The position numbers and the translations under genes are program-made. Below are positions 1 through 64,000 of a DNA stretch of 64,000 bases, piece by piece. The stretch is taken from assembly GCF_014701235.1 (NCBI RefSeq), contig NZ_AP022873.1, positions 1,922,001-1,986,000 of the forward strand. Reading direction: 5' to 3'. The DNA is from Dissulfurispira thermophila. Lineage in GTDB: Bacteria > Nitrospirota > Thermodesulfovibrionia > Thermodesulfovibrionales > Dissulfurispiraceae. Position 1 is the first letter of the stretch, and every line of letters starts with the position of its first letter. The notes below the pieces were generated by a model. The model searched no databases and was not told the origin of the DNA. It was given only the letters and a program-made list of their open reading frames with translations.

Positions 1-1026
1 TTCACCCTTTGGGACCTCTGTTGCAGCATATATTTCTCCTACTGGCGCTGCTATCGGACCTTTTGTTATCAAGACAAACTGGTGTATTAATGATTCCATG
101 TCTGTTAATACCTTATCTTTTGGAGGCAGTGTGAATTTTGGAGCATCAGGAGCCATAATAGGACCTCGCGGCATCTTTTCTATGCATTGTTTGATAATCC
201 TGTTTGACTGCTTTAATTCCTCCATCCTGCATTTATACCTGTCATACACATCACCATTTTTTCCTATAGGGACATCAAATTCCACATATGGATATGCATC
301 ATAAGGCGCATATTTCCTCACATCATAAGGAACTCCTGAACCTCGCAGAGTTGGACCTGTAAGACCCCAGTTTATTGCATCTTCTGCGCTTATAATGCCT
401 ATGCCTTTTGTCCTCTGCAGCCATATCCTGTTTTCATCTATAAGGGTCTCATACTGCTCTTGGATTATCTTTGGAAACTCCTCAGTAAATTCGTATAATT
501 TATCTAAAAACTCCTGACTGACATCGTTTCTGACCCCGCCTATTCTTGCATAGCTAACTGTGAGCCTTGCACCGCATGTCATCTCAAACAAATCAATCAA
601 TCTCTCCCTGTCTCTAAATCCATACAAAAATGGGGTCATAGCACCAATATCGAGCATATGTGTAGTGAGTCCGATAATATGGCTACTTATCCTCGTCATC
701 TCACACATGATTGTTCTTATATATTTAGCCCTTTCAGGAGGTTCTATACCAAAGAGCCTTTCCACTGCAACACAATAGCCGACATTATTAGACATGCTCG
801 AGATATAATCCAATCTGTCTGTTAAAGGCAGTGCTGATAGATATGTCCTATTTTCTGATAATTTCTCAACACCTCTATGAAGATAGCCAACATAGGGCGT
901 GCATTTAACCACTGTCTCTCCATCGAGCTCAAGCACCACCCTCAAGACTCCGTGTGTAGCCGGATGCTGAGGACCCATGCTTATGGTAATTTCTTTAGTC
1001 TTTAGTTCTTTTGCTACTGCTGTCAT
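1..1026 (-). CDS. nuoD: NADH-quinone oxidoreductase subunit D (partial, C-terminus outside window)
   Basis: This is the 49-kDa subunit of the complex I peripheral arm, which forms the quinone pocket together with NuoB. Reading from ATG at 1026 gives 342 codons up to the window edge with no stop. Recognisable stretches are [13 protein letters not shown] near the N-terminus, [14 protein letters not shown], and [19 protein letters not shown]. It is a separate gene, not a NuoCD fusion, and lies 39 bp downstream of nuoC in the order nuoABCD. The family is usually about 370-410 residues, so only the last part is missing. The identification is certain. Confidence 0.96.
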
Positions 1027-1065
1027 CTATTTTTTTCTCCTCTTCACCAAATAAAAGTCTGCCCT

Positions 1066-1605
1066 CTATCTGATCTCATATATCTTATTCCTCTCTGCAA
1101 TCTCTATTGTTTCCTTATATCCCTTCCACTCCATTTCACCAAGGTCTGCCTTTAATGGATAGTCTTTTCTCAATGGATAGCCTTCCCAGTCCTCTGGCAT
1201 AAGTATTCTTCTTAAATCAGGGTGTCCGTTAAATCTGATTCCAAACATATCAAAACATTCCCTCTCATGCCAGTTTGCCCCTGCCCATATATCAGTTACA
1301 CTGTCTATATTGCAGTCATCCTCTGGGACCTCTGCCTTTATTCTTATCATATGCCTGTGCCGCATAGAATACAAGTGATAAACAACCTCAAACCTGTTAT
1401 CTTTTTTGCCTGCATAATCAACACCACAAAGGTCTTCGAGATAGTCAAAATACAACTCCGGGGTGCTAAAAAGATATTTCATTATCTCTTTTAGCCTATC
1501 TTTTTTTATTACCACAGACACCTGCCCACGAAATTCTGTTATATCCTTTACTTCTGTTGGATACCTGTCTTTGATTAGCCCTGCTATTTCTTTAGGCTCC
1601 ATCAT
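1066..1605 (-). CDS. nuoC: NADH-quinone oxidoreductase subunit C
   Basis: The 30-kDa subunit of complex I, a structural part of the peripheral arm at the cytoplasmic face of the membrane. The 179-residue product has the family signature near its C-terminus: WHERECFDMFGI followed by HPDLRRILMPEDWEGYPLRK. The length is normal for a free-standing NuoC. It follows nuoB with a 25-bp gap and precedes nuoD, so the four genes should be one transcript. Two adjacent ATG codons exist at the start (MMEPK); the choice between them is open. Confidence 0.95.
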   Translation of the reverse strand: MMEPKEIAGLIKDRYPTEVKDITEFRGQVSVVIKKDRLKEIMKYLFSTPELYFDYLEDLCGVDYAGKKDNRFEVVYHLYSMRHRHMIRIKAEVPEDDCNIDSVTDIWAGANWHERECFDMFGIRFNGHPDLRRILMPEDWEGYPLRKDYPLKADLGEMEWKGYKETIEIAERNKIYEIR

Positions 1606-1630
1606 AAGTTCTCCTTTTCCATCTTTTGCT

Positions 1631-2152
1631 TCATCTCCATCTGCTCCATTTGAAGTGTTCTTTCCTTATCTTTTCCTGAAGCTTTAGTATCCCTTCCATC
1701 AGTGCCTCAGGTCTTGGAGGACATCCGGGTATATACACATCAACCGGCAGAAATGTATCAACCCCTTGCACAGTGCTATATGTATTAAATATGCCTCCGC
1801 TACATGCACAACTGCCCATAGATATTACATACCTTGGCTCGGGCATCTGGTCATAGACTCTGCGCACTATAGGCGCCATCTTTTTTGTAACAGTGCCTGC
1901 GATTATTACAAAGTCAGCCTGTCGGGGTGAACCTCTGAAGATTACCCCTAATCTGTCTAAATCGTAGTGTGACGATCCCGTCGTCATCATTTCAATAGCA
2001 CATCAAGCAAGACCAAATGTCATGGGCCACAATGAAGACAGCCTTCCCCAGTTTACAAGCTTATCAAAACTAACTATGATAGTGTTTGCCCCTGGAATTA
2101 TCTTCAATCCCTCTTCCACTTCCACCAATGCACTTACACCGTCTATTACCAT
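1631..2152 (-). CDS. nuoB: NADH-quinone oxidoreductase subunit B with in-frame TGA (probable selenoprotein)
   Basis: NuoB carries iron-sulfur cluster N2, the last cluster before quinone. From ATG at 2152, preceded by GGAGGTGAGGG, the frame runs 173 residues to the stop at 1631, broken only by TGA at 2005-2003 (residue 50). The context is [18 protein letters not shown], where the family has a tandem Cys pair; the TGA sits exactly at the first Cys. The other two N2 ligands are present in [10 protein letters not shown] and [12 protein letters not shown]. Translation from the next ATG (1990) would lose both tandem cysteines and could not give a normal NuoB. A SECIS-like hairpin follows the TGA. 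I infer selenocysteine insertion; a nonsense mutation or sequencing error is the alternative. Confidence 0.8.
1970..1986 (-). promoter_or_regulatory. SECIS-like hairpin in nuoB
   Basis: On the minus strand, 16 nt after the in-frame TGA, TGACGA pairs perfectly with TCGTCA around the 5-nt loop CGGGA. The loop begins 22 nt after the TGA and has G at its second position, which fits the published geometry of bacterial SECIS elements (loop 16-37 nt downstream, G in the first two loop bases). Confidence 0.6.
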
Positions 2153-2228
2153 AATCCCTCACCTCCTTCTGATTCAGATTAAGGTTAAGGTTAAAAAAGG
2201 CTTTTTCCTCAACCTCAACCTTTCCTTT

Positions 2229-2627
2229 TTAGTCCCACTTAAATGCCTCTTTTTTCCATGCGTATATGTAGCCAACCACTAATATTGCTATAAAAAGCAT
2301 CATCTCAATCAATGCATAAAGCCCTATCTTTTCATACACAACGGCCCATGGATACAAAAATACTGCCTCAACATCAAATATCACAAAAAGCATTGCTATG
2401 ATGTAAAACTTAATACTAAACCTATATCTCGGCTCTCCTACCGGCGGGTTTCCTGATTCATAAGGCATCAACTTCTCTTTATAGGGTCTCTTGAGCCTAA
2501 AAATCCCACCCACAAGCAATGCACCTGCTCCAAATGCAAAGGCTATAATCATGATGATTAATATTGGTAGGTACTCTGTTGGCATGTAACTGCCGGGTGA
2601 TACTGAACCTATTGCACGGGGATCCAT
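2229..2627 (-). CDS. nuoA: NADH-quinone oxidoreductase subunit A
   Basis: Small membrane subunit of complex I with three predicted transmembrane segments. Family motifs are visible: KLMPYESGNPPVG, RYRFSIKFYIIAMLFVIFD and EAVFLYPWA. I place the start at ATG 2627 because GAGG lies a normal distance upstream on the minus strand; a GTG at 2633 is also possible. It is the first gene of the nuo operon seen here, 76 bp ahead of nuoB. The gap to nuoB contains short inverted GGTTAAGG-type repeats. Confidence 0.94.
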   Translation of the reverse strand: MDPRAIGSVSPGSYMPTEYLPILIIMIIAFAFGAGALLVGGIFRLKRPYKEKLMPYESGNPPVGEPRYRFSIKFYIIAMLFVIFDVEAVFLYPWAVVYEKIGLYALIEMMLFIAILVVGYIYAWKKEAFKWD

Positions 2628-2639
2628 ACTCACCTCATG

Positions 2640-3186
2640 TGTATATTTTTTCTATACATCAAAAAACGCCTTAATTTATACTTTAAATCAGCAAAACTTG
2701 TCAAGCATTCAGCACCACTTCACCACTTCACCACTTCACCCCTAAAGCCCACCGCCTAAAGCCTATTTACCCTCTCCCCTCAACCTACCCCTCTCCCCAA
2801 ACAAAAGGGAGAGGGGATTTTTTAATTTTGTGAAACCCTATGCACTTGAACAAACACTTTTTAAAGACTTTGAGCAGTGTCTGTCATCTAAAATCAGGCT
2901 ACCGCCTTCACCCCTTCACCAATTTTTAATAATATAGCATTAGTTTGTTTTATAATCCACATAAATCTAAATGTCAAATTAAAAATATTAAATTGCTTAT
3001 AAAAATATCATTGTTTTTATGCCTTGAGGGATAAAGTCTTTGAACTTTTTGATTTTTTTATTTAAAAGGCAGAGATACTTTGTTAAAAGAATATTAGATC
3101 GAACAAGCATATACTGTCGTCTGGAAGACATCCAGTTGGTAAAGAGAAAAGTTGTTTTTCTTGTTGCAGTTTAAGTAAAATCTCAC
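2640..3186. other. Repeat-rich intergenic region between nuoA and trpC
   Basis: No gene is seen here. It holds three units of ACTTCACC near 2716-2741, a terminator-like hairpin at 2788-2826 (CCCCTCTCCC pairing with GGGAGAGGGG, then a T-rich run), a 55-nt segment at 2843-2897 that recurs at 8590-8645, and two more TTCACC units near 2903-2920. The hairpin plus the following TTTTGTGAAACCCTAT recurs in inverse orientation at 28375-28412. The region therefore collects dispersed repeats. A promoter for the nuo operon and for trpC should lie here but none is clear. Confidence 0.6.
2788..2826 (+). repeat. GC-rich hairpin repeat, terminator-like
   Basis: Perfect 10-bp stem (CCCCTCTCCC / GGGAGAGGGG) with a short A-rich loop and a following T-rich run. 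No plus-strand gene lies upstream, and an inverted copy occurs at 28375-28412, so it is better described as a dispersed repeat than as a dedicated terminator. Confidence 0.6.
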
Positions 3187-3969
3187 ATGGTTAACATTTT
3201 AAATACAATTGTCAGAAAAAAGGCTGAAAGATTAAATCTTGCCAAAAGCACTGCTCCTATTAATGAGCTAAAAAAGCGCATCTATGATATTGACAAGACA
3301 AGGAACTTTGCAGATGCCGTAAAAAAAACAGATAAAAAGATAAAGCTCATTGCAGAGATAAAAAAGGCATCGCCTTCAAAAGGTCTCATCAGAAAAGACT
3401 TTGACCCAATTAAAATAGCATCCATATATGATAAAAAACCTGTGAGTGCTATATCAGTGCTCAGTGAAGAAGATTTTTTTCAGGGCAATCTGTCATACAT
3501 TAAAATGGTCAAAGATGTAACCTCAAAGCCAATCTTAAGAAAAGACTTTATTTTCGATGAATACCAGATATATGAATCAAGAGCAAATCACGCTGATGCC
3601 ATACTCTTGATTGCAGCCATCCTTGAAAAAAATCAGGCAGAGGAATATCTGCACCTTGCCAAAGATTTAGGGCTTTATGTCTTATTTGAAGTCCATGATG
3701 AAGATGATTTAGAAAAGGCACTTTTAATAGATGCAGATATTATAGGCATCAATAATCGAGACCTCAAGACATTAGAGATTGACTTATCCACTACTTTTAG
3801 CCTAAAAAAAGATATTCCAAAAGATAAGATAGTAGTAAGCGAAAGCGGGATAAAAAACAGAAACGATGTGCTTAAGCTTGAAACAATAGGGATAGATGCA
3901 ATGCTTATTGGTAGTTCATTAATGCAAGCAAAAGACATTGGCAAGAAGATAGATGAGTTACTAAATTAA
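3187..3969 (+). CDS. trpC: Indole-3-glycerol phosphate synthase
   Basis: Closes the indole ring in tryptophan synthesis (CdRP to indole-3-glycerol phosphate). The 260-residue TIM-barrel protein shows the expected blocks in order: LIAEIKKASPSKG near residue 55, ILRKDFIFDEYQI, IIGINNRDLKTLEID and VVSESGI. Length is normal. It stands alone; no other trp gene is in the window, so the pathway must be scattered. No good Shine-Dalgarno sequence precedes the ATG. It converges with the minus-strand copper cluster, ending 13 bp from it. Confidence 0.95.
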   Translation: MVNILNTIVRKKAERLNLAKSTAPINELKKRIYDIDKTRNFADAVKKTDKKIKLIAEIKKASPSKGLIRKDFDPIKIASIYDKKPVSAISVLSEEDFFQGNLSYIKMVKDVTSKPILRKDFIFDEYQIYESRANHADAILLIAAILEKNQAEEYLHLAKDLGLYVLFEVHDEDDLEKALLIDADIIGINNRDLKTLEIDLSTTFSLKKDIPKDKIVVSESGIKNRNDVLKLETIGIDAMLIGSSLMQAKDIGKKIDELLN

Positions 3970-3982
3970 AGATAGGTAAGGT

Positions 3983-4984
3983 TTAAGGGAGAGACAAACG
4001 AAAGTCAGAAAATATTATTGGATAAGAAGCTATACCTGTAAATATGATATAGCATAATAAGGTCGTTGCAATAAGTCTTTTTTTAATCAAAGGGATAATA
4101 TCTTTGAGGCTCTCTGATTTTCTATATGGTGCTATAATAGATGCCCCTATTGCTGCCATAGTCCCTATGAAAAGTGATATATACAGTGGATAACCTATGT
4201 AGTTATATTCCTTTTGCAAGATGCAAAATGGACAATTATGTGTGGGCAGTTGATAAAAATAAGGGGAAATAAAAGATATTAGCGATATTACTGACACTAT
4301 AAAAAAAAGAACTGACATTAGAGAAAATAAATAAAAACCTCTATCCTTTAGTTGAGTATAAATCCCTTGAGCTATGGTCAAGAAATTAAGTCCATAAAAA
4401 ACAGCCATTGCATACACAGGCGGTACAGATGCCATGCTTGATAAGAGCCCTTCTCTTTGCACTCCAAACAAAGCCCCACAGCATGAAGTTATTACTTCTG
4501 CCCTCATGCTCAAAAAATAAATAGATTGCAAAACTGTCTCTACAAGCACAAGCGGGGTAATAAAAAGGATAAAGGCATATTTCTTCTTTATCAATGGATA
4601 ATCATAGCCTCTATTGTCTGTATAATTCATAATAAGCCAGACCCCCGCAAGCATAAAGTTTATTATCTTGAAGATCAAAGTAGGGTAGCCATATGGATTA
4701 ACATTGAGTGTGCCAGCAGCACACATAGCACCAACAAACATGTTATGCAGATCATCTGAAGTATAGATAAAAAGAAAAAATGACATCACTTCAAAGGCAA
4801 ATGCATAACTTACAATAGTTGAGATTAGATATGTCTTGCGCTCAAGATTTATCTGCACCTCGCTGCCGCTTGTGATATTCCATTTTTTTATCACCTCAAT
4901 AGCAAAAAATGCTGCATAACAAAGCATTGAGCTTATAATAAGAGATGATAAAAGAAGTGCAACTATAGCTGGATTTATAACCAT
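3983..4984 (-). CDS. Polytopic membrane protein with paired cysteines, ABC-transporter partner
   Basis: I do not recognise a named family. The 333-residue protein has about nine hydrophobic segments. Two cysteine motifs stand out: TSCCGALFG in the middle and HNCPFCILQKEY between later membrane segments. A CPFC pair in such a loop recalls thiol-oxidoreductase or metal-binding membrane proteins such as DsbB/VKOR types, but similarity is only in the motif. It overlaps the upstream ABC ATPase gene by 10 bp, so it is translationally coupled and probably part of the same copper or thiol transport machine as the FtsX permease and NosL proteins. Confidence 0.75.
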   Translation of the reverse strand: MVINPAIVALLLSSLIISSMLCYAAFFAIEVIKKWNITSGSEVQINLERKTYLISTIVSYAFAFEVMSFFLFIYTSDDLHNMFVGAMCAAGTLNVNPYGYPTLIFKIINFMLAGVWLIMNYTDNRGYDYPLIKKKYAFILFITPLVLVETVLQSIYFLSMRAEVITSCCGALFGVQREGLLSSMASVPPVYAMAVFYGLNFLTIAQGIYTQLKDRGFYLFSLMSVLFFIVSVISLISFISPYFYQLPTHNCPFCILQKEYNYIGYPLYISLFIGTMAAIGASIIAPYRKSESLKDIIPLIKKRLIATTLLCYIIFTGIASYPIIFSDFRLSLP

Positions 4985-5655
4985 TGTTCAGCAATTTTCC
5001 CATCTCTGATGTTAATAATCCTGTCTATTACGGGTGCATCACACACAATAGGGTCATGACTTGCTATTATAATTGTCTTCCCTTGAGCCTTCAGGTCTTT
5101 CATATAAGCCATAAACTCATAAGAGAGCCTGGTGTCAAGATGTGCAGTGGGCTCATCAGCTATTATTATTGATGGATCATTAATAAGTGCACGCGCAATA
5201 GCAGTCCTTTGAGCCTCTCCTCCAGAGAGCCATTCAACCTTTGAATTAACTTTGCCTGAAAGATTAAAAATATCAAGCAGACTCATAGCCCTCTTTCGGA
5301 GTAAGCTGTATTTTTCCCCAACTGGATATGCTGGAAGCATGATATTTTCTAAGACAGTAATGCCTTTAATCAAATTAAACTGCTGAAAGACAAAACCAAA
5401 TGTCTTTCTTCTTATTTCAGTGAGAAACCTCTCAGGCAAGCTAGTGAGTTCACGACCAAAAATATTCATCCTTCCGCTTGTTGGTCTTGACATGCAGCCA
5501 ATAATGCTTAAAAGCGTGGTCTTTCCAGAGCCGCTCGGACCTCTTAAGACAGTAATCTTTTCTGTTTCTATCAAAAGGCTTACATTATCTACAGCGATAA
5601 ATTCATTTGGCTTGCCAGCATTGAAGACTTTCTTTATGCTATTAAGTTGTATCAT
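4975..5655 (-). CDS. ABC transporter ATP-binding protein (LolD/MacB type)
   Basis: ATPase that powers the neighbouring FtsX-type permease. The 226 residues contain the Walker A GPSGSGKTT near residue 40, the Q-loop FVFQQFNLI, the signature LSGGEAQR, Walker B IIIADEPTAHLD and the switch His in IIASHDP. This subgroup (LolD, MacB, FtsE) moves or pulls on periplasmic or membrane substrates instead of importing solutes. The gene is 4 bp behind the permease and overlaps the next gene, in an operon with NosL-like copper proteins, so a role in copper-centre assembly or periplasmic protein release is plausible. Confidence 0.92.
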   Translation of the reverse strand: MIQLNSIKKVFNAGKPNEFIAVDNVSLLIETEKITVLRGPSGSGKTTLLSIIGCMSRPTSGRMNIFGRELTSLPERFLTEIRRKTFGFVFQQFNLIKGITVLENIMLPAYPVGEKYSLLRKRAMSLLDIFNLSGKVNSKVEWLSGGEAQRTAIARALINDPSIIIADEPTAHLDTRLSYEFMAYMKDLKAQGKTIIIASHDPIVCDAPVIDRIINIRDGKIAEQWL

Positions 5656-5659
5656 TTGC

Positions 5660-6856
5660 TTATCTCATCACTGAATCAGGCTCAACAGTAGCAGCCCTCC
5701 ACGAAGGTATTATAGTAGCAGCAGTGTATGGGATGACTGTAAGGAAAAATAGGGTTATAATCTGATAAAAGTCAATAAAAGGCGTAAGCCTAAATTCAGG
5801 ATAAAGCACTGACCAGCCTTTTAGCACGGGCTCAAATAGATATGAATTGAAAAAAAATACATGCGCATAAGATAAAATTACTCCCAAAAGAAATGATGTC
5901 AAAGAAACGACTGTGGCTTCCCAAAATTTCATGATGATAACATCTGATGCCTCCCATCCAATTGCCTTTAATATCCCTATCTCACGCCTCTCCTCTGCAC
6001 TCAGACCTGATGCCTTGTCCCATGCAAAAATAACAAATGCCATAACTGCTCCAAAGAGTATTGTTAATATAATTCCACTGCGCCAGTTAAATACAGAGTC
6101 ATAAGTCCTCAGGATTTCATCTCTTACTATTGGACGAGCATCAGGCAGTATTTCTGTTATTTTTCTGGCTATGTTATTAATCTCTCTCTTATTTCTGACA
6201 CCAACCATCAAGTCTGTAACATAATCCTCTTTAATGCCAAAAAGTATCCTGAAATCCTCTTTAGAAATTAATATGAGGTCTGATGCAACAAGGTCAGAAG
6301 ATGATGAGAAAACCCCTCCTATCTTAAAAAACAAAGACTTGCCTTCATAACTCCTAAAAGGCATTATGTCTCCTATATTTGCAAGACGCACCTTTGATAT
6401 GCCACTTCCGATTATTATGCTGCCCTTGTCTATATATAGATCTCCTGAAAAATCATAAGATTTTTTGCTGTGTAGTTGAGACATATCAACATCTGCAATC
6501 TTGATTCCCTTGTCAACTGCCATGACAGTATAGTTGGCACCAGCCACCGGGTCAAAATAATATCCCCATAACCTCCCTTTGACCTCAGACACACCTTTTA
6601 TCTTTCTTATGCCATCTATATATTTCAACGGCATAAAATCATGCCTACCAGCAACCATTCTCTGCACTACAATATCAGGTGCATCCTGCAAGATAAACGC
6701 AGCCTCCCTTCTGATAGCATAGGTAAAAAACATGACTGAGCCAAGCATAAACACAATAAGAGTGTAAACAACAAAGAGAGAGATGTTTTTGCCCTTTTTC
6801 CTCATCAGAGATGAAATAGTAAAGTCAACAATATTTCGCTGTCTCTGCAGTTTCAT
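5660..6856 (-). CDS. FtsX-family ABC transporter permease
   Basis: A 398-residue MacB/FtsX-type permease: one N-terminal membrane helix (about residues 25-47), a large periplasmic domain, then three C-terminal helices, with the typical motif RREIGILKAIGWEASDVI. It pairs with the ATPase directly downstream and overlaps the small upstream gene by 4 bp (ATGA). Within the periplasmic domain, SKKSYDFSGD is encoded by a palindromic DNA element at 6443-6470 that also occurs twice in the ntrB-like gene at 53488-54687. This may be an in-frame insertion. Confidence 0.92.
   Translation of the reverse strand: MKLQRQRNIVDFTISSLMRKKGKNISLFVVYTLIVFMLGSVMFFTYAIRREAAFILQDAPDIVVQRMVAGRHDFMPLKYIDGIRKIKGVSEVKGRLWGYYFDPVAGANYTVMAVDKGIKIADVDMSQLHSKKSYDFSGDLYIDKGSIIIGSGISKVRLANIGDIMPFRSYEGKSLFFKIGGVFSSSSDLVASDLILISKEDFRILFGIKEDYVTDLMVGVRNKREINNIARKITEILPDARPIVRDEILRTYDSVFNWRSGIILTILFGAVMAFVIFAWDKASGLSAEERREIGILKAIGWEASDVIIMKFWEATVVSLTSFLLGVILSYAHVFFFNSYLFEPVLKGWSVLYPEFRLTPFIDFYQIITLFFLTVIPYTAATIIPSWRAATVEPDSVMR
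6443..6470. repeat. Intragenic palindromic element (diverged copy)
   Basis: TCCTGAAAAATCATAAGATTTTTTG inside the permease gene resembles the 28-bp perfect palindromes at 53765 and 54343. The match is visible by eye over about 24 nt with a few differences at the ends. Confidence 0.5.
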
Positions 6857-7143
6857 AGTTCACTTGTCTTTCTTGATGGTGGTTTAATTAAAGCACCAGA
6901 AGGAAAATGCTCAAAAGACAAAGGATAATCTTGAAATGGGGTATTCAGATCAGCCATTGAAAGATGCCGTGTATATCTTGCCTCTGTAAAAAGGCATAAA
7001 TCCGTAAGCCCTAAACTTCTTACTATAGCCCTCTGCACTGTAAAATCTGATTTAATCTGCTTAAAGAAAGAGTGAGAAAAAAATGCAATCAGCAAAATCA
7101 GATTAATAGCAATAAATGCAAAAAAAATATCAGACCTTCTCAT
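6853..7143 (-). CDS. Small membrane-anchored protein of the NosL/ABC copper cluster
   Basis: A 96-residue protein with one N-terminal hydrophobic segment (about residues 8-26) and a periplasmic tail. The tail contains SLGLTDLCLFTEARYTRH, ADLNTPFQDYPLSFEHFP and SGAL, which look conserved instead of random and resemble small proteins that accompany NosL/FtsX clusters elsewhere. No catalytic motif is visible. It overlaps the permease gene by 4 bp, implying translational coupling. Function is unknown; a periplasmic partner of the transporter is likely. Confidence 0.7.
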   Translation of the reverse strand: MRRSDIFFAFIAINLILLIAFFSHSFFKQIKSDFTVQRAIVRSLGLTDLCLFTEARYTRHLSMADLNTPFQDYPLSFEHFPSGALIKPPSRKTSEL

Positions 7144-7159
7144 AACCCCTTCACCAAAT

Positions 7160-7275
7160 AGGCTTTAGGCTGAAGGCTGAAGATAAAATCCAATCTTGAA
7201 TTTTAAATCTTAAATCTTAAACTTTAAACCTTCAACCTTGAATCGCCGAAGGCGTTATCCCCTTCACCCCTTCAC
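7160..7275. repeat. 116-bp direct repeat, copy 1
   Basis: This segment matches 8660-8775 with only two visible differences, exactly 1500 bp apart. It is AT-rich with short internal iterations (CTTAAATCTTAAA, CTTTAAACCTTCAACC), a small palindrome around CGCCGAAGGCG, and ends in TTCACCCC units. The two copies bracket the two NosL-like genes. Confidence 0.9.
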
Positions 7276-7283
7276 ATCTTCAC

Positions 7284-7793
7284 CTATTCTTGCATTACAG
7301 ATGCAATGTCTTTAAATTTAATGATCCTATCGCCTTTATGGTCTTTTAAAAACACCTTTGCATCATCCTCTGCTTCAAATGGTATGAATTCCTTGCCCAT
7401 TGGTCCGTAAATCGAGCTACCAATAACATAAAAAGCCTTTTTGCCATCAATATCTTTCAGACTATAATAATCCTTCACATAGATTGCCTCTATATCTTTA
7501 ATGTCTTTTGCTGGATTATATCTTTTCATATTCAAATAGTACTTCATCATATCCTTAACTCCATCAAACACCGCATAAGTGCCATCTGCAAATATAATCT
7601 GTGCTGTCCAATCTGGATATTTCGACACAAACATACCACATACAGGACACTTATCCTTTGAAGAAGGCTTTATAGGCTTTTTCTCACCAGCAATACTTAC
7701 TGATACAAAGGCTATCAAAAGACAAGCCAAGGCTAAGCCTAAGCCCATCCTCTCTTTTCTGTGAACTGTGGACTGTGGACTGTGGACTCTCAT
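7284..7793 (-). CDS. NosL-like copper-binding protein
   Basis: NosL proteins bind Cu(I) and help metallate copper enzymes such as nitrous oxide reductase. The 169-residue product has an N-terminal membrane or signal segment (about residues 17-35) and the NosL motif DKCPVCGMFV near residue 49. The first 16 codons derive from a short CAGTCCA repeat, so translation may really begin at the internal ATG encoding MGLGLAL. It lies 11 bp downstream of a second NosL-like gene. No nosZ is in the window, so the copper client is not known. Confidence 0.85.
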   Translation of the reverse strand: MRVHSPQSTVHRKERMGLGLALACLLIAFVSVSIAGEKKPIKPSSKDKCPVCGMFVSKYPDWTAQIIFADGTYAVFDGVKDMMKYYLNMKRYNPAKDIKDIEAIYVKDYYSLKDIDGKKAFYVIGSSIYGPMGKEFIPFEAEDDAKVFLKDHKGDRIIKFKDIASVMQE

Positions 7794-7804
7794 AGTCTTT
7801 CTTT

Positions 7805-8404
7805 TTAGTGTTTATGCTCCATTGCCTTTGTCCTTTTTCCCCTGATCATTGTTGTATCATCATACATGTCAGAATATGCTGCCTTTAAAGCCTCATCAAA
7901 CGTTGCAAGTTTACCACCATTAGCCTTTATAAAAGCCTCTGCATCCTCTTTCTTTTCAAATGCCCATTTTGGATTTTTAGTCATCACGCCTTGCTTGCTT
8001 CCACCTATTACCCAGAAAGCCTTTTGAGCATCAATCTGCTTTTTTGTATTATAATCCCCTACCTCAATTAATTTCACTGACTTGCCCATATTAACAGCCA
8101 GATCTATTGCAGCACAGTGAATGCTACAAGTGCCTACAACTGTTCCATCATCATAAGTTATAGTCATAGCAGTATGCGCAAACTTTTCTCTATCCATGCC
8201 ACAGTATTTGCATGATGCATAGGCTTTTGTGTCTTCTTGCATTGGCATCTGATGCCCCATATGCGAACCATGCTGCGAATGATCCATGCTCATGCACTTG
8301 CACTTTTTCTGCCCCATGCTATTACTTGTCTCATCAGACCATGCCACTACAGAAACTCCGAAAACCATCAAAACAAACAAAACAAAGACCATTAACCTCT
8401 TCAT
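7805..8404 (-). CDS. NosL-like protein with Met/His-rich N-terminus
   Basis: A 199-residue exported protein: signal peptide about residues 1-23, then a metal-binding stretch rich in Cys, Met and His (KCKCMSMDHSQHGSHMGHQM), then a NosL-like domain starting at ASCKYCGMDREK and containing GTCSIHCA. The His/Met run would suit periplasmic copper binding. It is the first of the two NosL genes and probably starts the transcription unit with them. It ends in KAMEHKH, again His-rich. Role in copper delivery or detoxification is inferred from domain and neighbours. Confidence 0.85.
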   Translation of the reverse strand: MKRLMVFVLFVLMVFGVSVVAWSDETSNSMGQKKCKCMSMDHSQHGSHMGHQMPMQEDTKAYASCKYCGMDREKFAHTAMTITYDDGTVVGTCSIHCAAIDLAVNMGKSVKLIEVGDYNTKKQIDAQKAFWVIGGSKQGVMTKNPKWAFEKKEDAEAFIKANGGKLATFDEALKAAYSDMYDDTTMIRGKRTKAMEHKH

Positions 8405-8779
8405 CTAAAACCTCCTTAAACGCCTATGGCGAACTAAAAACAGCTCAATTAAGTAATCAATTAGATGACAGATGCCGCGAAAAGGCTTTAAACTCCGTAC
8501 TTGTAACTACATCTATCTTGAATCCGTCACCACCTATTAGCGGATACTTATGATACTTATTGAGTAATACATTTATAGTCCCCTCATATATGCTTGAACC
8601 AACACTTTTAAAAGACTTTGAGCAGTGTCTGTCATCTAAAATCAGCTCAATTAGGCTGAAGGCTATAGGCTGAAGGCTGAAGATAAAATCCAATCTTGAA
8701 TTTTAAATCTTAAATCTTAAACTTTAAACCTTCAACCTTGAATCGCCGAAGGTGTTATCCCCTTCACCCCTTCACCACT
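8405..8779. other. Intergenic repeat region with possible coding debris
   Basis: This gap holds the second copy of the 116-bp repeat (8660-8775), the second copy of the 55-nt repeat (8590-8645, also at 2843-2897) and TTCACC units at 8757-8792. A minus-strand open frame at 8457-8693 contains a protein-like stretch (NVLLNKYHKYPLIGGDGFK) but starts and ends in repeat DNA; I read it as a gene remnant at most. Confidence 0.5.
8660..8775. repeat. 116-bp direct repeat, copy 2
   Basis: Partner of 7160-7275, differing at two visible positions (GGCTATAGG for GGCTTTAGG, GGTGTT for GGCGTT) and continuing into TTCACC octamer units. Confidence 0.9.
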
Positions 8780-9199
8780 TCACCCCTTCACCACCTTTAA
8801 TTTAACAGCTTTTTTACCGTATCTTTCAAAGTGCAAATAAAGCGTAAACTCAAAACCATCCTTAATTTCATCAGGCATTTTAAAAATCATTATATGCATG
8901 CCCCCGGGAATCATCTCTATTTTATCATGAGATGGTATTTTAATACCTTTGACCTTTACCATCTTACCATCTTTTACATCATGAAGTTCAACAACACTGC
9001 CGTCTATATCTGTGCTTGCACCTACAAGCATATCTCTTCCTCCGTTATTACTTATCCTCATAAAAACAGAAACCACACCGTGCATAATAGGAGATGCCAC
9101 AGTAACAGCATCGCTTATTTGTATATCAGGCGGTTTTTGCACACAGTTAGCAACAGTCACAGCCATGATAATTAACAAAATCCTTAATCTCAAAAACAC
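8780..9199 (-). CDS. Periplasmic copper chaperone, PCuAC family
   Basis: PCuAC proteins carry Cu(I) in the periplasm, often to cytochrome oxidase. The 139-residue protein begins with a hydrophobic signal that may be a lipoprotein signal (VANCVQ). The family's copper ligands are visible: His in VELHDVKDGKM, the following Met, then GGMHIMIF. The C-terminus (KLKVVKG) reads into a TTCACC repeat. It is the most upstream gene of the copper cluster, separated from the NosL genes by a repeat region, so it may be transcribed separately. Confidence 0.88.
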   Translation of the reverse strand: MFLRLRILLIIMAVTVANCVQKPPDIQISDAVTVASPIMHGVVSVFMRISNNGGRDMLVGASTDIDGSVVELHDVKDGKMVKVKGIKIPSHDKIEMIPGGMHIMIFKMPDEIKDGFEFTLYLHFERYGKKAVKLKVVKG

Positions 9200-9273
9200 C
9201 TCACGCCCTTGGCGATTTAAAACTCAAAATTCAAATTCTCAGCAGTAGCCCAAATGGCTAACGCATAGTGTCT

Positions 9274-9302
9274 TTTTTAACATTATTTGCACAACATGTC
9301 AA
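9274..9302 (-). promoter_or_regulatory. Candidate σ70-type promoter for the PCuAC gene
   Basis: On the minus strand TTGACA is followed after 17 nt by TAAAAA. The -35 box is perfect and the -10 box weak. It lies about 75 bp upstream of the PCuAC start. Confidence 0.4.
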
Positions 9303-9395
9303 CTTGAAGTTTTAAGTTTAGAATTGAAAAAAAGGCGAACAAAAGTGTTCGTCCAATTGGCGGAATAGAGGGTTTCAGAGGTCACGCCTCCCAAA

Positions 9396-9482
9396 TTATT
9401 TCTGGATTATAAAACTCATAGTGCCTACCTCGTCTTTCATATCGATAAGCTTATAGCCGTTCCTCCCGAGTTTGTCAGTTAA
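9396..9482 (-). pseudogene. C-terminal remnant of an unidentified small protein
   Basis: An open minus-strand stretch encodes DKLGRNGYKLIDMKDEVG and ends with a stop, without any start or upstream open frame. The wording resembles the C-terminal half of DUF4177-like small proteins, but this is a guess. The rest of 9200-9719 shows no gene. Confidence 0.3.
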
Positions 9483-9679
9483 TTTTCATAACCAATTGAT
9501 AATAGTGGATATTAGGTCGCAACTCTGTGCATTTTTGCACTACAAGGTATTTAGTGCTTTAACTGTGATTAAGCTAAAGAAGTGAAAATGAGGACGAACT
9601 GACAAACTCTGGAAATATAATCAAGAATAGGCATTGAAACGTAAAGGAACATGGTCACTAAGAACTAAGAAAGGTTAAG

Positions 9680-9707
9680 GTGGCGGTTCAGATATCTGAA
9701 CCGCCAC
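9680..9707. terminator. Perfect 28-bp palindrome after the rhodanese gene
   Basis: The two halves (GTGGCGGTTCAGAT and its complement) meet at GATATC with no mismatch. It lies 12 bp beyond the stop codon of the minus-strand cytochrome/rhodanese gene. A U-tract is poor, so it may act as a transcript-end stabiliser instead of a strong terminator. Confidence 0.6.
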
Positions 9708-9719
9708 AATCTTCAGGTA

Positions 9720-11090
9720 CTACTTCTGCGTTAAAACTTCCTTTGGCGGTTTCCCATCCAACCAAAATACATTTTTATATCCTTTATCTTTCAGAAAACG
9801 CCACACCTGCAGTGCACGATTGCCAGCCGCACAGTGTATAACTACTTTTTTGTCCTGCGGTATTTCCTTCCACCGTCCTGTTATAATTACTGGTGTTGGA
9901 ATTGTCAATGCTCCCGGAACCGAGCCTTTAAGGTACTCCTCAGGGCTCCTGACATCAACAATGACGGTATCTGAAGGAGTAGCTTTTGCGAGTTTTTTGA
10001 ACTCTTCAACAGTTATCGCACCAGGCAACAGCTTTTTGGGAAGAGCAGCGGGCATTTCTTTTCTTATTGTATTACTTTCTATCTGGTAGCCCTTAGCTTT
10101 CCATAGATCAATGCCGCCGTTAAGAATTGATACCTTCTCATACATATTTGCTTTAAGGGTCAAATATGCTTTGACAGCTTCTTCGTTATTATCTGAATAA
10201 AGAATAACCCTCGTATTTTTCCTATCTTCAGGCAGATTATCATATAGATTCTTAATCTGACTCAACGGATAATTGAATGAGCCAGGTATCTGACCTTTTT
10301 TAGCTTTTTCTTCGCTTCTTAAGTCAACGAGGATATGCGGTATGCCTTCATCAATAGCCATCTTTACAAATTCAGGCTCGGTGTACCACGGCAACATTGC
10401 CTCTTCCCATACCTTATGACCTGCGAGCATGTATTTTGCATTCTTATATCCCAACAACTCCTTTACCACACGGGTAAAGTGGGGGCTCATACCTCATGTT
10501 CCTCCACGGCAATAAGAGACTATTAAAGTGTTCTTGTCTTTTGGAAGACGATCTATGTATGCAGATAATTCATAATAGGGCAATAAAACAGCATTTGGCA
10601 GGTGACCTTCAATATAATTATCATAACCTCGGGCATCAAACAGCATCCAGTCGCCGTCCTTGGGTTTTCTTTTAAGGAGTTCCACCACTTCATGTATATA
10701 GATTACATCCTCTGGATTTTTAAATGAGTAAGATGGCTTATAACTCAACTCATCAGCATAGACCTCAGTCCCTTTAAGCGAAGAGAATCTGATTTTTACC
10801 CCTTCATTGTCAGGCAAATCTCTTGCTGTCTTCAAATTTTTCATCTTCGTGTTTCTATCATAATGAACATCCCAGATTGTATTTCCTGTTTTTAATTTAA
10901 ACAACCCATCATTTCCAATTTGTGAACCCGTCACAACAGTGCCCCAGATTTCATTACTTTCTGCCTTATGGCATGACACGCAGGTTTCTGAAATCCGAGA
11001 CTTGTCTGCTGCTGTCACATTGTTTGAATAGGCTACAATAACAACGGCCACTGCTATCAGGACAGAAAAGAGACCCTTTAGCTTTTTCAT
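9720..11090 (-). CDS. Exported cytochrome c/triple-rhodanese protein with in-frame TGA (probable selenoprotein)
   Basis: Reading through one TGA (10496-10494) gives a 456-residue protein. It has a signal peptide (about 1-27), a haem c motif CVSCH at 36-40, and three rhodanese domains. Domain 1 has its catalytic loop at SYCRGGT-TGA-GMSPHF, so the TGA (residue 199) lies five residues after Cys194, where related proteins can have a second Cys. Domain 2 (about 239-335) has no active-site Cys; domain 3 (about 356-450) has HCAAGNRA with Cys420. Without read-through, the domain 1 fold would be cut in half. A SECIS-like hairpin follows. A σ54 promoter and a NtrC-type binding site lie upstream, next to a σ54 activator gene. 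Likely role: periplasmic sulfur (or selenium) transfer coupled to redox. Confidence 0.82.
10461..10479 (-). promoter_or_regulatory. SECIS-like hairpin in the rhodanese gene
   Basis: Fourteen nt after the TGA on the minus strand, CTTTACC pairs perfectly with GGTAAAG around the 5-nt loop CGTGT. The loop begins 21 nt after the TGA and has G at position 2, fitting bacterial SECIS geometry. Confidence 0.65.
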
Positions 11091-11124
11091 ACACTAACCT
11101 CCTTTAGTTTTTGCTCTATATTTC

Positions 11125-11139
11125 GCAAATGATGTGCCA
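11125..11139 (-). promoter_or_regulatory. σ54 promoter of the cytochrome/rhodanese gene
   Basis: The minus strand reads TGGCACATCATTTGC, with GG and GC separated by exactly 10 nt as σ54 requires and both boxes near consensus. It lies about 35 bp upstream of the start codon, followed by an AAGGAGG ribosome binding site. Confidence 0.8.
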
Positions 11140-11194
11140 GAGGTTTGGACCTTGAATTTAAAGGGTTTTTATGTCAAAGACTTCAAAGATGCGA

Positions 11195-11225
11195 TTGCAT
11201 TCTGCAATGCCCTTGCAGAATGCAA
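11195..11225 (-). promoter_or_regulatory. Upstream activator binding site (paired inverted repeats)
   Basis: TTGCATTCTGCAA at 11195-11207 and its exact reverse complement TTGCAGAATGCAA at 11213-11225 lie 18 bp centre to centre. They sit about 60-90 bp upstream of the σ54 promoter and directly abut the stop codon of the σ54 activator gene. I infer that they bind the adjacent activator. Confidence 0.65.
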
Positions 11226-11227
11226 TG

Positions 11228-12565
11228 TTATTCGAGATTGTACTTTTTTATTTTTCTCCAGAGGGTCGTAACATCTATTCCGAGGGACTCTGCTGCCTTG
11301 TTTTTCTGACCTTTAAACTCCCGAAGAGTGCGCATTATCAAAAATCTCTCCATCTCATCGATTGTCATCAAATGAAGACAGGATAAAGGATCTGCAGGAC
11401 TGCCCTTGATTTCAGGAGGCAGAGATTGAGGGGTTATCTCTGACGATGTTTCCATAATAACTGCCCGCTCTATAACATTTTCTAATTCCCTCACATTGCC
11501 CTGCCATGAATATCCATTTAAAATCTCAATTGCGTCAAGACTTATGTTTTTTATGGACTTATTTAACTTTCTGCAGTACTTGTTAAGAAAGTGATATGCA
11601 AGAATGGGTATGTCATCTTTTCTTTGTCTCAAAGGCGGGATATCTATATTTACCACATTCAATCTATAAAAGAGGTCTCTTCTGAAAGTTCCCGAGTTCA
11701 CTGCCTCCATAAGATTGGCATTTGATGCTGCTATTATCCTCACATCAACCTGCACAGGTTTTGATGAGCCCACCCGCATAATCATGTTTTCTTGTAGCAC
11801 TCTGAGCAGTTTTACCTGCAGTGATGCAGTAGTGTTGTTTATCTCGTCAAGGAAAATTGTGCCACCCGAAGCAGTTTCAAACAATCCCTTCCTTTGTGCC
11901 ATTGCCCCTGTAAATGCACCTCTTTCATGTCCAAAGAGTTCAGACTCAAGCAGTGTCTCTGTCAATGCCCCGCAGTTTACTGGCAAGAAAATCTTTTGTG
12001 CCCTTGCACTATTTTTATGAATCTGCCTGGCAACGAGTTCCTTTCCTGTGCCAGTCTCTCCCTGAATCAAGACAGTAGCATCAAGGGGTGCAACCTTTTC
12101 TATGATGCCTTTTATATCCCTGATTGCTCTACTTACACCTATAATGTCATCTTGAAGAAAACTCTTTACTTCCCTCTGGAGTCTCTTGTTCTCATAAATT
12201 AAAAAGAGATGTTCCGCAGCCCTTTTAATAATAAGCAAAAGTTGGTCAGGGTCAAAGGGTTTTTGAATATAGTCATAGGCGCCTTTTTTTATAGCCTCTA
12301 TAGCAGATTCTATAGTCCCATGAGCAGTAATCATAACAACAAGGGCATCAGGATTAGATTGCTTTGCGGTAGTCAATATCTGCATGCCATCCACATAGGG
12401 CATCTTTAGATCAGTGATGACAATGTCGTAATGCCTTTCTCTGAGTAGAATAATCGCCTCCCGACTGTCAGAGGTTGCTGCTGCACTGTAGCCTTCTTCT
12501 GATAATATCTCCACTATGAGCTGGTTCATTCGCAGGTCATCATCTATGACGAGTATATCAAGCAT
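11228..12565 (-). CDS. σ54-dependent NtrC-family response regulator
   Basis: Receiver domain (DILVIDDDLRMN, phospho-Asp in DIVITDLKMP, Lys in DYIQKPFDP), AAA+ domain with GETGTGKE, the σ54-contacting GAFTGA loop (ERGAFTGAM) and a C-terminal Fis-type helix-turn-helix (NKAAESLGIDVTTLWRKIKKY). I place the start at ATG 12565, 15 bp after the kinase stop, since an open frame further upstream overlaps the kinase gene and lacks family similarity; ATG 12577 is also possible. It should activate the neighbouring σ54 promoter at 11125. It is a paralogue of the regulator at 47513-48853. Confidence 0.93.
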   Translation of the reverse strand: MLDILVIDDDLRMNQLIVEILSEEGYSAAATSDSREAIILLRERHYDIVITDLKMPYVDGMQILTTAKQSNPDALVVMITAHGTIESAIEAIKKGAYDYIQKPFDPDQLLLIIKRAAEHLFLIYENKRLQREVKSFLQDDIIGVSRAIRDIKGIIEKVAPLDATVLIQGETGTGKELVARQIHKNSARAQKIFLPVNCGALTETLLESELFGHERGAFTGAMAQRKGLFETASGGTIFLDEINNTTASLQVKLLRVLQENMIMRVGSSKPVQVDVRIIAASNANLMEAVNSGTFRRDLFYRLNVVNIDIPPLRQRKDDIPILAYHFLNKYCRKLNKSIKNISLDAIEILNGYSWQGNVRELENVIERAVIMETSSEITPQSLPPEIKGSPADPLSCLHLMTIDEMERFLIMRTLREFKGQKNKAAESLGIDVTTLWRKIKKYNLE

Positions 12566-12579
12566 CTTATCCTTCATAT

Positions 12580-14289
12580 TCAGGCATATACAGGCAGTTT
12601 TATAATAAATGTTGCTCCATCTCCATATTTGCTCTCCACATCTATTGTTCCATTGTGCTCCTTGATTATACCCATACAAACAGCAAGTCCGAGTCCTGTG
12701 CCTTTATTAACAGGTTTTGTAGTAAAAAAGGGATCAAATATCTTACTGATATGCTCTGGCGCTATCCCGTGTCCTGTATCCTTTATTCTGATCTCTACAT
12801 AGTTATCTTCTTTCATTGAGGTATTAATCTGTATGATGCCATCTGAACCAATAGCCTGTATGGCATTAATAATGATATTAAATAATACCTGCTCGATCTG
12901 TCTTTTATCTGCCTTTATATCCCTGACATCTGATATGTCAGTCAGTATCTTTATATTATTCTTTTCGGCCTCAAGAGAAAGAAGTTTGATAACACTATCT
13001 ATAATGTTATTCACAGAAACTCGCTCCATTTTAAATTCTTGCTGCCTTGAGTAATTAAGGAGTCCATTGACAATCATACCAGCCTTTTCTGCTTGTTCAG
13101 ATATAATTTTGAGCCTCTCTCTCTGCTTATCATTAAGTGAACGGTCTTTCAGCATCAGCCTTGCATACCCAAGTATATTGCCTAAAGGATTGTTAATCTC
13201 ATGTGCAAGACCTGCCGAGAGTTGCCCTATTGCTGCAAGTTTTTCAGCATGGCACATCATTGCCTGTTTCTGTTTCTCCTCTGTTATATCCCTGAACAGC
13301 TGAACTCCGCCCAGTATTGCCCCATCCCATCGTCTTATTATTGCCGAACTGACAGAGACAATCCGCCTTTGTCCATCCTTTGTAATAATCTCGCTTTCCT
13401 TATTGCAGATTGTTTTGTCTTTATTATGCAAGGCACAGGCGTCTTCACAAAGTCGGGTTTTAAAAATATCCTCACATTGTCTTCCTATTACCTCCTCTTC
13501 ACTATAGCCAGTGATAACTACAGCAGCAGGATTAAAAGTGACGATCGAACCATCCATGTTAGTAACAAACAGACCATCAGCAAGGCTTTTTACGATTGTC
13601 TCTATTTTACCCTTCTCTGCCTGTATCTCTAATTGTTTTTCTTTTATCTCCTTGAAATTCCTTTCGATTGTATCAGCCATTTCATTAAATGCAGAGGCAA
13701 GATTGCCAAATTCATTTTTTGAATGTATTTCTATACGATTATGAAGACTGCCATCTCTCAATGATCTTACTGCCTGCATAAGAGACCTTACAGGCAAAAT
13801 TATGAGTCTGTTAATGATCATATTATTCACAATAAAGGCAATGCTGTGCACAATCACTATGAATACCACAGCAGATATTATTATTCTCTTAGAAATGGAA
13901 TTGACTCTCTCCATCGAAAAACTGATGTCAATAATCCCAATGGCAGATTCTCCTATTTTTATAGGATAACGAAGGCTATAGCTTTCCTCCCCTGTTTTTC
14001 TCGATTCTGCCTTTGCAATAATCTCTCCGTCACTACGAATGACACTCAGAGATATTATATTCTTATCATTGACCACCTCACGAACATATCTTTCCATAGT
14101 CACATAATCATAAATGAGCATGGAATCAAGGGCAACCGAAGACAGTATTCTTGCTATAGAATCTCCCTTATCCTTCATATCATTGATAACTATATTTCGT
14201 CCCGCAACAATTGCAATAGCACTGATAATTATTGTTGAGATTATCACAAAAAGGCTGAGTCTTTTATAAAATTCTTCCTTTATGCTCAT
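12580..14289 (-). CDS. Membrane sensor histidine kinase with Cys-rich PAS domain
   Basis: A 569-residue kinase: transmembrane helix about 10-30, periplasmic region, second helix about 133-160, HAMP, a PAS domain (about 230-350), HisKA box GLAHEINNPLGNILGY and an ATPase domain with DTGHGIAPEHISKIFDPFFTTK and GTGLGLAVC. The PAS domain has clustered cysteines (CEDIFKTRLCEDACAL), which may bind a metal or act as a redox switch. It overlaps the PhnD-like gene by 4 bp and is followed by the response regulator, so the three form a sensing unit. It closely resembles the kinase at 45817-47511 in its output half. Confidence 0.93.
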   Translation of the reverse strand: MSIKEEFYKRLSLFVIISTIIISAIAIVAGRNIVINDMKDKGDSIARILSSVALDSMLIYDYVTMERYVREVVNDKNIISLSVIRSDGEIIAKAESRKTGEESYSLRYPIKIGESAIGIIDISFSMERVNSISKRIIISAVVFIVIVHSIAFIVNNMIINRLIILPVRSLMQAVRSLRDGSLHNRIEIHSKNEFGNLASAFNEMADTIERNFKEIKEKQLEIQAEKGKIETIVKSLADGLFVTNMDGSIVTFNPAAVVITGYSEEEVIGRQCEDIFKTRLCEDACALHNKDKTICNKESEIITKDGQRRIVSVSSAIIRRWDGAILGGVQLFRDITEEKQKQAMMCHAEKLAAIGQLSAGLAHEINNPLGNILGYARLMLKDRSLNDKQRERLKIISEQAEKAGMIVNGLLNYSRQQEFKMERVSVNNIIDSVIKLLSLEAEKNNIKILTDISDVRDIKADKRQIEQVLFNIIINAIQAIGSDGIIQINTSMKEDNYVEIRIKDTGHGIAPEHISKIFDPFFTTKPVNKGTGLGLAVCMGIIKEHNGTIDVESKYGDGATFIIKLPVYA

Positions 14290-15131
14290 CTGCCTTCCAC
14301 AAAATTAACTACTTCCCTTGCTTGCAAAAAATCCTCATCTTTTACATTCGAAAATCCTATGAACTCTGGATCTATGCTCGCCAGCACAGATCTGTCCCTG
14401 AGATTTAAAAGGGCATTTTTTAATTTTCTCCTGATATCATCAGAAAGCCCTTTCCTGCAAACAATTACATGGGGTGGGATATGAAATGGACCTGCTATAA
14501 CCTTTATCGGACGGTCTTTATACTTTTCATAGATATCTTCTCTTATCCCACCTGCATCAAAATCTCTATGAGATACTGCAAGGACAACCCTTGAGTGGCT
14601 ATTTAAATAATCATAGTACTTCAAATCCCTAAGCCTGACACCTGCTTTACTCAAAAGAAATCTTGGATAAAAATGGCTGCCATAAGACTGATGATCACCA
14701 AAGGCAAAAGATTTTCCTTTAATGTCACTTATGGTCTTTATTCCGCTTTCTTTATGCGCTATTATTACCATGCTATCTATCCTATTATCCTTCATCACGA
14801 ATCTTGCAAGCAATTCGACACCACCAAACTTATCATTAGCCCTTATATAAGGAGAAGGTCCCATAAATGCGATATCAACCTTTCCCTCCCCTATATTTCT
14901 AATATTAGAAATATAATTAGGGGCAATAACAAGGTTTATCTTTAGCCCTGTCTTTTTAAATATATACTGAAGTAGAGGACTGAAATCCTGATAAATCTTT
15001 GATGGATTATCATATGCATACAAGCCAAAGGTAAGAGTTACAGGCAAATTATCATCCGTCTCTGCAAACAAGGAGAAATGACAAAAGATGATTAAGGCAA
15101 TAACTATCAGGGCAATGATTATCCTCTTCAT
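14286..15131 (-). CDS. PhnD-like periplasmic solute-binding protein, probable kinase co-sensor
   Basis: A 281-residue exported protein (signal peptide about 1-23) of the phosphate/phosphite/phosphonate-binding (PhnD) type, with FGLYAYDNPSKIYQDFSPLL, DIAFMGPSPYIRA and SYGSHFYPRFLL. No ABC permease or ATPase accompanies it; instead it overlaps a histidine kinase gene by 4 bp. PhnD-like proteins paired with kinases usually act as ligand-sensing subunits. The ligand cannot be read from sequence. There is no Shine-Dalgarno sequence and a promoter abuts the start codon, so the mRNA may be leaderless. Confidence 0.88.
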   Translation of the reverse strand: MKRIIIALIVIALIIFCHFSLFAETDDNLPVTLTFGLYAYDNPSKIYQDFSPLLQYIFKKTGLKINLVIAPNYISNIRNIGEGKVDIAFMGPSPYIRANDKFGGVELLARFVMKDNRIDSMVIIAHKESGIKTISDIKGKSFAFGDHQSYGSHFYPRFLLSKAGVRLRDLKYYDYLNSHSRVVLAVSHRDFDAGGIREDIYEKYKDRPIKVIAGPFHIPPHVIVCRKGLSDDIRRKLKNALLNLRDRSVLASIDPEFIGFSNVKDEDFLQAREVVNFVEGR

Positions 15132-15137
15132 TTGAAT

Positions 15138-15166
15138 AAGATACCATAAACAACCAAAAGTATCAA
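15138..15166 (-). promoter_or_regulatory. Candidate promoter for the PhnD/kinase operon
   Basis: The minus strand has TTGATA, 17 nt, then TATCTT, and the ATG follows only 6 nt later. A start site at the usual distance would coincide with the ATG. Confidence 0.45.
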
Positions 15167-15174
15167 AAAAACTC

Positions 15175-15206
15175 TTGACAAATATATAAAAATTTGTTTA
15201 TATATT
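15175..15206 (+). promoter_or_regulatory. arsP promoter overlapped by ArsR/SmtB-type operator
   Basis: TTGACA at 15175-15180 is followed after 17 nt by TTATAT. The spacer and -10 carry AATATATAAA (15181-15190) and its exact complement TTTATATATT (15197-15206), extending to an imperfect 12-2-12 inverted repeat. This layout is typical of ArsR/SmtB operators that block RNA polymerase. The likely repressor is ArsR at 23099. A good GGAGGG ribosome binding site follows at 15231. Confidence 0.65.
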
Positions 15207-15242
15207 GTAAGAGGCTATAGGTTAAATTTTGGAGGGCATGAA

Positions 15243-16193
15243 ATGCTAAAGGAGTTTGCATCATATATTGTTTATGACCTAATCAGTTTAGAGCATGGCT
15301 CTCATCTTGGAGATGCCTTAGAATTCTTTATATATGACACGATAAAGATATTCCTTCTCCTTTCTATAATCATATTCGTCATATCCATAATCAGGAGTTT
15401 CTTCCCGCCTGAGAAGACGAGGAAGATACTCTCACATAAAAAAGAATTTATAGGTAATATCCTTGCGGCACTGCTTGGAGTTGTAACTCCCTTCTGCTCA
15501 TGTTCAGCAGTGCCGCTCTTTATTGGGTTTGTTGAGGCAGGAGTGCCTCTTGGTGTGACATTTTCTTTTTTAATATCATCTCCTATGGTAAATGAGGTTG
15601 CAGTTGTCTTGCTCTGGGGGCTCTTTGGATGGAAGATAACAGCTATTTACATCAGCACAGGGCTTTTAGTTGCAATCTTTGGAGGATTTATAATTGGAAA
15701 GCTCAAGCTCGAGAAATGGGTTGAGGAGTATGTCTATAAGTTCAAGACAGGACAATCAATGGAGGTTGGAAACAAGACATTCAGAGAAAGGCTTGAGTAT
15801 GCAAGGTGGAATACTGCTGATATATTAAAAAGGGTGTGGCTCTTTGTGATCGTTGCGATAGGCATCGGAGGTTTTATTCACGGCTATGTGCCAGAGGACT
15901 TCCTTGCACAATATGCAGGCAAGGGAAATCCCTTTGCCGTGCCAGTGGCAGTCGCGCTCGGGGTGCCTCTTTATTCAAACGCAGCAGGTGTATTGCCAGT
16001 TGTTTATGCCCTGATGGAAAAGGGCATGAGCATAGGCACTGTGCTTGCCTTTATGATGGCTGTGACAGCGCTTTCGCTGCCAGAGATGATAATTTTGAGA
16101 AAGGTCTTAAAGATTCAATTACTGGCTGTATTTGTCGGAATAATGACCATAACAATAATAGCAGTGGGGTATATGTTTAATGCGATACTGTAG
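15243..16193 (+). CDS. arsP: ArsP-like permease (UPF0718/DUF318)
   Basis: A 316-residue membrane protein with about eight transmembrane segments. The family motif TPFCSCSAVPLFIGF (near residue 90) and the SSPMVNEVAV region identify the DUF318/UPF0718 permeases, some of which (ArsP) export trivalent organoarsenicals. The gene opens the arsenic region behind an ArsR-type operator, which supports an arsenic role. The Cys pair CSC is intact. It is separated from the remaining ars genes by an oppositely oriented hicBA pair. Confidence 0.88.
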   Translation: MLKEFASYIVYDLISLEHGSHLGDALEFFIYDTIKIFLLLSIIIFVISIIRSFFPPEKTRKILSHKKEFIGNILAALLGVVTPFCSCSAVPLFIGFVEAGVPLGVTFSFLISSPMVNEVAVVLLWGLFGWKITAIYISTGLLVAIFGGFIIGKLKLEKWVEEYVYKFKTGQSMEVGNKTFRERLEYARWNTADILKRVWLFVIVAIGIGGFIHGYVPEDFLAQYAGKGNPFAVPVAVALGVPLYSNAAGVLPVVYALMEKGMSIGTVLAFMMAVTALSLPEMIILRKVLKIQLLAVFVGIMTITIIAVGYMFNAIL

Positions 16194-16202
16194 GACTATG
16201 AA

Positions 16203-16451
16203 TTATCCAAATAAAAGTGTGAGCAGAAATTTCAATCGCTCTTTTGAAATGCCAGCTTTTTTAAGGATGTTATGGAGAGTTCCTTTTTTGAGTAGTTTAT
16301 TCGAATGTACAGGGACAGGAATAGTTATATTACCTTCTTCAGTTAACTTTTGGTATATTTTATGTGAACCTGTTTGCCGTACTAATTTAAAGCCATCTTT
16401 TTCTAAGACAGAACACAGGTCTTTACCAGAGATAGAAGGGATTTTATCCAT
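16203..16451 (-). CDS. hicA: HicA-family toxin
   Basis: An 82-residue HicA-type mRNA interferase: SGKDLCSVLEKDGFKLVRQTGSH with the catalytic His in GSHKIY, then TIPVPVHSNKLLKKGTL. It overlaps the HicB gene by 8 bp. Length and motifs are intact, so the pair looks functional. It lies on the strand opposite the ars genes and seems to have inserted between arsP and the rest of the operon. Confidence 0.9.
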   Translation of the reverse strand: MDKIPSISGKDLCSVLEKDGFKLVRQTGSHKIYQKLTEEGNITIPVPVHSNKLLKKGTLHNILKKAGISKERLKFLLTLLFG

Positions 16452-16671
16452 TTACAACAAGCTCAAGTTCTTCTTTTACGATTTTCTCAGAAAAATGAGG
16501 GATATTCTCAATCCCAACTACTTCGATATATCCTTTAGCAGCATCCTTAAGCATCTCTATAGCCTCTGCAATGGTTTCGCCTTCAGTTGTAATATCAAGC
16601 TCAGGACAGTAAACAACATACCCGCCTTCTTCGGCAGGGATAAGCTCAGCGGTAATCTTTATTTTTCTCAT
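16444..16671 (-). CDS. hicB: HicB-family antitoxin
   Basis: A short HicB-type antitoxin of 75 residues with the partial RNase H-like fold (AEEGGYVVYCPELDITTEGETIAEAIEML). The start at ATG 16671 has GAGGTG at the right distance; a TTG two codons upstream is the alternative. It precedes and overlaps hicA, the usual order when the antitoxin lacks a separate DNA-binding domain. Confidence 0.88.
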   Translation of the reverse strand: MRKIKITAELIPAEEGGYVVYCPELDITTEGETIAEAIEMLKDAAKGYIEVVGIENIPHFSEKIVKEELELVVNG

Positions 16672-16718
16672 ATGCAATCACCTCATGTTTTTTTAAATTA
16701 TATCACAGGAGTTAGATT

Positions 16719-16883
16719 ATGTTAATCCTTCGAATCAGATGGCAGAGACTTGTTGAAGGGGATGGCAAGACCTGTCCCAGATGTGGCATGAGACCCTTCG
16801 CTATCACTCAGGGTGACACTTTGTGTCAGATTCTTCGCTACGCTCAGAATGACAAAAAGCGAAGGGCTCAGACGCCGTCCTGA
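16719..16883 (+). pseudogene. Truncated DUF2703-like gene interrupted by a repeat
   Basis: After a good AGGAG site, ATG at 16719 begins MLILRIRWQRLVEGDGKTC followed by PRCGM. This is the start of DUF2703-type proteins, which often sit in arsenic or metal operons. From codon 25 on, the frame is repeat DNA and stops at 16881. The rest of the gene is missing, so the repeat either inserted or accompanied a deletion. Confidence 0.65.
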
Positions 16884-16900
16884 GTGAAACGAAGGAATGA
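16789..16900. repeat. REP-like repeat (CTTCGCTACGCTCAGAATGAC type)
   Basis: Contains several arms of a common bacterial intergenic repeat, such as TTCTTCGCTACGCTCAGAAT and TGAGTGAAACGAAGGAATGAC. Its right end, GAAGGAATGAC, serves as ribosome binding site for the following thioredoxin-like gene. Confidence 0.75.
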
Positions 16901-16903
16901 CAA

Positions 16904-17215
16904 ATGAAGATCGATTGTTATATGTCATTAAGATGCGGCTCTGAAGATGCCTTGAGAGAAAATATCTCAAAGGCACTGGAGCTTGAAGACATAAGCGCTG
17001 ATGTGAATTTTTACCGCATTACAGATGAGAAGGCTAAAAATTTAGGACTAAGGGGTTCACCGTCAGTTCTAATAAATGGTAAGGATATTCAGCCAGTAGA
17101 TATTACCGGATTTTCGTGAAGGCTTTTCAGGGATGAGTCTGGAAGGCTCATGAATGTTCCCTCGGTAGAAACATTAAGGATGGCTATTAGAGAATATAAA
17201 CAAAAGGAGGATTAA
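16904..17215 (+). CDS. Thioredoxin-like protein with in-frame TGA (probable selenoprotein)
   Basis: Reading through TGA at 17117-17119 gives a 103-residue protein with Sec at residue 72. The N-terminus has Cys5 and Cys11 in a thioredoxin-like fold (KIDCYMSLRCGSED), followed by the cis-Pro region LRGSPSVLINGKDI. The TGA lies in FS-TGA-RLF; related glutaredoxin-like proteins in metal operons have Cys in this spot (as I remember the family). The frame after the TGA continues sensibly for 31 codons to TAA, just 3 bp before the next gene. A hairpin of SECIS geometry follows the TGA. Presumed role: thiol/selenol redox chemistry in arsenic or metal handling. Confidence 0.75.
17133..17151 (+). promoter_or_regulatory. 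SECIS-like hairpin in the thioredoxin-like gene
   Basis: ATGAGTC pairs with GGCTCAT (one G-U pair) around the loop TGGAA. The loop starts 20 nt after the TGA and has G at position 2. Flanking GGG and CCC can extend the structure with an internal bulge. Confidence 0.55.
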
Positions 17216-17218
17216 GAG

Positions 17219-17458
17219 ATGGAGATTAAGGTTTTAGGTCCAGGTTGTGCAAACTGTGAAAAGATGGCAGAGATGGCTAAAAAGGCTGTAAAGGAACTCG
17301 GCATTGAGGCAAAGATTGAGAAGGTGTCAGATATTCAGGAGATTATGAAATACACAATGTCAACTCCTGGTCTTGTGGTGAATGGAAGGCTCAAACATTC
17401 TGGAAAGCCTCTGCCATCACCAGAGAAGGTGAAGGAGTTGATAAAATCGGAGATGTGA
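17219..17458 (+). CDS. Small thioredoxin-fold protein (redox-active disulfide type)
   Basis: A 79-residue thioredoxin-like protein with the active site GPGCANCEKM at residues 7-16 and the cis-Pro in MSTPGLVVNG. Such miniature thioredoxins are common beside ArsR, ACR3 and permease genes, where they probably keep metal-binding thiols reduced. It follows the selenoprotein by 3 bp and precedes the tolC-like gene by 1 bp. Confidence 0.9.
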   Translation: MEIKVLGPGCANCEKMAEMAKKAVKELGIEAKIEKVSDIQEIMKYTMSTPGLVVNGRLKHSGKPLPSPEKVKELIKSEM

Positions 17459-17459
17459 T

Positions 17460-18833
17460 ATGGACAATCATCATCTCACAAATAACAAAGAACAGGAGAC
17501 AGACAATCAGGAGTTAGAAGCCCGATGCAAGACACGCTGGTCCGGCCTTATTATTATATTTTTTTTCACATTGATATTTGCAGAAAATCTCTATGCCTCA
17601 GAAAATAAGTCCCTTACACTCAAAGATTGCATAGATATTGCACTCAGACAGAGTCCCCTCATCAAGACATCAGAATTCGATGTAGAGGCATCACATGAAA
17701 GCTACAAGGCATCTCGTGGCGCTATCCTGCCGAGGCTCGATCTGAATGCTTCATATCTAAAGGAAAATCAGGATCTGCCTTATATCCCCGCACAGAGCAC
17801 AAAGATCCCAGCAAAATTTAGCGATGAGATATATTCATGGAATATATCTTTAAAAATACCTGTTTATGAAGGCGGCAGACTCCGGGGGCAGATAAATGTA
17901 TCAGAAATAGAAAAGGAAATACAGAAGTTAAAAATGGATTTTACCACTCAGGATGTTGTTGCAAATATTACAAATACATTTAACAAACTCTTGCAGTTAA
18001 AGGAATTAAGGACTGCATACCAGAAATCTGTGGAGGCACTTGAGAGACAAAGGAATAATACAGAACTCCTCGTAAACACAGGAAGGGCAGCAAACATCGA
18101 ACTTCTGAGGACAGATGTGCAACTCGCAAATGAAAAGCAGAATCTTATAAGGACCGAAGAGGCAATAACCCGCACCAGAAATACCCTTGCATTCCTTATG
18201 GGAATCCAGCCGTCTGAAATAAATGATATATCAGGAAGTCTTGATGCTAAAGAGAAATTAAATTTAGTCGATGTAGATGAGTCGTTAAAATCAAGACCTG
18301 ATGTGGCTTCACTCATCAAGAAAGTAGAGCAGACAAAGATAAAGATAGATATTTCATCTGCAAAGAGATACCCTTCAGTAACTATAATGGGCAATTACGG
18401 CAGCCGAGCAGGCACTGCAGTGAATGGAAATGAAGAGGTCTGGGAGACAGGTGTTGTGGTCTCTCTGAATATCTTTGATGGCGGCATAACATCTTCAGAG
18501 ATAAAAAAAGAAAGGATACTCCATGAGAGGGCAAAGGAAGAACTCAGACAGGCAGAACTCAGAGCAAGGGTCGAAATCGAAAATGCCCTTTCTCTATTAC
18601 AGGAGGCAAGACACAGGCTTGAGGCATCACAAAAGGCAGTAGCTCAATCAGAAGAGGCATTGAGAATAGAGGAATTGAAATATAAGACAGGCGCAGGAAC
18701 AATTACAGACGCCTTACTTGCACAGTCTGCAATGAGCCTGGCACAGGCAAATTATTATCAGGCATTGTATGACTACAATGCTGCTATTACAGAATACAAA
18801 CGGGCAACAGGAACAATAGAGGTGAAAAGATGA
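17460..18833 (+). CDS. TolC-family outer membrane efflux protein
   Basis: A 457-residue outer-membrane channel component: cytoplasmic-looking N-terminal extension (residues 1-26), a hydrophobic signal (about 29-46), then two repeats of long coiled-coil helices typical of TolC (LTLKDCIDIALRQSPLI; LQEARHRLEASQKAVAQSEE). GGAG precedes the ATG, but the first 25 residues are unusual and the true start could be later. It overlaps the adaptor gene by 4 bp, forming a tripartite pump operon. Confidence 0.9.
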   Translation: MDNHHLTNNKEQETDNQELEARCKTRWSGLIIIFFFTLIFAENLYASENKSLTLKDCIDIALRQSPLIKTSEFDVEASHESYKASRGAILPRLDLNASYLKENQDLPYIPAQSTKIPAKFSDEIYSWNISLKIPVYEGGRLRGQINVSEIEKEIQKLKMDFTTQDVVANITNTFNKLLQLKELRTAYQKSVEALERQRNNTELLVNTGRAANIELLRTDVQLANEKQNLIRTEEAITRTRNTLAFLMGIQPSEINDISGSLDAKEKLNLVDVDESLKSRPDVASLIKKVEQTKIKIDISSAKRYPSVTIMGNYGSRAGTAVNGNEEVWETGVVVSLNIFDGGITSSEIKKERILHERAKEELRQAELRARVEIENALSLLQEARHRLEASQKAVAQSEEALRIEELKYKTGAGTITDALLAQSAMSLAQANYYQALYDYNAAITEYKRATGTIEVKR

Positions 18834-19969
18834 AAAAGGCAATAGCTATTGTTGTGGCTTTATTATTAATTGTATCAGCAGTAATTATTATTAAAAAGAA
18901 AAAAACAACAATTGACAAGACACCGGCAGTCGCCTCATATCCTCTGCCCATTGATGTAGCAGAGGCAAAAGGTGGGAGTATATTTAAGGCATCACACTAT
19001 TTAGGCACTGTCATGCCGCTTGATTATGCTGACATTTCTGCACGCATCACAGGTAATATCCTATCAGTAAATGTCAGAGAGGGTGATCAGGTGCATAAGG
19101 GTCAACTCCTCGTTTCTATAGATGACCGTGCATTAAAAGAAAGGGAAGCAGCCCAGTTGCTCGAGATGTCCTCTGTAGAAGCACAGCTTTCAGGTGCTAT
19201 GAGTGTTTATGAAACACAACTCTCTGTTTATGAACGGGATGAGATGCTTTATAAACAAGGGGCTATTTCGCTGGAGGCGCTCCAAAAATCAAAAGCACTT
19301 AAGGATTCTTTATTGGCACAGGTCAAGAGCCTTGAGGAAAAGGCCAGAGCGCTAAAAAACATCTATCAGTCAGCAGTAATAGAGACATCTTATGCACGCT
19401 TGTATGCACCTTTTGACGGTGTGATTACAAAGAGGCTTCAGGAGCCTGGAGACCTTGCTGTGCCAGGAAAACCAATTTTGCGGATAGAGGGAACCTCACA
19501 CTTCAAGGTCTTTGTGCAGATTCCACAGACAGAAATAGCATTAATGAAAAAAGGCGGAAAGGCAATAATCTCCGATGGTCGGGATAAAATGGATGCTACT
19601 ATAAGCAGGGTCTATCCGGCAACTACAGTGGGTACAATGGGTGCGATAGAGATAGATTTAACGAGACGGCCATTCAATATACCATCAGGTGGTGCAGTAA
19701 GTGTTGATTTAATAACAGGAAAAACTGATAAAGGACTTGTTGTGCCTGTAAATGCCTTGCTCGAAAATCAGCGAGGCAGCTTTATCTATAAAATAACCAA
19801 CAACATAATAAAGGTCATAAAGGTTCAGGTCCTTGGTAAAAACGCCGAATCTGCATGCATCATCGGAGACATAAAAGAAGGTGACATTGTTGCAATCGGA
19901 GACGAAGGCAAGCTCATGAGGCTTTCAGAAGGCATGGCAGTAATACCCCAGAAAGAGGGCGTAAAATGA
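18830..19969 (+). CDS. RND efflux periplasmic adaptor (membrane fusion protein)
   Basis: A 379-residue adaptor that links the inner-membrane RND pump to TolC. It has an N-terminal anchor (about 4-22), half-lipoyl motif GNILSVNVREGDQVHKGQLL, a coiled-coil hairpin (about 105-180) and the second lipoyl motif RLYAPFDGVITKRLQEPGDL. It overlaps both neighbours by 4 bp (ATGA), so the three pump proteins are translationally coupled. Confidence 0.92.
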   Translation: MKKAIAIVVALLLIVSAVIIIKKKKTTIDKTPAVASYPLPIDVAEAKGGSIFKASHYLGTVMPLDYADISARITGNILSVNVREGDQVHKGQLLVSIDDRALKEREAAQLLEMSSVEAQLSGAMSVYETQLSVYERDEMLYKQGAISLEALQKSKALKDSLLAQVKSLEEKARALKNIYQSAVIETSYARLYAPFDGVITKRLQEPGDLAVPGKPILRIEGTSHFKVFVQIPQTEIALMKKGGKAIISDGRDKMDATISRVYPATTVGTMGAIEIDLTRRPFNIPSGGAVSVDLITGKTDKGLVVPVNALLENQRGSFIYKITNNIIKVIKVQVLGKNAESACIIGDIKEGDIVAIGDEGKLMRLSEGMAVIPQKEGVK

Positions 19970-22900
19970 AATTCACAGAGAAATATCTCAAGAGGCCATA
20001 TCTCATCATATCCCTTATAATGCTTGCAGCATTTGTGGGAATAATTGGTTTTAAGAAAATCCCTATAAATCTATTCCCTGACAGCGACTACCCACAGATA
20101 GCCGTTGTTGTTCCATATCCAGGGGCATCTGCAAAAGATATTGAAGACAAGGTCACAAGACTTATAGAAAAGGAACTCAATACACTCGATGGTATCAGAA
20201 AGGTATCTTCTTCCACAAAGGATGAGATTACAGCAATAACAGCAGAGTTTGAATATTCAAAGGGACTTGAGGCAGCAGCAACTGATGCTGCAAATGCCCT
20301 GAAAAAGATAGAAGGACAACTGCCGCAAGACATAAGGTCCCCTCAGATATTTAAGATAAGCAAGGCAACACAGCCTGATCTAATACTTTCGCTGACCCCA
20401 AAGGAAAACTCTCCATATGACCTCGCAAAGATAAGACAGCTTGCAGAAAACAACATCAAAGAAGACATCCTTCGCATCAAAGAGGTTGCAAATGCAGAAG
20501 TCTTTGGCGGTTATAACCCTGAACTCACCGTCGTTGTAAAGCCAGACCTTCTTAATGCCTATGGCATCAATATTACACAGGTAATCACTGCAATAACATC
20601 CCAGAACCTGAATATCCCAAATGGACTGATAATAAGAGAAAGAGAGCAATATATCCTAAAAACACAGGGAGAATTGAACAAGAAAGAGGATGCAGAGCGC
20701 ATTGTCATAGCCCGCATTGGCAATGGAAATGTTTATTTAAAGGATATAGCTGACATCATCCCTGACTATCAGGAAAGGCAATCTCTCTATCACGGCAATG
20801 GCAAGTCTGCGATTGGTATAAGCATTCTCCGCTCTCATGAAGGCAAAGACATGGATACCATTCATGCATTTGAAAAGGCACTTCCGTCATTAAAGGCAAA
20901 ATATCCGATGATAGATTTCGAGATTGCTGATACGCAGAAAGACCTCATAGAGAAAAGTGTTGACAATATGATAGACGCCCTTCGGGATGCAATAATAATG
21001 ACTGTTTTTGTGATATTCCTCTTCTTGGCTGACATAAGGGGAATGATTATAGCAGCCATATCCATTCCATTTACATATCTCCTTACATTTGCTGTCATGT
21101 ACATCATGGGAATGGAATTCAACATGGTCACACTCACAGGCATAATCCTTGCTGTTGGTATGCTCCTTGACGATGCGATTGTTGTCATAGAAAACATAGA
21201 AAGGCGCTATCACCAGAAAAAGGAAGACCTGAAGAGCGCTGTCTTTGGAGGCACTGACGAGGTCATGCTCGCAATATTTTCAGGCACATACGCAACAATC
21301 ATGGTCCTGATACCCATAATATTCATCGGTGGATTTGTCCAGACCATTTTGAGACCCCTCTCTGTGACACTCACGATTGCGCTTGCAGCCTCATACATCG
21401 TATCCGTGACAGTCATACCCCTTTTTGCGCCATTAATAATGAAGGCAGAGGCAAAGAAAAACAGGACCGAGAGATTGACTCAACTCTTTGACCATTATAT
21501 CATATCTCCAATAAGGGACTTTTTTGTTGGCATATTGAACACAGCATTGAAACACAGGGCATTATTCCTTATCGGAGCTGCAGTTGTCCTTGTATTCAGC
21601 ATGAAACAGATGCCTCTCGTTGGAAGGGACCTCATGCCTCCGATGGATACAGGGATTATAAAGGTTAATTTTGAGACAGACTCAAACACATCTCTTGCTC
21701 ATGTAGAAGAGATACTGAACAAGATGGAGGATGTAATAAAAAAGACCCATGGTGTAGAGAGGATTTCCACAACCATTGGATCAGAGCCGGGTATTATAAG
21801 CTTTGGAAGCGGAAGGATTGCACAGCAAGGCACGATTACCATCCATCTCGTTGACAGGTTTCATAGAAAGGAATCTATATGGCAAATAGAGGACAAACTC
21901 AGACAAGAATTCAGAAAGATGCCAGGGCTGAAATCAGTAGATGTCTTTGATTACGGGGCAACAGCCATGTCATCAATAAAGGCATCAATTGACATAATGA
22001 TAAGCGGCCCTGACCCAAAGATTATAGATACCATAGGCAGTGATGTGATGGAGAGGCTAAAAAAGGTTCGTGGACTTACAAGCATATCAAGAAGTTGGAC
22101 ATATGATAAAAAGGAGATTGCCTTTAAAGTGGATATGCAGAAGGCAGCCATTTACAGCATGTCACCCGTAACCATATCACAGCAGATGGCAACAGCAGTC
22201 AGGGGTGGCATATCCTCTGTATTCAGGGTTCCGGGACAGGATGGATATTTTATAAGGGTGCAGCTTTCCCGTGAGTCCAGAAATAATCTCTCATCAATAG
22301 AGTCCATGCTGATTCAGACTCCAAAGGGAGCAGTGCCTATAAAAGAACTCGGGACATTTGAATTAATAAAAACGCAGACAGCCATGTCCCGGCAGTATCT
22401 CCAGCCCACCCTTGATATATACGGCTACAGAAGTACTGCTGCAATATCACACATACATGATGATATAGACAATGCCCTCAAACACATCAAACTGCCGCCC
22501 GGTTATTCCATAAATCATGAAGGCGACCTAAAACAGATGAAGGAATCATTCGGAAGGCTTATTGCTGCATTGGCAATTGGCTTAATACTTCTTTATTTCT
22601 CGCTCGTCCCAGCGTTTAAGTCATGGATACATCCTCTGACAATAATGTCTGCAATACCTCTTGCCCTGATTGGTGCGGTCTGGTCTATGCTGATTACAGG
22701 AAAACATCAGTGCATGCCATCATTTATGGGAATGATCCTCCTTGCAGGTATCGTTGTCAAAAACTCTATCCTTCTCATAGATTTTATTGAGGAGGCAAGA
22801 GGCAAAGGCGAGGGTGTTGTAGATGCGATTGTCGGCAGTGTAAGAATAAGGACAAGGCCGATCTTAATGACAGCAGTCGGAACGAGTGTTGGGATGCTTC

Positions 22901-23106
22901 CGATCGCACTTGAATGGGCAATTGGCCTTGAGAGATTGTCTCCCCTTGCAGTGGTTGCCATTGGCGGGCTGATGGTATCAACATTTCTGACCCTCGTCTA
23001 TGTGCCAATACTTTACAGTCTGTTTGATGAACTAAAGGAAAGGGCGAAGAGGTATGGAGCTATATTAACAAAAATTATTCATTCAAGGAGTACTATTCAT
23101 GAGTAA
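19966..23106 (+). CDS. RND multidrug/efflux transporter (HAE1/AcrB class)
   Basis: A 1046-residue RND pump with twelve predicted transmembrane segments and two large periplasmic loops. The proton-relay aspartate pair in [16 protein letters not shown] places it in the drug-type HAE class, not the heavy-metal CusA class, despite the arsenic context. It starts [18 protein letters not shown] as usual. The last 15 residues ([15 protein letters not shown]) do not belong to the family: they match, in the same frame, the C-terminus of the four-helix-bundle protein at 25836-26204. The gene end has thus been rebuilt from a remnant of that cassette. Confidence 0.93.
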
Positions 23107-23122
23107 ACTCTTCACCACTTCA
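23056..23122 (+). repeat. 67-bp repeat spanning pump stop and arsR start
   Basis: Matches 26154-26220 with four visible differences. Both copies contain the 3' end of a reading frame (LTK-IHSR--HE), an AAGGAG site, the palindrome ACTCATGAGT or its variant, the start codon and the first TTCACC units. Confidence 0.9.
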
Positions 23123-23503
23123 TCAATTCACCAATTAACCAATTTATTCCATGCCCTCTCTGACGAGACAAGGCTCAGGATATTAAAACTCCTTGAGCAT
23201 GGAGAGCTATGCGTATGTGACATTGTTGCAGCACTTGATATGATTCAGCCAAAGGTCTCTTTTCATCTTAGCATACTAAAAAATGCAGGGTTGATTAAAG
23301 ACAGAAAACAGGGTAAGTGGATTCACTACAGTATTGATGACTCTGATATGTTTAAGAGGTTTTTAGTCCTCTCTGTGCTTGAAAAGATTTCTGAAAGCGA
23401 AGTAAAAGAAGATAAAAAAAGGCTGGATAAATTTCTGAAAAACAAAGGTACTAAGGCAGAGGTTATTACAATTAAAAACAAAAACAGATGTTGCGGGAGG
23501 TAA
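23099..23503 (+). CDS. arsR: ArsR-family arsenite-responsive repressor
   Basis: A 134-residue winged-helix repressor. [15 protein letters not shown] starts the fold and [11 protein letters not shown] holds the Cys pair that binds As(III) in classic ArsR proteins; [25 protein letters not shown] is the recognition region. The C-terminus ends NRCCGR with an additional Cys pair. The first ten residues ([10 protein letters not shown]) are encoded by a repeat that also starts arsA. It overlaps the pump gene by 8 bp. It probably represses its own region via the operator at 15181-15206. Confidence 0.94.
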
Positions 23504-23506
23504 GAA

Positions 23507-24559
23507 ATGATTAAAAGATTTCTTGAGAAGCTTCACAACTTCAGGCTCTTGCCGGTATTCGTGATTGTGAGCATGATCATCGGCATTGCAATCGGCAAGT
23601 GGTATGGGATTTCTAATTTTGCACTCACACCACCGATTGACGCGATCAAATCAATTTTTCACGGGACTTATGAATTCAGCATTGGCAATACCCTTGCACT
23701 CGGCGTGGTAGTCGGTCTCTTTATGATGATGTATCCAGCAATGGCTAATATCAAGTTTGAAGACCTTGGCAAGGCTGCAAGGTCTCCAAAACAACTCCTG
23801 ATAGTCATGTTCTTCAACTATGCTGTTGCACCATTCTTTATGCTTCTTCTTGCAAAGATATTTTTAAGTGGTGAGCCAGACCTTTACACAGGGCTTGTTC
23901 TTTATGGTCTTGCACCATGTATAGCGATGGTTATAGTCTTTACATATCTTTCTGCTGGCAATGGCCCACTTGCGATAATACTCGTTGCATTGAATTCTAT
24001 CATACAGATGATCCTTATACCCGTATATGCAAAACTCCTTCTTGGAGAGATTCAATTTGATGTGTGGGTTGTGGGCGAAAGTGTGCTCCTTTATCTCGGC
24101 ATACCCCTTATTGCAGGAATGCTCACAAGGTTTCTTGGAGTGAGGAGATTTGGAGAGGAGTGGTTTCATAAACTAAAATTCTATCTGGACACAATGTCAA
24201 TAGTAGGGCTCTTATTCACCCTTGTTGTGATGTTTGCATTAAAGGGAGATTTGATATTAGAAAAACCCTTCTTCATTGTCCAAATGGCGATACCAATGAC
24301 GCTGTTTTTCTGGATAATGTTTGTGGTTGTTTATCTCGTTGGATGGAAATTAGGGCTGAATTATAAAGATGCAGTAGCAGTGGGGTTTAATTCCACAGGA
24401 AGAGACTTTGAGATAGCAATTGCAATAGCTATCACAGCATTTAATCCCACAGTGGCACTCGCCACAGTAATCGGCCCGCTCATTGAGGTGCCAGTAATGC
24501 TTGCACTTGTATGGTTTGCAAAGAATACTGAATTTAAACTCTTTAAGGGGAGGGAATAG
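23507..24559 (+). CDS. acr3: ACR3-family arsenite efflux permease
   Basis: A 350-residue, ten-helix arsenite exporter. The signature GLAPCIAMVIVFTYLSAGN contains the conserved Cys of ACR3, and NSTGRDFEIAIAIAITAF is the second family motif. It follows arsR by 3 bp. With ArsA and ArsD encoded downstream, it can function as an ATP-driven pump instead of a simple potential-driven carrier. Confidence 0.95.
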   Translation: MIKRFLEKLHNFRLLPVFVIVSMIIGIAIGKWYGISNFALTPPIDAIKSIFHGTYEFSIGNTLALGVVVGLFMMMYPAMANIKFEDLGKAARSPKQLLIVMFFNYAVAPFFMLLLAKIFLSGEPDLYTGLVLYGLAPCIAMVIVFTYLSAGNGPLAIILVALNSIIQMILIPVYAKLLLGEIQFDVWVVGESVLLYLGIPLIAGMLTRFLGVRRFGEEWFHKLKFYLDTMSIVGLLFTLVVMFALKGDLILEKPFFIVQMAIPMTLFFWIMFVVVYLVGWKLGLNYKDAVAVGFNSTGRDFEIAIAIAITAFNPTVALATVIGPLIEVPVMLALVWFAKNTEFKLFKGRE

Positions 24560-24561
24560 CC

Positions 24562-25455
24562 ATGTATAAAAAGATACTTTATCCAATCAAGTTTGAGGAA
24601 TTTTCCCTGAATATCCTTTCTTGTGTAGTCAACTTCAAAAAGATAGGGACAACAGAGATAATACTGCTTCATGTTATTGATGTATCAAAACTGCCAATGG
24701 ATAAGTATGAAGGATACAGCGAAGCAGATGTTAAGAGATGGACAGAAATTGCAAAGATTAAGATGATCGATGCAGAGAACATCATAAAAAATGCGGGGCT
24801 TAAGGCAAAAAGTCGTATAGAAGTCGGGGTGCCGTATAGAGAAATCCTAAGAGTTGCTAAAGAAGAAGATGTCTCACTTATAGTTTCAGGTAGGCAGAAA
24901 AGGTCGATTTTAGGGGAGATATTTATCGGCTCAAATACGGATAAAATCATACGATACGGCAATATCCCTGTCTATATCCCTAAATATCCCGCCATGTTTG
25001 ATGTTGACAAAGAGGCATGCGAAAGGTTCTGCGAAAGACTCTTTAAGAAAGTTCTCTATCCGACTGACTGGTCTGACTGTGCAAGAGAAACATTACAGCA
25101 TCTTAAAGAGCTTAAGGGCACTGGCATCGATGAGATAGTAGTTGCACATGTAATGAATGAAGATGCCATGAGATTACAATCTCCAGAAAAGTTCAGGGAA
25201 TTTGAAAGGATAGATAAAGAAAAATTGGAGGCAGTCAAAAAGGAGTTGGGGAAAGAGGGACTGATAGCAAAAACACGACTTGATGTTGGCAATCCGCGCT
25301 CTAACTTAATCAGGATTGCAAGGGAGGAAGATGTATCCCTTATTGTAATCGGTTCACATGGTAAGGGATATGTGCAGGGCATCCTCTGGGGTTCTGTTTC
25401 AAGAAATGTAGTGGAATACAGTGACAGACCAGTTTTATTAATAAAATGCGAATGA
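24562..25455 (+). CDS. Tandem universal stress protein (UspA) domains
   Basis: A 297-residue protein of two Usp domains (about 1-142 and 150-297). Each has an SL-IVSGRQ / SLIVIGSHGKG ATP-binding-like segment; the second has the full G-x2-G-x9-G-S type pattern (GSHGKGYVQGILWGSVSRNV). Fused Usp proteins often accompany arsenite permeases. It lies 2 bp after acr3. A role in stress response to arsenic is inferred from position only. Confidence 0.9.
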   Translation: MYKKILYPIKFEEFSLNILSCVVNFKKIGTTEIILLHVIDVSKLPMDKYEGYSEADVKRWTEIAKIKMIDAENIIKNAGLKAKSRIEVGVPYREILRVAKEEDVSLIVSGRQKRSILGEIFIGSNTDKIIRYGNIPVYIPKYPAMFDVDKEACERFCERLFKKVLYPTDWSDCARETLQHLKELKGTGIDEIVVAHVMNEDAMRLQSPEKFREFERIDKEKLEAVKKELGKEGLIAKTRLDVGNPRSNLIRIAREEDVSLIVIGSHGKGYVQGILWGSVSRNVVEYSDRPVLLIKCE

Positions 25456-25476
25456 TAAAGGAGGAGGGAATTGGAC

Positions 25477-25815
25477 ATGAAAATTGAAATCTATGACCCG
25501 GCAATGTGCTGCTCATCAGGACTTTGCGGGCCAAGCATCGACCCCGTCCTGGTGAAAATGAATGATGCTGTGATGGCATTAAAGAAACAGGGGGTTCATG
25601 TTGAAAGGTTTAACCTTGCCCAGCAGCCGAAGGCATTTATGGAAAATCCTGAAGTAAAATCATTGCTCACAAAAAATGGAAAAAAGATACTGCCCATTAC
25701 AATCGTAAATGGCAAGGTCTTCAAGACAGGTGAATATCCGTCATATGAGGAATTGTGTCAGGCACTGGGTATTGAACCGCTGAAGGTAAAACCGATAAGT
25801 CTGGTTAATAGGTGA
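25477..25815 (+). CDS. arsD: ArsD arsenic metallochaperone
   Basis: ArsD passes As(III) to ArsA. The 112-residue product has the chaperone site MCCSSGLCGPSIDP with the three required cysteines near residues 10-17; the later vicinal Cys pairs of some ArsD proteins are absent. I choose ATG 25477 because GGAGGAGGG precedes it at normal distance (a TTG at 25471 also exists). The stop codon lies inside the first GGTGAAGG octamer of the repeat array that flanks the next gene. Confidence 0.94.
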   Translation: MKIEIYDPAMCCSSGLCGPSIDPVLVKMNDAVMALKKQGVHVERFNLAQQPKAFMENPEVKSLLTKNGKKILPITIVNGKVFKTGEYPSYEELCQALGIEPLKVKPISLVNR

Positions 25816-25838
25816 AGGGGTGAAGAGGTGAAGAGGTG
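25811..25838 (+). repeat. Left octamer array (GGTGAAGN) of the four-helix cassette
   Basis: Three and a half units of GGTGAAG(G/A) with period 8. It is the inverted counterpart of the CTTCACCN array at 26206-26240. It includes the arsD stop and supplies both a GAAGAGG ribosome binding site and the GTG start of the next gene. Confidence 0.9.
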
Positions 25839-26204
25839 GGTTATCAGAGTTTTAAAGAATTAAAGGTCTGGCAGGAAGCAAAGGCTTTAGCTGTTGATAT
25901 TTACAAATTAACTACTCATGGAAAATTTTTAAAGGATTTTGGACTAAAAGAGCAGTTACAGAGGGCATCAGTCTCTATTGCCTCTAATATTGCCGAGGGA
26001 TATGAGCGAAACAGTGATAAAGATTTTGTTAGATTTATTATGTTTGCAAAGGGTTCTATTGCTGAACTACGAACACAATTAGAAATAGCAAAAGAAATCG
26101 GGTATATAGAAGAAACTATCTCTGATGAGCTTGAAAGTCGTTGTAACAAGATTGGAGCTATGTTAACAAAACTTATTCATTCAAGGAGGACTACTCATGA
26201 GTAA
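25836..26204 (+). CDS. Four-helix-bundle protein (S23/rRNA intervening-sequence protein family)
   Basis: A 122-residue member of the family first seen in ORFs of 23S rRNA intervening sequences: FKELKVWQEAKALAVDIYKLT, GLKEQLQRASVSIASNIAEGYER, FIMFAKGSIAELRTQLEIAKEIG. Family members form pentameric helical bundles; a molecular function is generally unknown, though a relative (Avd) works in diversity-generating retroelements. Here the gene starts with GTG inside one octamer array and ends just before the inverted array, a layout like a small mobile cassette, placed between arsD and arsA where it has no evident arsenic role. Confidence 0.9.
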   Translation: MGYQSFKELKVWQEAKALAVDIYKLTTHGKFLKDFGLKEQLQRASVSIASNIAEGYERNSDKDFVRFIMFAKGSIAELRTQLEIAKEIGYIEETISDELESRCNKIGAMLTKLIHSRRTTHE

Positions 26205-28053
26205 ACTCTTCACCACTTCACCACTTCACCCATTCACCCAATATATATTCTTTTCAGGCAAGGGTGGGGTTGGAAAAACTACAATGGCATGCGCCACTGC
26301 TATCCATCATGCTACAGAAGGCAAAAAGACTTTGATTGTAACAACTGACCCTGCTTCTAATCTTGCGGATGTCTTTGAACAGGAAATAGGACATAAGATA
26401 ACTCCGATTAAGGGGATAGATAACCTTTCTGCCATGGAGATAGACCCTGACGAGGCAACGAGGGAATATAAAGAAAAAATAATAGCTCCTTTCAGAGAGA
26501 TTATGCCCGATGATGTTATCGCATCTATTGACGAGCAGTTAAGCGGACCATGCACAACAGAGATGGCAGCCTTTGACCGTTTCATAGACTTTATGGAAGG
26601 TGATGAATACGATGTTATTGTATTTGACACCGCTCCAACAGGACACACAATAAGACTCCTTGAACTGCCTGTGGATTGGTCAAAACATATTGAAGAATCC
26701 GCAAAGGGAAGCGGACAGACATGTCTTGGGCCTGTGCAGACGATTCAGGAATCAAAGGATAAATACGACAGGGCAACAGCGCTCCTTAAAAACCCTGACA
26801 GAACAAGATTTATATTCGTTATGAGACCTGAAGAACTCTCGCTTTATGAAACATTAAGGGCTTCAAAAGAGCTTGAAAGCATAGGCATAAAATCAGGAGA
26901 GATTATCATAAATGGTATCCTGCCCGAGGAGGTCTGCGAGATTGATTTTTTCAAAAAGAAATATGAATCACAGCAAAAGGTGATAAAAGAGATCGAAAGA
27001 ATTATAGATAAACCAAAGCGGTATATGCTTTTAAGAAACAGCGAGGTTAAAGGTATTAATGCGCTTAAGGATGTTGCACAGGAACTCTTCACCGCCTCAC
27101 CCCTTCGCCCCCTCACCCATTCACCCATTCACCCCTTCACCGCTTCACCGCTTCACCCCTTCACCCCTTCACCCATAAACATAAACAGACTATGGCTTCC
27201 TCAAAACAAACGGACAAAGGCTTTATTCTTCACGGGTAAAGGCGGGGTGGGCAAGACAACTGTATCATGTCTTGCAGCACTTTATACAGCACAAAAAGGC
27301 TTCAGGACACTCCTTGTAACTACCGACCCTGCGGCTCATATAGGAGAAGTGCTGGATGTGAAAGTAGGAAGCTCCCCTGTAAAAGTTGCTGAAAACCTCT
27401 ATGCCGTGATGGTGGATCAGGAGACAGCATTCAAAGAATACAAAGAGAGGGTTTTAAACGATGCCCGTGGCAAATATTCTGAAGACATGATTGCCGCCAT
27501 GGAGGAAGAACTGAATTCTCCATGCACAGAAGAGATGGCTGCCTTTGATAAATTCATTCAGTTTATTGAGGGGAAGGATTATGAGGTTATAGTCTTTGAT
27601 ACAGCGCCAACAGGCCATACACTAAGACTTTTATCGCTTCCTTTTGATTATGCAAAGCAGGTGGAGATGATGGTCTCTTCTCAGGAGGCATCAAAGGCAA
27701 GAGAGGAAACTCAGGACAGATTCAGGGAGATAATCAATATCTTAAAGGATAAAGACCGCACAGTCTTCAGCCTTGTTTTATATCCTGAATCCACGCCAAT
27801 TCTTGAATCATACAGGGCAATGCTTGATTTAAAAGACGCTGGCATAGAGACACAGCTTGTTGTTGCTAATCTCATACTGCCTGAAGAGGTCTGCATAAAT
27901 GACTTTTTTAAAAGCAGGCGCGCTATGCAGATGCGTTATCTAAGGGAGATTAACGACAGGTTCAATCTTCCCGTCCTTCAGATTCCGATGATGCAGGATG
28001 AGATAAGGGGGCTTGTCTCATTAAAGAATGCGCTACAAGCATTGAACAGTTGA
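26197..28053 (+). CDS. arsA: ArsA arsenite-translocating ATPase (two ATPase domains)
   Basis: ArsA energises arsenite export. The 618-residue protein has two homologous halves, each with a P-loop FSGKGGVGKTT / FTGKGGVGKTT and the switch DTAPTGHT. The As-binding cysteines are present: SGPCTTEMAAFD and SGQTCLGPVQ in the first half, NSPCTEEMAAFD in the second. Two parts derive from octamer repeats: the N-terminus ([15 protein letters not shown]) and a linker of about 30 residues (LFTASPLRPLTHSPIHPFTA and on), longer and more Pro-rich than usual. The AAGGAGG site and start codon lie in the repeat shared with arsR. Confidence 0.95.
   Translation: MSKLFTTSPLHPFTQYIFFSGKGGVGKTTMACATAIHHATEGKKTLIVTTDPASNLADVFEQEIGHKITPIKGIDNLSAMEIDPDEATREYKEKIIAPFREIMPDDVIASIDEQLSGPCTTEMAAFDRFIDFMEGDEYDVIVFDTAPTGHTIRLLELPVDWSKHIEESAKGSGQTCLGPVQTIQESKDKYDRATALLKNPDRTRFIFVMRPEELSLYETLRASKELESIGIKSGEIIINGILPEEVCEIDFFKKKYESQQKVIKEIERIIDKPKRYMLLRNSEVKGINALKDVAQELFTASPLRPLTHSPIHPFTASPLHPFTPSPININRLWLPQNKRTKALFFTGKGGVGKTTVSCLAALYTAQKGFRTLLVTTDPAAHIGEVLDVKVGSSPVKVAENLYAVMVDQETAFKEYKERVLNDARGKYSEDMIAAMEEELNSPCTEEMAAFDKFIQFIEGKDYEVIVFDTAPTGHTLRLLSLPFDYAKQVEMMVSSQEASKAREETQDRFREIINILKDKDRTVFSLVLYPESTPILESYRAMLDLKDAGIETQLVVANLILPEEVCINDFFKSRRAMQMRYLREINDRFNLPVLQIPMMQDEIRGLVSLKNALQALNS
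26206..26240 (+). repeat. Right octamer array (CTTCACCN) of the four-helix cassette
   Basis: Four units of CTTCACC(A/C) or ATTCACCC with period 8, inverted relative to the array at 25811. It is translated as the N-terminus of ArsA (FTTSPLHPFT). Confidence 0.9.
27085..27175 (+). repeat. Octamer array inside the arsA linker
   Basis: About eleven period-8 units of TTCACC(C/G)(C/A), some diverged (CTCACCCC, TTCGCCCC), open in the arsA frame. It codes for a Pro/Thr/His-rich linker between the two ATPase domains. Confidence 0.9.
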
Positions 28054-28071
28054 GGAATTAAAGGTTTAATT

Positions 28072-28335
28072 ATGCTTAAGCTCATCATTGAGGCATCAAA
28101 GAAGGATGAAGAACTTAGCAGATTGCTTGAGAGGGCAAAGGAATATGCAGAGGTCTACCTCCTTGCAAAAAGGCGCCAGAAGGGTTGTGATGGCATGGGT
28201 GAGATGGCTTCACTCAAGGATGAGTTCAAGGGTATCTTTGATGAATTGCTCGCATATTGTAAAAGTAAGGGTTATATCAAGGACAATCTATCATATGATA
28301 TTGATGTGGTCGCAGATGAAGTGGTGAAGTGGTGA
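28072..28335 (+). CDS. Small protein of unknown function in the ars operon
   Basis: An 87-residue, mostly helical, charged protein (KKDEELSRLLERAKEYAEVYLL). No family recognised and no Cys pair beyond two single cysteines. It follows arsA by 18 bp on the same strand. Its last codons (EVVKW) and stop are formed by GGTGAAGT octamers, so the original C-terminus may have been different. Confidence 0.6.
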   Translation: MLKLIIEASKKDEELSRLLERAKEYAEVYLLAKRRQKGCDGMGEMASLKDEFKGIFDELLAYCKSKGYIKDNLSYDIDVVADEVVKW

Positions 28336-28489
28336 AACAGTGATTATCAGTGAATGGGTGAATGAATAAATGGATAATAGGGTTTCACAAAATTAAAAAA
28401 TTCCCTCTCCCCTTTGTGAAGAGGGATAGGGTGAGGGGTAAGGATTACAAATTTCGTGAAACCCACCTATCTATTTTAATAGGAGAAAA
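28336..28489. other. Repeat-containing gap
   Basis: Contains degenerate GGTGAATG units, then an inverted copy (28375-28412) of the hairpin repeat from 2788-2835, and a second GTGAAACCC arm near 28456. It ends with AGGAG upstream of the CDF gene. Confidence 0.6.
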
Positions 28490-29398
28490 ATGAAACAGGT
28501 CTCTATAAAAAAGTTGTCATGGGCTCTTGCCGTAACTCTTATAATATTTTCTGGTGAGGTCATTGGAGGGATCTTAAGTAACAGCCTTGCTCTTTTAAGC
28601 GATGCAGGGCATGTCTTGACTGATGCCTTTGCCCTCGGATTAAGCCTTATTGCTTCAATGGTCATGCGCAAAGTACCTGATTACAGAGCAACATATGGCT
28701 ATCAGAGAATAGGCATACTTGCCGCGCTTATAAACGGAGTAAGCCTTGTTGTAATTGCAATGTTTATCTTTGTTGAGGGATATAAAAGGTTTAAGTCTCC
28801 GCCTGAAATTAACTCGGATGTAATGCTCGCTATAGCAACAGCGGGCCTTATAGGCAATCTTGTCATGGCATGGATTTTGGGGCACAAGCATGATGATTTA
28901 AACATAAAAAGCGCATGGCTTCATGTAATTGGCGATACAATATCGTCAGCGGGAGTAATAGCAGCGGGGCTTATTATAAAATTCACAGGCTGGCTTATAG
29001 TTGACCCGATTGTCAGCGGATTCGTGGGAGTCATAATAATTATAGGCGGCGTCAGGGTTATAAAAGAATCTCTCTGGATATTCCTCGAACTAAGCCCTGC
29101 AGGATTCAAAGCCGATGAAATAGCCAAAGTACTTTCAAAGGTGCCAGGGATTATTAATATTCACGATGTACATATCTGGTCAATTGGTCACGGCATCCCG
29201 GCATTTTCTGCCCATGTGCAGATACATGACCAAAAGATAAGTGAGGCAGATTGCATAAGGAAGGAGATAGAGCACATGCTTTTGCATCTTGGTATACTCC
29301 ACAGCGTAATTCAGATGGAATGTGCTGAATGCGATAAAAACGGGCTTTATTGCACACCTAAAACAATTGATGCTGCTGATCACAAGCATCAACACTGA
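28490..29398 (+). CDS. Cation diffusion facilitator metal exporter
   Basis: A 302-residue CDF (CzcD/ZitB-type) exporter of divalent cations such as Zn2+. Six helices; the metal site residues are in LLSDAGHVLTDAF (HxxxD) and AWLHVIGDTISS (HxxxD). A cytoplasmic domain follows (INIHDVHIWSIGHG). The C-terminus is Cys/His-rich (CAECDKNGLYCTP then DHKHQH), perhaps for metal sensing. It may be co-regulated with the ars genes but a repeat-filled gap precedes it. Confidence 0.92.
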   Translation: MKQVSIKKLSWALAVTLIIFSGEVIGGILSNSLALLSDAGHVLTDAFALGLSLIASMVMRKVPDYRATYGYQRIGILAALINGVSLVVIAMFIFVEGYKRFKSPPEINSDVMLAIATAGLIGNLVMAWILGHKHDDLNIKSAWLHVIGDTISSAGVIAAGLIIKFTGWLIVDPIVSGFVGVIIIIGGVRVIKESLWIFLELSPAGFKADEIAKVLSKVPGIINIHDVHIWSIGHGIPAFSAHVQIHDQKISEADCIRKEIEHMLLHLGILHSVIQMECAECDKNGLYCTPKTIDAADHKHQH

Positions 29399-29610
29399 TA
29401 GCAGAGTGAAATCCCTTCTATGATACTGATAAGATTTGCTTTAGGAGTTTCTTCTCCATAGACCTCAAGACAGGGTTGGATTGCTTCCTTTATTCTTTCT
29501 AACAACTCGTCAAAGGATCTTGCTTGAGTATGGCAACCTTTTAATTGAGGCACTTCGGCAATGTAGTAGCCTTCTTCATCTTGCTCAATAATCACGGTGA
29601 ATTCTCTCAT
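29389..29610 (-). CDS. HicB-like antitoxin, orphan
   Basis: A 73-residue HicB-type protein (MREFTVIIEQDEEGYYIAEV then PQLKGCHTQARSFDELLERI). No hicA follows: the gene end overlaps the CDF gene by 10 bp. It may be the survivor of a lost pair or work with a toxin elsewhere. Confidence 0.75.
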   Translation of the reverse strand: MREFTVIIEQDEEGYYIAEVPQLKGCHTQARSFDELLERIKEAIQPCLEVYGEETPKANLISIIEGISLCYQC

Positions 29611-29627
29611 TTTGCATCTCCTGATTT

Positions 29628-29774
29628 TTATTCTGAATCAAAATATCCAGCCTTTCTATAACTGTAATATCCATCTTCAGAAATTATAACATGCTCTTGA
29701 AGGCTTACATCTACTGCATTTTTTGCACTTTCAATATGCAATTTCTGCATTTTAATCAGCTTGTCAGAGCTTTG
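29628..29774 (-). pseudogene. RadC/JAB-domain C-terminal remnant
   Basis: A minus-strand frame reads SLQEHVIISEDGYYSYRKAG to a stop, matching the DHIIIGDGKYxS end of RadC-family proteins. No upstream part of the gene exists. A similar remnant lies at 43019-43152. Confidence 0.55.
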
Positions 29775-29984
29775 GACATAAAAATTTTTTTATATAATTA
29801 ATCCCGCCTCATTAACTTAACCTTTATTTCATAAGCTTTTAGAATTACTTGACAATGATTTATAAAAAAATATTATTATTTGGCATGATGTTTGCTCTTA
29901 ACAATAAAGAATTGACAATCACCTTTTAAGGTGATAATCTTTAGCCAAATGGCAGCATTTTCCGGCTCAAGAAGGAGGTATTTT

Positions 29985-30437
29985 ATGAGAACAAAGAAAA
30001 TCATAGGTTTGGTGGTAGCCCTCTCTTTGATTTTAACCACTTCAATGGCATTTGCAGCATGGAAAGGCTGGCGTGGAAGCGGTGGATGGGGTATGGGCTC
30101 ACAGTATAACAGGATGTATAATCCAGCAACAGTAGAGACTATATCAGGAACTGTTGAATCAGTTGACAAGATCACACCAATGAAGGGGATGAATTACGGG
30201 GTACACCTCGTTTTAAAGACTGACAAAGAGACAATCTCTGTCCATCTCGGTCCGGGCTGGTATATCGAAAGGTTAGATACAAAGATAGAGAAAGGTGATA
30301 AGATTGAAGTAAAGGGTTCAAGGGTAACCTTTGCTGGCAAGCCAGCAATTATCGCAGCAGAGGTGAAAAAGGGAGGCAGTGTCCTCATCCTGAGAGACAG
30401 CGCAGGTATCCCTGTATGGGCAGGCTGGAGGAGATAA
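29985..30437 (+). CDS. Exported small OB-fold-like protein
   Basis: A 150-residue protein with signal peptide MRTKKIIGLVVALSLIL to about residue 27, a Gly/Trp-rich segment (WKGWRGSGGWGMG) and a β-rich domain (VETISGTVESVDKITPMKG; GDKIEVKGSRVTFAGKPAI) resembling bacterial periplasmic OB-fold proteins. I choose ATG 29985 because AAGGAGG precedes it; an upstream in-frame ATG lacks a site. Ligand unknown. It is likely monocistronic. Confidence 0.8.
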   Translation: MRTKKIIGLVVALSLILTTSMAFAAWKGWRGSGGWGMGSQYNRMYNPATVETISGTVESVDKITPMKGMNYGVHLVLKTDKETISVHLGPGWYIERLDTKIEKGDKIEVKGSRVTFAGKPAIIAAEVKKGGSVLILRDSAGIPVWAGWRR

Positions 30438-30450
30438 TTTGAGATTCAAA

Positions 30451-30478
30451 AGCCTTGCTTTGAGCCGGAGGCAAGGCT
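30451..30478 (+). terminator. Hairpin after the exported OB-fold gene
   Basis: AGCCTTGC at 30451-30458 pairs with GCAAGGCT at 30471-30478. There is no U-tract, so termination strength is uncertain. Confidence 0.4.
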
Positions 30479-30489
30479 AATATTTACTC

Positions 30490-30888
30490 ATGAAAATAGA
30501 ACTGACACCGATAGGTTTTGTAAGGACAAAAGCAAAGAGCATTCCGCGTCATTGGACAGTATCTGATGTGGAAGGTGAAATAGTTATCAATGAAGAGTAT
30601 AAAGAAGGGCTTCGGGACATCAAGGCCGGACAGCACATTGTGGTGATTTTTTATTTCCATCAAAGCCCACAGTTTACCCATGAACTTCTTGTGCAAAAAC
30701 CGCATCACAGTAAGGAAAGCAAAGGGGTTTTCAGTATCTGCTCTCCAGTAAGACCAAATCCCATCGGCATGTCCGTTGTAGAGGTAACAGGCATTGATGG
30801 ATGCACACTACATATCAAAGGGCTTGATATGCTTGACGGCACGCCTGTCATTGACATAAAACCAATGGTTACAATGAAAGAGGCATGA
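30490..30888 (+). CDS. trmO: tRNA (N6-threonylcarbamoyladenosine-37) methyltransferase TrmO
   Basis: A 132-residue protein of the TsaA/TrmO family, which methylates t6A37 in some tRNAs. Signature: PIGFVRTKAK at the start, then KGVFSICSPVRPNPIGMS, and DGTPVIDIKPM. The family is often 120-160 residues in its short form. It is directly followed by sufC, within about 20 bp. Confidence 0.88.
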   Translation: MKIELTPIGFVRTKAKSIPRHWTVSDVEGEIVINEEYKEGLRDIKAGQHIVVIFYFHQSPQFTHELLVQKPHHSKESKGVFSICSPVRPNPIGMSVVEVTGIDGCTLHIKGLDMLDGTPVIDIKPMVTMKEA

Positions 30889-30906
30889 GGATTGTTGAAA
30901 TCACCT

Positions 30907-31662
30907 ATGCATCAGGAACTTCTTGAGATAAGGCATCTTAAATACAGGGTAGATGGAAGAGATCTCATAAATGACCTCTCCATGACAATCCATGCCGGGG
31001 ATGTCCATGCCCTTTTAGGCACAAACGGCACAGGCAAGAGCACCCTTGCGTATCTGATAATGGGATGCGAGGGGTACAGATCTTGCTCAGGAGAGATAAT
31101 CTTTGAAGGGAAAATTATCAATGACCTTCCAATCCATGAGAGGGCAAGGCTCGGTATTACAATGGCATGGCAGGAGCCGGTTAGATTTGAGGGAATATCC
31201 GTTTCAGATTACCTTTCATTGAAAAACCGATTGGCCTCTTCACCTCTTCACCCATTCACCCCTTCACCAGCCTACTACCTTGAAATGGCAGGACTTAATC
31301 CAGAACTCTATCTTCACAGAATGGTTGATAAATCCTTAAGCGGCGGAGAGAGAAAAAGGATTGAGCTTGCCTCCATATTAGCTCTCTCGCCAAAACTTGC
31401 AATCCTTGATGAGCCTGACTCAGGAATAGATATGCTCTCAACTCAGGATATAATTAATGTCATTAATGCCTTTAAAGAAAACGGCTCTTCTGTTTTGCTT
31501 ATAACGCATAGAGAGGAAATCGCCCTTATTGCTGACATGGCATCCCAGATATGCGGAGGGAAAATTGTATTTTCAGGTAGCCCTCATGATGTTGCGGAGT
31601 ATTACAAATCAAGACAATGCCTTGTTTGTAATGGAGAGGTGTGCAGGCAGAGGACTGATTAA
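30907..31662 (+). CDS. sufC: SufC-like Fe-S assembly ATPase
   Basis: SufC is the ATPase of the SUF iron-sulfur scaffold and partners with SufB/SufD. Seen: Walker A LLGTNGTGKST, Q-loop AWQEPV, signature KSLSGGERKRIELAS, Walker B LAILDEPDSGID and His in LITHREE. An octamer array (31236-31268) codes for the in-frame insertion ASSPLHPFTPSPAYY before the signature motif, in the helical domain. A Cys-rich C-terminus (CLVCNGEVC) is unusual. Start at ATG 30907 or TTG 30892. Its SufBD partner now lies 11.9 kb away at 43525, beyond a defence island. Confidence 0.9.
   Translation: MHQELLEIRHLKYRVDGRDLINDLSMTIHAGDVHALLGTNGTGKSTLAYLIMGCEGYRSCSGEIIFEGKIINDLPIHERARLGITMAWQEPVRFEGISVSDYLSLKNRLASSPLHPFTPSPAYYLEMAGLNPELYLHRMVDKSLSGGERKRIELASILALSPKLAILDEPDSGIDMLSTQDIINVINAFKENGSSVLLITHREEIALIADMASQICGGKIVFSGSPHDVAEYYKSRQCLVCNGEVCRQRTD
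31236..31268 (+). repeat. Octamer array inside sufC
   Basis: Four period-8 units (CTCTTCACC, TCTTCACC, CATTCACC, CCTTCACC) open in the sufC frame, coding for SSPLHPFTPS. Confidence 0.88.
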
Positions 31663-31716
31663 AAGAGCTCCCTTCAAGGATGTCTTTAAGGGTGATGGCT
31701 ATTGTGTGAAAGGGCT

Positions 31717-32073
31717 TCATAAAGTTCTAATCCTTATTTTTTTAATAGTAACCACTGTGAATTTACCGTAAAGTTCAGTTCCAAACTTTTTAAGCAAAAT
31801 AATTAAAGATGATGAAATCTTTTGAAACTCTGTGGAGTTATATCGCAAAAAGATTACTCCTATAGACTTTTCCTTATGGGCAAAAATCCACTCCCCGAAG
31901 TCCTTATCTTCAGTTATAATGATGGCATTAAAGGTTTTTGAAAGTTCCAGAACTTTTCTATCAGATGCGCCTTGATAATCTTTTAAAACAGAGATGATTT
32001 CAAAGCCAGCCTCTTTTAGGTTTAGCACTATTCTAAAGTCAAGACTTTCATCAGCGAGCAGTTTAAGATGCAA
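31717..32073 (-). CDS. DUF5615 PIN-like toxin
   Basis: A 118-residue PIN-like nuclease of the DUF5615 group: LLADESLDFRIVLNLKEAGF at the start and IIITEDKDFGEW in the middle supply the acidic residues. It overlaps the upstream DUF433 gene by 11 bp; DUF433/DUF5615 pairs are a common toxin-antitoxin arrangement. It marks the left part of the defence island downstream of sufC. Confidence 0.85.
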   Translation of the reverse strand: MHLKLLADESLDFRIVLNLKEAGFEIISVLKDYQGASDRKVLELSKTFNAIIITEDKDFGEWIFAHKEKSIGVIFLRYNSTEFQKISSSLIILLKKFGTELYGKFTVVTIKKIRIRTL

Positions 32074-32296
32074 TCAATTCCTCCTCTGCTATCACATCCG
32101 CAGAATATTTGATAGATGCAAGTATGTCCTCTCTTGTCAGTTGAGGATATGCCTCAAGGAGTTCTTCAATGGTCATTCCCTCTGAAAGCTTCCTCAATAT
32201 CAGTTCAACAGTTATACGGGTGCCTTTAATAACTGGCTTCCCGAGCATTATATCAGGATTTGCAGTTATTCTCTCCTTATAAGACTGTGTATCCAT
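32063..32296 (-). CDS. DUF433 antitoxin
   Basis: A 77-residue DUF433 protein with the family core PDIMLGKPVIKGTRITVELI and a helix-turn-helix (EGMTIEELLEAYPQLTREDI). It precedes and overlaps the DUF5615 toxin gene and should neutralise it and autoregulate the pair. Confidence 0.9.
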   Translation of the reverse strand: MDTQSYKERITANPDIMLGKPVIKGTRITVELILRKLSEGMTIEELLEAYPQLTREDILASIKYSADVIAEEELIAS

Positions 32297-32327
32297 TGCT
32301 AATCATCTCCTTTCTTTAAAACAAACC

Positions 32328-32470
32328 TTAAAACAGTTTATCTGTTTTCCTTACCTCCTCCCTCACCCGCTCTTTCCCAACCAGAAATCCATCAAGCAAC
32401 TTTTTTTCTTTGCTTTCATTCGGTAATGTCTCTGAAACAGCCTGGCAATTATAAAATCCATTACAATTAT
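32328..32470 (-). pseudogene. Gene remnant of unknown family
   Basis: A minus-strand open stretch ends with KKLLDGFLVGKERVREEV and RKTDKLF then stop. The wording is protein-like but no start or family is visible. The rest of 32297-32661 holds no intact gene. Confidence 0.35.
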
Positions 32471-32576
32471 TATATCACTATTTCCAACCAATCCTATCAT
32501 ATATTTAATGTCTGAGGCTTATTATAGAAATCCACTTCATCCGGTAGAGAAAAAACTCCTTTTCAACATCTCCATC

Positions 32577-32658
32577 TACACCAATCCTGTGTTAGTGTTG
32601 TGGTTGATGATTAAGTCAAGTTCCTCATCTGTAAAACCATAATGACGGGCAAGGATAA
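32577..32658 (-). pseudogene. C-terminal tail remnant of an Eco57I-type methylase
   Basis: Encodes ILARHYGFTDEELDLIINH and a stop, nearly the same as VLARHYGFTEEELDFIINYD at the end of the intact methylase (35900 region). Nothing further upstream survives, so this is a relic of a second methylase gene. Confidence 0.65.
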
Positions 32659-32661
32659 GAA

Positions 32662-33129
32662 TTATTCTTTAGCTAATAATAATGCCATTTTTAGAGCTTC
32701 ATCTGATATATAAAATCTGTGTCTCTTTAAACCCTCCAGAAGGGGTTTTATTTCAGAGATTATTCCCTTATGCTTGGCAGCAATAAGTAAGCCCAATGTG
32801 CCAATAACAGGAATCTCTAAAGATTTTGCCAATCTCCTTGCCTTGAGATCGTCAAATAATAAAGTGTCAGCTTTTATTGAACGGAATAGGGCAATTGCCT
32901 CTGCTTCACCTATATCAACTTCCAGATAGAATTTTTCAGCATCTGATAACTCTTTATTTGAAAGATTTTCAACAAATATCCATCCAGGTGTCACATAATC
33001 ACCTGGTCTGAGCCATTCTTTATCAACAGAAGGCGGTATCAATACTTTATTAAATAATCTGCCAAGTATCCAGAGATGATCTACTTTATCAAAGAGTATT
33101 AAAGGACTTGTATTAGAGACAGCAATCAT
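32662..33129 (-). CDS. DUF3368 PIN-domain toxin
   Basis: A 155-residue VapC-like PIN nuclease: AVSNTSPLILFDKV, the acidic DIGEAEAIAL, LLFDDLKARRLA and GTLGLLIAAKHKG are the family blocks of DUF3368. It begins 3 bp after the UPF0175 antitoxin gene, its usual partner. All acidic positions seem intact. Confidence 0.9.
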   Translation of the reverse strand: MIAVSNTSPLILFDKVDHLWILGRLFNKVLIPPSVDKEWLRPGDYVTPGWIFVENLSNKELSDAEKFYLEVDIGEAEAIALFRSIKADTLLFDDLKARRLAKSLEIPVIGTLGLLIAAKHKGIISEIKPLLEGLKRHRFYISDEALKMALLLAKE

Positions 33130-33132
33130 GAA

Positions 33133-33396
33133 TTACTTCACTATGGTTTTTACTTCTTCTTCAAGCTCTTCCGCAGTTATACGAATAAATGGTATCCCCT
33201 TCCTCCCCGCATATCTGATAAATTCAAATCTTTCCATACCAAGTATTTCTGCTGCCTTTCCGCTGGACAATCTACCTTCTCTATATAATTCAAGCACTGC
33301 CGCTTCCTTGATTAACTCAGCACTATCCTGATAGGTAGTTGCAAGCTTATCAAGAACTTCGGATGGCAATGTTATTTGTATTGTTCTAATCGGCAT
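33133..33396 (-). CDS. UPF0175 antitoxin
   Basis: An 87-residue UPF0175 protein: helix-turn-helix around YREGRLSSGKAAEILGMERF and the C-terminal GIPFIRITAEELEEEV. Such proteins neutralise DUF3368 PIN toxins. It is the first gene of the pair. Confidence 0.9.
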   Translation of the reverse strand: MPIRTIQITLPSEVLDKLATTYQDSAELIKEAAVLELYREGRLSSGKAAEILGMERFEFIRYAGRKGIPFIRITAEELEEEVKTIVK

Positions 33397-33444
33397 ATTA
33401 CACCTCCGTCTTTATGCCTTGGTTTTTACTTGCATTATTATATA

Positions 33445-33480
33445 TCATCCTTCAGTGTCTTTTCCCATCCCGTATTTGAT
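33445..33480 (-). pseudogene. Second methylase C-terminal tail remnant
   Basis: Encodes GIKYGMGKDTEG and stop, similar to DIKYRMGITADG at the end of the intact methylase. Too short to judge alone, but it lies among other RM debris. Confidence 0.4.
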
Positions 33481-33518
33481 GCCTGAAGGCCTCTTATATT
33501 TCACAATGTTCCAGTAAA

Positions 33519-33635
33519 TTATAACACTCCTTGTGATTTTTCCTTCCTTATCCTCTCAAGCAATAATGATGCGGGTTCATCATCAAGGTTCTGAGGAACT
33601 AGTTTGCCCTCAAAGGCTCGTTTGAGAATGCTCTG
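33519..33635 (-). pseudogene. HsdS C-terminal remnant (type I RM specificity subunit)
   Basis: The minus strand reads QSILKRAFEGKLVPQNLDDE then PASLLLERIRKEKSQGVL and stop. This is the standard ending of HsdS proteins (ILKRAFEGKLVPQ-P-DEPA). The rest of hsdS, hsdM and hsdR are absent, so a type I system once lay here. Confidence 0.8.
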
Positions 33636-33679
33636 TTAATAGTAATTACGGCAAATTAACCCCGACTTTTAGGATGTAT

Positions 33680-34171
33680 TTACCTCAAAAACTCTATTTC
33701 TTTGTTAACTGACTTAAACAGATTTGATATGTTGCCATCAGGGTTTAAATGGCCCACAACTATATGGTCTGCTATATCTATCATGACCTTATTCCTTATC
33801 ATTGCAGTTTCTGCGGTAACCCTTTTGACCTCTCTATCAAAGGGGGAAAGGATGAGAAGTCTTCCAACATCGAGGGGCTTTTTGAGTTCTGGTTCAATCC
33901 TTTTCTTCATCCCCCTTGCCAAAATAATGATTAAAGGCTGATGACCCCTTAAAAGATAACGAAGGACATCTTTTTCAATCAGGCTATGAAAGCCTGATAT
34001 GACACATCTTCCCTCATCTCGCATCCTGACTGCCCAGTCATGGCACCTGAGAATCGCATCACCATGGATGTTTCTACTGCATAGAAATGCGGTCTTATGC
34101 CATGTGAGTATGCCTGTGTTACCCACATGGTCCTTAATAATGCCTGAATTGAGGATCTCCTCTTGAGTCAT
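33680..34171 (-). CDS. DprA-like SLOG-fold protein, last gene of the methylase/DarTG operon
   Basis: A 163-residue protein resembling short DprA/Smf-type (SLOG fold) proteins: CVISGFHSLIEKDVLRYLLRG, LIIILARGMKKR, AGRLLI-like VGRLLILSPFDREVKRVTAE and IADHIVVGH. It lacks the DprA C-terminal winged helix. DprA proper loads RecA on ssDNA; short relatives in defence islands may bind nucleotides or ssDNA. It overlaps darG by 4 bp (ATGA), so it belongs to the operon. Function in the system unknown. Confidence 0.75.
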   Translation of the reverse strand: MTQEEILNSGIIKDHVGNTGILTWHKTAFLCSRNIHGDAILRCHDWAVRMRDEGRCVISGFHSLIEKDVLRYLLRGHQPLIIILARGMKKRIEPELKKPLDVGRLLILSPFDREVKRVTAETAMIRNKVMIDIADHIVVGHLNPDGNISNLFKSVNKEIEFLR

Positions 34172-35244
34172 AGAGGGGCTAGAATAGGAAGTTTATTAAG
34201 TGGATAGAGTTTCTCTTTGAACTGCATGAGACGTTTGAAGGCTATTTCTATCAACTCTTTTTTAAAAACATCGTATTTCCTTTTACTCCATCTGAGGATA
34301 GCCTTCTGGAAGTCTTCAATGGTCTGAATCTTATTTTCGCGGTCGTTAAATAATATCCAGTCAACAGTTGCAAGTAATTCAAGCCCGAAAGGTGATTCAA
34401 ATCCTTCTATAATCTTTGAAATTATTTCAATTCTCTGGATTTCTGTGTCTGAGCAGTATTTATCTATAAAGTCTTTGATTTCAGCAAGTTTTTCATTATT
34501 CAGATATATATTATCGTAGGGCCTGCTATCAAGAATTGGTTTCTCCGTAAGGAGATATGAGCCCCTCAGGTGATGTAATAAATGCTGGAGATTGTGGGCA
34601 TATGGACCATAATAATATTTTTTGAATTGCAATTTCAGGTCTGCTTGTCCGAGTCTCTGGAGAAAATAGGCAACTTTTTGTATCTCAAGGAGTGTAATTT
34701 CATAACCAAGGACTCTATACAATTCAACCAGATAAAGGAGCATCGCCCTTTGTTTGGTTAGCTTAGCATTTGTTGATATGGGCATCAGATTTATACTATC
34801 AGGCTCATAGACAAGAATCTCTATATCCAATTCTCCGAGTTTGTCCTCAATAATTCTTTTGACCTTTTCCCACTTCAACCCACCCTGACCTGCTCCAATG
34901 GGCGGGATAGCTATGGATTTTATGTTCAAGTCTTTGATAACCTTAATCAAATCATCAAGTCCTGCCTCTATAAATCCGTAACTTGAGCGATGCATCCAGT
35001 GTTTCTTTGTAGGGAAGTTAATGATCCATCTGGGATTAATAAGGCTGTTTGTTGATGTAACAAACATCTTTCCAATAGTAACCCTGCCTTCTTCGCATGT
35101 CTTTTTATAGAGTCTGTAATTCTCAGGGAACCTCTCTTTGAACTGTAGGGCGATCCCCTTACCCATAACACCAACAGTATTTACAGAATTCACCAGTGCT
35201 TCGGCGTTGCTTTCAAAGATATTTCCTTTGATAAATTTAATCAT
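34168..35244 (-). CDS. darG: DarG antitoxin (macrodomain ADP-ribosyl-DNA hydrolase)
   Basis: DarG removes ADP-ribose from thymidine in DNA and also binds DarT directly. The 358 residues comprise a macrodomain (about 1-150; IKGNIFESNAEALVNSVNTV, GVMGKGIALQF, PPIGAGQGGLKW) and a C-terminal DarT-binding part (about 165-358; VELYRVLGYEITLLEIQKVA). It overlaps darT by 4 bp and follows it, the usual order. Here the pair is embedded in a methylase/helicase operon. Confidence 0.93.
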   Translation of the reverse strand: MIKFIKGNIFESNAEALVNSVNTVGVMGKGIALQFKERFPENYRLYKKTCEEGRVTIGKMFVTSTNSLINPRWIINFPTKKHWMHRSSYGFIEAGLDDLIKVIKDLNIKSIAIPPIGAGQGGLKWEKVKRIIEDKLGELDIEILVYEPDSINLMPISTNAKLTKQRAMLLYLVELYRVLGYEITLLEIQKVAYFLQRLGQADLKLQFKKYYYGPYAHNLQHLLHHLRGSYLLTEKPILDSRPYDNIYLNNEKLAEIKDFIDKYCSDTEIQRIEIISKIIEGFESPFGLELLATVDWILFNDRENKIQTIEDFQKAILRWSKRKYDVFKKELIEIAFKRLMQFKEKLYPLNKLPILAPL

Positions 35245-35870
35245 GGCTCAAAATACCATTCTGGTTTTATCGTGACAAAAAAATCCTGGCTTGGCCTCTC
35301 TATCATATCGTTTATTATATTATACATCTTTTCTGTCTTACAGCCTATACCCATAATTGCTGTCACAGGCAAGTGTTTATAAACAAGACATTCTGCCTGT
35401 TTAATTTCTTTCCTTTCAGTTCCATATTGTCTGCCCCATTTATTACTTTCAATTATATCCCAATTGAGTTTCTTAAGGTCTGCATATTTGTTATAAAATT
35501 GGGCATAATCCAACTTCGCATGTCTATTAGTAAAGACATATTTAATCTTCATCCCTTCCAGCTTTTCAACACTGCTCACTATATAAATTATATCCTCTTG
35601 CGGGGTCTTTATAACCTCTGGGTCATTGCCCATTGCTATAACATAGAGCATAGGAGACCTTACAGTAAAATAAAATGGCACATAATCGGCAAGGGTACCG
35701 GAAGGCTCTATAGGCACTTGCCGTTCATTCCTTTTATCTATAAGCGACGGAAAGCCAATTTGTATGAAATTAGGGTCATTAATATTAGAATTCTGACAAT
35801 GAATGCCGTTTTGCAGTATAAAAGGGAGATTTCTGTAATGGGTGATCCTATATATAAAGGTTGAATTCAT
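35241..35870 (-). CDS. darT: DarT toxin (ssDNA thymidine ADP-ribosyltransferase)
   Basis: DarT transfers ADP-ribose from NAD+ to thymidine in ssDNA, stopping replication; it protects against phage. The 209-residue protein has FIYRITHYRNLPFILQNGI (NAD site), DYVPFYFTVRSPMLY and the catalytic Glu in EIKQAECLV at residue 160. All expected residues are present. Start overlaps the methylase stop by 4 bp, so DarT synthesis depends on methylase translation. This coupling is unusual for a free toxin-antitoxin module. Confidence 0.93.
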   Translation of the reverse strand: MNSTFIYRITHYRNLPFILQNGIHCQNSNINDPNFIQIGFPSLIDKRNERQVPIEPSGTLADYVPFYFTVRSPMLYVIAMGNDPEVIKTPQEDIIYIVSSVEKLEGMKIKYVFTNRHAKLDYAQFYNKYADLKKLNWDIIESNKWGRQYGTERKEIKQAECLVYKHLPVTAIMGIGCKTEKMYNIINDMIERPSQDFFVTIKPEWYFEP

Positions 35871-38800
35871 CCTTCTTCATCTTCCCCATCTGCAGTAATG
35901 CCCATCCTGTATTTGATGTCATAGTTGATGATGAAGTCAAGTTCCTCCTCAGTGAAACCATAGTGCCTTGCAAGCACACAGTCTATCTCGTCTATGATGG
36001 GTTTGGAGAGTTTATGATAATACTCATACTTCGTTTGTTTGGTTCCCACATAACATTTTTTGTTATCAAGGTCCTCCATTAACTTATCAGTAAATTCAGA
36101 AAGTGGCGCTTTAATAAAGGTTGACATCTGATTTAAATCTAACAGGAAACTATCTAATTCTTTGGATGTAATATGCCATCCATCACTTATAATTTCCCAA
36201 AACCAAAAATATAATGTTGAGTTGAAAACCGAAACCAGAATTTTCTTATCTAATTCAGTGGTTGTTTGAATTTTTTTATATTCATTAGATGCCATAAGTT
36301 CTGTAAAACATTTACCCCAGTACATCATTCTCATGGCCAAATAAAATGATGATTGACCATGAAAATTTTTTGAGATTGCACATTGTTGTGAGGCAATCTT
36401 GCGAATAATTTCTTTTTCAATTGAACTGCCGCCTTTTAACCAGCATAATGAATTATCAGTAGATGGATAATATATTAGAACCTCCATTAAATGTTTACGC
36501 TCATCTTTATTTTCTTTGCTATACCAATGTTTATATGCCGTAGTTAACAACATATTTTGGGTATTTGTTAAAGATTTTTTAAATAAAATTATAGATAATT
36601 TTTGGTGGACTCCAGTAAAAAGTGATCCTGGTCTGTCGGCATAGGTGCTACACCATGTAAAATCTGAATTTTGAGTTAATATCTTGCGAACTGGCTCCAT
36701 TCGTGGTGTACTTGGTAACGAAATTGGTACTATTAAGCCTAAATCGCCTTGTTTGACTAATAATTGATCTCCCCTCTCCACCACAAACGCATACAGATTC
36801 CCACATTCCTCTGTCTCATATCCTTTGATTGTGTATTGTTTCTTTACCTTGTTGTATTCCACATAAGGTGGATTGCCTATTATCACATCAAATCCACCTT
36901 TTTCATGGACAATGCCATAGAATTCTATAAACCAGTGAAAGGGCTGGTGGGTCTTGAGCCATTGTTCATATTGGCTTCTTTTATTTACATCTATTCCATA
37001 TTCACCAGCGAGGTATTTGTTTAATTCCTCTTCTAATGCCTTAAGCCTACTGCGTATCTCCTGTTTATGCTCTGGTGGGACTATGCCGTCTCCCTCTGTC
37101 TGGTATCTCCTGAAGGCATCAAATGCCTGCTGTAGGTCTGCTGCCTTTGTGGTTATTTTCTGCATTGAGTTTTCAAAATCAAATTTGGTTGTAACTGCCC
37201 TTTCTACATCCTCATATCTTGCAAAGCCAACAAGGGTATTTCCTGCCCTAATGTTAAAGTCCATATCAGGAAGTGGCTCAATACCAAAGTTGGGTTTATC
37301 CGGGTCAGGGTCAACCTGTGCAGCGAGTTTCAAAAATAGCCTGAGTTTACATATCTCCACCGCCTCTTCCATGATGTCAACACCATAGAGGTTGTTGAGG
37401 ATTATACTTTTGTAAATAAAATACTGCCTGTTTGGATGGTTTTCCACCATCTCAAGGATGTTTGAGAAGTCTTCCATCTTTTTGTGTGGCAAGAGAGGGT
37501 AGCCATGAGGGGTGTATTTGACCTTTCCATTATGCTTTGCTGCCTCGTCTTTTAGCATCTCCTCCATCCTGTCAAGACATGATTCATAAAGAGGTTCAAG
37601 GATATTGAGGGCTGTAAACAAGAAGGCACCTGAACCACAGGTTGGGTCAAGAACAGTGATGTCTCTTATTGCACCCCAGAAGGCACGGAGCAATTCAGGA
37701 CTTTCACAGTTTGCAATCACATCCTGGGCAAACTGCCTTATATCAAGGTTGTATGTAATAAAGTCGTTTATGTCTCTGATCTCGCCTGAGAGTATCTTTT
37801 TCTTTACTTCCTCATACCTCTGCCTTCTTGCTATGACCTCTCGCCATATCTCTGTTGGTAGGGCATATTCTGAGGGTGCTGGTTTGTTCCAGTCCTTTCT
37901 TAACTTGATGGTAAGGATGTCATTTATTGACTCTACCTCACCAACTATGTTGTGCAGTGTGGAAGGATTAAGCCCATTTGCAATGTTTTCAGGAAGTGAC
38001 AGGGGGCGGCCAAGAGGACGATCATTGTAAACATCCCATGTAATCCCGTGTCTTACCGCATGGTATATGTATCTGTCAGGGTTTTCCTGTAGGATATTCC
38101 ATATTGTCTTACCATCAGAATTTTCAAAGGCACTCTTACATCTTGACTTTACCCTATCAAAGATAAAGGGGATTATTGTATTTTTGCTTATGTATTCTGT
38201 AATATCCTCCTTCGTGTAGTAGGCCCCCATCTCTTTCTGGTTGATGTATTTTTCAAATATGTAACCAAGAATGTCAGGGTTGATCTCCTCCCTACCACTG
38301 GCACTTTTAATAGACCTTTCAGGGTCAAGGACCCAGTCGTATTCATCAAAATAGTCAAAGATTGATTCAAAGGCACTGTCAGGTATTTGAATATCATGAC
38401 CGTACTTTTCTTCAACTGGATGGACATCAAATATCCCACCATTTATATATGGCACCCTGCCAAGCAGTTCCTCAAGTTCAGGAGAGTGTTTTATCTTTCC
38501 AAGACCCTCGTGGAACAGGCGAAGTAAAAAGTAACGATAGAAGGAGTAAAACCTGTCTTTACCAAATCTTGCCTGCATCATCCTCAGGCGATTTCTTAAA
38601 TAATGGGGGTCTCCATCAAGAAAGCCCTTTTTCTGTATGAAGTATAAAAACATGAGCCTGTTGAGCATTACAGAGGCATACCACTCTCTGTCTTCGGGTA
38701 TAGGTATTGCCTCTATAAAATCAAGAAACTTTGCATGCTCTTTCTTAAACCTATCATAGAATCTCTTTGTAACCCTTTCCACATCAAAGGCAGTTCTTGC

Positions 38801-39259
38801 CCTCTGGGCAACCTGTGTTATAGAGATACCCTGTTCTTCTTCCTCAAGAGAGATATACAGATGCTGGAGTTTTGTCAAAAGTGAATCCCCAGGCTGATTG
38901 CTCATATACTCAAATGTTCTTGGTCTGAGCGGTCTTGAGGGCTCCCTTTTTACCCACATCCATAACTGTCTTGATTTATCAGAACTTAAAAAGACTATAA
39001 GATGCTCAAAACTCGTTTCAGATAGTTTTCTTTCAAGTTTAAGGCGGGTATTGTGGTCAGGAAGTCTGTTGTCATGGCTTGTGTGCTGCCAGACTACAAA
39101 GCCCTTTTTCTCGGCAATTGCCTTAAGTTCATAATTTGTATCATTAACAGGAATTGCAATGGTGTTATGGCAGGGTTCCCAGCCCAGTTCTTCAATAAAG
39201 AGCCTTTTCAGGTCTGCACTTTGAAGGAGTGGTCTTGCACGGACAAAATCAAAGGACAT
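35867..39259 (-). CDS. Eco57I/PglX-like adenine-specific DNA methyltransferase
   Basis: A 1130-residue N6-adenine methylase: N-terminal nuclease-like or helper region (about 1-200), SAM motif DPTCGSGAFLFTALNIL near residue 538 and catalytic NPPYVEYNKV near 793, followed by target-recognition and C-terminal parts (LARHYGFTEEELDFI). Size and layout fit type IIG-like, BREX PglX or DISARM DrmMI proteins. It starts 3 bp after the helicase gene and overlaps darT, in the same operon. Target sequence cannot be read. Two relics of its C-terminus lie nearby. Confidence 0.9.
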   Translation of the reverse strand: MSFDFVRARPLLQSADLKRLFIEELGWEPCHNTIAIPVNDTNYELKAIAEKKGFVVWQHTSHDNRLPDHNTRLKLERKLSETSFEHLIVFLSSDKSRQLWMWVKREPSRPLRPRTFEYMSNQPGDSLLTKLQHLYISLEEEEQGISITQVAQRARTAFDVERVTKRFYDRFKKEHAKFLDFIEAIPIPEDREWYASVMLNRLMFLYFIQKKGFLDGDPHYLRNRLRMMQARFGKDRFYSFYRYFLLRLFHEGLGKIKHSPELEELLGRVPYINGGIFDVHPVEEKYGHDIQIPDSAFESIFDYFDEYDWVLDPERSIKSASGREEINPDILGYIFEKYINQKEMGAYYTKEDITEYISKNTIIPFIFDRVKSRCKSAFENSDGKTIWNILQENPDRYIYHAVRHGITWDVYNDRPLGRPLSLPENIANGLNPSTLHNIVGEVESINDILTIKLRKDWNKPAPSEYALPTEIWREVIARRQRYEEVKKKILSGEIRDINDFITYNLDIRQFAQDVIANCESPELLRAFWGAIRDITVLDPTCGSGAFLFTALNILEPLYESCLDRMEEMLKDEAAKHNGKVKYTPHGYPLLPHKKMEDFSNILEMVENHPNRQYFIYKSIILNNLYGVDIMEEAVEICKLRLFLKLAAQVDPDPDKPNFGIEPLPDMDFNIRAGNTLVGFARYEDVERAVTTKFDFENSMQKITTKAADLQQAFDAFRRYQTEGDGIVPPEHKQEIRSRLKALEEELNKYLAGEYGIDVNKRSQYEQWLKTHQPFHWFIEFYGIVHEKGGFDVIIGNPPYVEYNKVKKQYTIKGYETEECGNLYAFVVERGDQLLVKQGDLGLIVPISLPSTPRMEPVRKILTQNSDFTWCSTYADRPGSLFTGVHQKLSIILFKKSLTNTQNMLLTTAYKHWYSKENKDERKHLMEVLIYYPSTDNSLCWLKGGSSIEKEIIRKIASQQCAISKNFHGQSSFYLAMRMMYWGKCFTELMASNEYKKIQTTTELDKKILVSVFNSTLYFWFWEIISDGWHITSKELDSFLLDLNQMSTFIKAPLSEFTDKLMEDLDNKKCYVGTKQTKYEYYHKLSKPIIDEIDCVLARHYGFTEEELDFIINYDIKYRMGITADGEDEEG

Positions 39260-39262
39260 AAT

Positions 39263-42200
39263 TTACTCCCCTCTTATACCAAGAGAACAAATAATCATAG
39301 GTTCAGAAACTGATGTATCCTCCCTCTGGACACAGAGACGGTCCTCTTCATAAAGGGTGATTATCAGTTCGGCAAGCCTCTCGTCAGATATGCCTACCCT
39401 CAGTTCTCTATTAATCAGGTCTCTGGCATACTCTGTTAGCGGTCTTTCATAGATAGCATCTATGGCTAAGTGGAGTGTCTTTATATCAAAAAGGGTCCCG
39501 CTTATCTTCTGTGCATAATCCTTGAGTTTCTCATAGGCACGCCTTCGTGCACTGGTTGGCCTGCCAAGTTGCCCTCCTGTGAGGGGGTGTTCCTTGTGGA
39601 TGTATTGCACTGCACTCTTCACGAGTTCGTGATGATTCTCAAGCCTTTGAAGTGCTGGGGTGTCAGGACTACACTCTGCGGCACGGAAAATCTCATACTG
39701 AGACTCTGTAACTATGTTTCCATCTTCATCAAGCCAGGCAAGGGCATCATTTCCATCAGCAGTTCGGACATAGACCATGACACCTGTTGACTTTGTCCCA
39801 GCGCTGATAGTTGAGATAGGTTTTGTTGAAAAGACAACATTTGGCAGGTCGGGTATCTTATTTTTGAGTTCTGGTTTTATATCACAGGCATTCTTCCATA
39901 CCTGATAGGCATAAGAAGCGAGGTCAACCTCTTCGTCCTCTGGGTCATCAAGGACATCGGATTTTTCAGTAAAAAGGTCTCTGATGACATCATCATGTCT
40001 CTCATCCTCAAAGAATGCCTCATCTGTACCGATGACCTCGGCGTTTTCTCTGAGCCTCTGCCTTATCCTTGAACGGAGCCTAATCAGGCGCTCAACACCT
40101 TCAGCGGGAAGGAAGGTGTAACAAAGGACTTCTTCTGATGACTGCCCGATTCTGTCAACCCTTCCCGCTCTCTGGACAAGACGGATTATTGCCCATGGGA
40201 GGTCGTAATTCACAATTATATGACAATCCTGAAGATTCTGTCCCTCGCTTAATACATCCGTTGTAATCAATACCCTTAATTCATCTATTTCACCAGTTAT
40301 TTGATTACTACGAGGACTGAGCCTCTGGGCATAGCGTGTTGGATTCTCCGTGTCTCCTGTAACACCTGCCAAGTTATCAATGCCAAGTTCTTTGAGTTTA
40401 CTTTCAAGGTATTCTACAGTATCTGAAAACTGTGAGAAGATGAGTATTTTTTCATCAGAGTGCGTTTGTGTAATCAATTCATAGAGAGACTTGAATTTAT
40501 TGTCCTTTTCTGTCACCCATTCTTGAGCAAGTTCAAGTATCTCTGAGAGTCGCTCAGAATCTTTCTGCAGGTGTCCTTTAAGTTCATCAACAAATAGTGT
40601 GGGCCTGAGCCAGTCAAAGTTGTTTGAATATCTATTCTTGAGGAGACTGTAGTAGGCTCCTGCAAGTCTGGAAAAATCATCAGATAATTCCCCTGCAGAT
40701 GCTCGCTCATTATCTTCATCAATGCCAAATAATATATCCTCACTATCGCTATCCTTATTCCTCGTATCAAACAACGCTGCATCCTGTGTCCCTATGGGGA
40801 GAGGTAGTCCATTTTCAATGGCATAAATATAGATCTGGTTTCTCAAAATATGCCTTTTAATTGACAGAAGAAAGGAATGTCCACTACTTTCAAGCCGCTT
40901 AAAAAGGTTTGTTCTGCAGAACCCTATGAGTCTTTTGCCTGCCCTTGATAGGTTTCTTATTATTCTGTCCTCATCTGTTGTTGGCGGTTCATCAGGCATA
41001 GGTTTCAGGTAATTGCCAAGACCATATCGTGGTAGATGGAGGTTACAGATTATGTCTACAACCCTGTCTGAATAGAGCCGGGCAAATTGATCATCAGGGT
41101 CATTATCATTGACAGAAAAGGAGAGAGTTTTCGGTAGCCTTTTGGGGAAATAAAACCGGTTGTTGCCCTCAAGTACCAGAAACTTTCTGTCATCCTTCCT
41201 CTTGGTTCTTCCACAGGTTGGGCAGATATTCTGCGTTGCGGTAAGTATTGTATTGCAGGATGAACACTCCACATAGGCATAGTTTCTCTCAACAAAACTC
41301 CTCGTCCTCCTTACCATAAAGAGTCTCATCAACTCACGCCAGTCATCAGGATAGTGGCTCTTTTCAAAGGCGGCCAGACTGTTCACAGGACATTGATGTC
41401 TTCTGGTAAACTCGTCAATCCTGCCATCGCACTCACGCCTGATATACTCCTCAGGGCTGATGCCAACTTGCTCATCTGCGTCAAGAAAAAGCCTTAACTG
41501 GTTTGCAAGGTCAAGATACATCTTATTATAGGGTGTTGCAGAAAGGAGTATGCACTTGCTCCCGTTCCTTTCGATGTAGTCCCTTATTATAGCCCATCTC
41601 CTCCCTTCACGATTGCGGAGATTATGACTCTCGTCAATAATAACAAGCCTGTATCTTCTTAATTCGGGAAGAACGGTCTGAACCTGTGTAATTGATACAA
41701 CCTTTGCAATCAATCTGTAGCGATGGACATAATCCTCCCACATTGATATGAGATTCTTGGGGCATAGAATCAATGCCTCAAGGAGATACGGCGGATCCTG
41801 AAAGACCCTGGCAAGTGCAGTTGCCATAAGGGTCTTGCCAAGCCCAACCACATCACCGAGGATGACCCCGCCTCTTTTGTCAAGATGTCTTGCAGCAATC
41901 CTTACGGCAGCAGATTGAAATTCAAGGAGTTTTTCCCGCATATCATAGGGTATTTCAAACTCACTCAGCCCCGCCCTTGCCTCTTCTGCAAGATGATAAG
42001 CCATCTTTATATAAATCCAGTAAGGCAGTAACGGGTCTTCCCTTGCCCAGCTCTCTTCTACAACCTTTATGAGTTCATCTGTTATATCAATGCAATATCT
42101 ATCATTCCATCTGTCCTCAAACCATCTTGCAAGTTTCTGTGCAGCATCGTGGTCAAGGACATCTATATTCAGTTCACCCTGATGGGAAAGGCCTGATATG

Positions 42201-42691
42201 GTGAGATTGCTTGAGCCGAGAAAACCGATAATTGGGTTAAGAGGGTCGTTTCTAAAACACAGGTATAACTTTGCGTGAAGTGGATGTCTTAAGAAGAGTT
42301 TGACCACAACCTTCCTTGCTTTTAATTGAGAACAAAGACGCCTGAGCCCCGCCTCATCATCATTTGTTGGCACACCTATTGTGAGCTGTTTTTTAAATTC
42401 CTCTGCAAGCTTTCGCTTAAAGCGGATTATAGTCTGGTTGCTGATAATATTTTCCTGTTGGATAGTTGTATATATCTCTCTTAATTGTTCATCTGGTAAT
42501 CTCTGCATTCCGATGAGTAATCTGCATTGGTTGCCTTCACCACCCTGCCAGTTTTCTATTAGAAAATCTATAGTTTTCCACCCCCTGAGATTGAAATAAC
42601 CCACACAGAAATCAGCCCTGCCGGATAGCTCAAGGCTCTTTTGTAGTGCTGGCAAGAGTTCAATCTCTATGTTGTCAAATATCCGTGGCAT
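39263..42691 (-). CDS. PLD-domain SNF2 helicase
   Basis: A 1142-residue protein. The N-terminus is a phospholipase D-like nuclease half (HAKLYL at 139, GSSNLT about 159-164). A SNF2/HepA-type helicase follows: GDVVGLGKT (279-287), IIDESHN (351-357), LLSATP (392), a four-Cys zinc ribbon (Cys476, 479, 490, 493) and the helicase C domain with RAGRVDRIGQ. Similar helicases work in DISARM class 1 (DrmD) and in helicase/methylase defence systems. It is the first gene of the five-gene operon. Confidence 0.9.
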   Translation of the reverse strand: MPRIFDNIEIELLPALQKSLELSGRADFCVGYFNLRGWKTIDFLIENWQGGEGNQCRLLIGMQRLPDEQLREIYTTIQQENIISNQTIIRFKRKLAEEFKKQLTIGVPTNDDEAGLRRLCSQLKARKVVVKLFLRHPLHAKLYLCFRNDPLNPIIGFLGSSNLTISGLSHQGELNIDVLDHDAAQKLARWFEDRWNDRYCIDITDELIKVVEESWAREDPLLPYWIYIKMAYHLAEEARAGLSEFEIPYDMREKLLEFQSAAVRIAARHLDKRGGVILGDVVGLGKTLMATALARVFQDPPYLLEALILCPKNLISMWEDYVHRYRLIAKVVSITQVQTVLPELRRYRLVIIDESHNLRNREGRRWAIIRDYIERNGSKCILLSATPYNKMYLDLANQLRLFLDADEQVGISPEEYIRRECDGRIDEFTRRHQCPVNSLAAFEKSHYPDDWRELMRLFMVRRTRSFVERNYAYVECSSCNTILTATQNICPTCGRTKRKDDRKFLVLEGNNRFYFPKRLPKTLSFSVNDNDPDDQFARLYSDRVVDIICNLHLPRYGLGNYLKPMPDEPPTTDEDRIIRNLSRAGKRLIGFCRTNLFKRLESSGHSFLLSIKRHILRNQIYIYAIENGLPLPIGTQDAALFDTRNKDSDSEDILFGIDEDNERASAGELSDDFSRLAGAYYSLLKNRYSNNFDWLRPTLFVDELKGHLQKDSERLSEILELAQEWVTEKDNKFKSLYELITQTHSDEKILIFSQFSDTVEYLESKLKELGIDNLAGVTGDTENPTRYAQRLSPRSNQITGEIDELRVLITTDVLSEGQNLQDCHIIVNYDLPWAIIRLVQRAGRVDRIGQSSEEVLCYTFLPAEGVERLIRLRSRIRQRLRENAEVIGTDEAFFEDERHDDVIRDLFTEKSDVLDDPEDEEVDLASYAYQVWKNACDIKPELKNKIPDLPNVVFSTKPISTISAGTKSTGVMVYVRTADGNDALAWLDEDGNIVTESQYEIFRAAECSPDTPALQRLENHHELVKSAVQYIHKEHPLTGGQLGRPTSARRRAYEKLKDYAQKISGTLFDIKTLHLAIDAIYERPLTEYARDLINRELRVGISDERLAELIITLYEEDRLCVQREDTSVSEPMIICSLGIRGE

Positions 42692-42716
42692 GGATTATAA
42701 CTCCTCTTCACTAATA

Positions 42717-42812
42717 TTAACGATCTTCATAATGACTGCCTTTTATATTCTTTAATACCCATCCCTTGCTTTCTAAAATTTTACATAGGTCTTTCCCTGA
42801 TATACTTTTCAT
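42717..42812 (-). pseudogene. Truncated hicA
   Basis: MKSISGKDLCKILESKGWVL then KNIKGSHYEDR and a stop: the first 31 residues of a HicA toxin including the catalytic His, but no second half. Start overlaps the hicB remnant stop. Confidence 0.7.
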
Positions 42813-43017
42813 ACAGCAAGTTCAAGGACTTTGTCTTTTGGTTTGAGTTCAATCTTTTTCATATCAACTTCAAGACATGCCTCTATCGCCTCATATATAT
42901 TCTGTATGAGTTCATCCCATGAATCGAATCTCCTTGAGTAAAACATCCAGGTATTGCTGGAACCTCTGCCCGGTAACCCCCTTCCTCGGCATGATGAATT
43001 ACCACCTTTAATTTCAT
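42810..43017 (-). pseudogene. Frameshifted hicB
   Basis: Begins MKLKVVIHHAEEGGYRAEV then PAIPGCFTQGDS, then loses frame; the C-terminal part DELIQNIYEAIEACLEVDMK continues in another frame to the stop beside hicA. Together with the hicA fragment this is a dead toxin-antitoxin pair. Confidence 0.7.
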
Positions 43018-43018
43018 T

Positions 43019-43152
43019 TTAATTAACTCCCTTTAATTTTCCTTCTGCCTGAAAATTATAATAGCCATTTTTACTTATGATAACATGGTCTATAACCTCA
43101 ATCCCAACTATTTTACCCGCCTCAATAAGCCTATTGGTTATCTCTTTGATGC
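43019..43152 (-). pseudogene. RadC/JAB C-terminal remnant
   Basis: Encodes ITNRLIEAGKIVGIEVIDHV then IISKNGYYNFQAEG to a stop that overlaps the hicB remnant start. This is the end of a RadC-family gene; the rest is lost. Confidence 0.65.
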
Positions 43153-43524
43153 ATCAAGCAGTGTTACACTCACAAGTTCCTTTCCTTTGTATCTAAGGAT
43201 CACACTGTTTTTGAGCATCTCTGAATCAGCGGCTTTCTAAAGAGCTTCAAGATAAACCTTGATTGCTCAAATGTCTTTTTCTGACATTCCTTAAGCTCCA
43301 TATCTCAGTTTGATTTCAGGCTTTTAAGCAACCGTTCCTTAATCCCTATCAGAATCATAATCCCAGTTAAGGTTCTCTTTTTTCTCCAGTGCTTTGTCGC
43401 TTCCATACAGTCTTCCTTCTTTCAGAAGGTTTTGTAGCTATATTTTATAACAAAATACTATTTTTTAAATTTGTGAAGATGAATTGCTGAAGCGGTGAAG
43501 CGTTTTATCTGATACAATATTACT
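43153..43524. other. Gap with coding debris before sufBD
   Basis: No intact gene. Minus-strand fragments with protein-like wording occur (SVILRYKGKELVSVTLLD near 43170-43220; LLKEGRLYGSDKALEKKENL near 43370-43430) without starts. Two or three GGTGAAG-like units lie at 43473-43501. This marks the right edge of the island. Confidence 0.5.
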
Positions 43525-44472
43525 ATGAAGGGTTTGAATCAAGAGTTTGACAGACTCCTTAATGCCTTTGGTGAGGCTGGTGCAGACAAGGGCATTTTTG
43601 CAAATAAAGATATAGCCCATCTTGCTGCAAGCGGTCATAAGATATTGAGCATGAGGGATGTTGAGGGGCTTGAGGTCCATGCAAAAGAGACACTTCAGGG
43701 GATAAGTGCAAGGGTGATTGTGAAGGAGGGTGTAGAGATAAAAAATCCTGTGCATCTCTGTTTTGGTGTGCTTCATAAAAAGGGAACTCAAAAGATAAAG
43801 ATGGATGTGAGGCTTGAGAGGAATTCCTATGCCCATTTCATTGCCCACTGTATATTTCCAGAGGCAGAGAAGGTGAGGCATATCATGGATGCAGTTATTG
43901 AGATCGGTGAAGATGCTGAGATGAGGTATTCTGAGACCCATTATCATGGTCTTTATGGCGGTATAGAGGTTATTCCAAAGGCAGTTGTAAAGGTGGGTAA
44001 AAACAGCAGATACTTCACAGATTTTAATCTCATTACAGGAAGGGTTGGAACTCTCGCAATAGATTACGAAGTAGTGGCAGGCGAAAATGCAGTAGCAGAA
44101 CTAACAGCAAAGGTATTTGGTCATGCAGATGATGATATAAAAATCAAAGAAAAGGTTGTACTTGCTGGCAAGGATTCAAGAGGACTGATAAAGACAAGGG
44201 TTGCCATCGAAGATGAAGCAGTGGCAGAGGTGACAGGTATTACAGAAGGCGATGCTGCTGGAGCACGAGGCCATGTTGACTGTCTGGAGATAGTAAAAGA
44301 CAGTGCAGTTGCAAAGGCAATCCCAATTGTAAATGTCACAAATCCCCTCGCAAAGGTTACCCATGAGGCAGCCATAGGAAGTGTTGACAAGCGGCAGATG
44401 GAGACTCTAATGGCACACGGCCTCACCCCAGAAGATGCAGTGGATATGATTGTTAAAGGAATATTAAAATAA
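43525..44472 (+). CDS. SufB/SufD-family Fe-S scaffold protein
   Basis: A 315-residue protein of the minimal SufBD type, a β-helix scaffold partner of SufC. The C-terminal region has RGHVDCLEIVKDSAVA, NPLAKVTHEAAIGSVDKRQ and a GLTPEDAVDMIVKGIL ending, the typical SufBD block with a Cys on the scaffold. It is shorter than proteobacterial SufB (about 480) and resembles the SufCB pairs of anaerobes. Its SufC is at 30907-31662, separated by the defence island. yedE follows after 3 bp. Confidence 0.88.
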   Translation: MKGLNQEFDRLLNAFGEAGADKGIFANKDIAHLAASGHKILSMRDVEGLEVHAKETLQGISARVIVKEGVEIKNPVHLCFGVLHKKGTQKIKMDVRLERNSYAHFIAHCIFPEAEKVRHIMDAVIEIGEDAEMRYSETHYHGLYGGIEVIPKAVVKVGKNSRYFTDFNLITGRVGTLAIDYEVVAGENAVAELTAKVFGHADDDIKIKEKVVLAGKDSRGLIKTRVAIEDEAVAEVTGITEGDAAGARGHVDCLEIVKDSAVAKAIPIVNVTNPLAKVTHEAAIGSVDKRQMETLMAHGLTPEDAVDMIVKGILK

Positions 44473-44475
44473 ATC

Positions 44476-45567
44476 ATGCTGTTAAGCGAACCATATTATC
44501 TGTTTTTCTTTAATCTCTCTGTGGGCATTATTCTCGGAAGCATCTTTTACAGGGCAGACTATTGCATGGCTGGTATGTTCAGGGATGCATTTTTGTTCAG
44601 AGATTATTCCCTCCTTCGTTCTCTCATACTGCTCGTTGTTACAGCAATGTCTCTGTTTTATATCATGAGATTATCAGGACTTATTCGTTTATACCCTCCA
44701 CCAACATATAGTTATCCTTCTCTTGCAACTATCATAGGCGGTTTTATCTTTGGTGTGGGGATGGTTTTGGCAAGCGGCTGCGTGGTCGGAACACTTTATA
44801 AAATGGCAAAGGGCAATCTTACAAATTTAATAGCCTTCATTGGAATAATTGCAGGTAGCCTGATTTATGCAGAGTCGCATATGTTTTGGGAATCCTTAAG
44901 AACAGACTTTATCCTTACAGGAAATATGTTCTTATCTGAGGATGATTTTATTATTCCTCTTTTTATAGTATTTGCAGCTTCTATATTCTTTCTAAAATGG
45001 AAAAGACAGGGCAAATGGAATTTAGAGGCATATGCTACAGGATATATCCAACCATGGAAGGCTGCCATAATAATAGCTGTATTGAATGTCTTTGTCTATA
45101 TCTTTTCAGGCTGGCCTATGGGTATTACTACTGCTTATGCAAAGATCGGGGCATATATCGAAAATATTTTTTATCCCGAGCATTTACAAGGTCTCTCATA
45201 TTTTTCACAGAATTCTGTCTCGATAAATATCTCGGGCATCAATATAAGCGGTGGGGCAGGCCCAAGGATTGATATAATAACTTTCACTGAATTAGCCCTT
45301 GCTGTTGGTATTATTGCAGGTTCATTCATTACTTCTCTATTTCTTAGAGAATTCAAAATATATGGGTTGCCTCCTAAAAAACAGGCCTTTTCAGCTTTTT
45401 TAGGTGGTATGCTTTTAGCTTATGGAGCAAGGATTGCAGGAGGCTGCAATTTGAAATTTATTGTGGGTGCACTGCCTCTTTTAAGCATTCAGGGGGTAGT
45501 CTTTGTTTCAGCTATGACAATCGGTGCATTCTCAGGGGCAAAGATAATTAAGAAATTATTCTTATAA
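44476..45567 (+). CDS. YeeE/YedE-family transporter
   Basis: A 363-residue membrane protein with about nine to ten helices and two family Cys motifs, MVLASGCVVGTLYKMAKGN and YGARIAGGCNLKFIVGAL. YeeE is a thiosulfate importer; YedE-type members are linked with selenium metabolism. It sits between sufBD and a TusA-like gene, an arrangement seen for sulfur or selenium uptake. With three candidate selenoproteins in the window a selenium role is tempting, but sequence alone cannot decide the substrate. Confidence 0.88.
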   Translation: MLLSEPYYLFFFNLSVGIILGSIFYRADYCMAGMFRDAFLFRDYSLLRSLILLVVTAMSLFYIMRLSGLIRLYPPPTYSYPSLATIIGGFIFGVGMVLASGCVVGTLYKMAKGNLTNLIAFIGIIAGSLIYAESHMFWESLRTDFILTGNMFLSEDDFIIPLFIVFAASIFFLKWKRQGKWNLEAYATGYIQPWKAAIIIAVLNVFVYIFSGWPMGITTAYAKIGAYIENIFYPEHLQGLSYFSQNSVSINISGINISGGAGPRIDIITFTELALAVGIIAGSFITSLFLREFKIYGLPPKKQAFSAFLGGMLLAYGARIAGGCNLKFIVGALPLLSIQGVVFVSAMTIGAFSGAKIIKKLFL

Positions 45568-45580
45568 GGGAGGGCAAGAA

Positions 45581-45820
45581 ATGGAAACAAAAAATCTTGA
45601 TATACTTGGTCAGGCATGTCCGGCCTGTCTGCTTGTTGCCTTGAGGGAAATAAATGAAAATCGCGACAAATTAAAGACAGGAGACATCGAGATAGTTATC
45701 AGGACAGATCACAGGGATGCCACACGAACAATTCCTGATTCTGCACGGGCAATGGGATATGCTGTAGATATAAAAAGAATTGATACATATTATGAAATAA
45801 CAATAGGTAAAAGAAAATGA
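45581..45820 (+). CDS. TusA/SirA-like sulfurtransferase
   Basis: A 79-residue TusA-fold protein that carries persulfide (or perhaps selenium) on a conserved Cys. The active motif is LGQACPACLLVALREI: CPAC replaces the usual CPxP, adding a second Cys. It is paired with the YedE-type transporter and overlaps the kinase gene by 4 bp, so the transporter, carrier and sensor are coupled. Confidence 0.88.
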   Translation: METKNLDILGQACPACLLVALREINENRDKLKTGDIEIVIRTDHRDATRTIPDSARAMGYAVDIKRIDTYYEITIGKRK

Positions 45821-47511
45821 AATACCCTCAGAAAAATAAATTGCCATCTTTAGAAGAACTGCAGAAGGAAAACCTTGCACTTAAAGAGGCAAATAGCCGC
45901 TATGCCAGTTATATCAGGGACAAGGTAAACCAACTCCTTCAGGTGATGGGAACTCTTCCTTTAAATCCTGAAGAACTTGATGACAACACCCTCCTTGACT
46001 TTGACCCTATAGGGATTGTTGCTACCGCCTTTGCTCAGGTGCTGGATCATCTAAAAGAAACAAACAGGGAATTGATTATAGCAAGGGATGAACTTCAGGC
46101 AATATTTGATGCCACAGGCGTAGGAATATCAATAATTGATATGGACTTTAAGATTATAAAATGTAATGAAAAACAGAGAGAACTCCTTGTTGACCGGGAT
46201 ATTTCTGATGTGGAAGGAAGATATTGTTACAATGTATATTGCAGTAAAGAGTCGCCGGGTTTAGATTGCCCTGCCATTGACACAATGGCTACAGGCAGGT
46301 CAGTAATTATCAGGGAGGTAGAAAAGAAGGGTAAACACTTTCAGATCGTTACAACTCCTTTTAAAGATGCAGAAGGCAATACTGTTGGGGTTATAGAGGT
46401 GCTTCTGGACATAACAGAAAAGAAACGGGCAGAAGATGCAGAAAAAATGCAGAGAGGATTTTATCTTGCAGAAAAGTCAAAACTCGCCACTATTATAGAA
46501 AGCCTATCAGATGGACTCTTTGTAACTGATAAAGACGGTGCAATTATATCATTCAATAATGCTGCCTCAAGGATAACAGGATATTCAGTAGCAGAAGTTG
46601 CAGGTCTTCCATATAATAAATTCTTTGGCATGCTCTCAAACAGTATGCCCATGATAGAAATGAATAAGAATACAGAACTGAATATACAGACAAAAAATGG
46701 ACAGCAACTCATACTTTCTATAACCTCGGCCCTTGTAAAAAATAGCGATGGTGAAGAAATTGGAAAGGTATTCACCTTCAGGGATATTACTGAGGAAAAG
46801 CAGAGGCAAGAGATATATCACAAGACAGAAAAGCTTGTAGCACTCGGACAGTTATCCGCTGGCATCGCTCATGAAATGAATACTCCTCTCGGAAGCATAC
46901 TCGGCTATGCAAGGCTGCTGCTTAAAAATAAGAATTTAGATGACATGCAGAGGGAGAGGCTTGAAATAATTGCAGAGCAGGCAAAAAGAAGCAGCGCAAT
47001 CATAAAAGGACTGCTGAATTTTGCAAGACAGTCCAATCCATCACTCAGAAATATAAAAGAGACAAATATTAATGATGTCTTAACTGGTGTCCTCAAACTG
47101 CTCCAGACAGAGATAGAAAAGTATAGCATCAATGTGCTGACTGACTTAGAGAAACTTCCTCCTATAAGGGCAGATGTCAGGCAGATTGAGCAGGCAATAC
47201 TGAACATCATCTTAAATGCGATACAGGCTGTTAAAGATATAAGAAATAACAGAAGCATACAAATAAAGACATCTTACAGGGAAAATCTCATATATATAAT
47301 CATAAGAGACAATGGCAAAGGGATTCCAGAAGATATAAAATCAAAGATATTTGACCCCTTCTTCACCACAAAACCTGTAGGAGAAGGCACAGGACTTGGT
47401 CTGTCTATATCAGCAGGCATAATAAGCGAACACGGTGGTTCTATAGATGTCGAAAGCATTGAAGGCAGAGGTGCAGAGTTCATTATAAAACTACCTAATG
47501 CAGAGGCATAA
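45817..47511 (+). CDS. Cytoplasmic PAS-PAS histidine kinase
   Basis: A 564-residue kinase without clear membrane segments. It has an N-terminal coiled coil (about 8-30), PAS1 (about 90-200) with clustered cysteines RYCYNVYCSKESPGLDC, PAS2 (about 225-330), HisKA box GIAHEMNTPLGSILGYARLLL and ATPase motifs DNGKGIPEDIKSKIF and GTGLGLSIS. The cysteine cluster may sense redox state or bind a metal cluster. It is paralogous to the kinase at 12580-14289. It precedes its response regulator. Confidence 0.92.
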   Translation: MKYPQKNKLPSLEELQKENLALKEANSRYASYIRDKVNQLLQVMGTLPLNPEELDDNTLLDFDPIGIVATAFAQVLDHLKETNRELIIARDELQAIFDATGVGISIIDMDFKIIKCNEKQRELLVDRDISDVEGRYCYNVYCSKESPGLDCPAIDTMATGRSVIIREVEKKGKHFQIVTTPFKDAEGNTVGVIEVLLDITEKKRAEDAEKMQRGFYLAEKSKLATIIESLSDGLFVTDKDGAIISFNNAASRITGYSVAEVAGLPYNKFFGMLSNSMPMIEMNKNTELNIQTKNGQQLILSITSALVKNSDGEEIGKVFTFRDITEEKQRQEIYHKTEKLVALGQLSAGIAHEMNTPLGSILGYARLLLKNKNLDDMQRERLEIIAEQAKRSSAIIKGLLNFARQSNPSLRNIKETNINDVLTGVLKLLQTEIEKYSINVLTDLEKLPPIRADVRQIEQAILNIILNAIQAVKDIRNNRSIQIKTSYRENLIYIIIRDNGKGIPEDIKSKIFDPFFTTKPVGEGTGLGLSISAGIISEHGGSIDVESIEGRGAEFIIKLPNAEA

Positions 47512-47512
47512 C

Positions 47513-48853
47513 ATGAACACAACAAACATACTTGTTATAGATGACGACCTCAGAATGAGGCAGTTTATAGGAGACCTCCTTAAAGAGGAAGGCATATCCC
47601 ATCTGATTACAGATGACAGCAGAAATGCCTTAAAAATTATAAATGAACAGGGTATTGATATTGTCATAACAGACCTTAAGATGCCAAATATAGACGGTAT
47701 CGGAATCCTTGAGCATGCAAAGGAGATCAATCCTGATATTATAGTGATAGTCATTACAGGGTATGGAACCATAGAGTCAGCAATAGAGGCGATGAAAAAG
47801 GGCGCCTATGACTACATCCAGAAACCTTTTGAGCCTGATGACTTTTTGATGCTCTTGAAGAGGGCTATAGAGCATGTCAATCTAATACATGAAAACAAAA
47901 GACTCATCAGGGAGGTAGAAGGATGCAAGTATGATGAAATAGTTGGAGCAAGCAGGGCTATTAACGAACTCAAGGAATTGATCTCAAAGGTCGCTCCATT
48001 TGATACCACGGTACTACTACAAGGCGAAACAGGAACAGGAAAGGAACTCGTTGCAAGGCTTATACACAGGGCAAGTAAGAGAAAGAGAGAGAAATTTTTG
48101 CCTGTGAATTGCGGTGCGCTTTCAGAGTCACTTCTTGAGGCAGAATTGTTTGGATATGAAAAAGGTGCCTTTACAGGAGCAGACATTCAAAAGAAAGGTA
48201 TCTTCGAGGCTGTCAATAAGGGCACAATATTTTTAGATGAAATAAATACTACATCGACAAATTTTCAGGTGAAACTACTGAGGGTAATTCAGGAAGGCAG
48301 TTTCATGAGAGTAGGCGGAACAGAGCCTGTAAGTGTCGATATTAGGATAATAGCTGCCTCAAATGTCCCAATCGAAAAAGAGGTTGAGTCAGGAAGATTC
48401 AGAAAAGACCTTTATTATAGATTGAATGTGGCGACTGTAAATATCCCGCCTCTGAGAAGACGAAAAGAAGATATACCTTTACTTGCATTTCATTTCTTAA
48501 ACAAGTATGCAAATAAATACAATAAAAAGTTCAGTGGCATTTCAACAGGGGTCCTGAAAAAACTCGTTGAATATTCATGGCCAGGAAATGTTAGAGAGCT
48601 TGAGAACATAATCGAGAGGGCAGTTTTAATGGAATCAGGCAATGAACTTAAACATATACACCTTCCAAAAGATGCAAAAATCCCTGAATATGAGGATATA
48701 TGCTCGGGTCTCGTGTCGCTTGAGGATGTAGAAAAATATTTCATTCAGCGCACCCTTAAGAGTCTCCAGGGGCAAAAGGCAAAGGCAGCAGATGTTTTAG
48801 GAATAAGCACTACATCCCTGTGGAGAAAGCTCAAAAAATATAATTTAGAGTAA
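47513..48853 (+). CDS. σ54-dependent NtrC-family response regulator
   Basis: Receiver (ILVIDDDLRMRQF; phospho-Asp in DIVITDLKMP), AAA+ with GETGTGKE and KGAFTGAD (σ54 loop), and a Fis-type C-terminus (AKAADVLGISTTSLWRKLKKY). I place the start at ATG 47513, with GAGG at normal distance, 1 bp past the kinase stop; an earlier ATG at 47498 overlaps the kinase gene. It most likely acts on the σ54 promoter at 48937. It closely resembles the regulator at 11228-12565. Confidence 0.93.
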   Translation: MNTTNILVIDDDLRMRQFIGDLLKEEGISHLITDDSRNALKIINEQGIDIVITDLKMPNIDGIGILEHAKEINPDIIVIVITGYGTIESAIEAMKKGAYDYIQKPFEPDDFLMLLKRAIEHVNLIHENKRLIREVEGCKYDEIVGASRAINELKELISKVAPFDTTVLLQGETGTGKELVARLIHRASKRKREKFLPVNCGALSESLLEAELFGYEKGAFTGADIQKKGIFEAVNKGTIFLDEINTTSTNFQVKLLRVIQEGSFMRVGGTEPVSVDIRIIAASNVPIEKEVESGRFRKDLYYRLNVATVNIPPLRRRKEDIPLLAFHFLNKYANKYNKKFSGISTGVLKKLVEYSWPGNVRELENIIERAVLMESGNELKHIHLPKDAKIPEYEDICSGLVSLEDVEKYFIQRTLKSLQGQKAKAADVLGISTTSLWRKLKKYNLE

Positions 48854-48859
48854 CATTAC

Positions 48860-48874
48860 ATTTCAAATTGAAAT
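48860..48874 (+). promoter_or_regulatory. Candidate activator site ATTTCAAATTGAAAT
   Basis: A 15-bp palindrome with only its central base unpaired, lying about 70 bp upstream of a σ54 promoter. Further half sites follow (TTTTGAAAT, CTTGAAATTTC). Probable binding region of the regulator encoded just upstream. Confidence 0.6.
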
Positions 48875-48936
48875 ATCTACCATTTTGAAATCCCTCTTCA
48901 CTTGAAATTTCGATTATTTTTCAATCTGTTACCATC

Positions 48937-48952
48937 TGGCATTCACTTTGCT
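48937..48952 (+). promoter_or_regulatory. σ54 promoter of the rhodanese gene
   Basis: TGGCATTCACTTTGCT, with GG and GC separated by exactly 10 nt and both boxes near the σ54 consensus. It lies 37 bp upstream of the rhodanese start codon. Confidence 0.8.
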
Positions 48953-48988
48953 TATATATTTATAAAAATATCAAAGGAGGGAGTTACC

Positions 48989-49918
48989 ATGAGATTCAAA
49001 AAACATTTAGTCACCTTAATTGTTGTATCACTATTTCTTGCATCTCCTGCGCTTGCAGGGATGCTGGTTGATGCTGACTGGGTAAAGACTCACATGAACG
49101 ACCCGAAGGTGGTCATAGTTGATGTGCAGAGTAAACATGACCTCTATGGAAAGGGGCATATACCCGGTGCAGTGAAGGTTGCAAGGCACATAGACCTTGA
49201 AGATGCTACAAGATATCCAACAAACAAATATCCTCAGAAAGAGCAGTTCGTAAATCTCATGTCCCGTCTCGGGATAGACAATGACTCAATCATTGTTGCA
49301 TATGATGACAAATACGGGCTGTTTGCAAGCAGATTCCTCGTTATAATGGAACTTTACGGTCACGATATTAATAAGCTAAAACTCCTCGATGGCGGGATAA
49401 AGGCATGGCAGGCAAAGGGGTATCAGATTACAGCAGAAGCTACAGTAAGAGATAAAAAGGCTGAATATAAAACATCAGGCCCAAATATGAATATAATTGC
49501 CTCATGGAGCGATGTTTACAGAGATGGCGTTCTCAGGCAGAATCCTGATGTAGTCTTGCATGATGCAAGACCTGTAGATGAGTTTTCAGGGAATAAGATA
49601 AGAGCTGTACGCGGTGGTCATATACCGGGAGCCATAAATGTAACAGGTGTAAGTGCTGCCAATAATAAAGATGAACAGACATTTAAATCACCTTCTGAGA
49701 TTAAAAAGGCATTTGAAAATGCAGGCGTTACGCCTGACAAAAAGGTTTATACTTACTGCCACAGTGCTGACAGGGCTGCACACGCCTATATAGTATTAAA
49801 GCATATGCTCGGTTATAAGGATGTAAAGATATATGATGGCTCATGGAATGAATGGGCTACCCTGACTGCCCTACCTGCTGAAGAAGAAAAATGGATTGCA
49901 CAGAGCACGACAAAATAA
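48989..49918 (+). CDS. Exported thiosulfate sulfurtransferase (two rhodanese domains)
   Basis: A 309-residue SseA/rhodanese-type enzyme with a signal peptide (MRFKKHLVTLIVVSLFLASP). Domain 1 (about 25-145) is the inactive half; domain 2 holds the catalytic loop YTYCHSADRAAHAYIVLK with Cys. The usual CRKG(V/S)T loop is replaced by CHSADR, so substrate may differ from thiosulfate. Start chosen at ATG 48989 with a strong AAAGGAGGG site. It is expressed from a σ54 promoter and probably controlled by the adjacent regulator. Confidence 0.9.
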   Translation: MRFKKHLVTLIVVSLFLASPALAGMLVDADWVKTHMNDPKVVIVDVQSKHDLYGKGHIPGAVKVARHIDLEDATRYPTNKYPQKEQFVNLMSRLGIDNDSIIVAYDDKYGLFASRFLVIMELYGHDINKLKLLDGGIKAWQAKGYQITAEATVRDKKAEYKTSGPNMNIIASWSDVYRDGVLRQNPDVVLHDARPVDEFSGNKIRAVRGGHIPGAINVTGVSAANNKDEQTFKSPSEIKKAFENAGVTPDKKVYTYCHSADRAAHAYIVLKHMLGYKDVKIYDGSWNEWATLTALPAEEEKWIAQSTTK

Positions 49919-49934
49919 AACCTCATTAACCTTA

Positions 49935-49985
49935 ACCTGTCCATAATCCGTAATGAAAATTTCTAACAACGGATTATGGACAGGT
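49935..49985. terminator. 17-bp inverted repeat between convergent genes
   Basis: ACCTGTCCATAATCCGT at 49935-49951 pairs exactly with ACGGATTATGGACAGGT at 49969-49985. It separates the rhodanese gene (plus) from the HNH gene (minus) and overlaps the last codons of the latter. Probable bidirectional terminator or repeat. Confidence 0.6.
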
Positions 49986-50348
49986 CTTAAGTAGTTCTTC
50001 CCACTCAATGGGGAGTAAATATTTTTTCTTATTATTGCATTCCTTGCAGGCTGTAACGATGTTGCTCTTTGTAGATCTGCCACCCCTTATAATCGGCACA
50101 ATATGATCCATGGTGAGCTCTTTTGGATGAACCTCTATGCCACAATAGTAGCACTTTCCTTCTGCACATTTCCTCTTCCACCATGTGCTTTTGCGGAGTT
50201 CACGGGCTATTCTTCGCTCTCTTTTTATATCCTCATCTGTAACTAAAGAACAGAAGCCAGAAAACAGACTATGCCTTGAGAGACTCTGTCTCTCACCCCC
50301 CCTAATAAAAATTGAATTCCTTTTTCCTATTTGTAATTTTTTTTGCAT
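49974..50348 (-). CDS. HNH endonuclease family protein
   Basis: A 124-residue HNH protein: zinc-binding Cys pairs CYYCG and CKECN, and core LTMDHIVPIIRGGRSTKSNI. Cellular role unknown; similar small HNH proteins occur as single genes. The true family start would be near VTDEDIKRERRIARELRKS; the preceding 35 residues are partly encoded by a palindromic repeat (50278-50294). The ATG at 50348 has AAGGA upstream, so the repeat-extended form is probably what is made. Confidence 0.8.
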   Translation of the reverse strand: MQKKLQIGKRNSIFIRGGERQSLSRHSLFSGFCSLVTDEDIKRERRIARELRKSTWWKRKCAEGKCYYCGIEVHPKELTMDHIVPIIRGGRSTKSNIVTACKECNNKKKYLLPIEWEELLKTCP

Positions 50349-50375
50349 CTTGAATTCCTTTTCTGTTAGGGTTTT

Positions 50376-50394
50376 AAAGGGACTCTGTCCCTTT
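50376..50394. repeat. Palindromic GGGACTCTGTCCC repeat
   Basis: AAAGGGACTCTGTCCCTTT is self-complementary around its centre. Related hairpins occur at 50278-50294 (GAGAGACTCTGTCTCTC, inside the HNH gene) and 52039-52053 (AGGGACAAAGTCCCT), bracketing the DUF507/rpsR/ssb/rpsF genes. Confidence 0.7.
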
Positions 50395-50425
50395 ATGCTC
50401 TGTCTTATGTTCTCTATGTTATGTC

Positions 50426-50704
50426 CTATCTCTTTCCCCTTTTCACTTCTTCTTCCTCATAATACTTTTTATAAAGCACATCCCACTCAGGACTGCCCTC
50501 TACGAGTTTCTTTGATAGTGACCGGAGTTTTCTTCTTACAGCCTCGTCAATATCCTCACCTATTTTTAATTCATTTATTATTGTTCTTTTTATCTCTCTT
50601 CTAAGCAGTGCATCATCTTCCTTTAAAGTTATAAAGCCTTTATCCATTAATCCCTTGAGCACAATATGAGTCATATGAGTTATTTTATCATCTGTAAGCC
50701 TCAT
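50426..50704 (-). CDS. DUF507 family protein
   Basis: A 92-residue helical protein with the DUF507 pattern (MRLTDDKITHMTHIVLKGLM; VRRKLRSLSKKLVEGSPEW; LYKKYYEEE). Function unknown. It overlaps another DUF507 gene by 4 bp, and such tandem pairs are usual for the family. Confidence 0.85.
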   Translation of the reverse strand: MRLTDDKITHMTHIVLKGLMDKGFITLKEDDALLRREIKRTIINELKIGEDIDEAVRRKLRSLSKKLVEGSPEWDVLYKKYYEEEEVKRGKR

Positions 50705-50982
50705 AATACGATATTTCTCTCTTTCACCAGTTTTTGTTTTGTCATATCAAAGAGCTTTCTGTAATCAAGTCTGCCTTTTTCTATTTCTGATTCATATTTT
50801 CTGAGTAGATGACGAACCTCTTCATTGAGCCTATCTTCTACCATAAGCTCATCTATGAGCAGCTTTTCTGTCTCTTCTACAAGGGTATTCACGGGTATAG
50901 CTGTCTCAATAAGTTCTTTTTTCAGTAGGTTATCAATAATCCGTCTTGCTATAGATGGCACCCAACTCTTAGGTATGCGCAT
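50701..50982 (-). CDS. DUF507 family protein
   Basis: A 93-residue paralogue of its downstream neighbour (IPKSWVPSIARRIIDNLLKK; EEVRHLLRKYESEIEKGRLD). The start is 1 bp after the rpsR stop, so it is in the ribosomal operon. Function unknown; the context hints at a translation- or replication-linked role. Confidence 0.85.
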   Translation of the reverse strand: MRIPKSWVPSIARRIIDNLLKKELIETAIPVNTLVEETEKLLIDELMVEDRLNEEVRHLLRKYESEIEKGRLDYRKLFDMTKQKLVKERNIVL

Positions 50983-50983
50983 G

Positions 50984-51208
50984 TTATCTTTCCATAAAAG
51001 GAAGAAGGGCTATATTTCTTGCCCTCTTTATAGCAGTTGTCAATTCTCTCTGATGTTCAGAGCATGTGCCTGTCATCTTTCTTGAAAGTATCTTCCCGCG
51101 TTCTGTCATATAACTCTTTAGTGTCTTGATATCCTTATAATCTATAAACGTTGCTTTGTCTGCACAAAACCTGCAAAACTTTCTCCTCTGAAACCTCTTT
51201 TGCTGCAT
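50984..51208 (-). CDS. rpsR: 30S ribosomal protein S18
   Basis: A 74-residue S18: [28 protein letters not shown]-like [20 protein letters not shown] and [10 protein letters not shown]. It keeps the Cys pair of the zinc-binding type of S18. Gene order rpsF-ssb-rpsR is the common bacterial one. Confidence 0.97.
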
Positions 51209-51231
51209 ATTTTATCTCCTTCACTTTTTTT

Positions 51232-51633
51232 TTAAAATGGTTCTAAGTCCGTAATTTCCTCAGGCGGCACAATATCAGAAATACCTGATTCAGTAGCCGC
51301 TGTCTGACGAGATTCTCTTTTTGGCAGAAATCTTACACTATTTGCTATTACTTCAAATTTGCTCTTTTGAGTTCCTTCAGTTTCCCATTTCCTTTCACGA
51401 AGTCTACCTTCTATGAGCACAGGGTTGCCCTTGCTCAGATACTGTCCACAGCTTTCAGCTTGCTTGCCGAAAACAACAGCATCTATAAAAAGAGTGTCGT
51501 CCTTCATCTCGTCGCCTTGTTTATATTTAGTTGTTACAGCCAGTCTCATGGTTGTGACAGGTGTCCCGCCCGGCGTATATCTTACATCTGGATCTTTAGT
51601 TAGATTGCCTATTAATATTATCCTGTTAAACAT
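51232..51633 (-). CDS. ssb: Single-stranded DNA-binding protein
   Basis: A 133-residue SSB: OB-fold MFNRIILIGNLTKDPDVRYT, FGKQAE and GRLRERKW, then a short linker and the acidic tail EEITDLEPF (variant of DDDIPF). Lies between rpsF and rpsR. Confidence 0.97.
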   Translation of the reverse strand: MFNRIILIGNLTKDPDVRYTPGGTPVTTMRLAVTTKYKQGDEMKDDTLFIDAVVFGKQAESCGQYLSKGNPVLIEGRLRERKWETEGTQKSKFEVIANSVRFLPKRESRQTAATESGISDIVPPEEITDLEPF

Positions 51634-51652
51634 TAGTCATTACCATTATTTA

Positions 51653-52003
51653 TTAAGCTGTCTCTTGAGATGTAACAGGTATGCCTATGACATCTTTAGG
51701 GAGTGCAGCTATCTGTTTTTTGCCAAGCTTTATAACCATGAACTTTACGACAGGGTCAAAGACCTTGAAGTAGTCTTCTATTTTCTTTACTGTAGATGCA
51801 GGCGCCTTAAATAGAAAAAGGATATAAATCCCCATCTTTTGTTTGTTGAGTTCATATGCTAACTTTCTCTTTCCCCAGTTGTCAACTTTGAGGACATCTC
51901 CGCCGGAATTTCTTATAATGTCGCTTATTTTCTCTACAGCAGACTTTAGTTCATCTTCATTGAGAGATGGGTTGAAGATAACTACATTTTCATAGATGTT
52001 CAT
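51653..52003 (-). CDS. rpsF: 30S ribosomal protein S6
   Basis: A 116-residue S6: MNIYENVVIFNPSLNEDEL, WGKRKLAYELNKQKMGIYIL and FKVFDPVVKFMVIKL. Start at ATG 52003 behind GGAGGTG. It heads the rpsF-ssb-rpsR unit; a GGGACAAAGTCCC hairpin lies about 40 bp upstream. Confidence 0.96.
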   Translation of the reverse strand: MNIYENVVIFNPSLNEDELKSAVEKISDIIRNSGGDVLKVDNWGKRKLAYELNKQKMGIYILFLFKAPASTVKKIEDYFKVFDPVVKFMVIKLGKKQIAALPKDVIGIPVTSQETA

Positions 52004-52106
52004 AAACACCTCCACATGGATTTAAAGCCCTTTCTTTGAGGGACAAAGTCCCTTTAAAAAAGAGCATGGAGAAACTATATTTTATAACATATCAACTACC
52101 TTAAAA

Positions 52107-53495
52107 TCAAATGAGCTTGTATTCCTTGATCTTCTTATTAAGGGTGTTTCTGTTTATCCCCAGCATTTTTGCAGCCCTGACCTGATTTCCGTTTGCCTCT
52201 TGCAGTACCATGCTGAAGAGTGCCTTTTCAACCTCTGACATTATAGTATCATAAAGATTTGATTTTTCAACCTCTGCCATCTTATTCAGAAATCCATTAA
52301 GTTTACTCTCCAAAAACTCCTTTATCGAGCACATATTATAATCATTTAAAAACAGGTCTTTTTTCTCTATAATACTTCCTCTTGAGAGTATGGCAGCCTT
52401 TTTTATGGTATTTTCCAGCTCTCTTGCATTGCCGGGCCAGTTATACGCCATAAGAGCCTTTTCTGCATCCTTCGAAAATTTCTTTGGCTGAAGCTCAAAT
52501 GCCTTTATGGATTTCTCAAGAAAATGGTGTGCAAGAGGCAATATATCTTCATTTCTCTCTCTCAGGGGAGGCAGTTTTATTTCTATTACATTAAATCTAT
52601 AATACAAGTCTTCTCTAAAAGTGCCTTTCTTCACACATTGCATGAGATCCTTGTTCGTGGCGCCTATTATCCTTACATCTGCCTTTATAATCTTATTACT
52701 CCCAAGAGGACTATACTCTTGCTCTTGGAGAAATCGAAGTAATTTCGCCTGAAGGTCAATATCAAGCTCAGATATTTCATCAAGAAAAAGGGTTCCGCCA
52801 TCAGCAGCTTGTATCTTACCCGCTGTCTTACCAATAGCCCCAGTGAATGCACCCTTTTCCCAGCCAAACAACTCTGCCTCCATAAGCTCTTTTGGTATAG
52901 AGGCTGAATTTATAGCAATAAAAGGACCAAACTTTCTTCTGCTGTTATTATGTATTGCCCTTGCCACAAGTTCTTTTCCAGTGCCGCTTTCGCCATAAAT
53001 AAGTATAGTGACATCCTTTGGAGCAACCTTGCCGATTTCCTTGAATACCTTAAGCATACTTTTTGATTTTCCTATTATCTGAAAAGGAATCGTGTCTTCT
53101 TTGGTCTGTCTCAGCTTTAAGAGTTCCTCTCTCATGGCTATATCCCTGAATGCCTTTTCTGTGGTTATCTTTAGCTCTTCAATATCAAATGGTTTTTCCA
53201 GATAGTCATATGCCCCTTCCTTCATTGCATCTATGACGGTTTCCATTCTTCCATGTGCTGTGACAATAATAATAAGGGCATCAGGATTAAAGACTTTTAT
53301 TTCCCTTAAGGCATCTATTCCGCTTCCATCAGGGAGCATAAGGTCTAAAAGTATGAGCTTGAATTTATCGACCACCTTTATACCTGTTTTTATGGTAGTC
53401 TTTGCCTCTACTTCATATCCAAGTGGTTCAAGTGCCTTCCTGATAACCCAGATTACACTTTCATCATCGTCTATAATGAGTATCTTTTTATTCAT
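52107..53495 (-). CDS. NtrC-like σ54-dependent response regulator
   Basis: A 462-residue regulator: receiver (ILIIDDDESVIWVIRKAL; LILLDLMLPDGSG), AAA+ domain with GESGTGKE and EKGAFTGAI, and Fis-type C-terminus NQVRAAKMLGINRNTLNKKI. DESVIWVIRKAL and the length fit NtrC proper (nitrogen regulation). It overlaps the NtrB-like kinase gene by 8 bp. No glnA or glnB is near, so a nitrogen role is inferred from sequence style. Confidence 0.9.
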   Translation of the reverse strand: MNKKILIIDDDESVIWVIRKALEPLGYEVEAKTTIKTGIKVVDKFKLILLDLMLPDGSGIDALREIKVFNPDALIIIVTAHGRMETVIDAMKEGAYDYLEKPFDIEELKITTEKAFRDIAMREELLKLRQTKEDTIPFQIIGKSKSMLKVFKEIGKVAPKDVTILIYGESGTGKELVARAIHNNSRRKFGPFIAINSASIPKELMEAELFGWEKGAFTGAIGKTAGKIQAADGGTLFLDEISELDIDLQAKLLRFLQEQEYSPLGSNKIIKADVRIIGATNKDLMQCVKKGTFREDLYYRFNVIEIKLPPLRERNEDILPLAHHFLEKSIKAFELQPKKFSKDAEKALMAYNWPGNARELENTIKKAAILSRGSIIEKKDLFLNDYNMCSIKEFLESKLNGFLNKMAEVEKSNLYDTIMSEVEKALFSMVLQEANGNQVRAAKMLGINRNTLNKKIKEYKLI

Positions 53496-54687
53496 CTACA
53501 AAACCTTTTTGTTCTTTCATTGGTAGATATATACTGAATATTGTTCCAGCACCTATTTTACTTTTGACCTTTATAATACCGCAATGGTCTTTTATTATCT
53601 TTTTCGAAAGGGCAAGACCAAGACCACTGCCACCTGTTTTTTTTGTATAAAAAGGGAGAAATATTTTGCCAATCTCATCCTTTGATATGCCGATACCTGT
53701 ATCCTTTATCTCCACAACGACCCATCTTTGCTTTATTGGAAATCTGCTCTTTTGCTCCGATGCGCCCCGAAAAATCGTAAGATCTTTCGGGGACCCCTCT
53801 GATAGTTTTTGATCTTCTTTATAAGTTACCATATACTCATTAGAAGGCTTTGTAGAGACACTTAATATTCTGTTTTTAGATGTCCTCATTGCCTCCACAG
53901 CATTTTTAAATAAATTTATAAATACTTGTAGTAGTTTACTTTCGTCTCCAACTATGTCAGGAAGGCTTGGGTCATAGGATTTATTTATATAAATTCGTCT
54001 TTCTTCAATAGATGTCTTCATCACCTTTAGTGCATACTCTATAACTTCATGGATATTCAGGCGATTAAAAACAGGTCTTCTTGTCATTGTAAGATAGCTA
54101 TGCAAAACAGAGTTAAGTCTGTCTGTTTCCTTTAATATCAGTTCTACACTATCTTCGGCATCTAAATGATTCACAATTGATGGCTTTGTCATTAATATCT
54201 GGGCTGCTCCTTTTATACCACTCAATGGGTTTTTTATTTCATGTGCAATACAACCTAACAAATATAAAAGGGAATCAAACTGATAGTCTTCTCTTTCTGT
54301 TAATAACATATTCTCTCTAATGCAGAGTATAGCACCATTACACCCCGAAAAATCATAAGATTTTTCGGGGACCCCACCATGGGCATATGTGGAACTTTCC
54401 TCATAAAATGGTGTTAGATTTAGGTCTATGTTTGCAACTCTGCCGCCTATATCTATCTCCATTTCTTTGCAGTTAAATGAACGGCCTTCTGTTATAGTCT
54501 TATGTAAGAGCATCACAATCTCCCTTGCATCTGAAAACAACCTTTTGAAATGTCTGCGTTTTATTTCCTTATAACTCTTGCTGAGAAATTCCTCTCCATG
54601 CTTGTTTATAAAGGATAGTTTACCCGTTCTATCAAACAAAAGGATAGCTTCGTCCAAATTATTAATAAGTGCATCAAGAGATACCAT
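53488..54687 (-). CDS. NtrB-like histidine kinase with two repeat-derived inserts
   Basis: A 399-residue soluble kinase: PAS domain (about 1-120), HisKA box GCIAHEIKNPLSGIKGAAQIL and ATPase motifs (KDTGIGISKDEIGKIF, GGSGLGLALSKKI). Two 28-bp perfect palindromes (53765, 54343) lie in the frame and code for GSPKDLTIFRGA and GVPEKSYDFSGC, in different reading phases. They fall at the edges of the PAS domain and between ATPase motifs, where loops are expected. The gene stays open. It overlaps nadD by 14 bp. Confidence 0.9.
   Translation of the reverse strand: MVSLDALINNLDEAILLFDRTGKLSFINKHGEEFLSKSYKEIKRRHFKRLFSDAREIVMLLHKTITEGRSFNCKEMEIDIGGRVANIDLNLTPFYEESSTYAHGGVPEKSYDFSGCNGAILCIRENMLLTEREDYQFDSLLYLLGCIAHEIKNPLSGIKGAAQILMTKPSIVNHLDAEDSVELILKETDRLNSVLHSYLTMTRRPVFNRLNIHEVIEYALKVMKTSIEERRIYINKSYDPSLPDIVGDESKLLQVFINLFKNAVEAMRTSKNRILSVSTKPSNEYMVTYKEDQKLSEGSPKDLTIFRGASEQKSRFPIKQRWVVVEIKDTGIGISKDEIGKIFLPFYTKKTGGSGLGLALSKKIIKDHCGIIKVKSKIGAGTIFSIYLPMKEQKGFVDE
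53765..53797. repeat. Intragenic palindromic element, copy A
   Basis: CCCCGAAAAATC-GTAA-GATCTTTCGGGG (one mismatch pair) followed by ACCCC. Same element as 54343-54375. Confidence 0.85.
54343..54375. repeat. Intragenic palindromic element, copy B
   Basis: CCCCGAAAAATC-ATAA-GATTTTTCGGGG, perfect arms, followed by ACCCC. Differs from copy A at two positions and is translated in another phase. Confidence 0.85.
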
Positions 54688-55342
54688 TGGGATATAATTT
54701 ATATTTATATATATAATCTTCTACTATTTCAGGCACAAGGTATTTTATACTCTTGTCTTCCTTCAGTAGCCTCCTTATCTCAGTAGATGATATTCCAATT
54801 GGTGTTATTTCAAGAACAAAAGCCTTTTTTCCGCTTTTCAATTGAAAAATCTCATTACTTGAGATTGCTTCGTCGCTTTGCTCCTCGCAATGACAACTTT
54901 GGCGATTGATATAAGGTGATTTCAAAATATCCTCGACCCCATATCCCGGTCTTGTCACCAGTATAAAATCAATAAGACTTATAAGCACATCAGGCTGCCA
55001 CCAGTTTGAAATATCAAGAAAGGCATCTATTCCAAGTATAAAAAAAAGTTCATCATCAGGATAAATATCATAAAGCATCTGAATTGTATTTACTGTATAG
55101 GATTTCTTTGTTTGTCTCACTTCTATATCTGATACAACGAAATCTACATTCGATGCTGTTGCGAGCCTCGTCATTGTATATCTGTGTGATGCCTCAATTA
55201 AGTCTAATGTTTTAAGAGGTGGATTCCCAGAAGGCATAAATATAACCTTATGGAGATTTAACTTTTCCCTTACCTCTTCTGCAGCCCTTAAATGACCAAA
55301 ATGTATTGGATTAAATGTACCACCAAAGATTCCAAGTCTCAC
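54674..55342 (-). CDS. nadD: Nicotinate-nucleotide adenylyltransferase with REP-derived insert
   Basis: NadD joins nicotinate mononucleotide and ATP in NAD synthesis. Motifs: GIFGGTFNPIHFGHLRAAEE at the start, and near the end ISSTEIRRLLKEDKSIKYLVP. The 222 residues exceed the usual ~195-200 because of an insert, INRQSCHCEEQSDEAISSNE, coded by a common REP-like repeat (54861-54895). The frame stays open. It overlaps its upstream neighbour by 4 bp. Confidence 0.93.
   Translation of the reverse strand: MRLGIFGGTFNPIHFGHLRAAEEVREKLNLHKVIFMPSGNPPLKTLDLIEASHRYTMTRLATASNVDFVVSDIEVRQTKKSYTVNTIQMLYDIYPDDELFFILGIDAFLDISNWWQPDVLISLIDFILVTRPGYGVEDILKSPYINRQSCHCEEQSDEAISSNEIFQLKSGKKAFVLEITPIGISSTEIRRLLKEDKSIKYLVPEIVEDYIYKYKLYPNGIS
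54861..54895. repeat. REP-like repeat inside nadD
   Basis: The minus strand reads TGTCATTGCGAGGAGCAAAG then CGACGAAGCAATCTC, a very common intergenic repeat type in many bacteria, here inside an essential gene. Confidence 0.85.
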
Positions 55343-55617
55343 AACCCCATTTTCTCCAGTGCATCTTCGCCCCTTGTCCTTGAGGCAGGTGCATCTTCAG
55401 GAAGATAGAGCATTACTCCCCCCTTAACCGGCCTTATCACTATCTTTCCCTCTGCAGCAAGCTGATTGGTTATTTTTATGGGGTCTTCCCCATTAAAGTA
55501 TTTCTTAAATGCATCATTAAATCCTGAATACACGGTGTGTATGCCTTTATACCCTTCTTTTCTCAGACTCACTATTGCCTTTTTTACAAACTCTTCATAG
55601 CTTAATTTTTCTGACAT
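55339..55617 (-). CDS. Small conserved-looking protein upstream of nadD
   Basis: A 92-residue protein with a winged-helix-like layout (YEEFVKKAIVSLRKEGYKGI; LAAEGKIVIRPVKGGVMLYL). No catalytic motif. It has a good GGAGG-like site and overlaps nadD by 4 bp, so it is real. Function unknown. Confidence 0.7.
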   Translation of the reverse strand: MSEKLSYEEFVKKAIVSLRKEGYKGIHTVYSGFNDAFKKYFNGEDPIKITNQLAAEGKIVIRPVKGGVMLYLPEDAPASRTRGEDALEKMGL

Positions 55618-55643
55618 ATTAGTTCCCTCCTCTTATTTCTCAT

Positions 55644-56900
55644 TCACTCTCTCAGTTGCCCATTTCCAAAGACTATAAATTTTGTGCAGGTCAATTCTTC
55701 AAGCCCCATAGGACCCCTTGCATGTATCTTGTCTGTTGATATTCCTATCTCTGCACCAAGACCGAACTGAAATCCATCGTTCAACCTCGTTGATGCATTC
55801 ACAAATACGGCAGATGAATCAACCTCTCTTAGGAATCTCATTGCCCTATCATAATTCATCGTAACAATTGCATCTGAATGGGCAGAGCTATATTTTGCAA
55901 TATGCTCTATTGCTTCATCCATATCTTTGACAACCCTGACATTTAAAATCAAATCGAGGTATTCATTGTAGAAATCATCTTCACTGACCTCTTTTATATT
56001 CGGATATATAGACCGTGTCTTTGGACAGCCTCTAATCTCAACTCCTACTCCTTCAAATCTTTTGAGCATCTTTGGTAGAAATCCCTCGGCAATAACTTCA
56101 TCAACAAGCATTGTCTCCATTGCATTGCATGTGCCAGGTCTCTGTACTTTTGCATTAAAGCATATCTCTTCTGCCATTATTAAATCAGCATCTCTGTCAA
56201 CAAATACATGACAGACACCTTTGTAATGCTTAAGCACGGGAATCCTTGAATTCTCAGTTACAGCCCTAATAAGACCTTCTCCACCCCTCGGAATTATGAG
56301 GTCTATAATACCTTCGAGTTTCAGCATTTCCATTACTGCTTCTCTTTCTTGCATATCTATAAATGTAATAGCCCCTTCATGAATACCCTCTGCCTTCGCA
56401 ACATCTCTCAAGATGCTGACTATAGCCTTATTAGAATTTATTGCCTCTGACCCACCTCTTAATATCACTGCATTACCAGCCTTCAAACAAAGGCTTGTTG
56501 CATCTGCTGTGACATTAGGACGAGCCTCATAAATGATTCCTATAACCCCTATAGGCACTCTCATCCGACCAACGGTCATTCCATTTGGTCTCTGCCACAT
56601 CCTTGTTATTTCACCCACAGGGTCAGGCAGTTGTGCAACTTCCACAAGACCCTGTGCCATTTCATTTATCCGTTTTTCGTTCAAGGTTAATCTATCGATA
56701 AGAGCCTTTGAAAGTCCTTTTTTTTCAGCATATTGTATATCTTTTTTGTTTTCTGAAATAAGCTCCTCTGCCCTTTTTTTGATCGCCTCTGCCATCTTTA
56801 CAAGGGCAGCATTTTTCTGACTTGACGATGCATTTGCAATGCTCCTCGCACCTTCTTTTGCTTCCTTTGCCTTGTTAAGAACAAATTGCTTTATATCCAT
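55644..56900 (-). CDS. proA: Glutamate-5-semialdehyde dehydrogenase (γ-glutamyl phosphate reductase)
   Basis: Second step of proline synthesis, NADPH-dependent reduction of γ-glutamyl phosphate. 418 residues with [28 protein letters not shown], the catalytic Cys in [12 protein letters not shown] and [15 protein letters not shown]. The start at ATG 56900 has GGCGGAGG just upstream; a longer frame to 56975 lacks similarity. proB is not adjacent. Confidence 0.96.
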
Positions 56901-56917
56901 ATAGCCTCCGCCTTTAA

Positions 56918-56987
56918 AACAGGTTAAGGCTAAGGTTAAGAAATGATTAGTTTTTTTTCTAAACCTTAACCTCAACCTTGACCTGTT
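56918..56987. repeat. Imperfect long inverted repeat (GGTTAAGG type)
   Basis: AACAGGTTAAGG and AAGGTTAAG on the left face CTTAACCTCAACCTTGACCTGTT on the right across a T-rich loop. It sits in the leader of proA. Similar GGTTAAGG motifs occur at 2183, 9671 and 49926. Confidence 0.6.
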
Positions 56988-57118
56988 TTTTTAATTATCC
57001 TCAAAATAAACCTCAAAATCAATATTTTTTATCAACCTGATTTTTATCATAGGATATTAGAATAAAATATTTGTTATAATAAATCCAAATTTAATTGAAT
57101 AATTTTTAGGAGGTTTTT

Positions 57119-57304
57119 ATGGCAAAAACACCAGTAGTTGACACAGACCTTTGCATTGGGTGTGGCTCATGTGTTGAGGTATGTCCAGAAGTCTTTGAAC
57201 TCAGGGATGATAAGGCATGGGTCATAGGACCAGACAAGTGCGATACTTGTAACTGCGAAGAAGCAGCAAATATTTGCCCTGTTGAAGCAATAAAATTTGA
57301 GTAA
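57119..57304 (+). CDS. [4Fe-4S] ferredoxin
   Basis: A 61-residue ferredoxin. CIGCGSCVEVCP supplies three ligands plus the distal CP; the second part CDTCNCEEAANICPVEAI supplies the fourth and three further cysteines (a disulfide or partial second site). The pattern is that of single-cluster clostridial/Desulfovibrio-type ferredoxins. AGGAGG precedes the ATG and a TATAAT lies at 57075. A strong terminator follows, so it is monocistronic. Confidence 0.94.
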   Translation: MAKTPVVDTDLCIGCGSCVEVCPEVFELRDDKAWVIGPDKCDTCNCEEAANICPVEAIKFE

Positions 57305-57310
57305 TAAAGA

Positions 57311-57349
57311 AAGAAAGGCTGAAGGCTTAAACCTTCAGCCTTTCTTTTG
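57311..57349. terminator. Bidirectional terminator between ferredoxin and NUDIX genes
   Basis: A perfect 15-bp stem (AAGAAAGGCTGAAGG with CCTTCAGCCTTTCTT) with a 6-nt loop and flanking A/T runs, between convergent genes. The last codons of the NUDIX gene fall in the right arm. Confidence 0.85.
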
Positions 57350-57893
57350 CCATCTCTACAAATCCATAAACCTTGAGATCTATGTAATCTCCATTCTTCC
57401 TATAAGACTCCAGAGTTTTATATATATCTGGGAATGGTGTCTTTATCATCTCGATACTCTCACTCTCATCCGCAGGATACTTTTCTTTTATATCCAATGG
57501 CGCAGGATAGGCATCTCTTGCAAGGAAAACAGTCAGCATTTCTGTAGACATACCAGAAGATACGGGTCCATCTGCCAAAAAAATAAAATCTTCTGCATCA
57601 TAGCCAGTCTCCTCAACAAGCTCTCGTTTTGCTGCAGCAAAAAGGGATTCGTTCTTATCATTGAGCCCGGCAGGGAACTCTATTACGAAGTTATTTACAA
57701 CAGGTCTGAATTGTCTTATAAGCAAAAATTCTTTATTAGATGTTACAGGAATAACAACAACAATACCATTGCAGTTTACCCTCTCGACAGCCTCCCAATT
57801 GCGGAGATTACCTGATTCGTCTGCATAAGTAATAATCAATGACTTGAGAAATTTGCCTTCCCACACTGTCTTTTTATCAATAATCTTCATCAT
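57327..57893 (-). CDS. NUDIX hydrolase, ADP-ribose pyrophosphatase type
   Basis: A 188-residue enzyme that likely splits ADP-ribose. Nudix box GLNDKNESLFAAAKRELVEE then TGY; the upstream RQFRPVVNNFVIEFPAG is typical of NudF proteins. In a genome with DarT, ADP-ribose clearance could be useful, but this gene is a common housekeeping type and lies far away. Confidence 0.9.
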   Translation of the reverse strand: MMKIIDKKTVWEGKFLKSLIITYADESGNLRNWEAVERVNCNGIVVVIPVTSNKEFLLIRQFRPVVNNFVIEFPAGLNDKNESLFAAAKRELVEETGYDAEDFIFLADGPVSSGMSTEMLTVFLARDAYPAPLDIKEKYPADESESIEMIKTPFPDIYKTLESYRKNGDYIDLKVYGFVEMAKERLKV

Positions 57894-58008
57894 TTAACCG
57901 CCAAGGTATATTTATATGTCAGTAGGTGTGGCTGTGTTTCACAAGCACAAAGAACTAATTAATTTTGCGAAAAGCAGAGGCATCCTACTGATATACCATC
58001 GCTCATGC

Positions 58009-58353
58009 TTATCCCGGGGGCCAGTGCATCTGACGGCCTCCGAGTATATGAAGATGGATATGATACACCGTCTGCCCGCTTTCTGGATTGCAGTTTGTAA
58101 CAACCCTGAATCCCCTCTCTGCAATGCCCTTGTCAACTGCAATCTTATTAACAACCTTCATTAGATGGTAGATAAGATTACTATCATCTTCCTTGATATC
58201 AAGAAGTGTTGATATGTGTTTCTTTGGTATCACAAGTGTGTGAACTGGTGCCTGAGGATTTATATCCTCAAAGGCAAGTGCATGCTCGTCTTCATAAATT
58301 ATTTTGGCTGGTATCTTCTTATCAATTATCTTACAGAATATGCAGTCACTCAT
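58009..58353 (-). CDS. HIT family protein (HinT-like)
   Basis: A 114-residue nucleotide hydrolase: [20 protein letters not shown] with zinc-type Cys pair and the triad [14 protein letters not shown]. Start at ATG 58353 with GGAGG. Followed at distance by the NUDIX gene and preceded by hisI. Confidence 0.94.
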
Positions 58354-58400
58354 ATAAGCCTCCAATGTTGCAGGGTGATGGCATCACCCTACTTATTCTA

Positions 58401-58724
58401 TTATTTCAATTCTATCTTCCTGAAAAAACATGTCCTATTGCCTGTATGGCATGCCACACCACCATGTTGCTTAACCTTAATCAAGAGCGCGTCTGCATCA
58501 CAATCGTAAAATATCTCTTTTACCTCTTGTAAATTACCTGAAGTCTCGCCTTTCTTCCAGTACTTCTGTCTCGACCTTGACCAGAAGTGAGTAAAGCCTG
58601 TATCTATAGTCATTTTCAGGGAAGATTCATTCATATAAGCCATCATCAGCACATCTCCGTTTTCAGCATCCTGAATTATGGCAGGGATAAGACCTTTTTC
58701 ATCGTATTTAAGCTCTAACAGCAT
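58401..58724 (-). CDS. hisI: Phosphoribosyl-AMP cyclohydrolase
   Basis: Third step of histidine synthesis. 107 residues with [48 protein letters not shown] and CHTGNRTCF, all with metal-binding Cys/Asp. The HisE domain is absent, so PR-ATP pyrophosphatase must be elsewhere. Confidence 0.96.
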
Positions 58725-58884
58725 GTTTTAATCCTCCAGTCTTGCCTTAATTTCTGATTTTACTTATTGCTAAACTAATTGTCAAATTAGCCGAAAGGGG
58801 GCTCATGAGGGAGATGAAATCTCCCCCATGCTGATACCCATCTGCTCATGTTATAATGAAGATAAATTTTCTTTATATACCAAA

Positions 58885-59469
58885 ATGAAAAGACTAACAG
58901 GACATTGCAGCACTGGGGCATTAGGAAAAGCATTACTCCTCTTTATCTGCCTTCTATTGTTTACTATTGATGGCTTTGCTACAGAGATTCCTATTGTAGA
59001 TGTAAAAATAAATAACAACGACATCCATGTTAGAACCTCTGTAAAACCCGATGCAAAGTTTATAGAAGATATGAACAATGGACTTTCAAAAGAACTCACT
59101 TTTTATATAGACCTCTTCAGGACATGGAGCATATGGCCTGATGAATTCGTTACTGGCAAAAAATTGATAAAAATATTGAAAAGTAATCCTATAAAGAGAG
59201 AGTATGTTGCAATAAATATAGATGGTAATATGCACATCGAAAAGAGATTCAAAAATTTAGAATCTATGCTTGAATGGATAATGAATATAACAGACATAAA
59301 AATAACAAATATCAAGGAATTAGAACCAGGAGATTATTTTGTCAGGGTTACTGTTGATTCTCGCATAAGAAAATTGCCTCCTGTCATAGGATATTTCTTG
59401 TTTTTTGTGCCTGAAAAAGAATTCAGCGTATCAAAAGATTCTCAAAAATTCGAGATAAATAAGAGATGA
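58885..59469 (+). CDS. DUF4390 protein upstream of NtrYX-like pair
   Basis: A 194-residue exported protein: signal-like segment (about 12-30), then a β-rich DUF4390 domain (VRTSVKPDAKFIEDMNNGL; FFVPEKEFSVSKD). This family often precedes NtrY-like kinases. Start at ATG 58885 is chosen for the signal segment; an upstream ATG at 58828 is possible. It overlaps the kinase gene by 4 bp. Function unknown, possibly in envelope sensing. Confidence 0.82.
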   Translation: MKRLTGHCSTGALGKALLLFICLLLFTIDGFATEIPIVDVKINNNDIHVRTSVKPDAKFIEDMNNGLSKELTFYIDLFRTWSIWPDEFVTGKKLIKILKSNPIKREYVAINIDGNMHIEKRFKNLESMLEWIMNITDIKITNIKELEPGDYFVRVTVDSRIRKLPPVIGYFLFFVPEKEFSVSKDSQKFEINKR

Positions 59470-61511
59470 AGGTAATAAAGCCGTTAATCATAATATTCTG
59501 CCTGTTATTTGCAGTTATAATTTTAACAATAGTAGAGTTTTACTTTATAAAACTGCCGTCTGTAGATATAACAACTCGACTTCTGCTTACAGGCATTCTT
59601 ACTTTCAATACCCTTGCTCTGCTCACCCTCATGTTCTTTGTAGGGAAAAATCTCTTTAGACTTTGCTCTGAAAGACAACACAGGATATTAGGCTACAAAT
59701 TCAGGACAAAACTCATGGCTATATTTGTCATTCTCACTTTAATACCATCAGCATTTCTATTTATTGCTGCCAGCGGTCTTGCAACTAATTATATCAATCG
59801 CATATTTTCTCCACAGATAAAAGAACCATTTAAAAAATCTGTTGAGCTCGCAAGGGCATTCTATGATGTCGAGAGAGAAAGGGTTTTAAAAATAGCAAAA
59901 TTAGAGGCACAAAAAACAGCAAGCTACCGCGAGTTAAAACAGATCTACGGCAACTCTTTACTTGTCACGCATTACTCTTCATTGCCTACAAATGCAACCG
60001 ACACAATCAAAGACGCATTCAATGGGAAAGAAGGCACAGAGATTATCTCAAAAGAAAATGAAGATGTTATAAGGGCTGCAGTTCCCAACCACTTAAAAGG
60101 TGGAGTAGTTGTAGTAGAATTCTTACTTCCTCGGACTTTTTCTGAAAAAACAGAGAAAATCCAGACCCTTTATGAGGACTACTTAAAGCTCGAATCCTTC
60201 AAAGAACCACTGAGGCTTAATTATACACTGATACTCGGCTTTTTAACTCTCTTAATAGTTTTCACAGGACTATGGGTCTCGTTAAAGATATCTCAGGGCA
60301 TTACAATCCCGATACAGAGCCTTGCAATGGCAACAGAAAAGGTAGCATCAGGAGACCTGAATGTTCAGGTTAATGTAAAAAGCGAGGATGAGGTCGGTCT
60401 TCTGATAAATTCTTTCAACCAGATGGTAAATCAGTTAAAGGAGAGCAAAAATTCACTTGAGCATGCATATATGGAATCTTACAGGAGAAGGCTCTACCTT
60501 GAAAATATCCTCGAAAACATCAATTCAGGTGTTATATTTCTTGACAATACAGGCAGTATCCTTACCATCAACAGGTCAGCGTGTTCCATTCTCAATATAA
60601 GCCAGGAAGAAGTTATTGGAAGAAACTATAAGGAGTTTATATCGAGTCTTCATTCAGAAGATCTATCCTCAATGGTAAAAGATATAGAAGGTAGAGAAAT
60701 TCACGGAATTAAAAGGGAAGTTAAAATCAATATAAATGGCAAAATGCTTACACTTATTGTTTATATATCAGGCATACGAGAGTCATTTACTTCCCGTTCA
60801 TTAGGTATGCTCGTTGTGTTTGATGATATTACAGATATTATACAGGCACAGAAGGTAATAACATGGCAGGAAATAGCAAGGAGACTGGCACACGAGATTA
60901 AAAATCCCCTGACACCTATCAAATTGTCCACAGAGAGATTAATTAAAAAATGGCAGCAGAAAGACCATGATTTTGATGATGTCTTTAAAAAATCAACAAA
61001 CACTATAATAAGAGAGGTAGAGAGTCTCAAAAGACTTGTTGATGTCTTCTCAAGATATGGAAGAATGCCTGAGTTAACTAAAGCACCTACAAATCTGACA
61101 GAATTAATAGACGATGCAGCATCTTTATACAAAGGCTTTAAAGACCTGAGAATAAATGTTGTCATACAGGATAAGATCCCGATAGTCAATATTGACCCAG
61201 AGCAAATTAAAAGGGTTTTAATAAATATTATAGACAATGCTATAAAAGCTATGGATAATACAGGAGCCATTGATATTTATGTAAGGATAGATGAAAATAG
61301 AATAATCATAGATATAGCAGACACAGGACCTGGTATAAGCAATGAGGAAAAAGAAAAGCTCTTTATTCCCTATTTTTCTAAGAGAAAAGATGGGACAGGA
61401 CTTGGCCTTGCTATTGCACACAAAATAATATCAGACCACGGTGGAAAGATACTTGTCAGAGACAATAATCCAAAAGGAAGTATATTTACAGTGGAAATAC
61501 CAATAGCTTAA
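59466..61511 (+). CDS. NtrY-like membrane histidine kinase
   Basis: A 681-residue kinase: several N-terminal membrane helices (about 5-110), a periplasmic/linker domain, another helix (about 255-275), HAMP, PAS (about 345-450), HisKA box RRLAHEIKNPLTPIKLSTER and ATPase motifs DTGPGISNEEKEKLF, GTGLGLAIA. LAHEIKNPLTPIKLS is the NtrY hallmark. It pairs with the regulator 20 bp downstream. Confidence 0.94.
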   Translation: MKVIKPLIIIFCLLFAVIILTIVEFYFIKLPSVDITTRLLLTGILTFNTLALLTLMFFVGKNLFRLCSERQHRILGYKFRTKLMAIFVILTLIPSAFLFIAASGLATNYINRIFSPQIKEPFKKSVELARAFYDVERERVLKIAKLEAQKTASYRELKQIYGNSLLVTHYSSLPTNATDTIKDAFNGKEGTEIISKENEDVIRAAVPNHLKGGVVVVEFLLPRTFSEKTEKIQTLYEDYLKLESFKEPLRLNYTLILGFLTLLIVFTGLWVSLKISQGITIPIQSLAMATEKVASGDLNVQVNVKSEDEVGLLINSFNQMVNQLKESKNSLEHAYMESYRRRLYLENILENINSGVIFLDNTGSILTINRSACSILNISQEEVIGRNYKEFISSLHSEDLSSMVKDIEGREIHGIKREVKININGKMLTLIVYISGIRESFTSRSLGMLVVFDDITDIIQAQKVITWQEIARRLAHEIKNPLTPIKLSTERLIKKWQQKDHDFDDVFKKSTNTIIREVESLKRLVDVFSRYGRMPELTKAPTNLTELIDDAASLYKGFKDLRINVVIQDKIPIVNIDPEQIKRVLINIIDNAIKAMDNTGAIDIYVRIDENRIIIDIADTGPGISNEEKEKLFIPYFSKRKDGTGLGLAIAHKIISDHGGKILVRDNNPKGSIFTVEIPIA

Positions 61512-61531
61512 TTAGATTGAGGGAGTGAATA

Positions 61532-62899
61532 ATGTCAAAAAAATTAGCATTGGTTGTAGATGATGAGGAAGGCATAAGGGAAAGTCTTTCAGGAATACTT
61601 CAAGATGAGGGATATGATGTTGTCACTGCATCTTCAGGTGAGGATGCGTTATCTATAGCTCAGGAACATATGCCTGACATAATATTGCTCGATGTATGGC
61701 TTCCAGAAATAGATGGACTCGAAACACTGTCGAGATTAAAAGGAATAGATGCAAATATCCCTGTTATTATGATTTCTGGTCACGGAAATATAGAGATAGC
61801 TGTAAAGGCCACACGACTTGGGGCATACGATTTTTTAGAAAAGCCTTTGTCCCTCGAAAAGATAATTATAACAGTAAAACGGGCACTGGAGCATAGAACG
61901 CTCGAAGAGGAAAACCGCACACTAAAAGAAAATATAATCAAAAAATGCAGATTAATAGGCAATTCCGAAAAAATGCAGGTATTAAGGCAGCAGATAGAGA
62001 TGGCATCTCAAAGCAACAGCAGGGTCCTTATCATGGGACAGAGCGGCACAGGTAAAGAACTCGTGGCAAGGCTCTTGCACGAGAAAAGTCATCGCTCTAC
62101 AGGCCCTTTTGTGGAAGTAAACTGTGCGGCTATACCTCAAGAATTGATAGAAAGTGAATTGTTTGGTCATGAGAAAGGTGCTTTCACTGGTGCTACAGAA
62201 AGAAAGAGTGGTAAGTTCGAACTTGCTGACAATGGCACTTTATTTCTTGACGAAATAGGCGATATGACTCTCCAGACACAGGCAAAAGTCCTTCGGGTTA
62301 TTGAAACACAGACTTTCCAGAGAGTTGGGGGCAGCAAGAACATAAAAGTCGATGTCAGGATTATTGCAGCAACAAACAAAAATCTCATAGAAGAAGTAAA
62401 AAATGGTAACTTTAGAGAAGACCTTTATTACAGGCTAAATGTTATCCCGATCATTGTACCTCCATTAAAAGATAGACTTGAAGATATACCGGCATTAATC
62501 GAATATTTCATGGAAGTGTTTGCTTCTGAAAATGGTATGAAGCAAAAAAAGATTACTGCTGATGTGATAAAGGCATTTCAGGATTACGATTGGCCAGGTA
62601 ATATAAGAGAACTCAAAAATGCTGTTGAAAGACTCATGATAATGGTGTCATCTGATACCATAACCGAAAAAGATATTGATACACTTGGAATACTTGGAGG
62701 CCAGGCATTAAAAAAATATGATTATTTTTCTTATAAAACGCTCAAAGACGCACGAGATGCCTTTGAAAAAGACTTTATAACAAGAAAACTCCGCGAAAAC
62801 AACTGGAATGTGTCTAAAACAGCAGAGGTCATAGATGTAGAGAGAAGTAATCTCCATAAAAAAATAAAGGCATATGAGATTACAGAGCCGAAAAATTAA
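61532..62899 (+). CDS. NtrX-like σ54-dependent response regulator
   Basis: A 455-residue regulator: receiver (ALVVDDEEGIRESLSGIL; DIILLDVWLPEIDG), AAA+ with GQSGTGKE and KGAFTGAT, C-terminal helix-turn-helix NVSKTAEVIDVERSNLHKKI. The VERSNLHKKI ending is characteristic of NtrX. Likely operates on nitrogen or envelope genes together with NtrY. Confidence 0.94.
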   Translation: MSKKLALVVDDEEGIRESLSGILQDEGYDVVTASSGEDALSIAQEHMPDIILLDVWLPEIDGLETLSRLKGIDANIPVIMISGHGNIEIAVKATRLGAYDFLEKPLSLEKIIITVKRALEHRTLEEENRTLKENIIKKCRLIGNSEKMQVLRQQIEMASQSNSRVLIMGQSGTGKELVARLLHEKSHRSTGPFVEVNCAAIPQELIESELFGHEKGAFTGATERKSGKFELADNGTLFLDEIGDMTLQTQAKVLRVIETQTFQRVGGSKNIKVDVRIIAATNKNLIEEVKNGNFREDLYYRLNVIPIIVPPLKDRLEDIPALIEYFMEVFASENGMKQKKITADVIKAFQDYDWPGNIRELKNAVERLMIMVSSDTITEKDIDTLGILGGQALKKYDYFSYKTLKDARDAFEKDFITRKLRENNWNVSKTAEVIDVERSNLHKKIKAYEITEPKN

Positions 62900-62905
62900 C
62901 TGATC

Positions 62906-64000
62906 ATGAAACCAATTATTGCAATTGTCGGAAGGGCAAATGTAGGCAAATCAACCCTCTTTAACCGCATGGTAAGAATGAGCGTAGACCGCACAAAATC
63001 TACTGCTATTACAGAAAGCATCCCTGGTGTTACTCGTGACAGAAATTACGTTGAAACAGAATGGGACAGAAAGAAATTTATTGTGATAGACACAGGTGGG
63101 TTTTATGCAGAGGAAATCTCTCACGGGGATAAGGAAATACTCCGACAGGTAAGAGAACAAGCCATGTTTGCAATTGAAGAGGCAGACCTGATAATTCATC
63201 TGTTAGATGCCAAAGAAGGACTTATGCCATCTGATATAGAACTCGCAGATATTCTAAGGAAATCAGGCAAAAAAATATTATGGGTTGTAAACAAAATAGA
63301 TACTCAATCAAAAGAAGACAGGCTTTTGGAATTTTATAGAATAGGTGCAGAGGAGATTATACCTGTATCAGCAGTAACAGGATATGGTTTTGACGAATTG
63401 ATGGACAAAGCTATTGCCTTGATACCCAAAGATATGGAAACAAAGCCATCAGAAGATGAGATACCAAGAGTTGCAGTAGTTGGAAGACCAAATGTTGGTA
63501 AATCAACATTGATAAATTCCCTACTTGGTAAAAAAAGGCTCATAGTGAGCCATATTCCCGGAACCACAAGAGATTCTATTGATTCTATCTGTAGCTATTA
63601 CGGTAAAAGATATCTACTTATAGATACCGCAGGCATTCGAAAAAAAGGCAAGATATATTCACAGAAGATCGATATAGAGAAATTTTCTATTGTCAGGGCT
63701 ATAAGGAGCATAGAAAGGGCTGATGTTGCTATAATCGTACTGGATGCATCAGAGGGAGTGGTAGAGCAAGACCAAAAAATAGCAGGGATTGTCGAAGACT
63801 ACGGCAAGGGAGTAATATTTCTTCTTAATAAATGGGATATTATAAGAGAGCCTGAAATATACTACAAAGAAATCATACAGGAATTAAAAAACAAGATATG
63901 GTTTATGGATTATGCTCCATGTATTACAACATCGGGTCTCGAAAAAAAAAGAATTACAAAGATATTTCCTATAATAGATGAAATCATTGCTGAGCGACAA
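62906..64000 (+). CDS. der: GTPase Der (partial, C-terminus outside window)
   Basis: Double GTPase for 50S ribosome assembly. 365 codons are in the window: first G domain with GRANVGKSTLFNR, DTGGF and NKID, second with GRPNVGKSTLINSL, DTAGIRKKGKI and NKWDI. The KH-like C-terminal domain is partly cut. It starts 6 bp after ntrX. Confidence 0.96.
   Translation, partial: MKPIIAIVGRANVGKSTLFNRMVRMSVDRTKSTAITESIPGVTRDRNYVETEWDRKKFIVIDTGGFYAEEISHGDKEILRQVREQAMFAIEEADLIIHLLDAKEGLMPSDIELADILRKSGKKILWVVNKIDTQSKEDRLLEFYRIGAEEIIPVSAVTGYGFDELMDKAIALIPKDMETKPSEDEIPRVAVVGRPNVGKSTLINSLLGKKRLIVSHIPGTTRDSIDSICSYYGKRYLLIDTAGIRKKGKIYSQKIDIEKFSIVRAIRSIERADVAIIVLDASEGVVEQDQKIAGIVEDYGKGVIFLLNKWDIIREPEIYYKEIIQELKNKIWFMDYAPCITTSGLEKKRITKIFPIIDEIIAERQ

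Follow-up and report, generated by a model that had tools for sequence, protein, structure and literature searches.

A candidate selenocysteine ligand at the quinone-reducing cluster of complex I in Dissulfurispira thermophila and other bacteria

The nuoB locus and its in-frame TGA codon

The window, the whole 64,000-nucleotide stretch of Dissulfurispira thermophila DNA that was analysed, carries the first genes of a complex I operon at its start. As shown in Table 1, nuoB lies on the minus strand; the first-pass annotation had stated no strand. Translation from 2152 to 1631 showed a frame complete from ATG to stop except for one TGA, just as that annotation had claimed, and the gene's own stop was also a TGA (1633-1631). 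The in-frame TGA occupied the position of the first tandem cysteine of cluster N2, as seen at the GLACCA motif in an alignment with five solved homologues, and it was followed directly by TGT for the second tandem cysteine, Cys51 (context MTFGLA-TGA-TGT-AIEMM). Both points agreed with the earlier reading of the site.

Table 1 Features of the nuoB locus in window coordinates, unless another sequence is named.
Feature	Position	Strand	Basis
nuoB, complex I subunit B (NDUFS7/PSST)	1631..2152	minus	173 codons; translation, NuoB profiles
In-frame TGA, codon 50, taken as selenocysteine (Sec); first tandem N2 ligand position	2003..2005	minus	translation; same codon position in all 74 loci found by the pattern, which required it
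SECIS-like hairpin UGACGA-CGGGA-UCGUCA	1970..1986	minus	6 bp; comparison with other TGA genes
Presumed nuoA, first gene of the complex I operon	2229..2633	minus	ORF list
Presumed nuoC	1066..1605	minus	ORF list
Presumed nuoD, extends past window start	1..1026	minus	sequence
Presumed nuoE to nuoN	outside the window, within L182 (G000:C1:1902001-1922000)		ORFs

With cysteine written at the TGA, for profile scoring as well as for the alignment to solved sequences, nuoB scored 253.9 bits against NCBIfam NF005012 (cut-off 116) and 243.7 bits against TIGR01957 (cut-off 142.7). PF01058 matched with 109.1 bits, and its match began at residue 50, exactly at the TGA. None of the 14 NCBIfam models matching the gene was named as a selenoprotein NuoB. 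The N2 ligand positions were 50, 51, 115 and 144, and all 77 aligned NuoB rows with UGA in first place had UGA at 50 and cysteine at the other three. Given a one-residue alignment difference, this spacing fits the N2 ligands C85, C86, C150 and C180 of the Yarrowia enzyme, as named in passages of PMC8042128. Under the standard code (table 11) the gene is reduced to an ORF of 119 aa from an ATG after the TGA, so ordinary gene calling is expected to truncate nuoB.

The gene sits within an ordered 14-gene operon from nuoA to nuoN, including nuoE, F and G; the names nuoA, nuoC, nuoD and nuoE to nuoN were assigned from sequence likeness and are taken to be correct. The assembly is a single contig of 2,370,875 bases with a listed completeness of 100%. 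The second intact nuoB that, with this copy untranscribed, would have spoken against the Sec reading was not found in it. The sole other match, at C1:608642, was tried as a second Sec-NuoB and rejected, as it was a hydrogenase-type small subunit with a cysteine motif of its own, 42% identical to NuoB over residues 50-161, and the TGA counted there was its stop. This CNGCE-motif small subunit (L002:1333-1839; G000:C1:608642), presumably Group-4-hydrogenase-like, adjoins a gene that we take to be large-subunit-like.

The absence of Sec genes would have spoken against the reading first proposed for this codon, and all four were found in the same genome: selA (C1:20716, 630 bits), selB (C1:2120847, 378 bits), the tRNA-Sec gene selC (C1:1899596, 65.4 bits, anticodon TCA) and selD (C1:665512-666426; L185:1453-2502; 327 bits). 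The selD gene has its own in-frame TGA, in a GUAAK motif that fits the UxxK form of SelD in Table 1 of PMC13188914, and thus serves as an internal control. Since the tRNA-Sec model RF01852 at E 0.001 matched all 14 control genomes, the tRNA-Sec call relies on score and anticodon. A second RF01852 match above the cut-off was a tRNA-Ser by ARAGORN, and a sub-threshold match was seen at G000:C1:1469861-1469983 (L005, L230; 43.3 bits, cut-off 47), where ARAGORN finds no tRNA. A UCA anticodon was absent from the 44 matches of the general tRNA model in this genome, so that among the tRNAs found only tRNA-Sec has it, and the tRNA-Trp found has anticodon CCA.

TGA-containing nuoB genes in other genomes

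GTDB species genomes were scanned with a DNA pattern for the motif, which itself required the TGA, and at each of the 74 loci found the sequence flanking the TGA on either side was that of NuoB, with four loci cut by a sequence end. From the nuoB rows that were gathered, three wrong-frame regex matches (L080, L087, L107) were dropped while the true nuoB rows there were kept, and L064 was dropped for a sequence end too near the site for the regex. By named organism, 34 of the 74 loci belonged to Nitrospirota and two to Planctomycetota, and the rest to Thermodesulfobacteriota, Deltaproteobacteria or Proteobacteria-labelled genomes, Candidatus Tharpella and unplaced bacteria. A cultured and named strain, Thermodesulfatator autotrophicus S606 (L088), was among them.

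Related genomes had been proposed as a place to look for the same codon, and it was there: at least 34 of the 150 genomes of the window's order, its own genome included, held a NuoB with the TGA, and the matches of this kind numbered at least 36. The 36 matches listed were all read at the site, and the TGA was the first tandem codon in 35 and the second in one; the 35 overlap with the 74 pattern loci. No in-frame TAA or TAG occurred among the NuoB matches listed, and every in-frame stop there was a TGA.

Selection on the codons around the TGA was examined in 14 pairs of TGA genes, in a set that leaves out one TGA gene whose sequence ends too soon. Downstream of the TGA, pN was 0.004-0.059 and pS 0.375-0.856, and the window's nuoB compared with L019 gave pN 0.022 and pS 0.552. 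Over the 30 codons upstream, nonsynonymous changes per site were fewer than synonymous changes in 14/14 pairs. These patterns indicated purifying selection between TGA genes on the codons to either side of the TGA.

The frame broken under table 11 could in principle come from a sequencing or assembly error, a C or T having been misread, or from a pseudogene with a real nonsense mutation. However, other assemblies carry this TGA too, at 74 loci and in 35 listed first-position matches among relatives (overlapping sets, own gene included), which makes a sequencing error most improbable. A pseudogene would be expected to show relaxed selection after the stop, yet pN downstream was low in all 14 pairs alike; the only kind of in-frame stop among the listed rows was TGA, and the gene is the only NuoB found in a one-contig genome, inside a full 14-gene nuo operon. 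Error or decay is thus an explanation to which we assign almost no probability.

The 74 loci minus the 34 of Nitrospirota and L065 left 39 loci elsewhere, and without L053, L055, L064, L073 and L114 these gave 34 genomes outside Nitrospirota in which NuoB copies were counted at E 1e-40. Twelve of them, T. autotrophicus included, held a TGA copy only, and 22 held the TGA copy together with a second NuoB without internal stop. The genomes of L050, L057, L072 and L094 are among those with both kinds of copy and form a natural comparison.

Among the relatives, 32 of the 34 TGA genomes had a selB above cut-off, as did 33 of the 39 elsewhere; at E 1e-60 no selB was found in G021 and G097, both of them TGA genomes, or in 6 of the 39, gaps that incomplete assemblies may explain. 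The gene was found in 135 of the 150 relatives overall, with no clear association with the TGA (Fisher p 0.52). As selB is near-ubiquitous among the relatives, its co-occurrence agrees with Sec without discriminating.

To follow the exchange of Sec and Cys, a tree of 131 NuoB sequences was built with the two site columns masked. At least 14 Sec/Cys changes were required, compared with about 42 for shuffled labels, and 4 of the 14 were forced by well-supported (starred) branches; the tree was built quickly, support was below 80 on 59 of its 128 inner branches, and the short rows L049, L104 and L114 were left out. The 53 Cys genes all came from relatives in the window's order, so changes in other groups are undercounted. 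Two Cys genes (L027, L177) kept the exact Sec-type hairpin described below, which is expected after a recent Sec-to-Cys change. Three further Cys genes (L168, L171, L172) had a Sec-type hairpin with a changed codon, and in all five genes the hairpin is an apparent fossil SECIS. In G090 (G090:C85:49621-49650; L135/L217) the site reads TGC-TGA, that is, in Cys-Sec order, with the hairpin kept, and an exact pattern found no other NuoB of this order among 230 genomes of the class.

The gene settings also differed. Locus L093 (220-7964) had the order molybdopterin oxidoreductase, ferredoxin-like, nuoA, B, C, D, H, I, J, K, without nuoE, F and G, while L088 (2132-8000) had similar upstream genes followed by nuoA to nuoD; these neighbour names are presumed ones. 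A motif scan placed a molybdopterin-oxidoreductase motif 3.1-3.9 kb upstream of Sec-nuoB in 12 loci. Since Sec-NuoB also occurs in an operon without nuoE, F and G, the Sec form is not tied to the NADH module.

The hairpin downstream of the TGA

The claim of a 6-bp hairpin with loop CGGGA and SECIS geometry, starting 16 nt after the TGA, held on re-examination, and the loop sits 22 nt after the UGA. In the bacterial SECIS model given in passages of PMC13188914, the apical loop lies 16-37 nt after the UGA with a G in its first two positions on a stem of 4-16 bp, and the fold has an energy of -7.5 kcal/mol or lower. The window's hairpin folded at -7.2 kcal/mol over 45 nt from the TGA, and it was not one of those that failed in the 52-nt fold described below. 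Compared with dinucleotide shuffles it gave a z of -0.32, with 67 of 200 shuffles folding at least as well. Taken alone, the window's hairpin is unremarkable, and the case beyond chance rests on the comparison with other genes. No Rfam family matched it, with two far sub-threshold matches only.

Genes that encode the identical 11-residue peptide after the site were compared over 18 nt, which span the hairpin except its first two bases. The 27 TGA genes had 3 versions of these 18 nt, whereas 26 versions were seen among the 29 Cys genes encoding this peptide. All 27 TGA genes read ACG ACG GGN TCG TCA CAC, with N, the last loop base, as the sole difference, while the codons just before and after the 18 nt varied in both groups. 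In other lineages the peptide and the stems were different, and most hairpins were still at +16; across the lineages the stems included UGACGA/UCGUCA, UGGCUGCU/AGCAGCCA, UGGCUACU/AGUAGCUA, UGGCAGC/GCUGCCA and others.

The hairpins do not keep one register from lineage to lineage, and the tests therefore used synonymous-codon nulls in place of a fixed-register covariation count. In a local test whose settings (30 nt, -4 kcal/mol, loop 18-27 nt) were set after looking at the data, all 35 distinct TGA segments formed, 18-27 nt beyond the codon, an apical loop with a G in its first two positions, compared with 7 of 49 Cys segments (Fisher p 1e-16, uncorrected for kinship). The same gene was left out here as in the substitution analysis. 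The synonymous-codon null gave a mean of 18.0 and a maximum of 25 in 200 rounds for the TGA set, and a mean of 9.8 for the Cys set.

Two of the 80 distinct TGA genes, whose sequence ends too soon, were left out of the wider counts. With the published SECIS criteria and a 52-nt fold, 52 of 78 TGA genes and 11 of 53 Cys genes passed, the null fractions being 0.29 and 0.15. In gene-by-gene synonymous shuffles, p 0.05 was reached by 37% of the 78 TGA genes and 6% of the 53 Cys genes, with a mean z of -2.3 and -0.04, respectively. A second possible hairpin, at +3, was present in 41% of TGA genes compared with 11% of Cys genes; it may compete with the hairpin at +16 and explain the failures of the wide fold. 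Taken together, the codon comparisons argue for selection on the hairpin in TGA genes.

Translation might instead end at the UGA and restart at the ATG-ATG a few codons later, where the 119-aa ORF begins, with the hairpin serving restart or regulation. Such a product would be without both tandem ligands, however, and the 30 codons before the TGA are conserved as described in 14/14 pairs; the Met-Met pair is also present in Cys genes. Restart is accordingly rated as highly improbable, on a par with sequencing error.

The homologous residue is cysteine and non-Sec systems that read UGA occur in other bacteria, which would suit a Cys- or Trp-charged suppressor tRNA, a genome-wide recoding, or a tRNA-Sec charged with Cys. 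Nevertheless, the only UCA anticodon found by two tRNA models is that of tRNA-Sec and the tRNA-Trp has CCA; nuoB itself stops at TGA, which together with the lack of a non-Sec UCA anticodon among the tRNAs found speaks against reassignment throughout the genome. Moreover, the hairpin is fixed in TGA genes but not in Cys genes, and selA, selB and selD are all present. Decoding as an amino acid other than Sec is very unlikely, if slightly less so than the two alternatives above.

Decoding, function and significance

Few respiratory enzymes have been studied as closely as complex I, in which N2 is the last electron carrier before quinone. The reading that we regard as very probably correct is that the TGA at 2005-2003 is decoded as Sec by SelB and tRNA-Sec under the direction of the hairpin starting 16 nt downstream, which would yield NuoB at full length, the tandem ligands of its [4Fe-4S] cluster N2 being Sec50-Cys51 instead of Cys-Cys. 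From the genomic evidence, such decoding is well supported by the conserved UGA, the selected hairpin, the Sec machinery, the purifying selection and the repeated Sec/Cys exchange. That Sec is present in the protein and ligates N2 is what homology would predict.

Compared with canonical NuoB/NDUFS7 (PSST; PF01058, TIGR01957), the protein has homology over its whole length, the four N2 ligand positions and the same place in the nuo operon; unlike the five solved homologues, which have Cys-Cys, its first ligand position is a UGA followed by a SECIS-like hairpin. The UGA, the in-frame hairpin, SelA/B/C/D and the existence of Cys homologues are shared with known bacterial selenoproteins such as FdhA, SelD and [NiFeSe] hydrogenase, as described in passages of PMC13188914. 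In [NiFeSe] hydrogenases, according to passages of PMC10779653, Sec ligates nickel. The tandem-Cys proximal [4Fe-3S] cluster of a class of [NiFe] hydrogenases resembles N2 in its tandem ligation and redox-dependent conformational change, but no Sec is named for it in the passages of PMC4893023.

The first-pass annotation knew of no described Sec-containing NuoB, and the literature bears this out within the sources covered. None of the 119 families in Table 1 of a 2026 review (PMC13188914) is NuoB or PF01058; the NADH:ubiquinone oxidoreductase entry of that table is subunit E, PF02508, of an enzyme other than complex I, for which a passage of PMC9312934 uses the name NqrE. RnfC, listed among selenoproteins in a passage of PMC5029168, also belongs to another enzyme. 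NuoB as a selenoprotein was absent from the passages of PMC9312934, PMC5029168 and PMC12013277, and a full-text literature search, with most subscription papers and all preprints outside its reach, gave no report of a Sec-NuoB as judged by title or opening of the abstract. On these grounds we would class Sec-NuoB as a new family of selenoproteins and, within complex I, as a new variant.

The tandem N2 ligands are strained from a chemical point of view. A selenolate at the first ligand position would stay deprotonated when off the cluster, re-ligate faster and better survive oxidation, and it may lower the N2 potential to suit menaquinone, if these organisms use menaquinone as we assume. Passages of PMC8042128 also describe the pair as strained; of the two cysteines, the first was the more mobile, and near the quinone-ligating Y144, in a Yarrowia mutant that lacks ordered N2. 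A low N2 potential may suit menaquinone according to passages of PMC4893023. We think, judging from the chemistry, that Sec may protect N2, keep the ligand deprotonated and quick to re-ligate, and shift the potential somewhat; an altered N2 potential, as first suggested for this site, is plausible on the same basis.

The role of N2 and its odd tandem ligands in coupling is disputed, and recent opinion leans against it, with reviews arguing in the passages concerned that the coupling step is unlikely to be N2 reduction (PMC4893023, PMC5938582). This weakens functional guesses built on N2. For the same reason, the wider idea that N2 has, in the complex I of many bacteria, a labile selenolate ligand which switches with redox state, with Sec possible at either tandem position, is put forward as a tentative and rather unlikely one.

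A core complex I subunit thus appears to carry Sec at the quinone-reducing cluster in this bacterium, in many of its relatives and in some distant bacteria. If true, selenium would enter a central respiratory enzyme, and a core bioenergetic enzyme would join the selenoproteome. The selenolate at N2 would be a site-specific probe in a culturable bacterium (77Se EPR/ENDOR, Se X-ray absorption), and genomes with both TGA and non-TGA copies offer a comparison. The occurrence of Sec at either tandem position, nearly always as Sec-Cys but as Cys-Sec in G090, would amount to a natural ligand-exchange experiment on whether the release of a tandem ligand at N2 has a part in quinone reduction or energy coupling. 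Where Sec-NuoB is the only copy, respiration would be selenium-dependent.

Follow-up and report, generated by a model that had tools for sequence, protein, structure and literature searches.

A mobile S23 unit with inverted tandem-repeat ends in the arsD-arsA operon of Dissulfurispira thermophila as a candidate source of dispersed short repeats

Why does a gene of the S23/IVP family lie between arsD and arsA, within a protein operon, and what connects it with the short tandem repeats that border it and recur in the 64,000-nucleotide stretch of the Dissulfurispira thermophila genome analysed here (the window)? To our knowledge S23/IVP genes are widespread yet functionally uncharacterised, and we know of neither binding nor transposition by an S23 protein; 77 of the 148 genomes in our phylum sample carry such genes. 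The protein encoded in the window matches PF05635 with 133.1 bits (curated cut-off 33.8) and thus belongs to the family; it also matches TIGR02436 (128 bits, cut-off 24), and a dN/dS of 0.09 in comparison with the S23 genes L039 and L040 indicates purifying selection. A first-pass annotation had placed a four-helix-bundle gene between arsD and arsA and between inverted octamer arrays. Both statements hold, as profile matches to PF06953, PF05635 and PF02374 identify the three genes and Tandem Repeats Finder reports 3.6 copies of the 8-bp unit AGGTGAAG on the left and 3.9 copies of the unit CTTCACCA on the right (Table 1). The GGTGAAGN and CTTCACCN arrays flank the gene in inverted orientation with an inverted score of 23.0 and a direct score of 7.5; ranked by inverted flank score, the 62 non-overlapping ORFs of the window are headed by the S23 gene, with 13.5 for the next. 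The whole unit measures about 430 bp and the gene nearly fills the space between the arms; ORFs and profile matches reveal no transposase gene inside it, only PF05635, nor did a transposase partner come to light. Its ends fall inside the arrays, so that target-site duplications cannot be read there safely.

The insert is closely fitted to its neighbours. The last codon and the stop of arsD (AGG TGA, 25810-25815) come from the left arm, and the GTG start of the S23 gene falls within the left array as annotated earlier, albeit in a last unit that is degenerate. On the other side, the ATG of arsA overlaps the S23 stop codon TAA and lies about 9 bp upstream of the right array, not in it as had been claimed, while the right array itself is read in frame as the N-terminus of ArsA. 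A similar AGGAGG...ATG arrangement is present in L039 and L040, and AAGGAG...ATG in an internally deleted copy at 23055-23149, from which an RND gene takes its C-terminus and arsR its start. The element would tolerate sites in operons because its left arm ends the upstream gene with a stop codon, while translation of the downstream gene can begin from a ribosome-binding site and start codon in the S23 tail.

Table 1. Positions of the S23 unit, its host genes and related repeats in the window
Feature	Position	Strand	Match or remark
arsD, host gene 5' of insert	25471..25815	+	PF06953
Left arm, GGTGAAG-type 8-bp array	25810..25838	+	
S23/IVP four-helix-bundle gene, 122 aa	25836..26204	+	PF05635, TIGR02436
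AGGAGG + ATG in S23 3' end (ribosome-binding site and start codon for arsA)	26184..26199	+	sequence
arsA, host gene 3' of insert, start (ATG 26197-26199) within element	26197..28053	+	PF02374
Right arm, CTTCACCN array, inverse of left arm	26208..26238	+	
Internally deleted copy: S23 3' end and right arm, preceded by GGCGAAGAGGT (left-arm-like)	23055..23149	+	88.8% over 98 bp
Solo array, 11 copies, in frame in linker between ArsA halves	27087..27174	+	
Solo array at 3' end of small ORF (28072-28335), gives its stop codon	28317..28336	-	
Solo array in frame in ABC-ATPase gene (ASSPLHPFTPSP)	31238..31268	+	
Solo CACCACTT array	2713..2740	+	
Solo CTTCACC array, two units	2905..2920	+	
Composite repeat: AGGCTGA array, AATCTTGAATTT array, GAATCGCC hairpin, CTTCACC array	8652..8797	+	
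Composite repeat, second copy	~7156-7284		

That the gene with its arrays forms a mobile cassette, as the first-pass annotation had proposed, is borne out by the internally deleted copy and by comparisons across genomes. Two units in one genome (L152 and L157) are 92.5% identical over 559 bp from arm to arm and have unrelated flanks; L074 and L087 agree to 93.7% over 441 bp, and L195 contains two copies with 86% identity over 547 bp. Furthermore, arsD and arsA abut at six ArsD loci, and these empty sites contain no array. The junction is filled in the genome under study (G000), in G003 and in G161, and in G180 it is occupied by a different S23 type that is now truncated. Near-identical arm-gene-arm units with unrelated flanks, together with the insert-free arsD-arsA junctions of relatives, therefore lead us to conclude from sequence comparison that the S23 unit with both its arms is mobile. 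The explanation we favour, with a probability of about 0.58, goes one step further and holds that such a mobile unit with tandem-repeat ends seeds the dispersed arrays, in a RAYT/REPIN-like organisation and with no recognised transposase.

Arms of this kind are a general feature of S23 genes. In a sample of 170 S23 genes that spans many phyla, 137 have an inverted flank score of at least 12 and 33 score lower, as compared to 46 of 714 neighbouring genes at or above this value; the repeated word is mostly 7-8 bp long, differs between elements and matches within each element. Within the own phylum, where 90 of 92 elements were tested (L079 and L081 were dropped), the median inverted score was 16.75 versus 7.5 for cross-element pairs, and 55 of the 90 elements reached the 99th percentile (controls: 0 of 10000 permutations, 0 of 342 pseudo-elements); strong direct-orientation matches were seen in 16 of the 90. 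In a multi-phylum set (80 named loci corresponding to 84 elements; four genomes repeat the first set) 67 of 84 elements reached at least the 95th percentile and 31 at least the 99th (controls: 0 of 10000 permutations, 2 of 754 pseudo-elements), and plasmids of cultured cyanobacteria bore inverted arms in six of eight cases. Chance, or ordinary slippage at hot spots near small genes, is scarcely credible as the origin of such ends. It could draw on the rapid change in copy number between L039 and L040, two 98%-identical elements whose left/right arms comprise, counted by eye, about 5/11 and 10/4 units, but it is refuted by the cross-element, pseudo-element and other-gene controls. Moreover, the variable bases in otherwise fixed units (spacer dinucleotides CC 37, AC 22, TC 18, AA 13 and others, in arrays located by their core) are unlike the product of simple slippage.

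Word and protein also travel together (Mantel r 0.22, GC-partial 0.21, 0 of 2000 permutations): left arms are similar in 84% of pairs above 70% identity and in 5-7% of those below 45%, although part of this link is inheritance at the same locus. Since the arms match each other, follow the protein across phyla and bound duplicates with unrelated flanks, they belong, to judge by sequence, to the element. In the genome under study all seven S23 places have short-repeat flanks, those of L001, L002 and L007 judged by eye, and the array-free S23 genes and unlinked arrays that the first-pass annotation had named as counter-evidence were thus not encountered. In one detail the annotation needs correction, as five different words occur among these flanks, which the letters of the window could not reveal. 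The scripts returned low or no scores for L001, L002 and L007 either because the reading frame enters the right arm or because of truncation. All three adjoin CRISPR arrays and were therefore rejected as proof of recent transposition; L001 and L002 could be segmental duplications.

The word of the arms is also scattered through the genome outside the element, in solo arrays, small inverted pairs and at least one internally deleted copy. Two TTCACC cores spaced by two nucleotides occur 21 times in the window, where 0.00 are expected from 100 shuffles, and 117 times in the 2.37-Mb genome versus 9 times for the reversed pattern; inverted pairs within 100 bp have the orientation of the element in 8 of 8 cases. 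Solo arrays had been announced for more than ten sites of the window, a slight overcount given 10 exact arrays of at least two units, of which 8 do not belong to the element. The first-pass annotation read them as possible footprints of a non-autonomous element, but they could as well have arisen through copying of an arm by itself as through excision of cassettes. The linkers of ArsA proteins from relatives contain no array corresponding to that in the window. A clean empty site was also sought for an array in carA of the same genome and rejected, because the linker has much the same length in array-free relatives and the array is accordingly no clean insertion.

When five words were counted in 21 genomes, four had their solo arrays most commonly in the genome or genomes containing an S23 gene armed by that word. 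TTCACC was counted most often in G003 (151), G000 (117) and G019 (54), and it is in these three that a GGTGAA-armed S23 gene was present among the flanks read; AGTGTCA was found 55 times in G005, 4 times in G000 and in none of 19 other genomes, GTAACGC 10 times in G004, once in G006 and in none of 19 others, and ATGGAA 27 times in G000 and in none of 20 others. The prediction failed for CAGGAGTC: G016, whose S23 gene bears this word, has it once, G005 6 times and G001 5 times. This failure favours another view, in which host replication or repair spreads the arrays as a dispersed repeat in its own right, small array hairpins are primary and S23 genes insert into their loops just as IVSs sit at the tips of rRNA hairpins. 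S23-free solo arrays and small inverted pairs fit this view, as does G001, which has 37 TTCACC matches, with other words at the two S23 flanks read of its six, and hence arrays without a known matching S23 gene. We nevertheless consider it improbable: the arms follow the S23 protein across phyla, copies with unrelated flanks have common arms, which makes the arms part of the unit and not of its target, and the six empty arsD-arsA sites are array-free.

The S23p-containing IVS in the 23S rRNA gene of Coxiella burnetii is a close structural parallel. As described in excerpts of the pertinent report (PMC4990558), it has an S23/IVP gene between complementary ends, a length of about 430 nt, tandem GACAGAT heptamers before S23p, the number of which varies by strain, and a terminal stem of 28 bp that RNase III cuts, and it is suspected to be mobile or horizontally spread. 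The likeness to IVSs that the first-pass annotation had drawn is supported in so far as the complementary ends of the window unit can form one stem around the ORF. It would be possible that the unit likewise acts at the RNA level, with arms pairing in the transcript, RNase III cutting the stem and the insert being excised or insulated, and with S23 as a passenger or RNA chaperone. In the predicted RNA the arms indeed pair into a stem that encloses the gene (MFE -118.1, z -3.71, 0 of 100 shuffles as good). If RNA pairing were under selection, however, arm mismatches should lean towards G-U-compatible ones; these are not enriched and the observed lean is the opposite (135 versus 187, p 0.004), which weakens the RNA part of the analogy. 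As the two arms also differ widely in copy number, for instance in L039 and L040, we regard action as RNA as unlikely. Unlike IVSs, moreover, the window unit resides in a protein operon and not in a 23S rRNA gene, its ends are tandem arrays of an element-specific word dispersed in the host genome, and its gene is under purifying selection and not decaying. Residency in rRNA genes was rejected for the S23 loci at hand, as three LSU motifs were detected at 0 of 257 loci.

A mobile S23 unit that seeds arrays has its nearest counterpart in REPIN/RAYT systems, in which, according to excerpts of PMC3116915, one gene is flanked by a short sequence that recurs elsewhere both singly and in inverted doublets, the word is particular to the genome, and it travels together with the gene. 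The window unit shares the dispersed flanking word including inverted doublets (117 matches; 8 of 8 pairs in one orientation). In contrast to RAYTs, which the same excerpts describe as tyrosine transposases, the S23 protein is a four-helix bundle in which no catalytic site is known, and PF05635 is the sole profile matching the window gene, with no match for a Y1 (REP-associated) transposase. The word is a tandem unit of 6-10 bp and not a palindromic 16-mer as in REPINs (PMC3116915, excerpts), and near-identical S23 units stand at different sites, unlike in REPIN/RAYT systems. The arms of the window unit are short tandem repeats of a word specific to its family, here GGTGAANN. The S23 protein, which as a relative of the DGR cofactor Avd is a presumed nucleic-acid binder, may recognise this word as DNA or single-stranded DNA. 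Together with host replication or repair enzymes it might promote copying or annealing of word-bearing ends at new places, and it would thus be the trans-acting partner of dispersed arrays as RAYTs are for REPINs.

With regard to dispersed tandem arrays of 6-9 bp in bacteria we know of no agreed origin. Such repeats include the TAACTGA repeats of Beggiatoaceae and cyanobacteria, 7-bp direct repeats that resemble the arrays described here in being dispersed, often located at start codons and sometimes in frame (PMC4679880, excerpts). A case for regulation by them was made by MacGregor (2015; PMC4679880), who also suggested a repeat-binding protein as mobile element; S23 has zero occurrences in the excerpted text. 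The arrays might accordingly be sites for a translational or transcriptional regulator, with S23 as an ordinary, perhaps autoregulated host gene, and the position of the arms near start and stop codons (medians -27 and +8) agrees with this. Yet regulation leaves unexplained the duplicated units with unrelated flanks, the in-frame arrays in proteins and the inverted match of the flanks, and we judge it very improbable. TAACTGA itself was rejected as an S23 word, since no clear case of it as an arm was seen and only L084 has two copies beside an S23 gene. Rather tentatively, seeding of arrays by S23 units can be widened to the proposal that S23/IVP proteins are the trans-acting partners of scattered short tandem repeats in bacteria, each recognising one word of 6-10 bp and spreading it in solo arrays, in inverted pairs and with complete S23 units by a route that does without a dedicated transposase, for example annealing at replication forks guided by the word. 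On this view rRNA IVSs would represent a branch of the class that resides in rRNA, and the heptamer arrays of cyanobacteria and Beggiatoa would be its footprints. Joining the two provides a candidate function for the gene and a candidate origin for the arrays, and would account for peculiar stretches such as SPLHPFTPSP that are encoded in frame in housekeeping proteins as well as for the ends of rRNA IVSs. Mirror-image arrays around the window gene and, each with a word of its own, around its relatives in many phyla speak for a hitherto overlooked class of very small mobile elements, to which a large part of the short repeat DNA scattered in bacterial genomes may be due. In the open-licence literature we found no paper in which S23/IVP genes outside rRNA are connected with short-repeat arrays at their flanks.

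Further roles were considered and dropped. S23 and the DGR accessory protein Avd have a superfamily in common, PDB entries 4DWL and 2GSC being homologous according to an excerpt of PMC10053308, and the NCBIfam Avd model scores 32 bits for L043 and 41 bits for L045, below its cut-off of 80. No DGR parts were seen at the loci read, and instead of a reverse transcriptase with template and variable repeats the genome has a single RVT_1 match, far from the window, in an 880-aa protein that we take to be a Cas6-RT-Cas1 fusion. Retro-mobility through a DGR or group II reverse transcriptase was abandoned because this only match is distant and looks CRISPR-associated. An anti-phage role was dropped after PADLOC assigned three S23 proteins to zero defence families, and phage carriage after tblastn against 50,697 phage records gave no match. 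The overlap of S23 with a methylase gene in L043 is unremarkable as dual coding, the other frame staying open in 254 of 5000 synonymous shuffles.

Two minor features of the window deserve mention. The 98-bp partial copy between the RND gene and arsR was absent from the first-pass annotation. In the composite dispersed repeats (Table 1), further copies of which are present in L009, L019 and L248, several words stand side by side.

In the window, the S23 unit provides reading-frame borders for both of its neighbours. The left arm ends arsD, supplying its final codon and stop, and the S23 tail contains AGGAGG together with an ATG overlapping S23's own stop, at which translation of arsA begins before running through the right arm; the new borders of both neighbours therefore come from the insert. 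The first-pass annotation had proposed a mobile cassette here and suggested a search for empty sites, and array-free arsD-arsA junctions are indeed present in ArsD loci from the same taxonomic order. In six of them (L213, L216, L217, L220, L222, L224) arsD leads directly into arsA, with 20-27 bases between the ArsD stop and the P-loop and an ArsA start of the form M-T-x-Y-x-F-F-S-GKGGVGK; the junction itself carries no array. A GGTGAA-armed S23 gene follows arsD in the window, in G003 and in G161 (L214). After arsD, G019 has a second small gene, and its S23 element precedes arsA. The truncated S23 gene 3' of arsD in G180 (L215) is of a different type with AGGAGTC-type ends and entered this junction in a second insertion, independent of the first. 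In the remaining ArsD loci, other DNA intervenes or a contig end cuts the locus. The S23 units L039 and L040 encode 98% identical proteins in genomes assigned to different families and differ strongly in arm copy number, which is fast array turnover; transfer of the ars operon is possible.

Features of the window related to the S23 unit
Feature	Position	Remarks
PF05635 S23 gene	25836-26204	between arsD and arsA; profile match
Left array, GGTGAAG units	25810-25838	5' of the S23 gene
Right array, CTTCACC units	26208-26238	3' of the S23 gene
Partial copy: S23 3' end and right arm behind left-arm-like GGCGAAGAGGT	23055-23149	fused to RND gene and arsR
Composite dispersed repeat	7156-7284 and 8652-8797	also L009, L019, L248

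Flanks of S23 genes in relatives, read by eye, carry short repeats of many different words that are inverted from left to right. A script scored each left flank against the reverse complement of the right flank. In the phylum set, of which 90 of 92 elements were used (L079 and L081 were left out for a fused frame and a contig edge), the median for own pairs was 16.75 versus 7.5 for cross pairs; 55 of the 90 lay at or above the 99th percentile of cross pairs and 77 at or above the 95th, the observed mean was reached in 0 of 10000 permutations, and 0 of 342 same-locus pseudo-elements attained the 99th percentile. A second set came from a single scan of named genomes (Nitrospirae, Planctomycetota, Bacteroidota, Desulfobulbaceae, Verrucomicrobia relatives, Gammaproteobacteria and others), in which 80 loci gave 84 elements without L136, L162, L166 and L205, first-set genomes recurring as L129, L130, L135 and L138. 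Here, 67 of 84 reached at least the 95th and 31 at least the 99th percentile (0/10000 permutations; 2/754 pseudo-elements). Scores of at least 12 were obtained for 137 of 170 S23 genes versus 46 of 714 other genes at the same loci, and scores of at least 15 for 105 versus 24. Among eight S23 genes of cultured cyanobacterial plasmids, six have inverted arms, one direct arms and one none, which rules out metagenome assembly as the cause. On a Pseudanabaena plasmid (L255), S23 lies between two long direct-orientation arrays of AAAAGCT/AAAAGCC units. The best period of the left arm in the 137 armed elements is mostly 7 bp (68) or 8 bp (41), followed by 9 bp (12) and 14 bp (9), and the arms lie a median of 27 bases 5' of the start codon and 8 past the stop.

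Arm similarity correlates with protein identity (170 elements, left arms, Mantel r 0.22, 0 of 2000 permutations; 0.21 with GC removed). The share of pairs with similar arms is 84% above 70% protein identity, 46% at 60-70%, 18% at 50-60% and 5-7% below 45%, and GGTGA-type words are found again in the nearest relatives from Nitrospirae, Schekmanbacteria, Syntrophobacteraceae, Planctomycetota and one gammaproteobacterium. This link is partly inheritance at one locus. Three pairs of copies with unrelated flanks show by sequence comparison, independently of such inheritance, that the arms belong to the element: L152/L157 (92.5% over 559 bp; two contigs of one Neomarinimicrobiota genome), L074/L087 (93.7% over 441 bp; from separate genomes within a genus) and the two unit copies of L195 (86% over 547 bp). 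In each, similarity comprises arm, gene and arm and ends there.

Word counts were made in 21 genomes; all of them include S23's own arms, and flanks were read for part of the S23 genes. The TTCACC word is most frequent in G003 (151), G000, the window's own genome (117), and G019 (54), the three in which TTCACC-armed S23 was seen. G001 (37), G012 (12), G002 and G005 (8 each) follow, and the rest have at most 2. AGTGTCA occurs 55 times in G005, 4 times in G000 and nowhere else; GTAACGC 10 times in G004, once in G006 and in no other. The ATGGAA word, predicted for G000, was found 27 times there and in none of the 20 others; the prediction of CAGGAGTC for G016 failed (1 versus 6 in G005 and 5 in G001, with a few elsewhere).

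Within the own genome, a single contig of 2.37 Mb on which the window spans 1922001-1986000, TTCACC-NN-TTCACC has 117 matches versus 9 for the reversed control, and 21 in the window versus 0.00 expected. Many of 56 exact arrays sampled are solo, and several lie in frame within genes (carA-like, ArsA linker, ABC ATPase and others; host names beyond Pfam matches and carA were inferred from peptides). Spacer bases are CC 37, AC 22, TC 18, AA 13, CA 11, GC 10, TA 9, GA 3 and CT 1, the difference between fixed core and variable spacer being partly a product of the array-finding method. All eight inverted pairs at most 100 bp apart read GGTGAA to TTCACC, the orientation of the element. The composite dispersed repeat combines three different array words with a GAATCGCC...GGCG hairpin. 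Many small array hairpins (L230, L232, L238, L240, L241, L247) have a common outer flank, e.g. CAGACTTTTATTT...AAATAAAAGTCTG; this outer flank, lying beyond the GGTGAA arms, forms the ends of a second type of repeat in a nested arrangement.

The arms might be selected for pairing in RNA, and in the predicted transcript fold they do pair into a stem enclosing the gene (z -3.71), as in rRNA IVSs. G-U-compatible changes are, however, not favoured among arm mismatches (135 vs 187, p 0.004), and we therefore prefer a role at the DNA level, in which inverted ends of one word would be recognised by one protein. Compared with two relatives, the S23 gene has dN/dS values of 0.091 and 0.093 and is thus under purifying selection, so the protein matters. 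Its sequence relatives include PDB 2GSC and 2RLD, and it belongs to the superfamily of Avd. As a guess, copies could arise when single strands carrying the word anneal in the course of replication or repair.

PMC4990558 describes rRNA IVSs that carry S23 genes between complementary ends and, in Coxiella, tandem heptamers 5' of S23p; PMC4679880 describes dispersed 7-bp arrays of unexplained origin, and PMC3116915 REPIN/RAYT. Our search of the open-licence PMC literature found no paper connecting S23 genes with arrays that flank them within protein operons. The window unit resembles REPIN/RAYT in organisation but, when tested for the transposase of that system, lacked it and is therefore not a member. 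We class it as a variant of the S23 IVS kind in a protein operon.

S23 units often lie in or beside CRISPR loci (L001, L002, L007 in the own genome, L048, L054, L057, L251, L255, L256): at arrays, between cas6 and cas4, between cas10 and cmr3, and 5' of genes that we read as cas2-like. The own genome also encodes a protein of 880 aa that contains a reverse transcriptase domain (L258, 1489650-1490279 and around) and that we take to be a Cas6-RT-Cas1 fusion; the distance to a truncated S23 copy, itself located at a CRISPR array, is about 17 kb. Related S23 units occupy the same position within a methylase-like gene in two genomes (L038, L043); in L043 the host frame is open through the S23 gene, as it is in 254 of 5000 codon shuffles.

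What the first reader, a model, noticed from the sequence alone, without database searches (positions are those of the whole stretch)
33680..42691. Five-gene coupled defence operon: PLD-helicase, methylase, DarT, DarG and DprA-like protein
The genes are joined by a 3-bp gap and three successive 4-bp overlaps, so they form one translational unit. DarTG is known as a stand-alone anti-phage toxin-antitoxin; here the toxin is coupled to a helicase and DNA methylase resembling DISARM DrmD/DrmMI, with a short SLOG/DprA-like protein last. DISARM core genes drmA, drmB and drmC are absent. A plausible logic: the methylase/helicase recognises unmodified DNA and DarT acts on the exposed ssDNA, with DarG marking self. 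I do not recognise this five-gene set as a named system.
Basis: partly seen in the sequence, partly recalled or inferred. Interest (0 to 1): 0.87.

Follow-up and report, generated by a model that had tools for sequence, protein, structure and literature searches.

The report
Restriction-like operon carrying swappable DarTG toxin
A bacterial operon pairs a nuclease-helicase and a DNA methylase, which look like a restriction system with no established name, with an interchangeable DNA-damaging toxin and its antidote as a probable second line of defence against viruses.

Summary
The five genes and their junctions are as described, but they are not one fixed five-part machine. The constant core is two genes: a PLD(HKD)-SNF2 helicase followed by a type-IIG-like N6-adenine methylase, found together in 50 loci (window included) in at least five phyla. 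A DprA/SLOG-like gene, usually last, is an associated third gene (15 of these loci). Other positions hold interchangeable cargo: HEPN-MNT, Fic, VapBC, ParE, PemK, AAA+DUF4276, OLD, AIPR, YhcG and others. DarTG2 is the cargo here. Its closest DarT (73%) sits beside a type I restriction subunit elsewhere, so DarTG moved independently. Yet the pairing recurs: a decayed sister locus keeps helicase'-'DarG-'DprA with another DarG lineage, and DarTG2 also sits in type I, type III, DUF499-type and a second HKD-helicase operon. Methylase and HsdS C-terminal ghosts beyond the cargo suggest turnover by recombination at restriction-gene ends. Best reading: a restriction-like core with DarTG2 as plug-in backup effector; no activity is shown. 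DarTG2 inside a type I operon is already published; this core and combination were not found in the papers I could search.

The parts
39263..42691 (-). Core gene 1: HKD(PLD)-SNF2 helicase, 1142 aa; BfiI/NgoFVII-like site H139xK141 ... GSSN162 ... E173; SNF2 motifs GDVVGLGKT, DESH, QRAGRVDRIGQ
   Evidence: Pfam PLDc_2, RE_NgoFVII, SNF2-rel_dom, Helicase_C; motif kept in 54 of 55 aligned orthologues; methylase follows in 50 loci
35867..39259 (-). Core gene 2: Eco57I-class N6-adenine DNA methylase, 1130 aa, PADLOC REase_MTase_IIG family PDLC03628
   Evidence: 1069.6 bits over residues 10-1121; Eco57I; motifs DP.CGSGAFL and NPPY conserved
38735..39259 (-). N-terminal domain of the methylase (aa 1-175), shared even by partners whose methylase body differs; no conserved (D/E)xK nuclease motif
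   Evidence: alignment; fold model pLDDT 93.2, no PDB fold match at E<=0.001
35241..35870 (-). Cargo: DarT2 ssDNA thymidine ADP-ribosyltransferase toxin, 209 aa, E160 present
   Evidence: NF048013 229 bits; phmmer to Thermus DarT 7omv 9e-31
34168..35244 (-). Cargo: DarG2 antitoxin, macro domain plus C-terminal region, 358 aa, K80 present
   Evidence: NF048014 407 bits; 5m31 2.6e-52
33680..34171 (-). Associated third gene: DprA/SLOG-like protein, 163 aa
   Evidence: PsyrA model 48 bits; fold model matches ShosA 8zva and DprA; same family, usually last gene, in 14 other helicase loci
33519..33635 (-). Ghost of an HsdS C-terminus (QSILKRAFEGKLVPQNLDDEPASLLLERIRKEKSQGVL*)
   Evidence: translation; hits annotated 'restriction endonuclease subunit S' at 62-72% identity
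32597..32670 (-). Ghost of the methylase C-terminus (LARHYGFTDEELDLIINHN) beyond the next toxin-antitoxin pair
   Evidence: tblastn E about 4e-9
32662..33396 (-). Next cargo-like pair: UPF0175 (33133-33396) and DUF3368 PIN-like protein (32662-33129), between the two ghosts
   Evidence: Pfam; PADLOC PDC-S70

Best explanation
The locus is a restriction-modification-like system with a plug-in abortive effector. (1) The methylase marks one strand of a non-palindromic site as N6-methyladenine. (2) The HKD-SNF2 helicase acts on unmodified DNA, translocates and cuts it with its BfiI/NgoFVII-like PLD site. (3) A cargo position after the methylase (and another between helicase and methylase) holds exchangeable toxin-antitoxin or abortive genes; here it is DarTG2, co-translated with the methylase. 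DarG normally holds and reverses DarT. When the restriction core fails or is blocked by a phage, DarT is released, ADP-ribosylates thymidines in ssDNA and stops replication. (4) The DprA-like protein is an accessory, probably a ssDNA or nucleotide sensor that tunes core or cargo, as DprA-like antitoxins do in ShosTA-type systems. Shown here by comparison: the conserved pair, conserved catalytic motifs, exchangeable cargo, independent mobility of DarTG, recurrence beside restriction genes. Inferred: restriction activity, the trigger of DarT, the role of the DprA-like protein.
For: Helicase then methylase in 50 loci (window included; a few are near-duplicates) from the own phylum, Chloroflexota, Pseudomonadota, Actinomycetota, Cyanobacteriota, Kapaibacterium and Pelobacter plasmid pPRO1. 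HxK/GSxN/E site kept in 54 of 55 helicases; the exception (Dolichospermum plasmid, L104) lost it and also has only a 285-aa methylase remnant, as expected if the methylase protects against the nuclease. The orthologue on Synechocystis pSYSX is by elimination M.Ssp6803IV: GAm6AGGC is 99.6% methylated (PMC7296061), M.Ssp6803IV and V are both on pSYSX (PMC6604393), V is the slr6095 type I enzyme, and SGL_RS01600 is the only other such methylase annotated on bases 1-101 kb. Cargo: HEPN-MNT, Fic, VapBC, ParE, KilA-N, YhcG, Bro, AAA+DUF4276, OLD, Schlafen/AlbA, AIPR, RhuM, PemK, IrrE. DarTG2 next to restriction genes elsewhere: HsdM|DarTG|HsdS, HsdS|DarTG|HsdR, Mod|DarTG|Res, DUF1156|DarTG|DUF499, methylase|DarTG|HKD-SNF2. 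Decayed L154 keeps helicase'-'DarG-'DprA with a DarG 59-65% like type-I-associated ones and 38% like the window's. DprA-like and helicase genes co-occur in 12 genomes against 1.6 expected among the same 396, p 8e-10, not corrected for relatedness. DarTG2 in a type I operon protects E. coli from phages (PMC12255303); PrrC is a latent nuclease embedded in a type I operon and freed by a phage anti-restriction peptide (PMC3874165).
Against: No activity data for any gene of this operon. Only one intact example has DarTG in this core among about 50 loci, so specific cooperation between DarTG and this core is not shown. DarTG alone is a working phage defence and may need no link to the core. The window's methylase ghost is short and half of the aligned stretch contains stops. 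Most relatives are draft genomes or MAGs; L154 could be a misassembly. The DprA-like gene is missing from about half of the complete loci and from all plasmid examples.
Confidence: 0.62

Rival explanations
1. DarTG (like the other toxin-antitoxin cargo) is an addiction module that settled in the operon because it makes loss of the defence locus costly; it takes no direct part in sensing or stopping phages together with the core.
For: The cargo is chemically unrelated from locus to locus and mostly toxin-antitoxin; two more such pairs follow in the window; cargo decays readily.
Against: Several cargo types (AAA+DUF4276, OLD-TOPRIM, YhcG, AIPR) are defence or nuclease effectors rather than addiction modules; DarTG2 keeps returning to restriction operons of different classes and the RRDM island that holds it defends (PMC12255303); the overlap with the methylase suggests expression tied to the core.
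Confidence: 0.25
2. One reading: one integrated five-part machine in which helicase and methylase find unmodified DNA and DarT modifies the ssDNA they expose, with DarG marking self.
For: Intact overlapping operon; DarT2 acts on ssDNA; decayed sister locus with the same order; a second HKD-helicase/methylase operon with DarTG inside (L062).
Against: The pair occurs with many unrelated cargo genes and often none; the closest DarT is in another operon type; DarG is a general reversal enzyme, not a site-specific self mark (own knowledge).
Confidence: 0.08
3. Chance neighbourhood: defence-island crowding with no selection on the combination.
For: Defence genes cluster; ghosts of HsdS and methylase ends show heavy recombination here.
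Against: Same position and orientation (after a methylase or specificity gene) in several independent cases and different restriction classes; DarTs in restriction operons cluster on the tree more than shuffled labels (6 changes against a mean of 12.1, 0 of 500 shuffles; labels incomplete).
Confidence: 0.05

Closest known systems
Type-2 BREX-related (BR) systems, DUF499-centred (Rakesh and Krishnan 2026, PMC12839542)
   Same: HKD endoDNase fused N-terminally to a Swi2/Snf2 helicase as effector, N6-adenine methylase for self marking, backup effectors (HEPN-MNT, OLD-TOPRIM, PIN) inside the locus
   Different: No DUF499 in the whole genome here and no DUF3780 found (whose controls did not ring); methylase is of the Eco57I/IIG class; DarT is not mentioned in that paper
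RRDM island: DarTG2 embedded in a type I RM operon, enteropathogenic E. coli (PMC12255303)
   Same: DarTG2 as cargo inside a restriction operon, with phage protection shown for the island
   Different: Host operon there is type I RM with RptR repressor and M48 peptidase; here an HKD-SNF2/IIG-like core and a DprA-like gene
Type IIG and type ISP restriction enzymes
   Same: One-strand N6A modification of a non-palindromic site (by the Synechocystis orthologue, by elimination); SF2 motor plus nuclease logic of type ISP (own knowledge)
   Different: Motor and nuclease are on a separate PLD-type protein; the methylase N-terminus has no conserved (D/E)xK site
DISARM class 1 (DrmD, DrmMI)
   Same: SNF2 helicase next to an adenine methylase
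   Different: DrmA, DrmB, DrmC absent; model hits partial
EcoprrI / PrrC
   Same: Latent toxin gene embedded in a restriction operon
   Different: tRNA nuclease silenced by the RM complex; DarT has its own antitoxin
ShosTA / PsyrTA DprA-like antitoxins
   Same: Closest fold match of the DprA-like protein is ShosA
   Different: No phosphoribosyltransferase toxin here; short single-domain protein

Membership tests
DarTG2 toxin-antitoxin | DarT and DarG over curated cut-offs, adjacent, DarT first | tested here: met
   229/150 and 407/250 bits; 4-bp overlap
DarTG2 toxin-antitoxin | Catalytic Glu of DarT and Lys of the DarG macro domain present | tested here: met
   E160 and K80 aligned to Thermus proteins; roles from own knowledge
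DISARM class 1 | drmA, drmB, drmC present | tested here: not met
   No such model among operon and ten flanking ORFs, apart from a shared-helicase hit of the helicase itself
DISARM class 1 | Helicase and methylase are full-length DrmD and DrmMI | tested here: not met
   NCBIfam DrmD 135 bits, cut-off 610; DrmMI 76 bits against IIG 1070 bits
BREX | PglZ present | tested here: not met
   None in the genome; control rang
Type-2 BR system | HKD-SNF2 helicase plus N6 methylase | tested here: met
Type-2 BR system | DUF499 ATPase | tested here: not met
   None in the genome; control rang
Type-2 BR system | DUF3780 protein | tested here: inconclusive
   No match, but no control rang
Stand-alone type IIG restriction enzyme | Full-length match to a IIG-family methylase | tested here: met
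Stand-alone type IIG restriction enzyme | Own N-terminal PD-(D/E)XK nuclease | tested here: not met
   No conserved (D/E)xK in 38 aligned methylases; no nuclease fold match
Stand-alone type IIG restriction enzyme | Cuts DNA by itself | not testable with these tools
   Needs protein
RRDM-type island | DarTG2 inside a restriction operon | tested here: met
RRDM-type island | hsdM, hsdS, hsdR, RptR and M48 genes | tested here: not met
   Only an HsdS C-terminal ghost in the locus

The most novel reading that the evidence does not exclude
The helicase, methylase and DprA-like protein form a restriction platform with true effector sockets: the DprA-like protein senses the state of the core or phage ssDNA and gates whichever toxin is plugged in, and cargo is exchanged by recombination through the conserved 3' end of the methylase gene, leaving C-terminal ghosts.
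Probability: 0.15. Interest if true: 0.75.

Novelty: new variant of a known kind. Interest (0 to 1): 0.52.

Why it matters
It replaces a five-gene curiosity by a testable general statement: a widespread two-gene restriction-like core without a name in the libraries I could search, annotated so far as a lone type IIG enzyme and an unassigned helicase, carries exchangeable abortive effectors at fixed positions. DarTG2 repeatedly enters restriction operons of several classes at the same kind of place. That makes the question of how a restriction system and a DNA-ADP-ribosylating toxin are coupled directly testable in one operon, and links restriction genes, toxin-antitoxin pairs and DprA-like sensors.

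Tried and rejected
DISARM membership: rejected. BREX: no PglZ. BR system: no DUF499. A nuclease domain in the methylase N-terminus: no conserved motif, no fold match. DarTG as an obligate part of the core: rejected by the survey. M.Ssp6803V (slr6095) as the orthologue: rejected, it is a type I M subunit. The paper naming M.Ssp6803IV's gene was not held, so the assignment rests on elimination. Helicase orthologues in phage records: none; DprA-like on plasmids: none. A weak second methylase-tail ghost at about 33448-33480 was not counted (chance level). A Thermococcus plasmid helicase (L106) and the Anaerolineales L062 operon belong to a more distant helicase subfamily (29-33%) and were not counted in the core. 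Promoter and terminator scans were uninformative.

Full report
CHECK OF THE OBSERVATION. The five ORFs are at the stated coordinates on the minus strand. The helicase and methylase are 3 bp apart, and the next three junctions are 4-bp overlaps. DarT and DarG are certain by curated models, and their key residues line up with the solved Thermus proteins. The 163-aa last protein has a DprA/SLOG fold: AlphaFold model pLDDT 94.7, best PDB fold matches ShosA 8zva and DprA. The helicase carries an N-terminal PLD domain (PLDc_2, RE_NgoFVII) and SNF2 domains. The methylase matches one PADLOC type IIG family over its whole length at 1070 bits, DrmMI at only 76. So the DISARM likeness is superficial.

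WHAT IS CONSTANT. I searched the window's genome, relatives, broad samples of three phyla, and plasmids. Helicase orthologues at strict thresholds occur in 22 of 396 genomes of the own phylum, 23 of 251 of the Chloroflexota sample, 3 of 398 of the Pseudomonadota sample, and on plasmids of Cyanobacteriota, Pelobacter and Actinomycetota. Reading the neighbourhoods gave 50 loci, window included, in which an ORF of the methylase family follows the helicase in the same direction, 39 with no ORF between and 11 after small cargo; a few are near-duplicates. Loci without one are mostly contig ends; L118 is a real exception (methylase missing), and in L210 a methylase fragment lies upstream. The PLD site (LHAKLYL, GSSNLT, GELN) is kept in 54 of 55 helicases. 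The one exception, on a Dolichospermum plasmid, has also lost most of its methylase. That is what a restriction system predicts, though it is one case. Methylase motifs DP.CGSGAFL and NPPY are conserved, and the N-terminal 370 residues are shared even where the methylase body is of another kind. The N-terminal domain has no conserved nuclease motif and no PDB fold match at E<=0.001, so cutting most likely resides in the helicase protein (inference).

A CHARACTERISED RELATIVE. On Synechocystis 6803 plasmid pSYSX the pair is SGL_RS01585 (helicase) and SGL_RS01600 (methylase, 46% identical) with a VapBC-type pair between them. The literature places two methylases on this plasmid, M.Ssp6803IV and V (PMC6604393). 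V is the slr6095 type I enzyme, and GAm6AGGC, the motif of IV, is methylated at 99.6% of sites (PMC7296061). The annotation of bases 1-101 kb shows no other candidate, so SGL_RS01600 is probably the GAm6AGGC methylase. This is elimination, not a direct report; I recall, but could not check, that this methylase was reported as essential.

THE DPRA-LIKE GENE. A profile found it in 15 helicase loci including the window, nearly always as the last gene, once upstream of the helicase (positions). In the same 396 genomes it occurs in 29, the helicase in 22, both in 12, against 1.6 expected (p 8e-10 by hypergeometric, without correction for relatedness). Several of the other DprA-like genes sit beside the methylase with the helicase deleted or not seen (L253, L255, L258, L260), while one genus has it alone (L251, L254). 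It is therefore an associated third gene, absent from about half of complete loci. DprA-like proteins are antitoxins in shosTA, syrTA and rqlHI (PMC9122126); a sensing or gating role here is inference.

CARGO. Between helicase and methylase, and between methylase and the DprA-like gene, the loci hold unrelated genes: HEPN-MNT, Fic, VapBC, ParE, KilA-N, YhcG nuclease, Bro, AAA+DUF4276, OLD-TOPRIM, Schlafen/AlbA, AIPR, RhuM, PemK, XRE-IrrE, macro-domain proteins, or nothing. DarTG is the cargo of the window. Its closest DarT (73%) is in a Desulfobacteraceae MAG beside HsdR and a YgjP-type gene, and the DarT tree joins these two with a Kapaibacterium DarTG that is followed by a DprA-like gene. 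DarTG therefore moves independently of the core.

THE PAIRING RECURS. In L154 (another family of the same phylum) a deletion joins helicase codons 1 to about 637 to DarG from residue 79, followed by the tail of a DprA-like gene (42 aa, 53% to L147). The DarG is 59-65% identical to DarGs of type I operons but 38% to the window's, so DarTG entered a helicase locus at the same position at least twice. L155 has helicase, methylase and a truncated DarG macro domain of other kin. L062 (Anaerolineales) has methylase-DarT-DarG-HKD helicase in a distant helicase subfamily. In other restriction classes: HsdM|DarTG|HsdS (L064), HsdS|DarTG|HsdR (L066, L072), Mod|DarTG|Res (L056), DUF1156|DarTG|DUF499 (L081), and more. 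DarTG2 in a type I operon is published and that island protects against phages (PMC12255303).

GHOSTS. Beyond the cargo lie fragments of restriction genes: an HsdS C-terminus at 33519-33635 and a methylase C-terminus at 32597-32670. Methylase C-terminal fragments downstream of the intact gene occur in five of 41 loci (window at 50% identity, L107 twice, L140, L141, L203 twice at 81-97%); a sixth weak hit, in L119, is not counted. Four internal segments per locus gave 3 hits in all. A single crossover through the conserved 3' end that brings new cargo and leaves the old end behind would give this pattern (inference).

MECHANISM AND RIVALS. Best reading: a restriction-like core with an exchangeable abortive effector, here DarTG2, that takes over when the core fails, in the manner of PrrC in EcoprrI (PMC3874165) and of the backup effectors described for BREX-related systems (PMC12839542). 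The main rival is that DarTG is an addiction module.

NOVELTY. The nearest published relatives are Type-2 BR systems, from which this differs by lacking DUF499, and the RRDM island. I found no description of the HKD-SNF2 plus IIG-like pair as a system in the papers I could search, a limited library. I file it as a new variant of a known kind.

Noticed in passing
window 42700-43330 (-): Region upstream of the helicase looks like broken fragments of RadC-type, HicB-type and HicA-type genes (read by eye).
   Followed up: no
window 31717-32297 (-): A further putative toxin-antitoxin pair, DUF433-like plus DUF5615, follows the UPF0175/DUF3368 pair; three small modules in a row downstream of the operon.
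   Followed up: partly
L104 (Dolichospermum plasmid) 8001-12209: Helicase with lost HxK and GSSN residues next to a 285-aa methylase remnant: decay of both halves together.
   Followed up: partly
L081 6976-11410 and L070 939-5373: DarTG2 inserted in DUF1156/DUF499 (BREX-related type) operons, an association not mentioned in the BREX-related survey I read.
   Followed up: partly
L251 13680-14150, L254 14307-14777: The DprA-like gene stands alone in one genus, near a UDP-galactopyranose-mutase-like gene.
   Followed up: no
L098 18291-20545 (pSYSX): A ubiquitin-like conjugation set (multiubiquitin, E2, ThiF, DUF6527) lies just downstream of the Synechocystis helicase-methylase operon.
   Followed up: no
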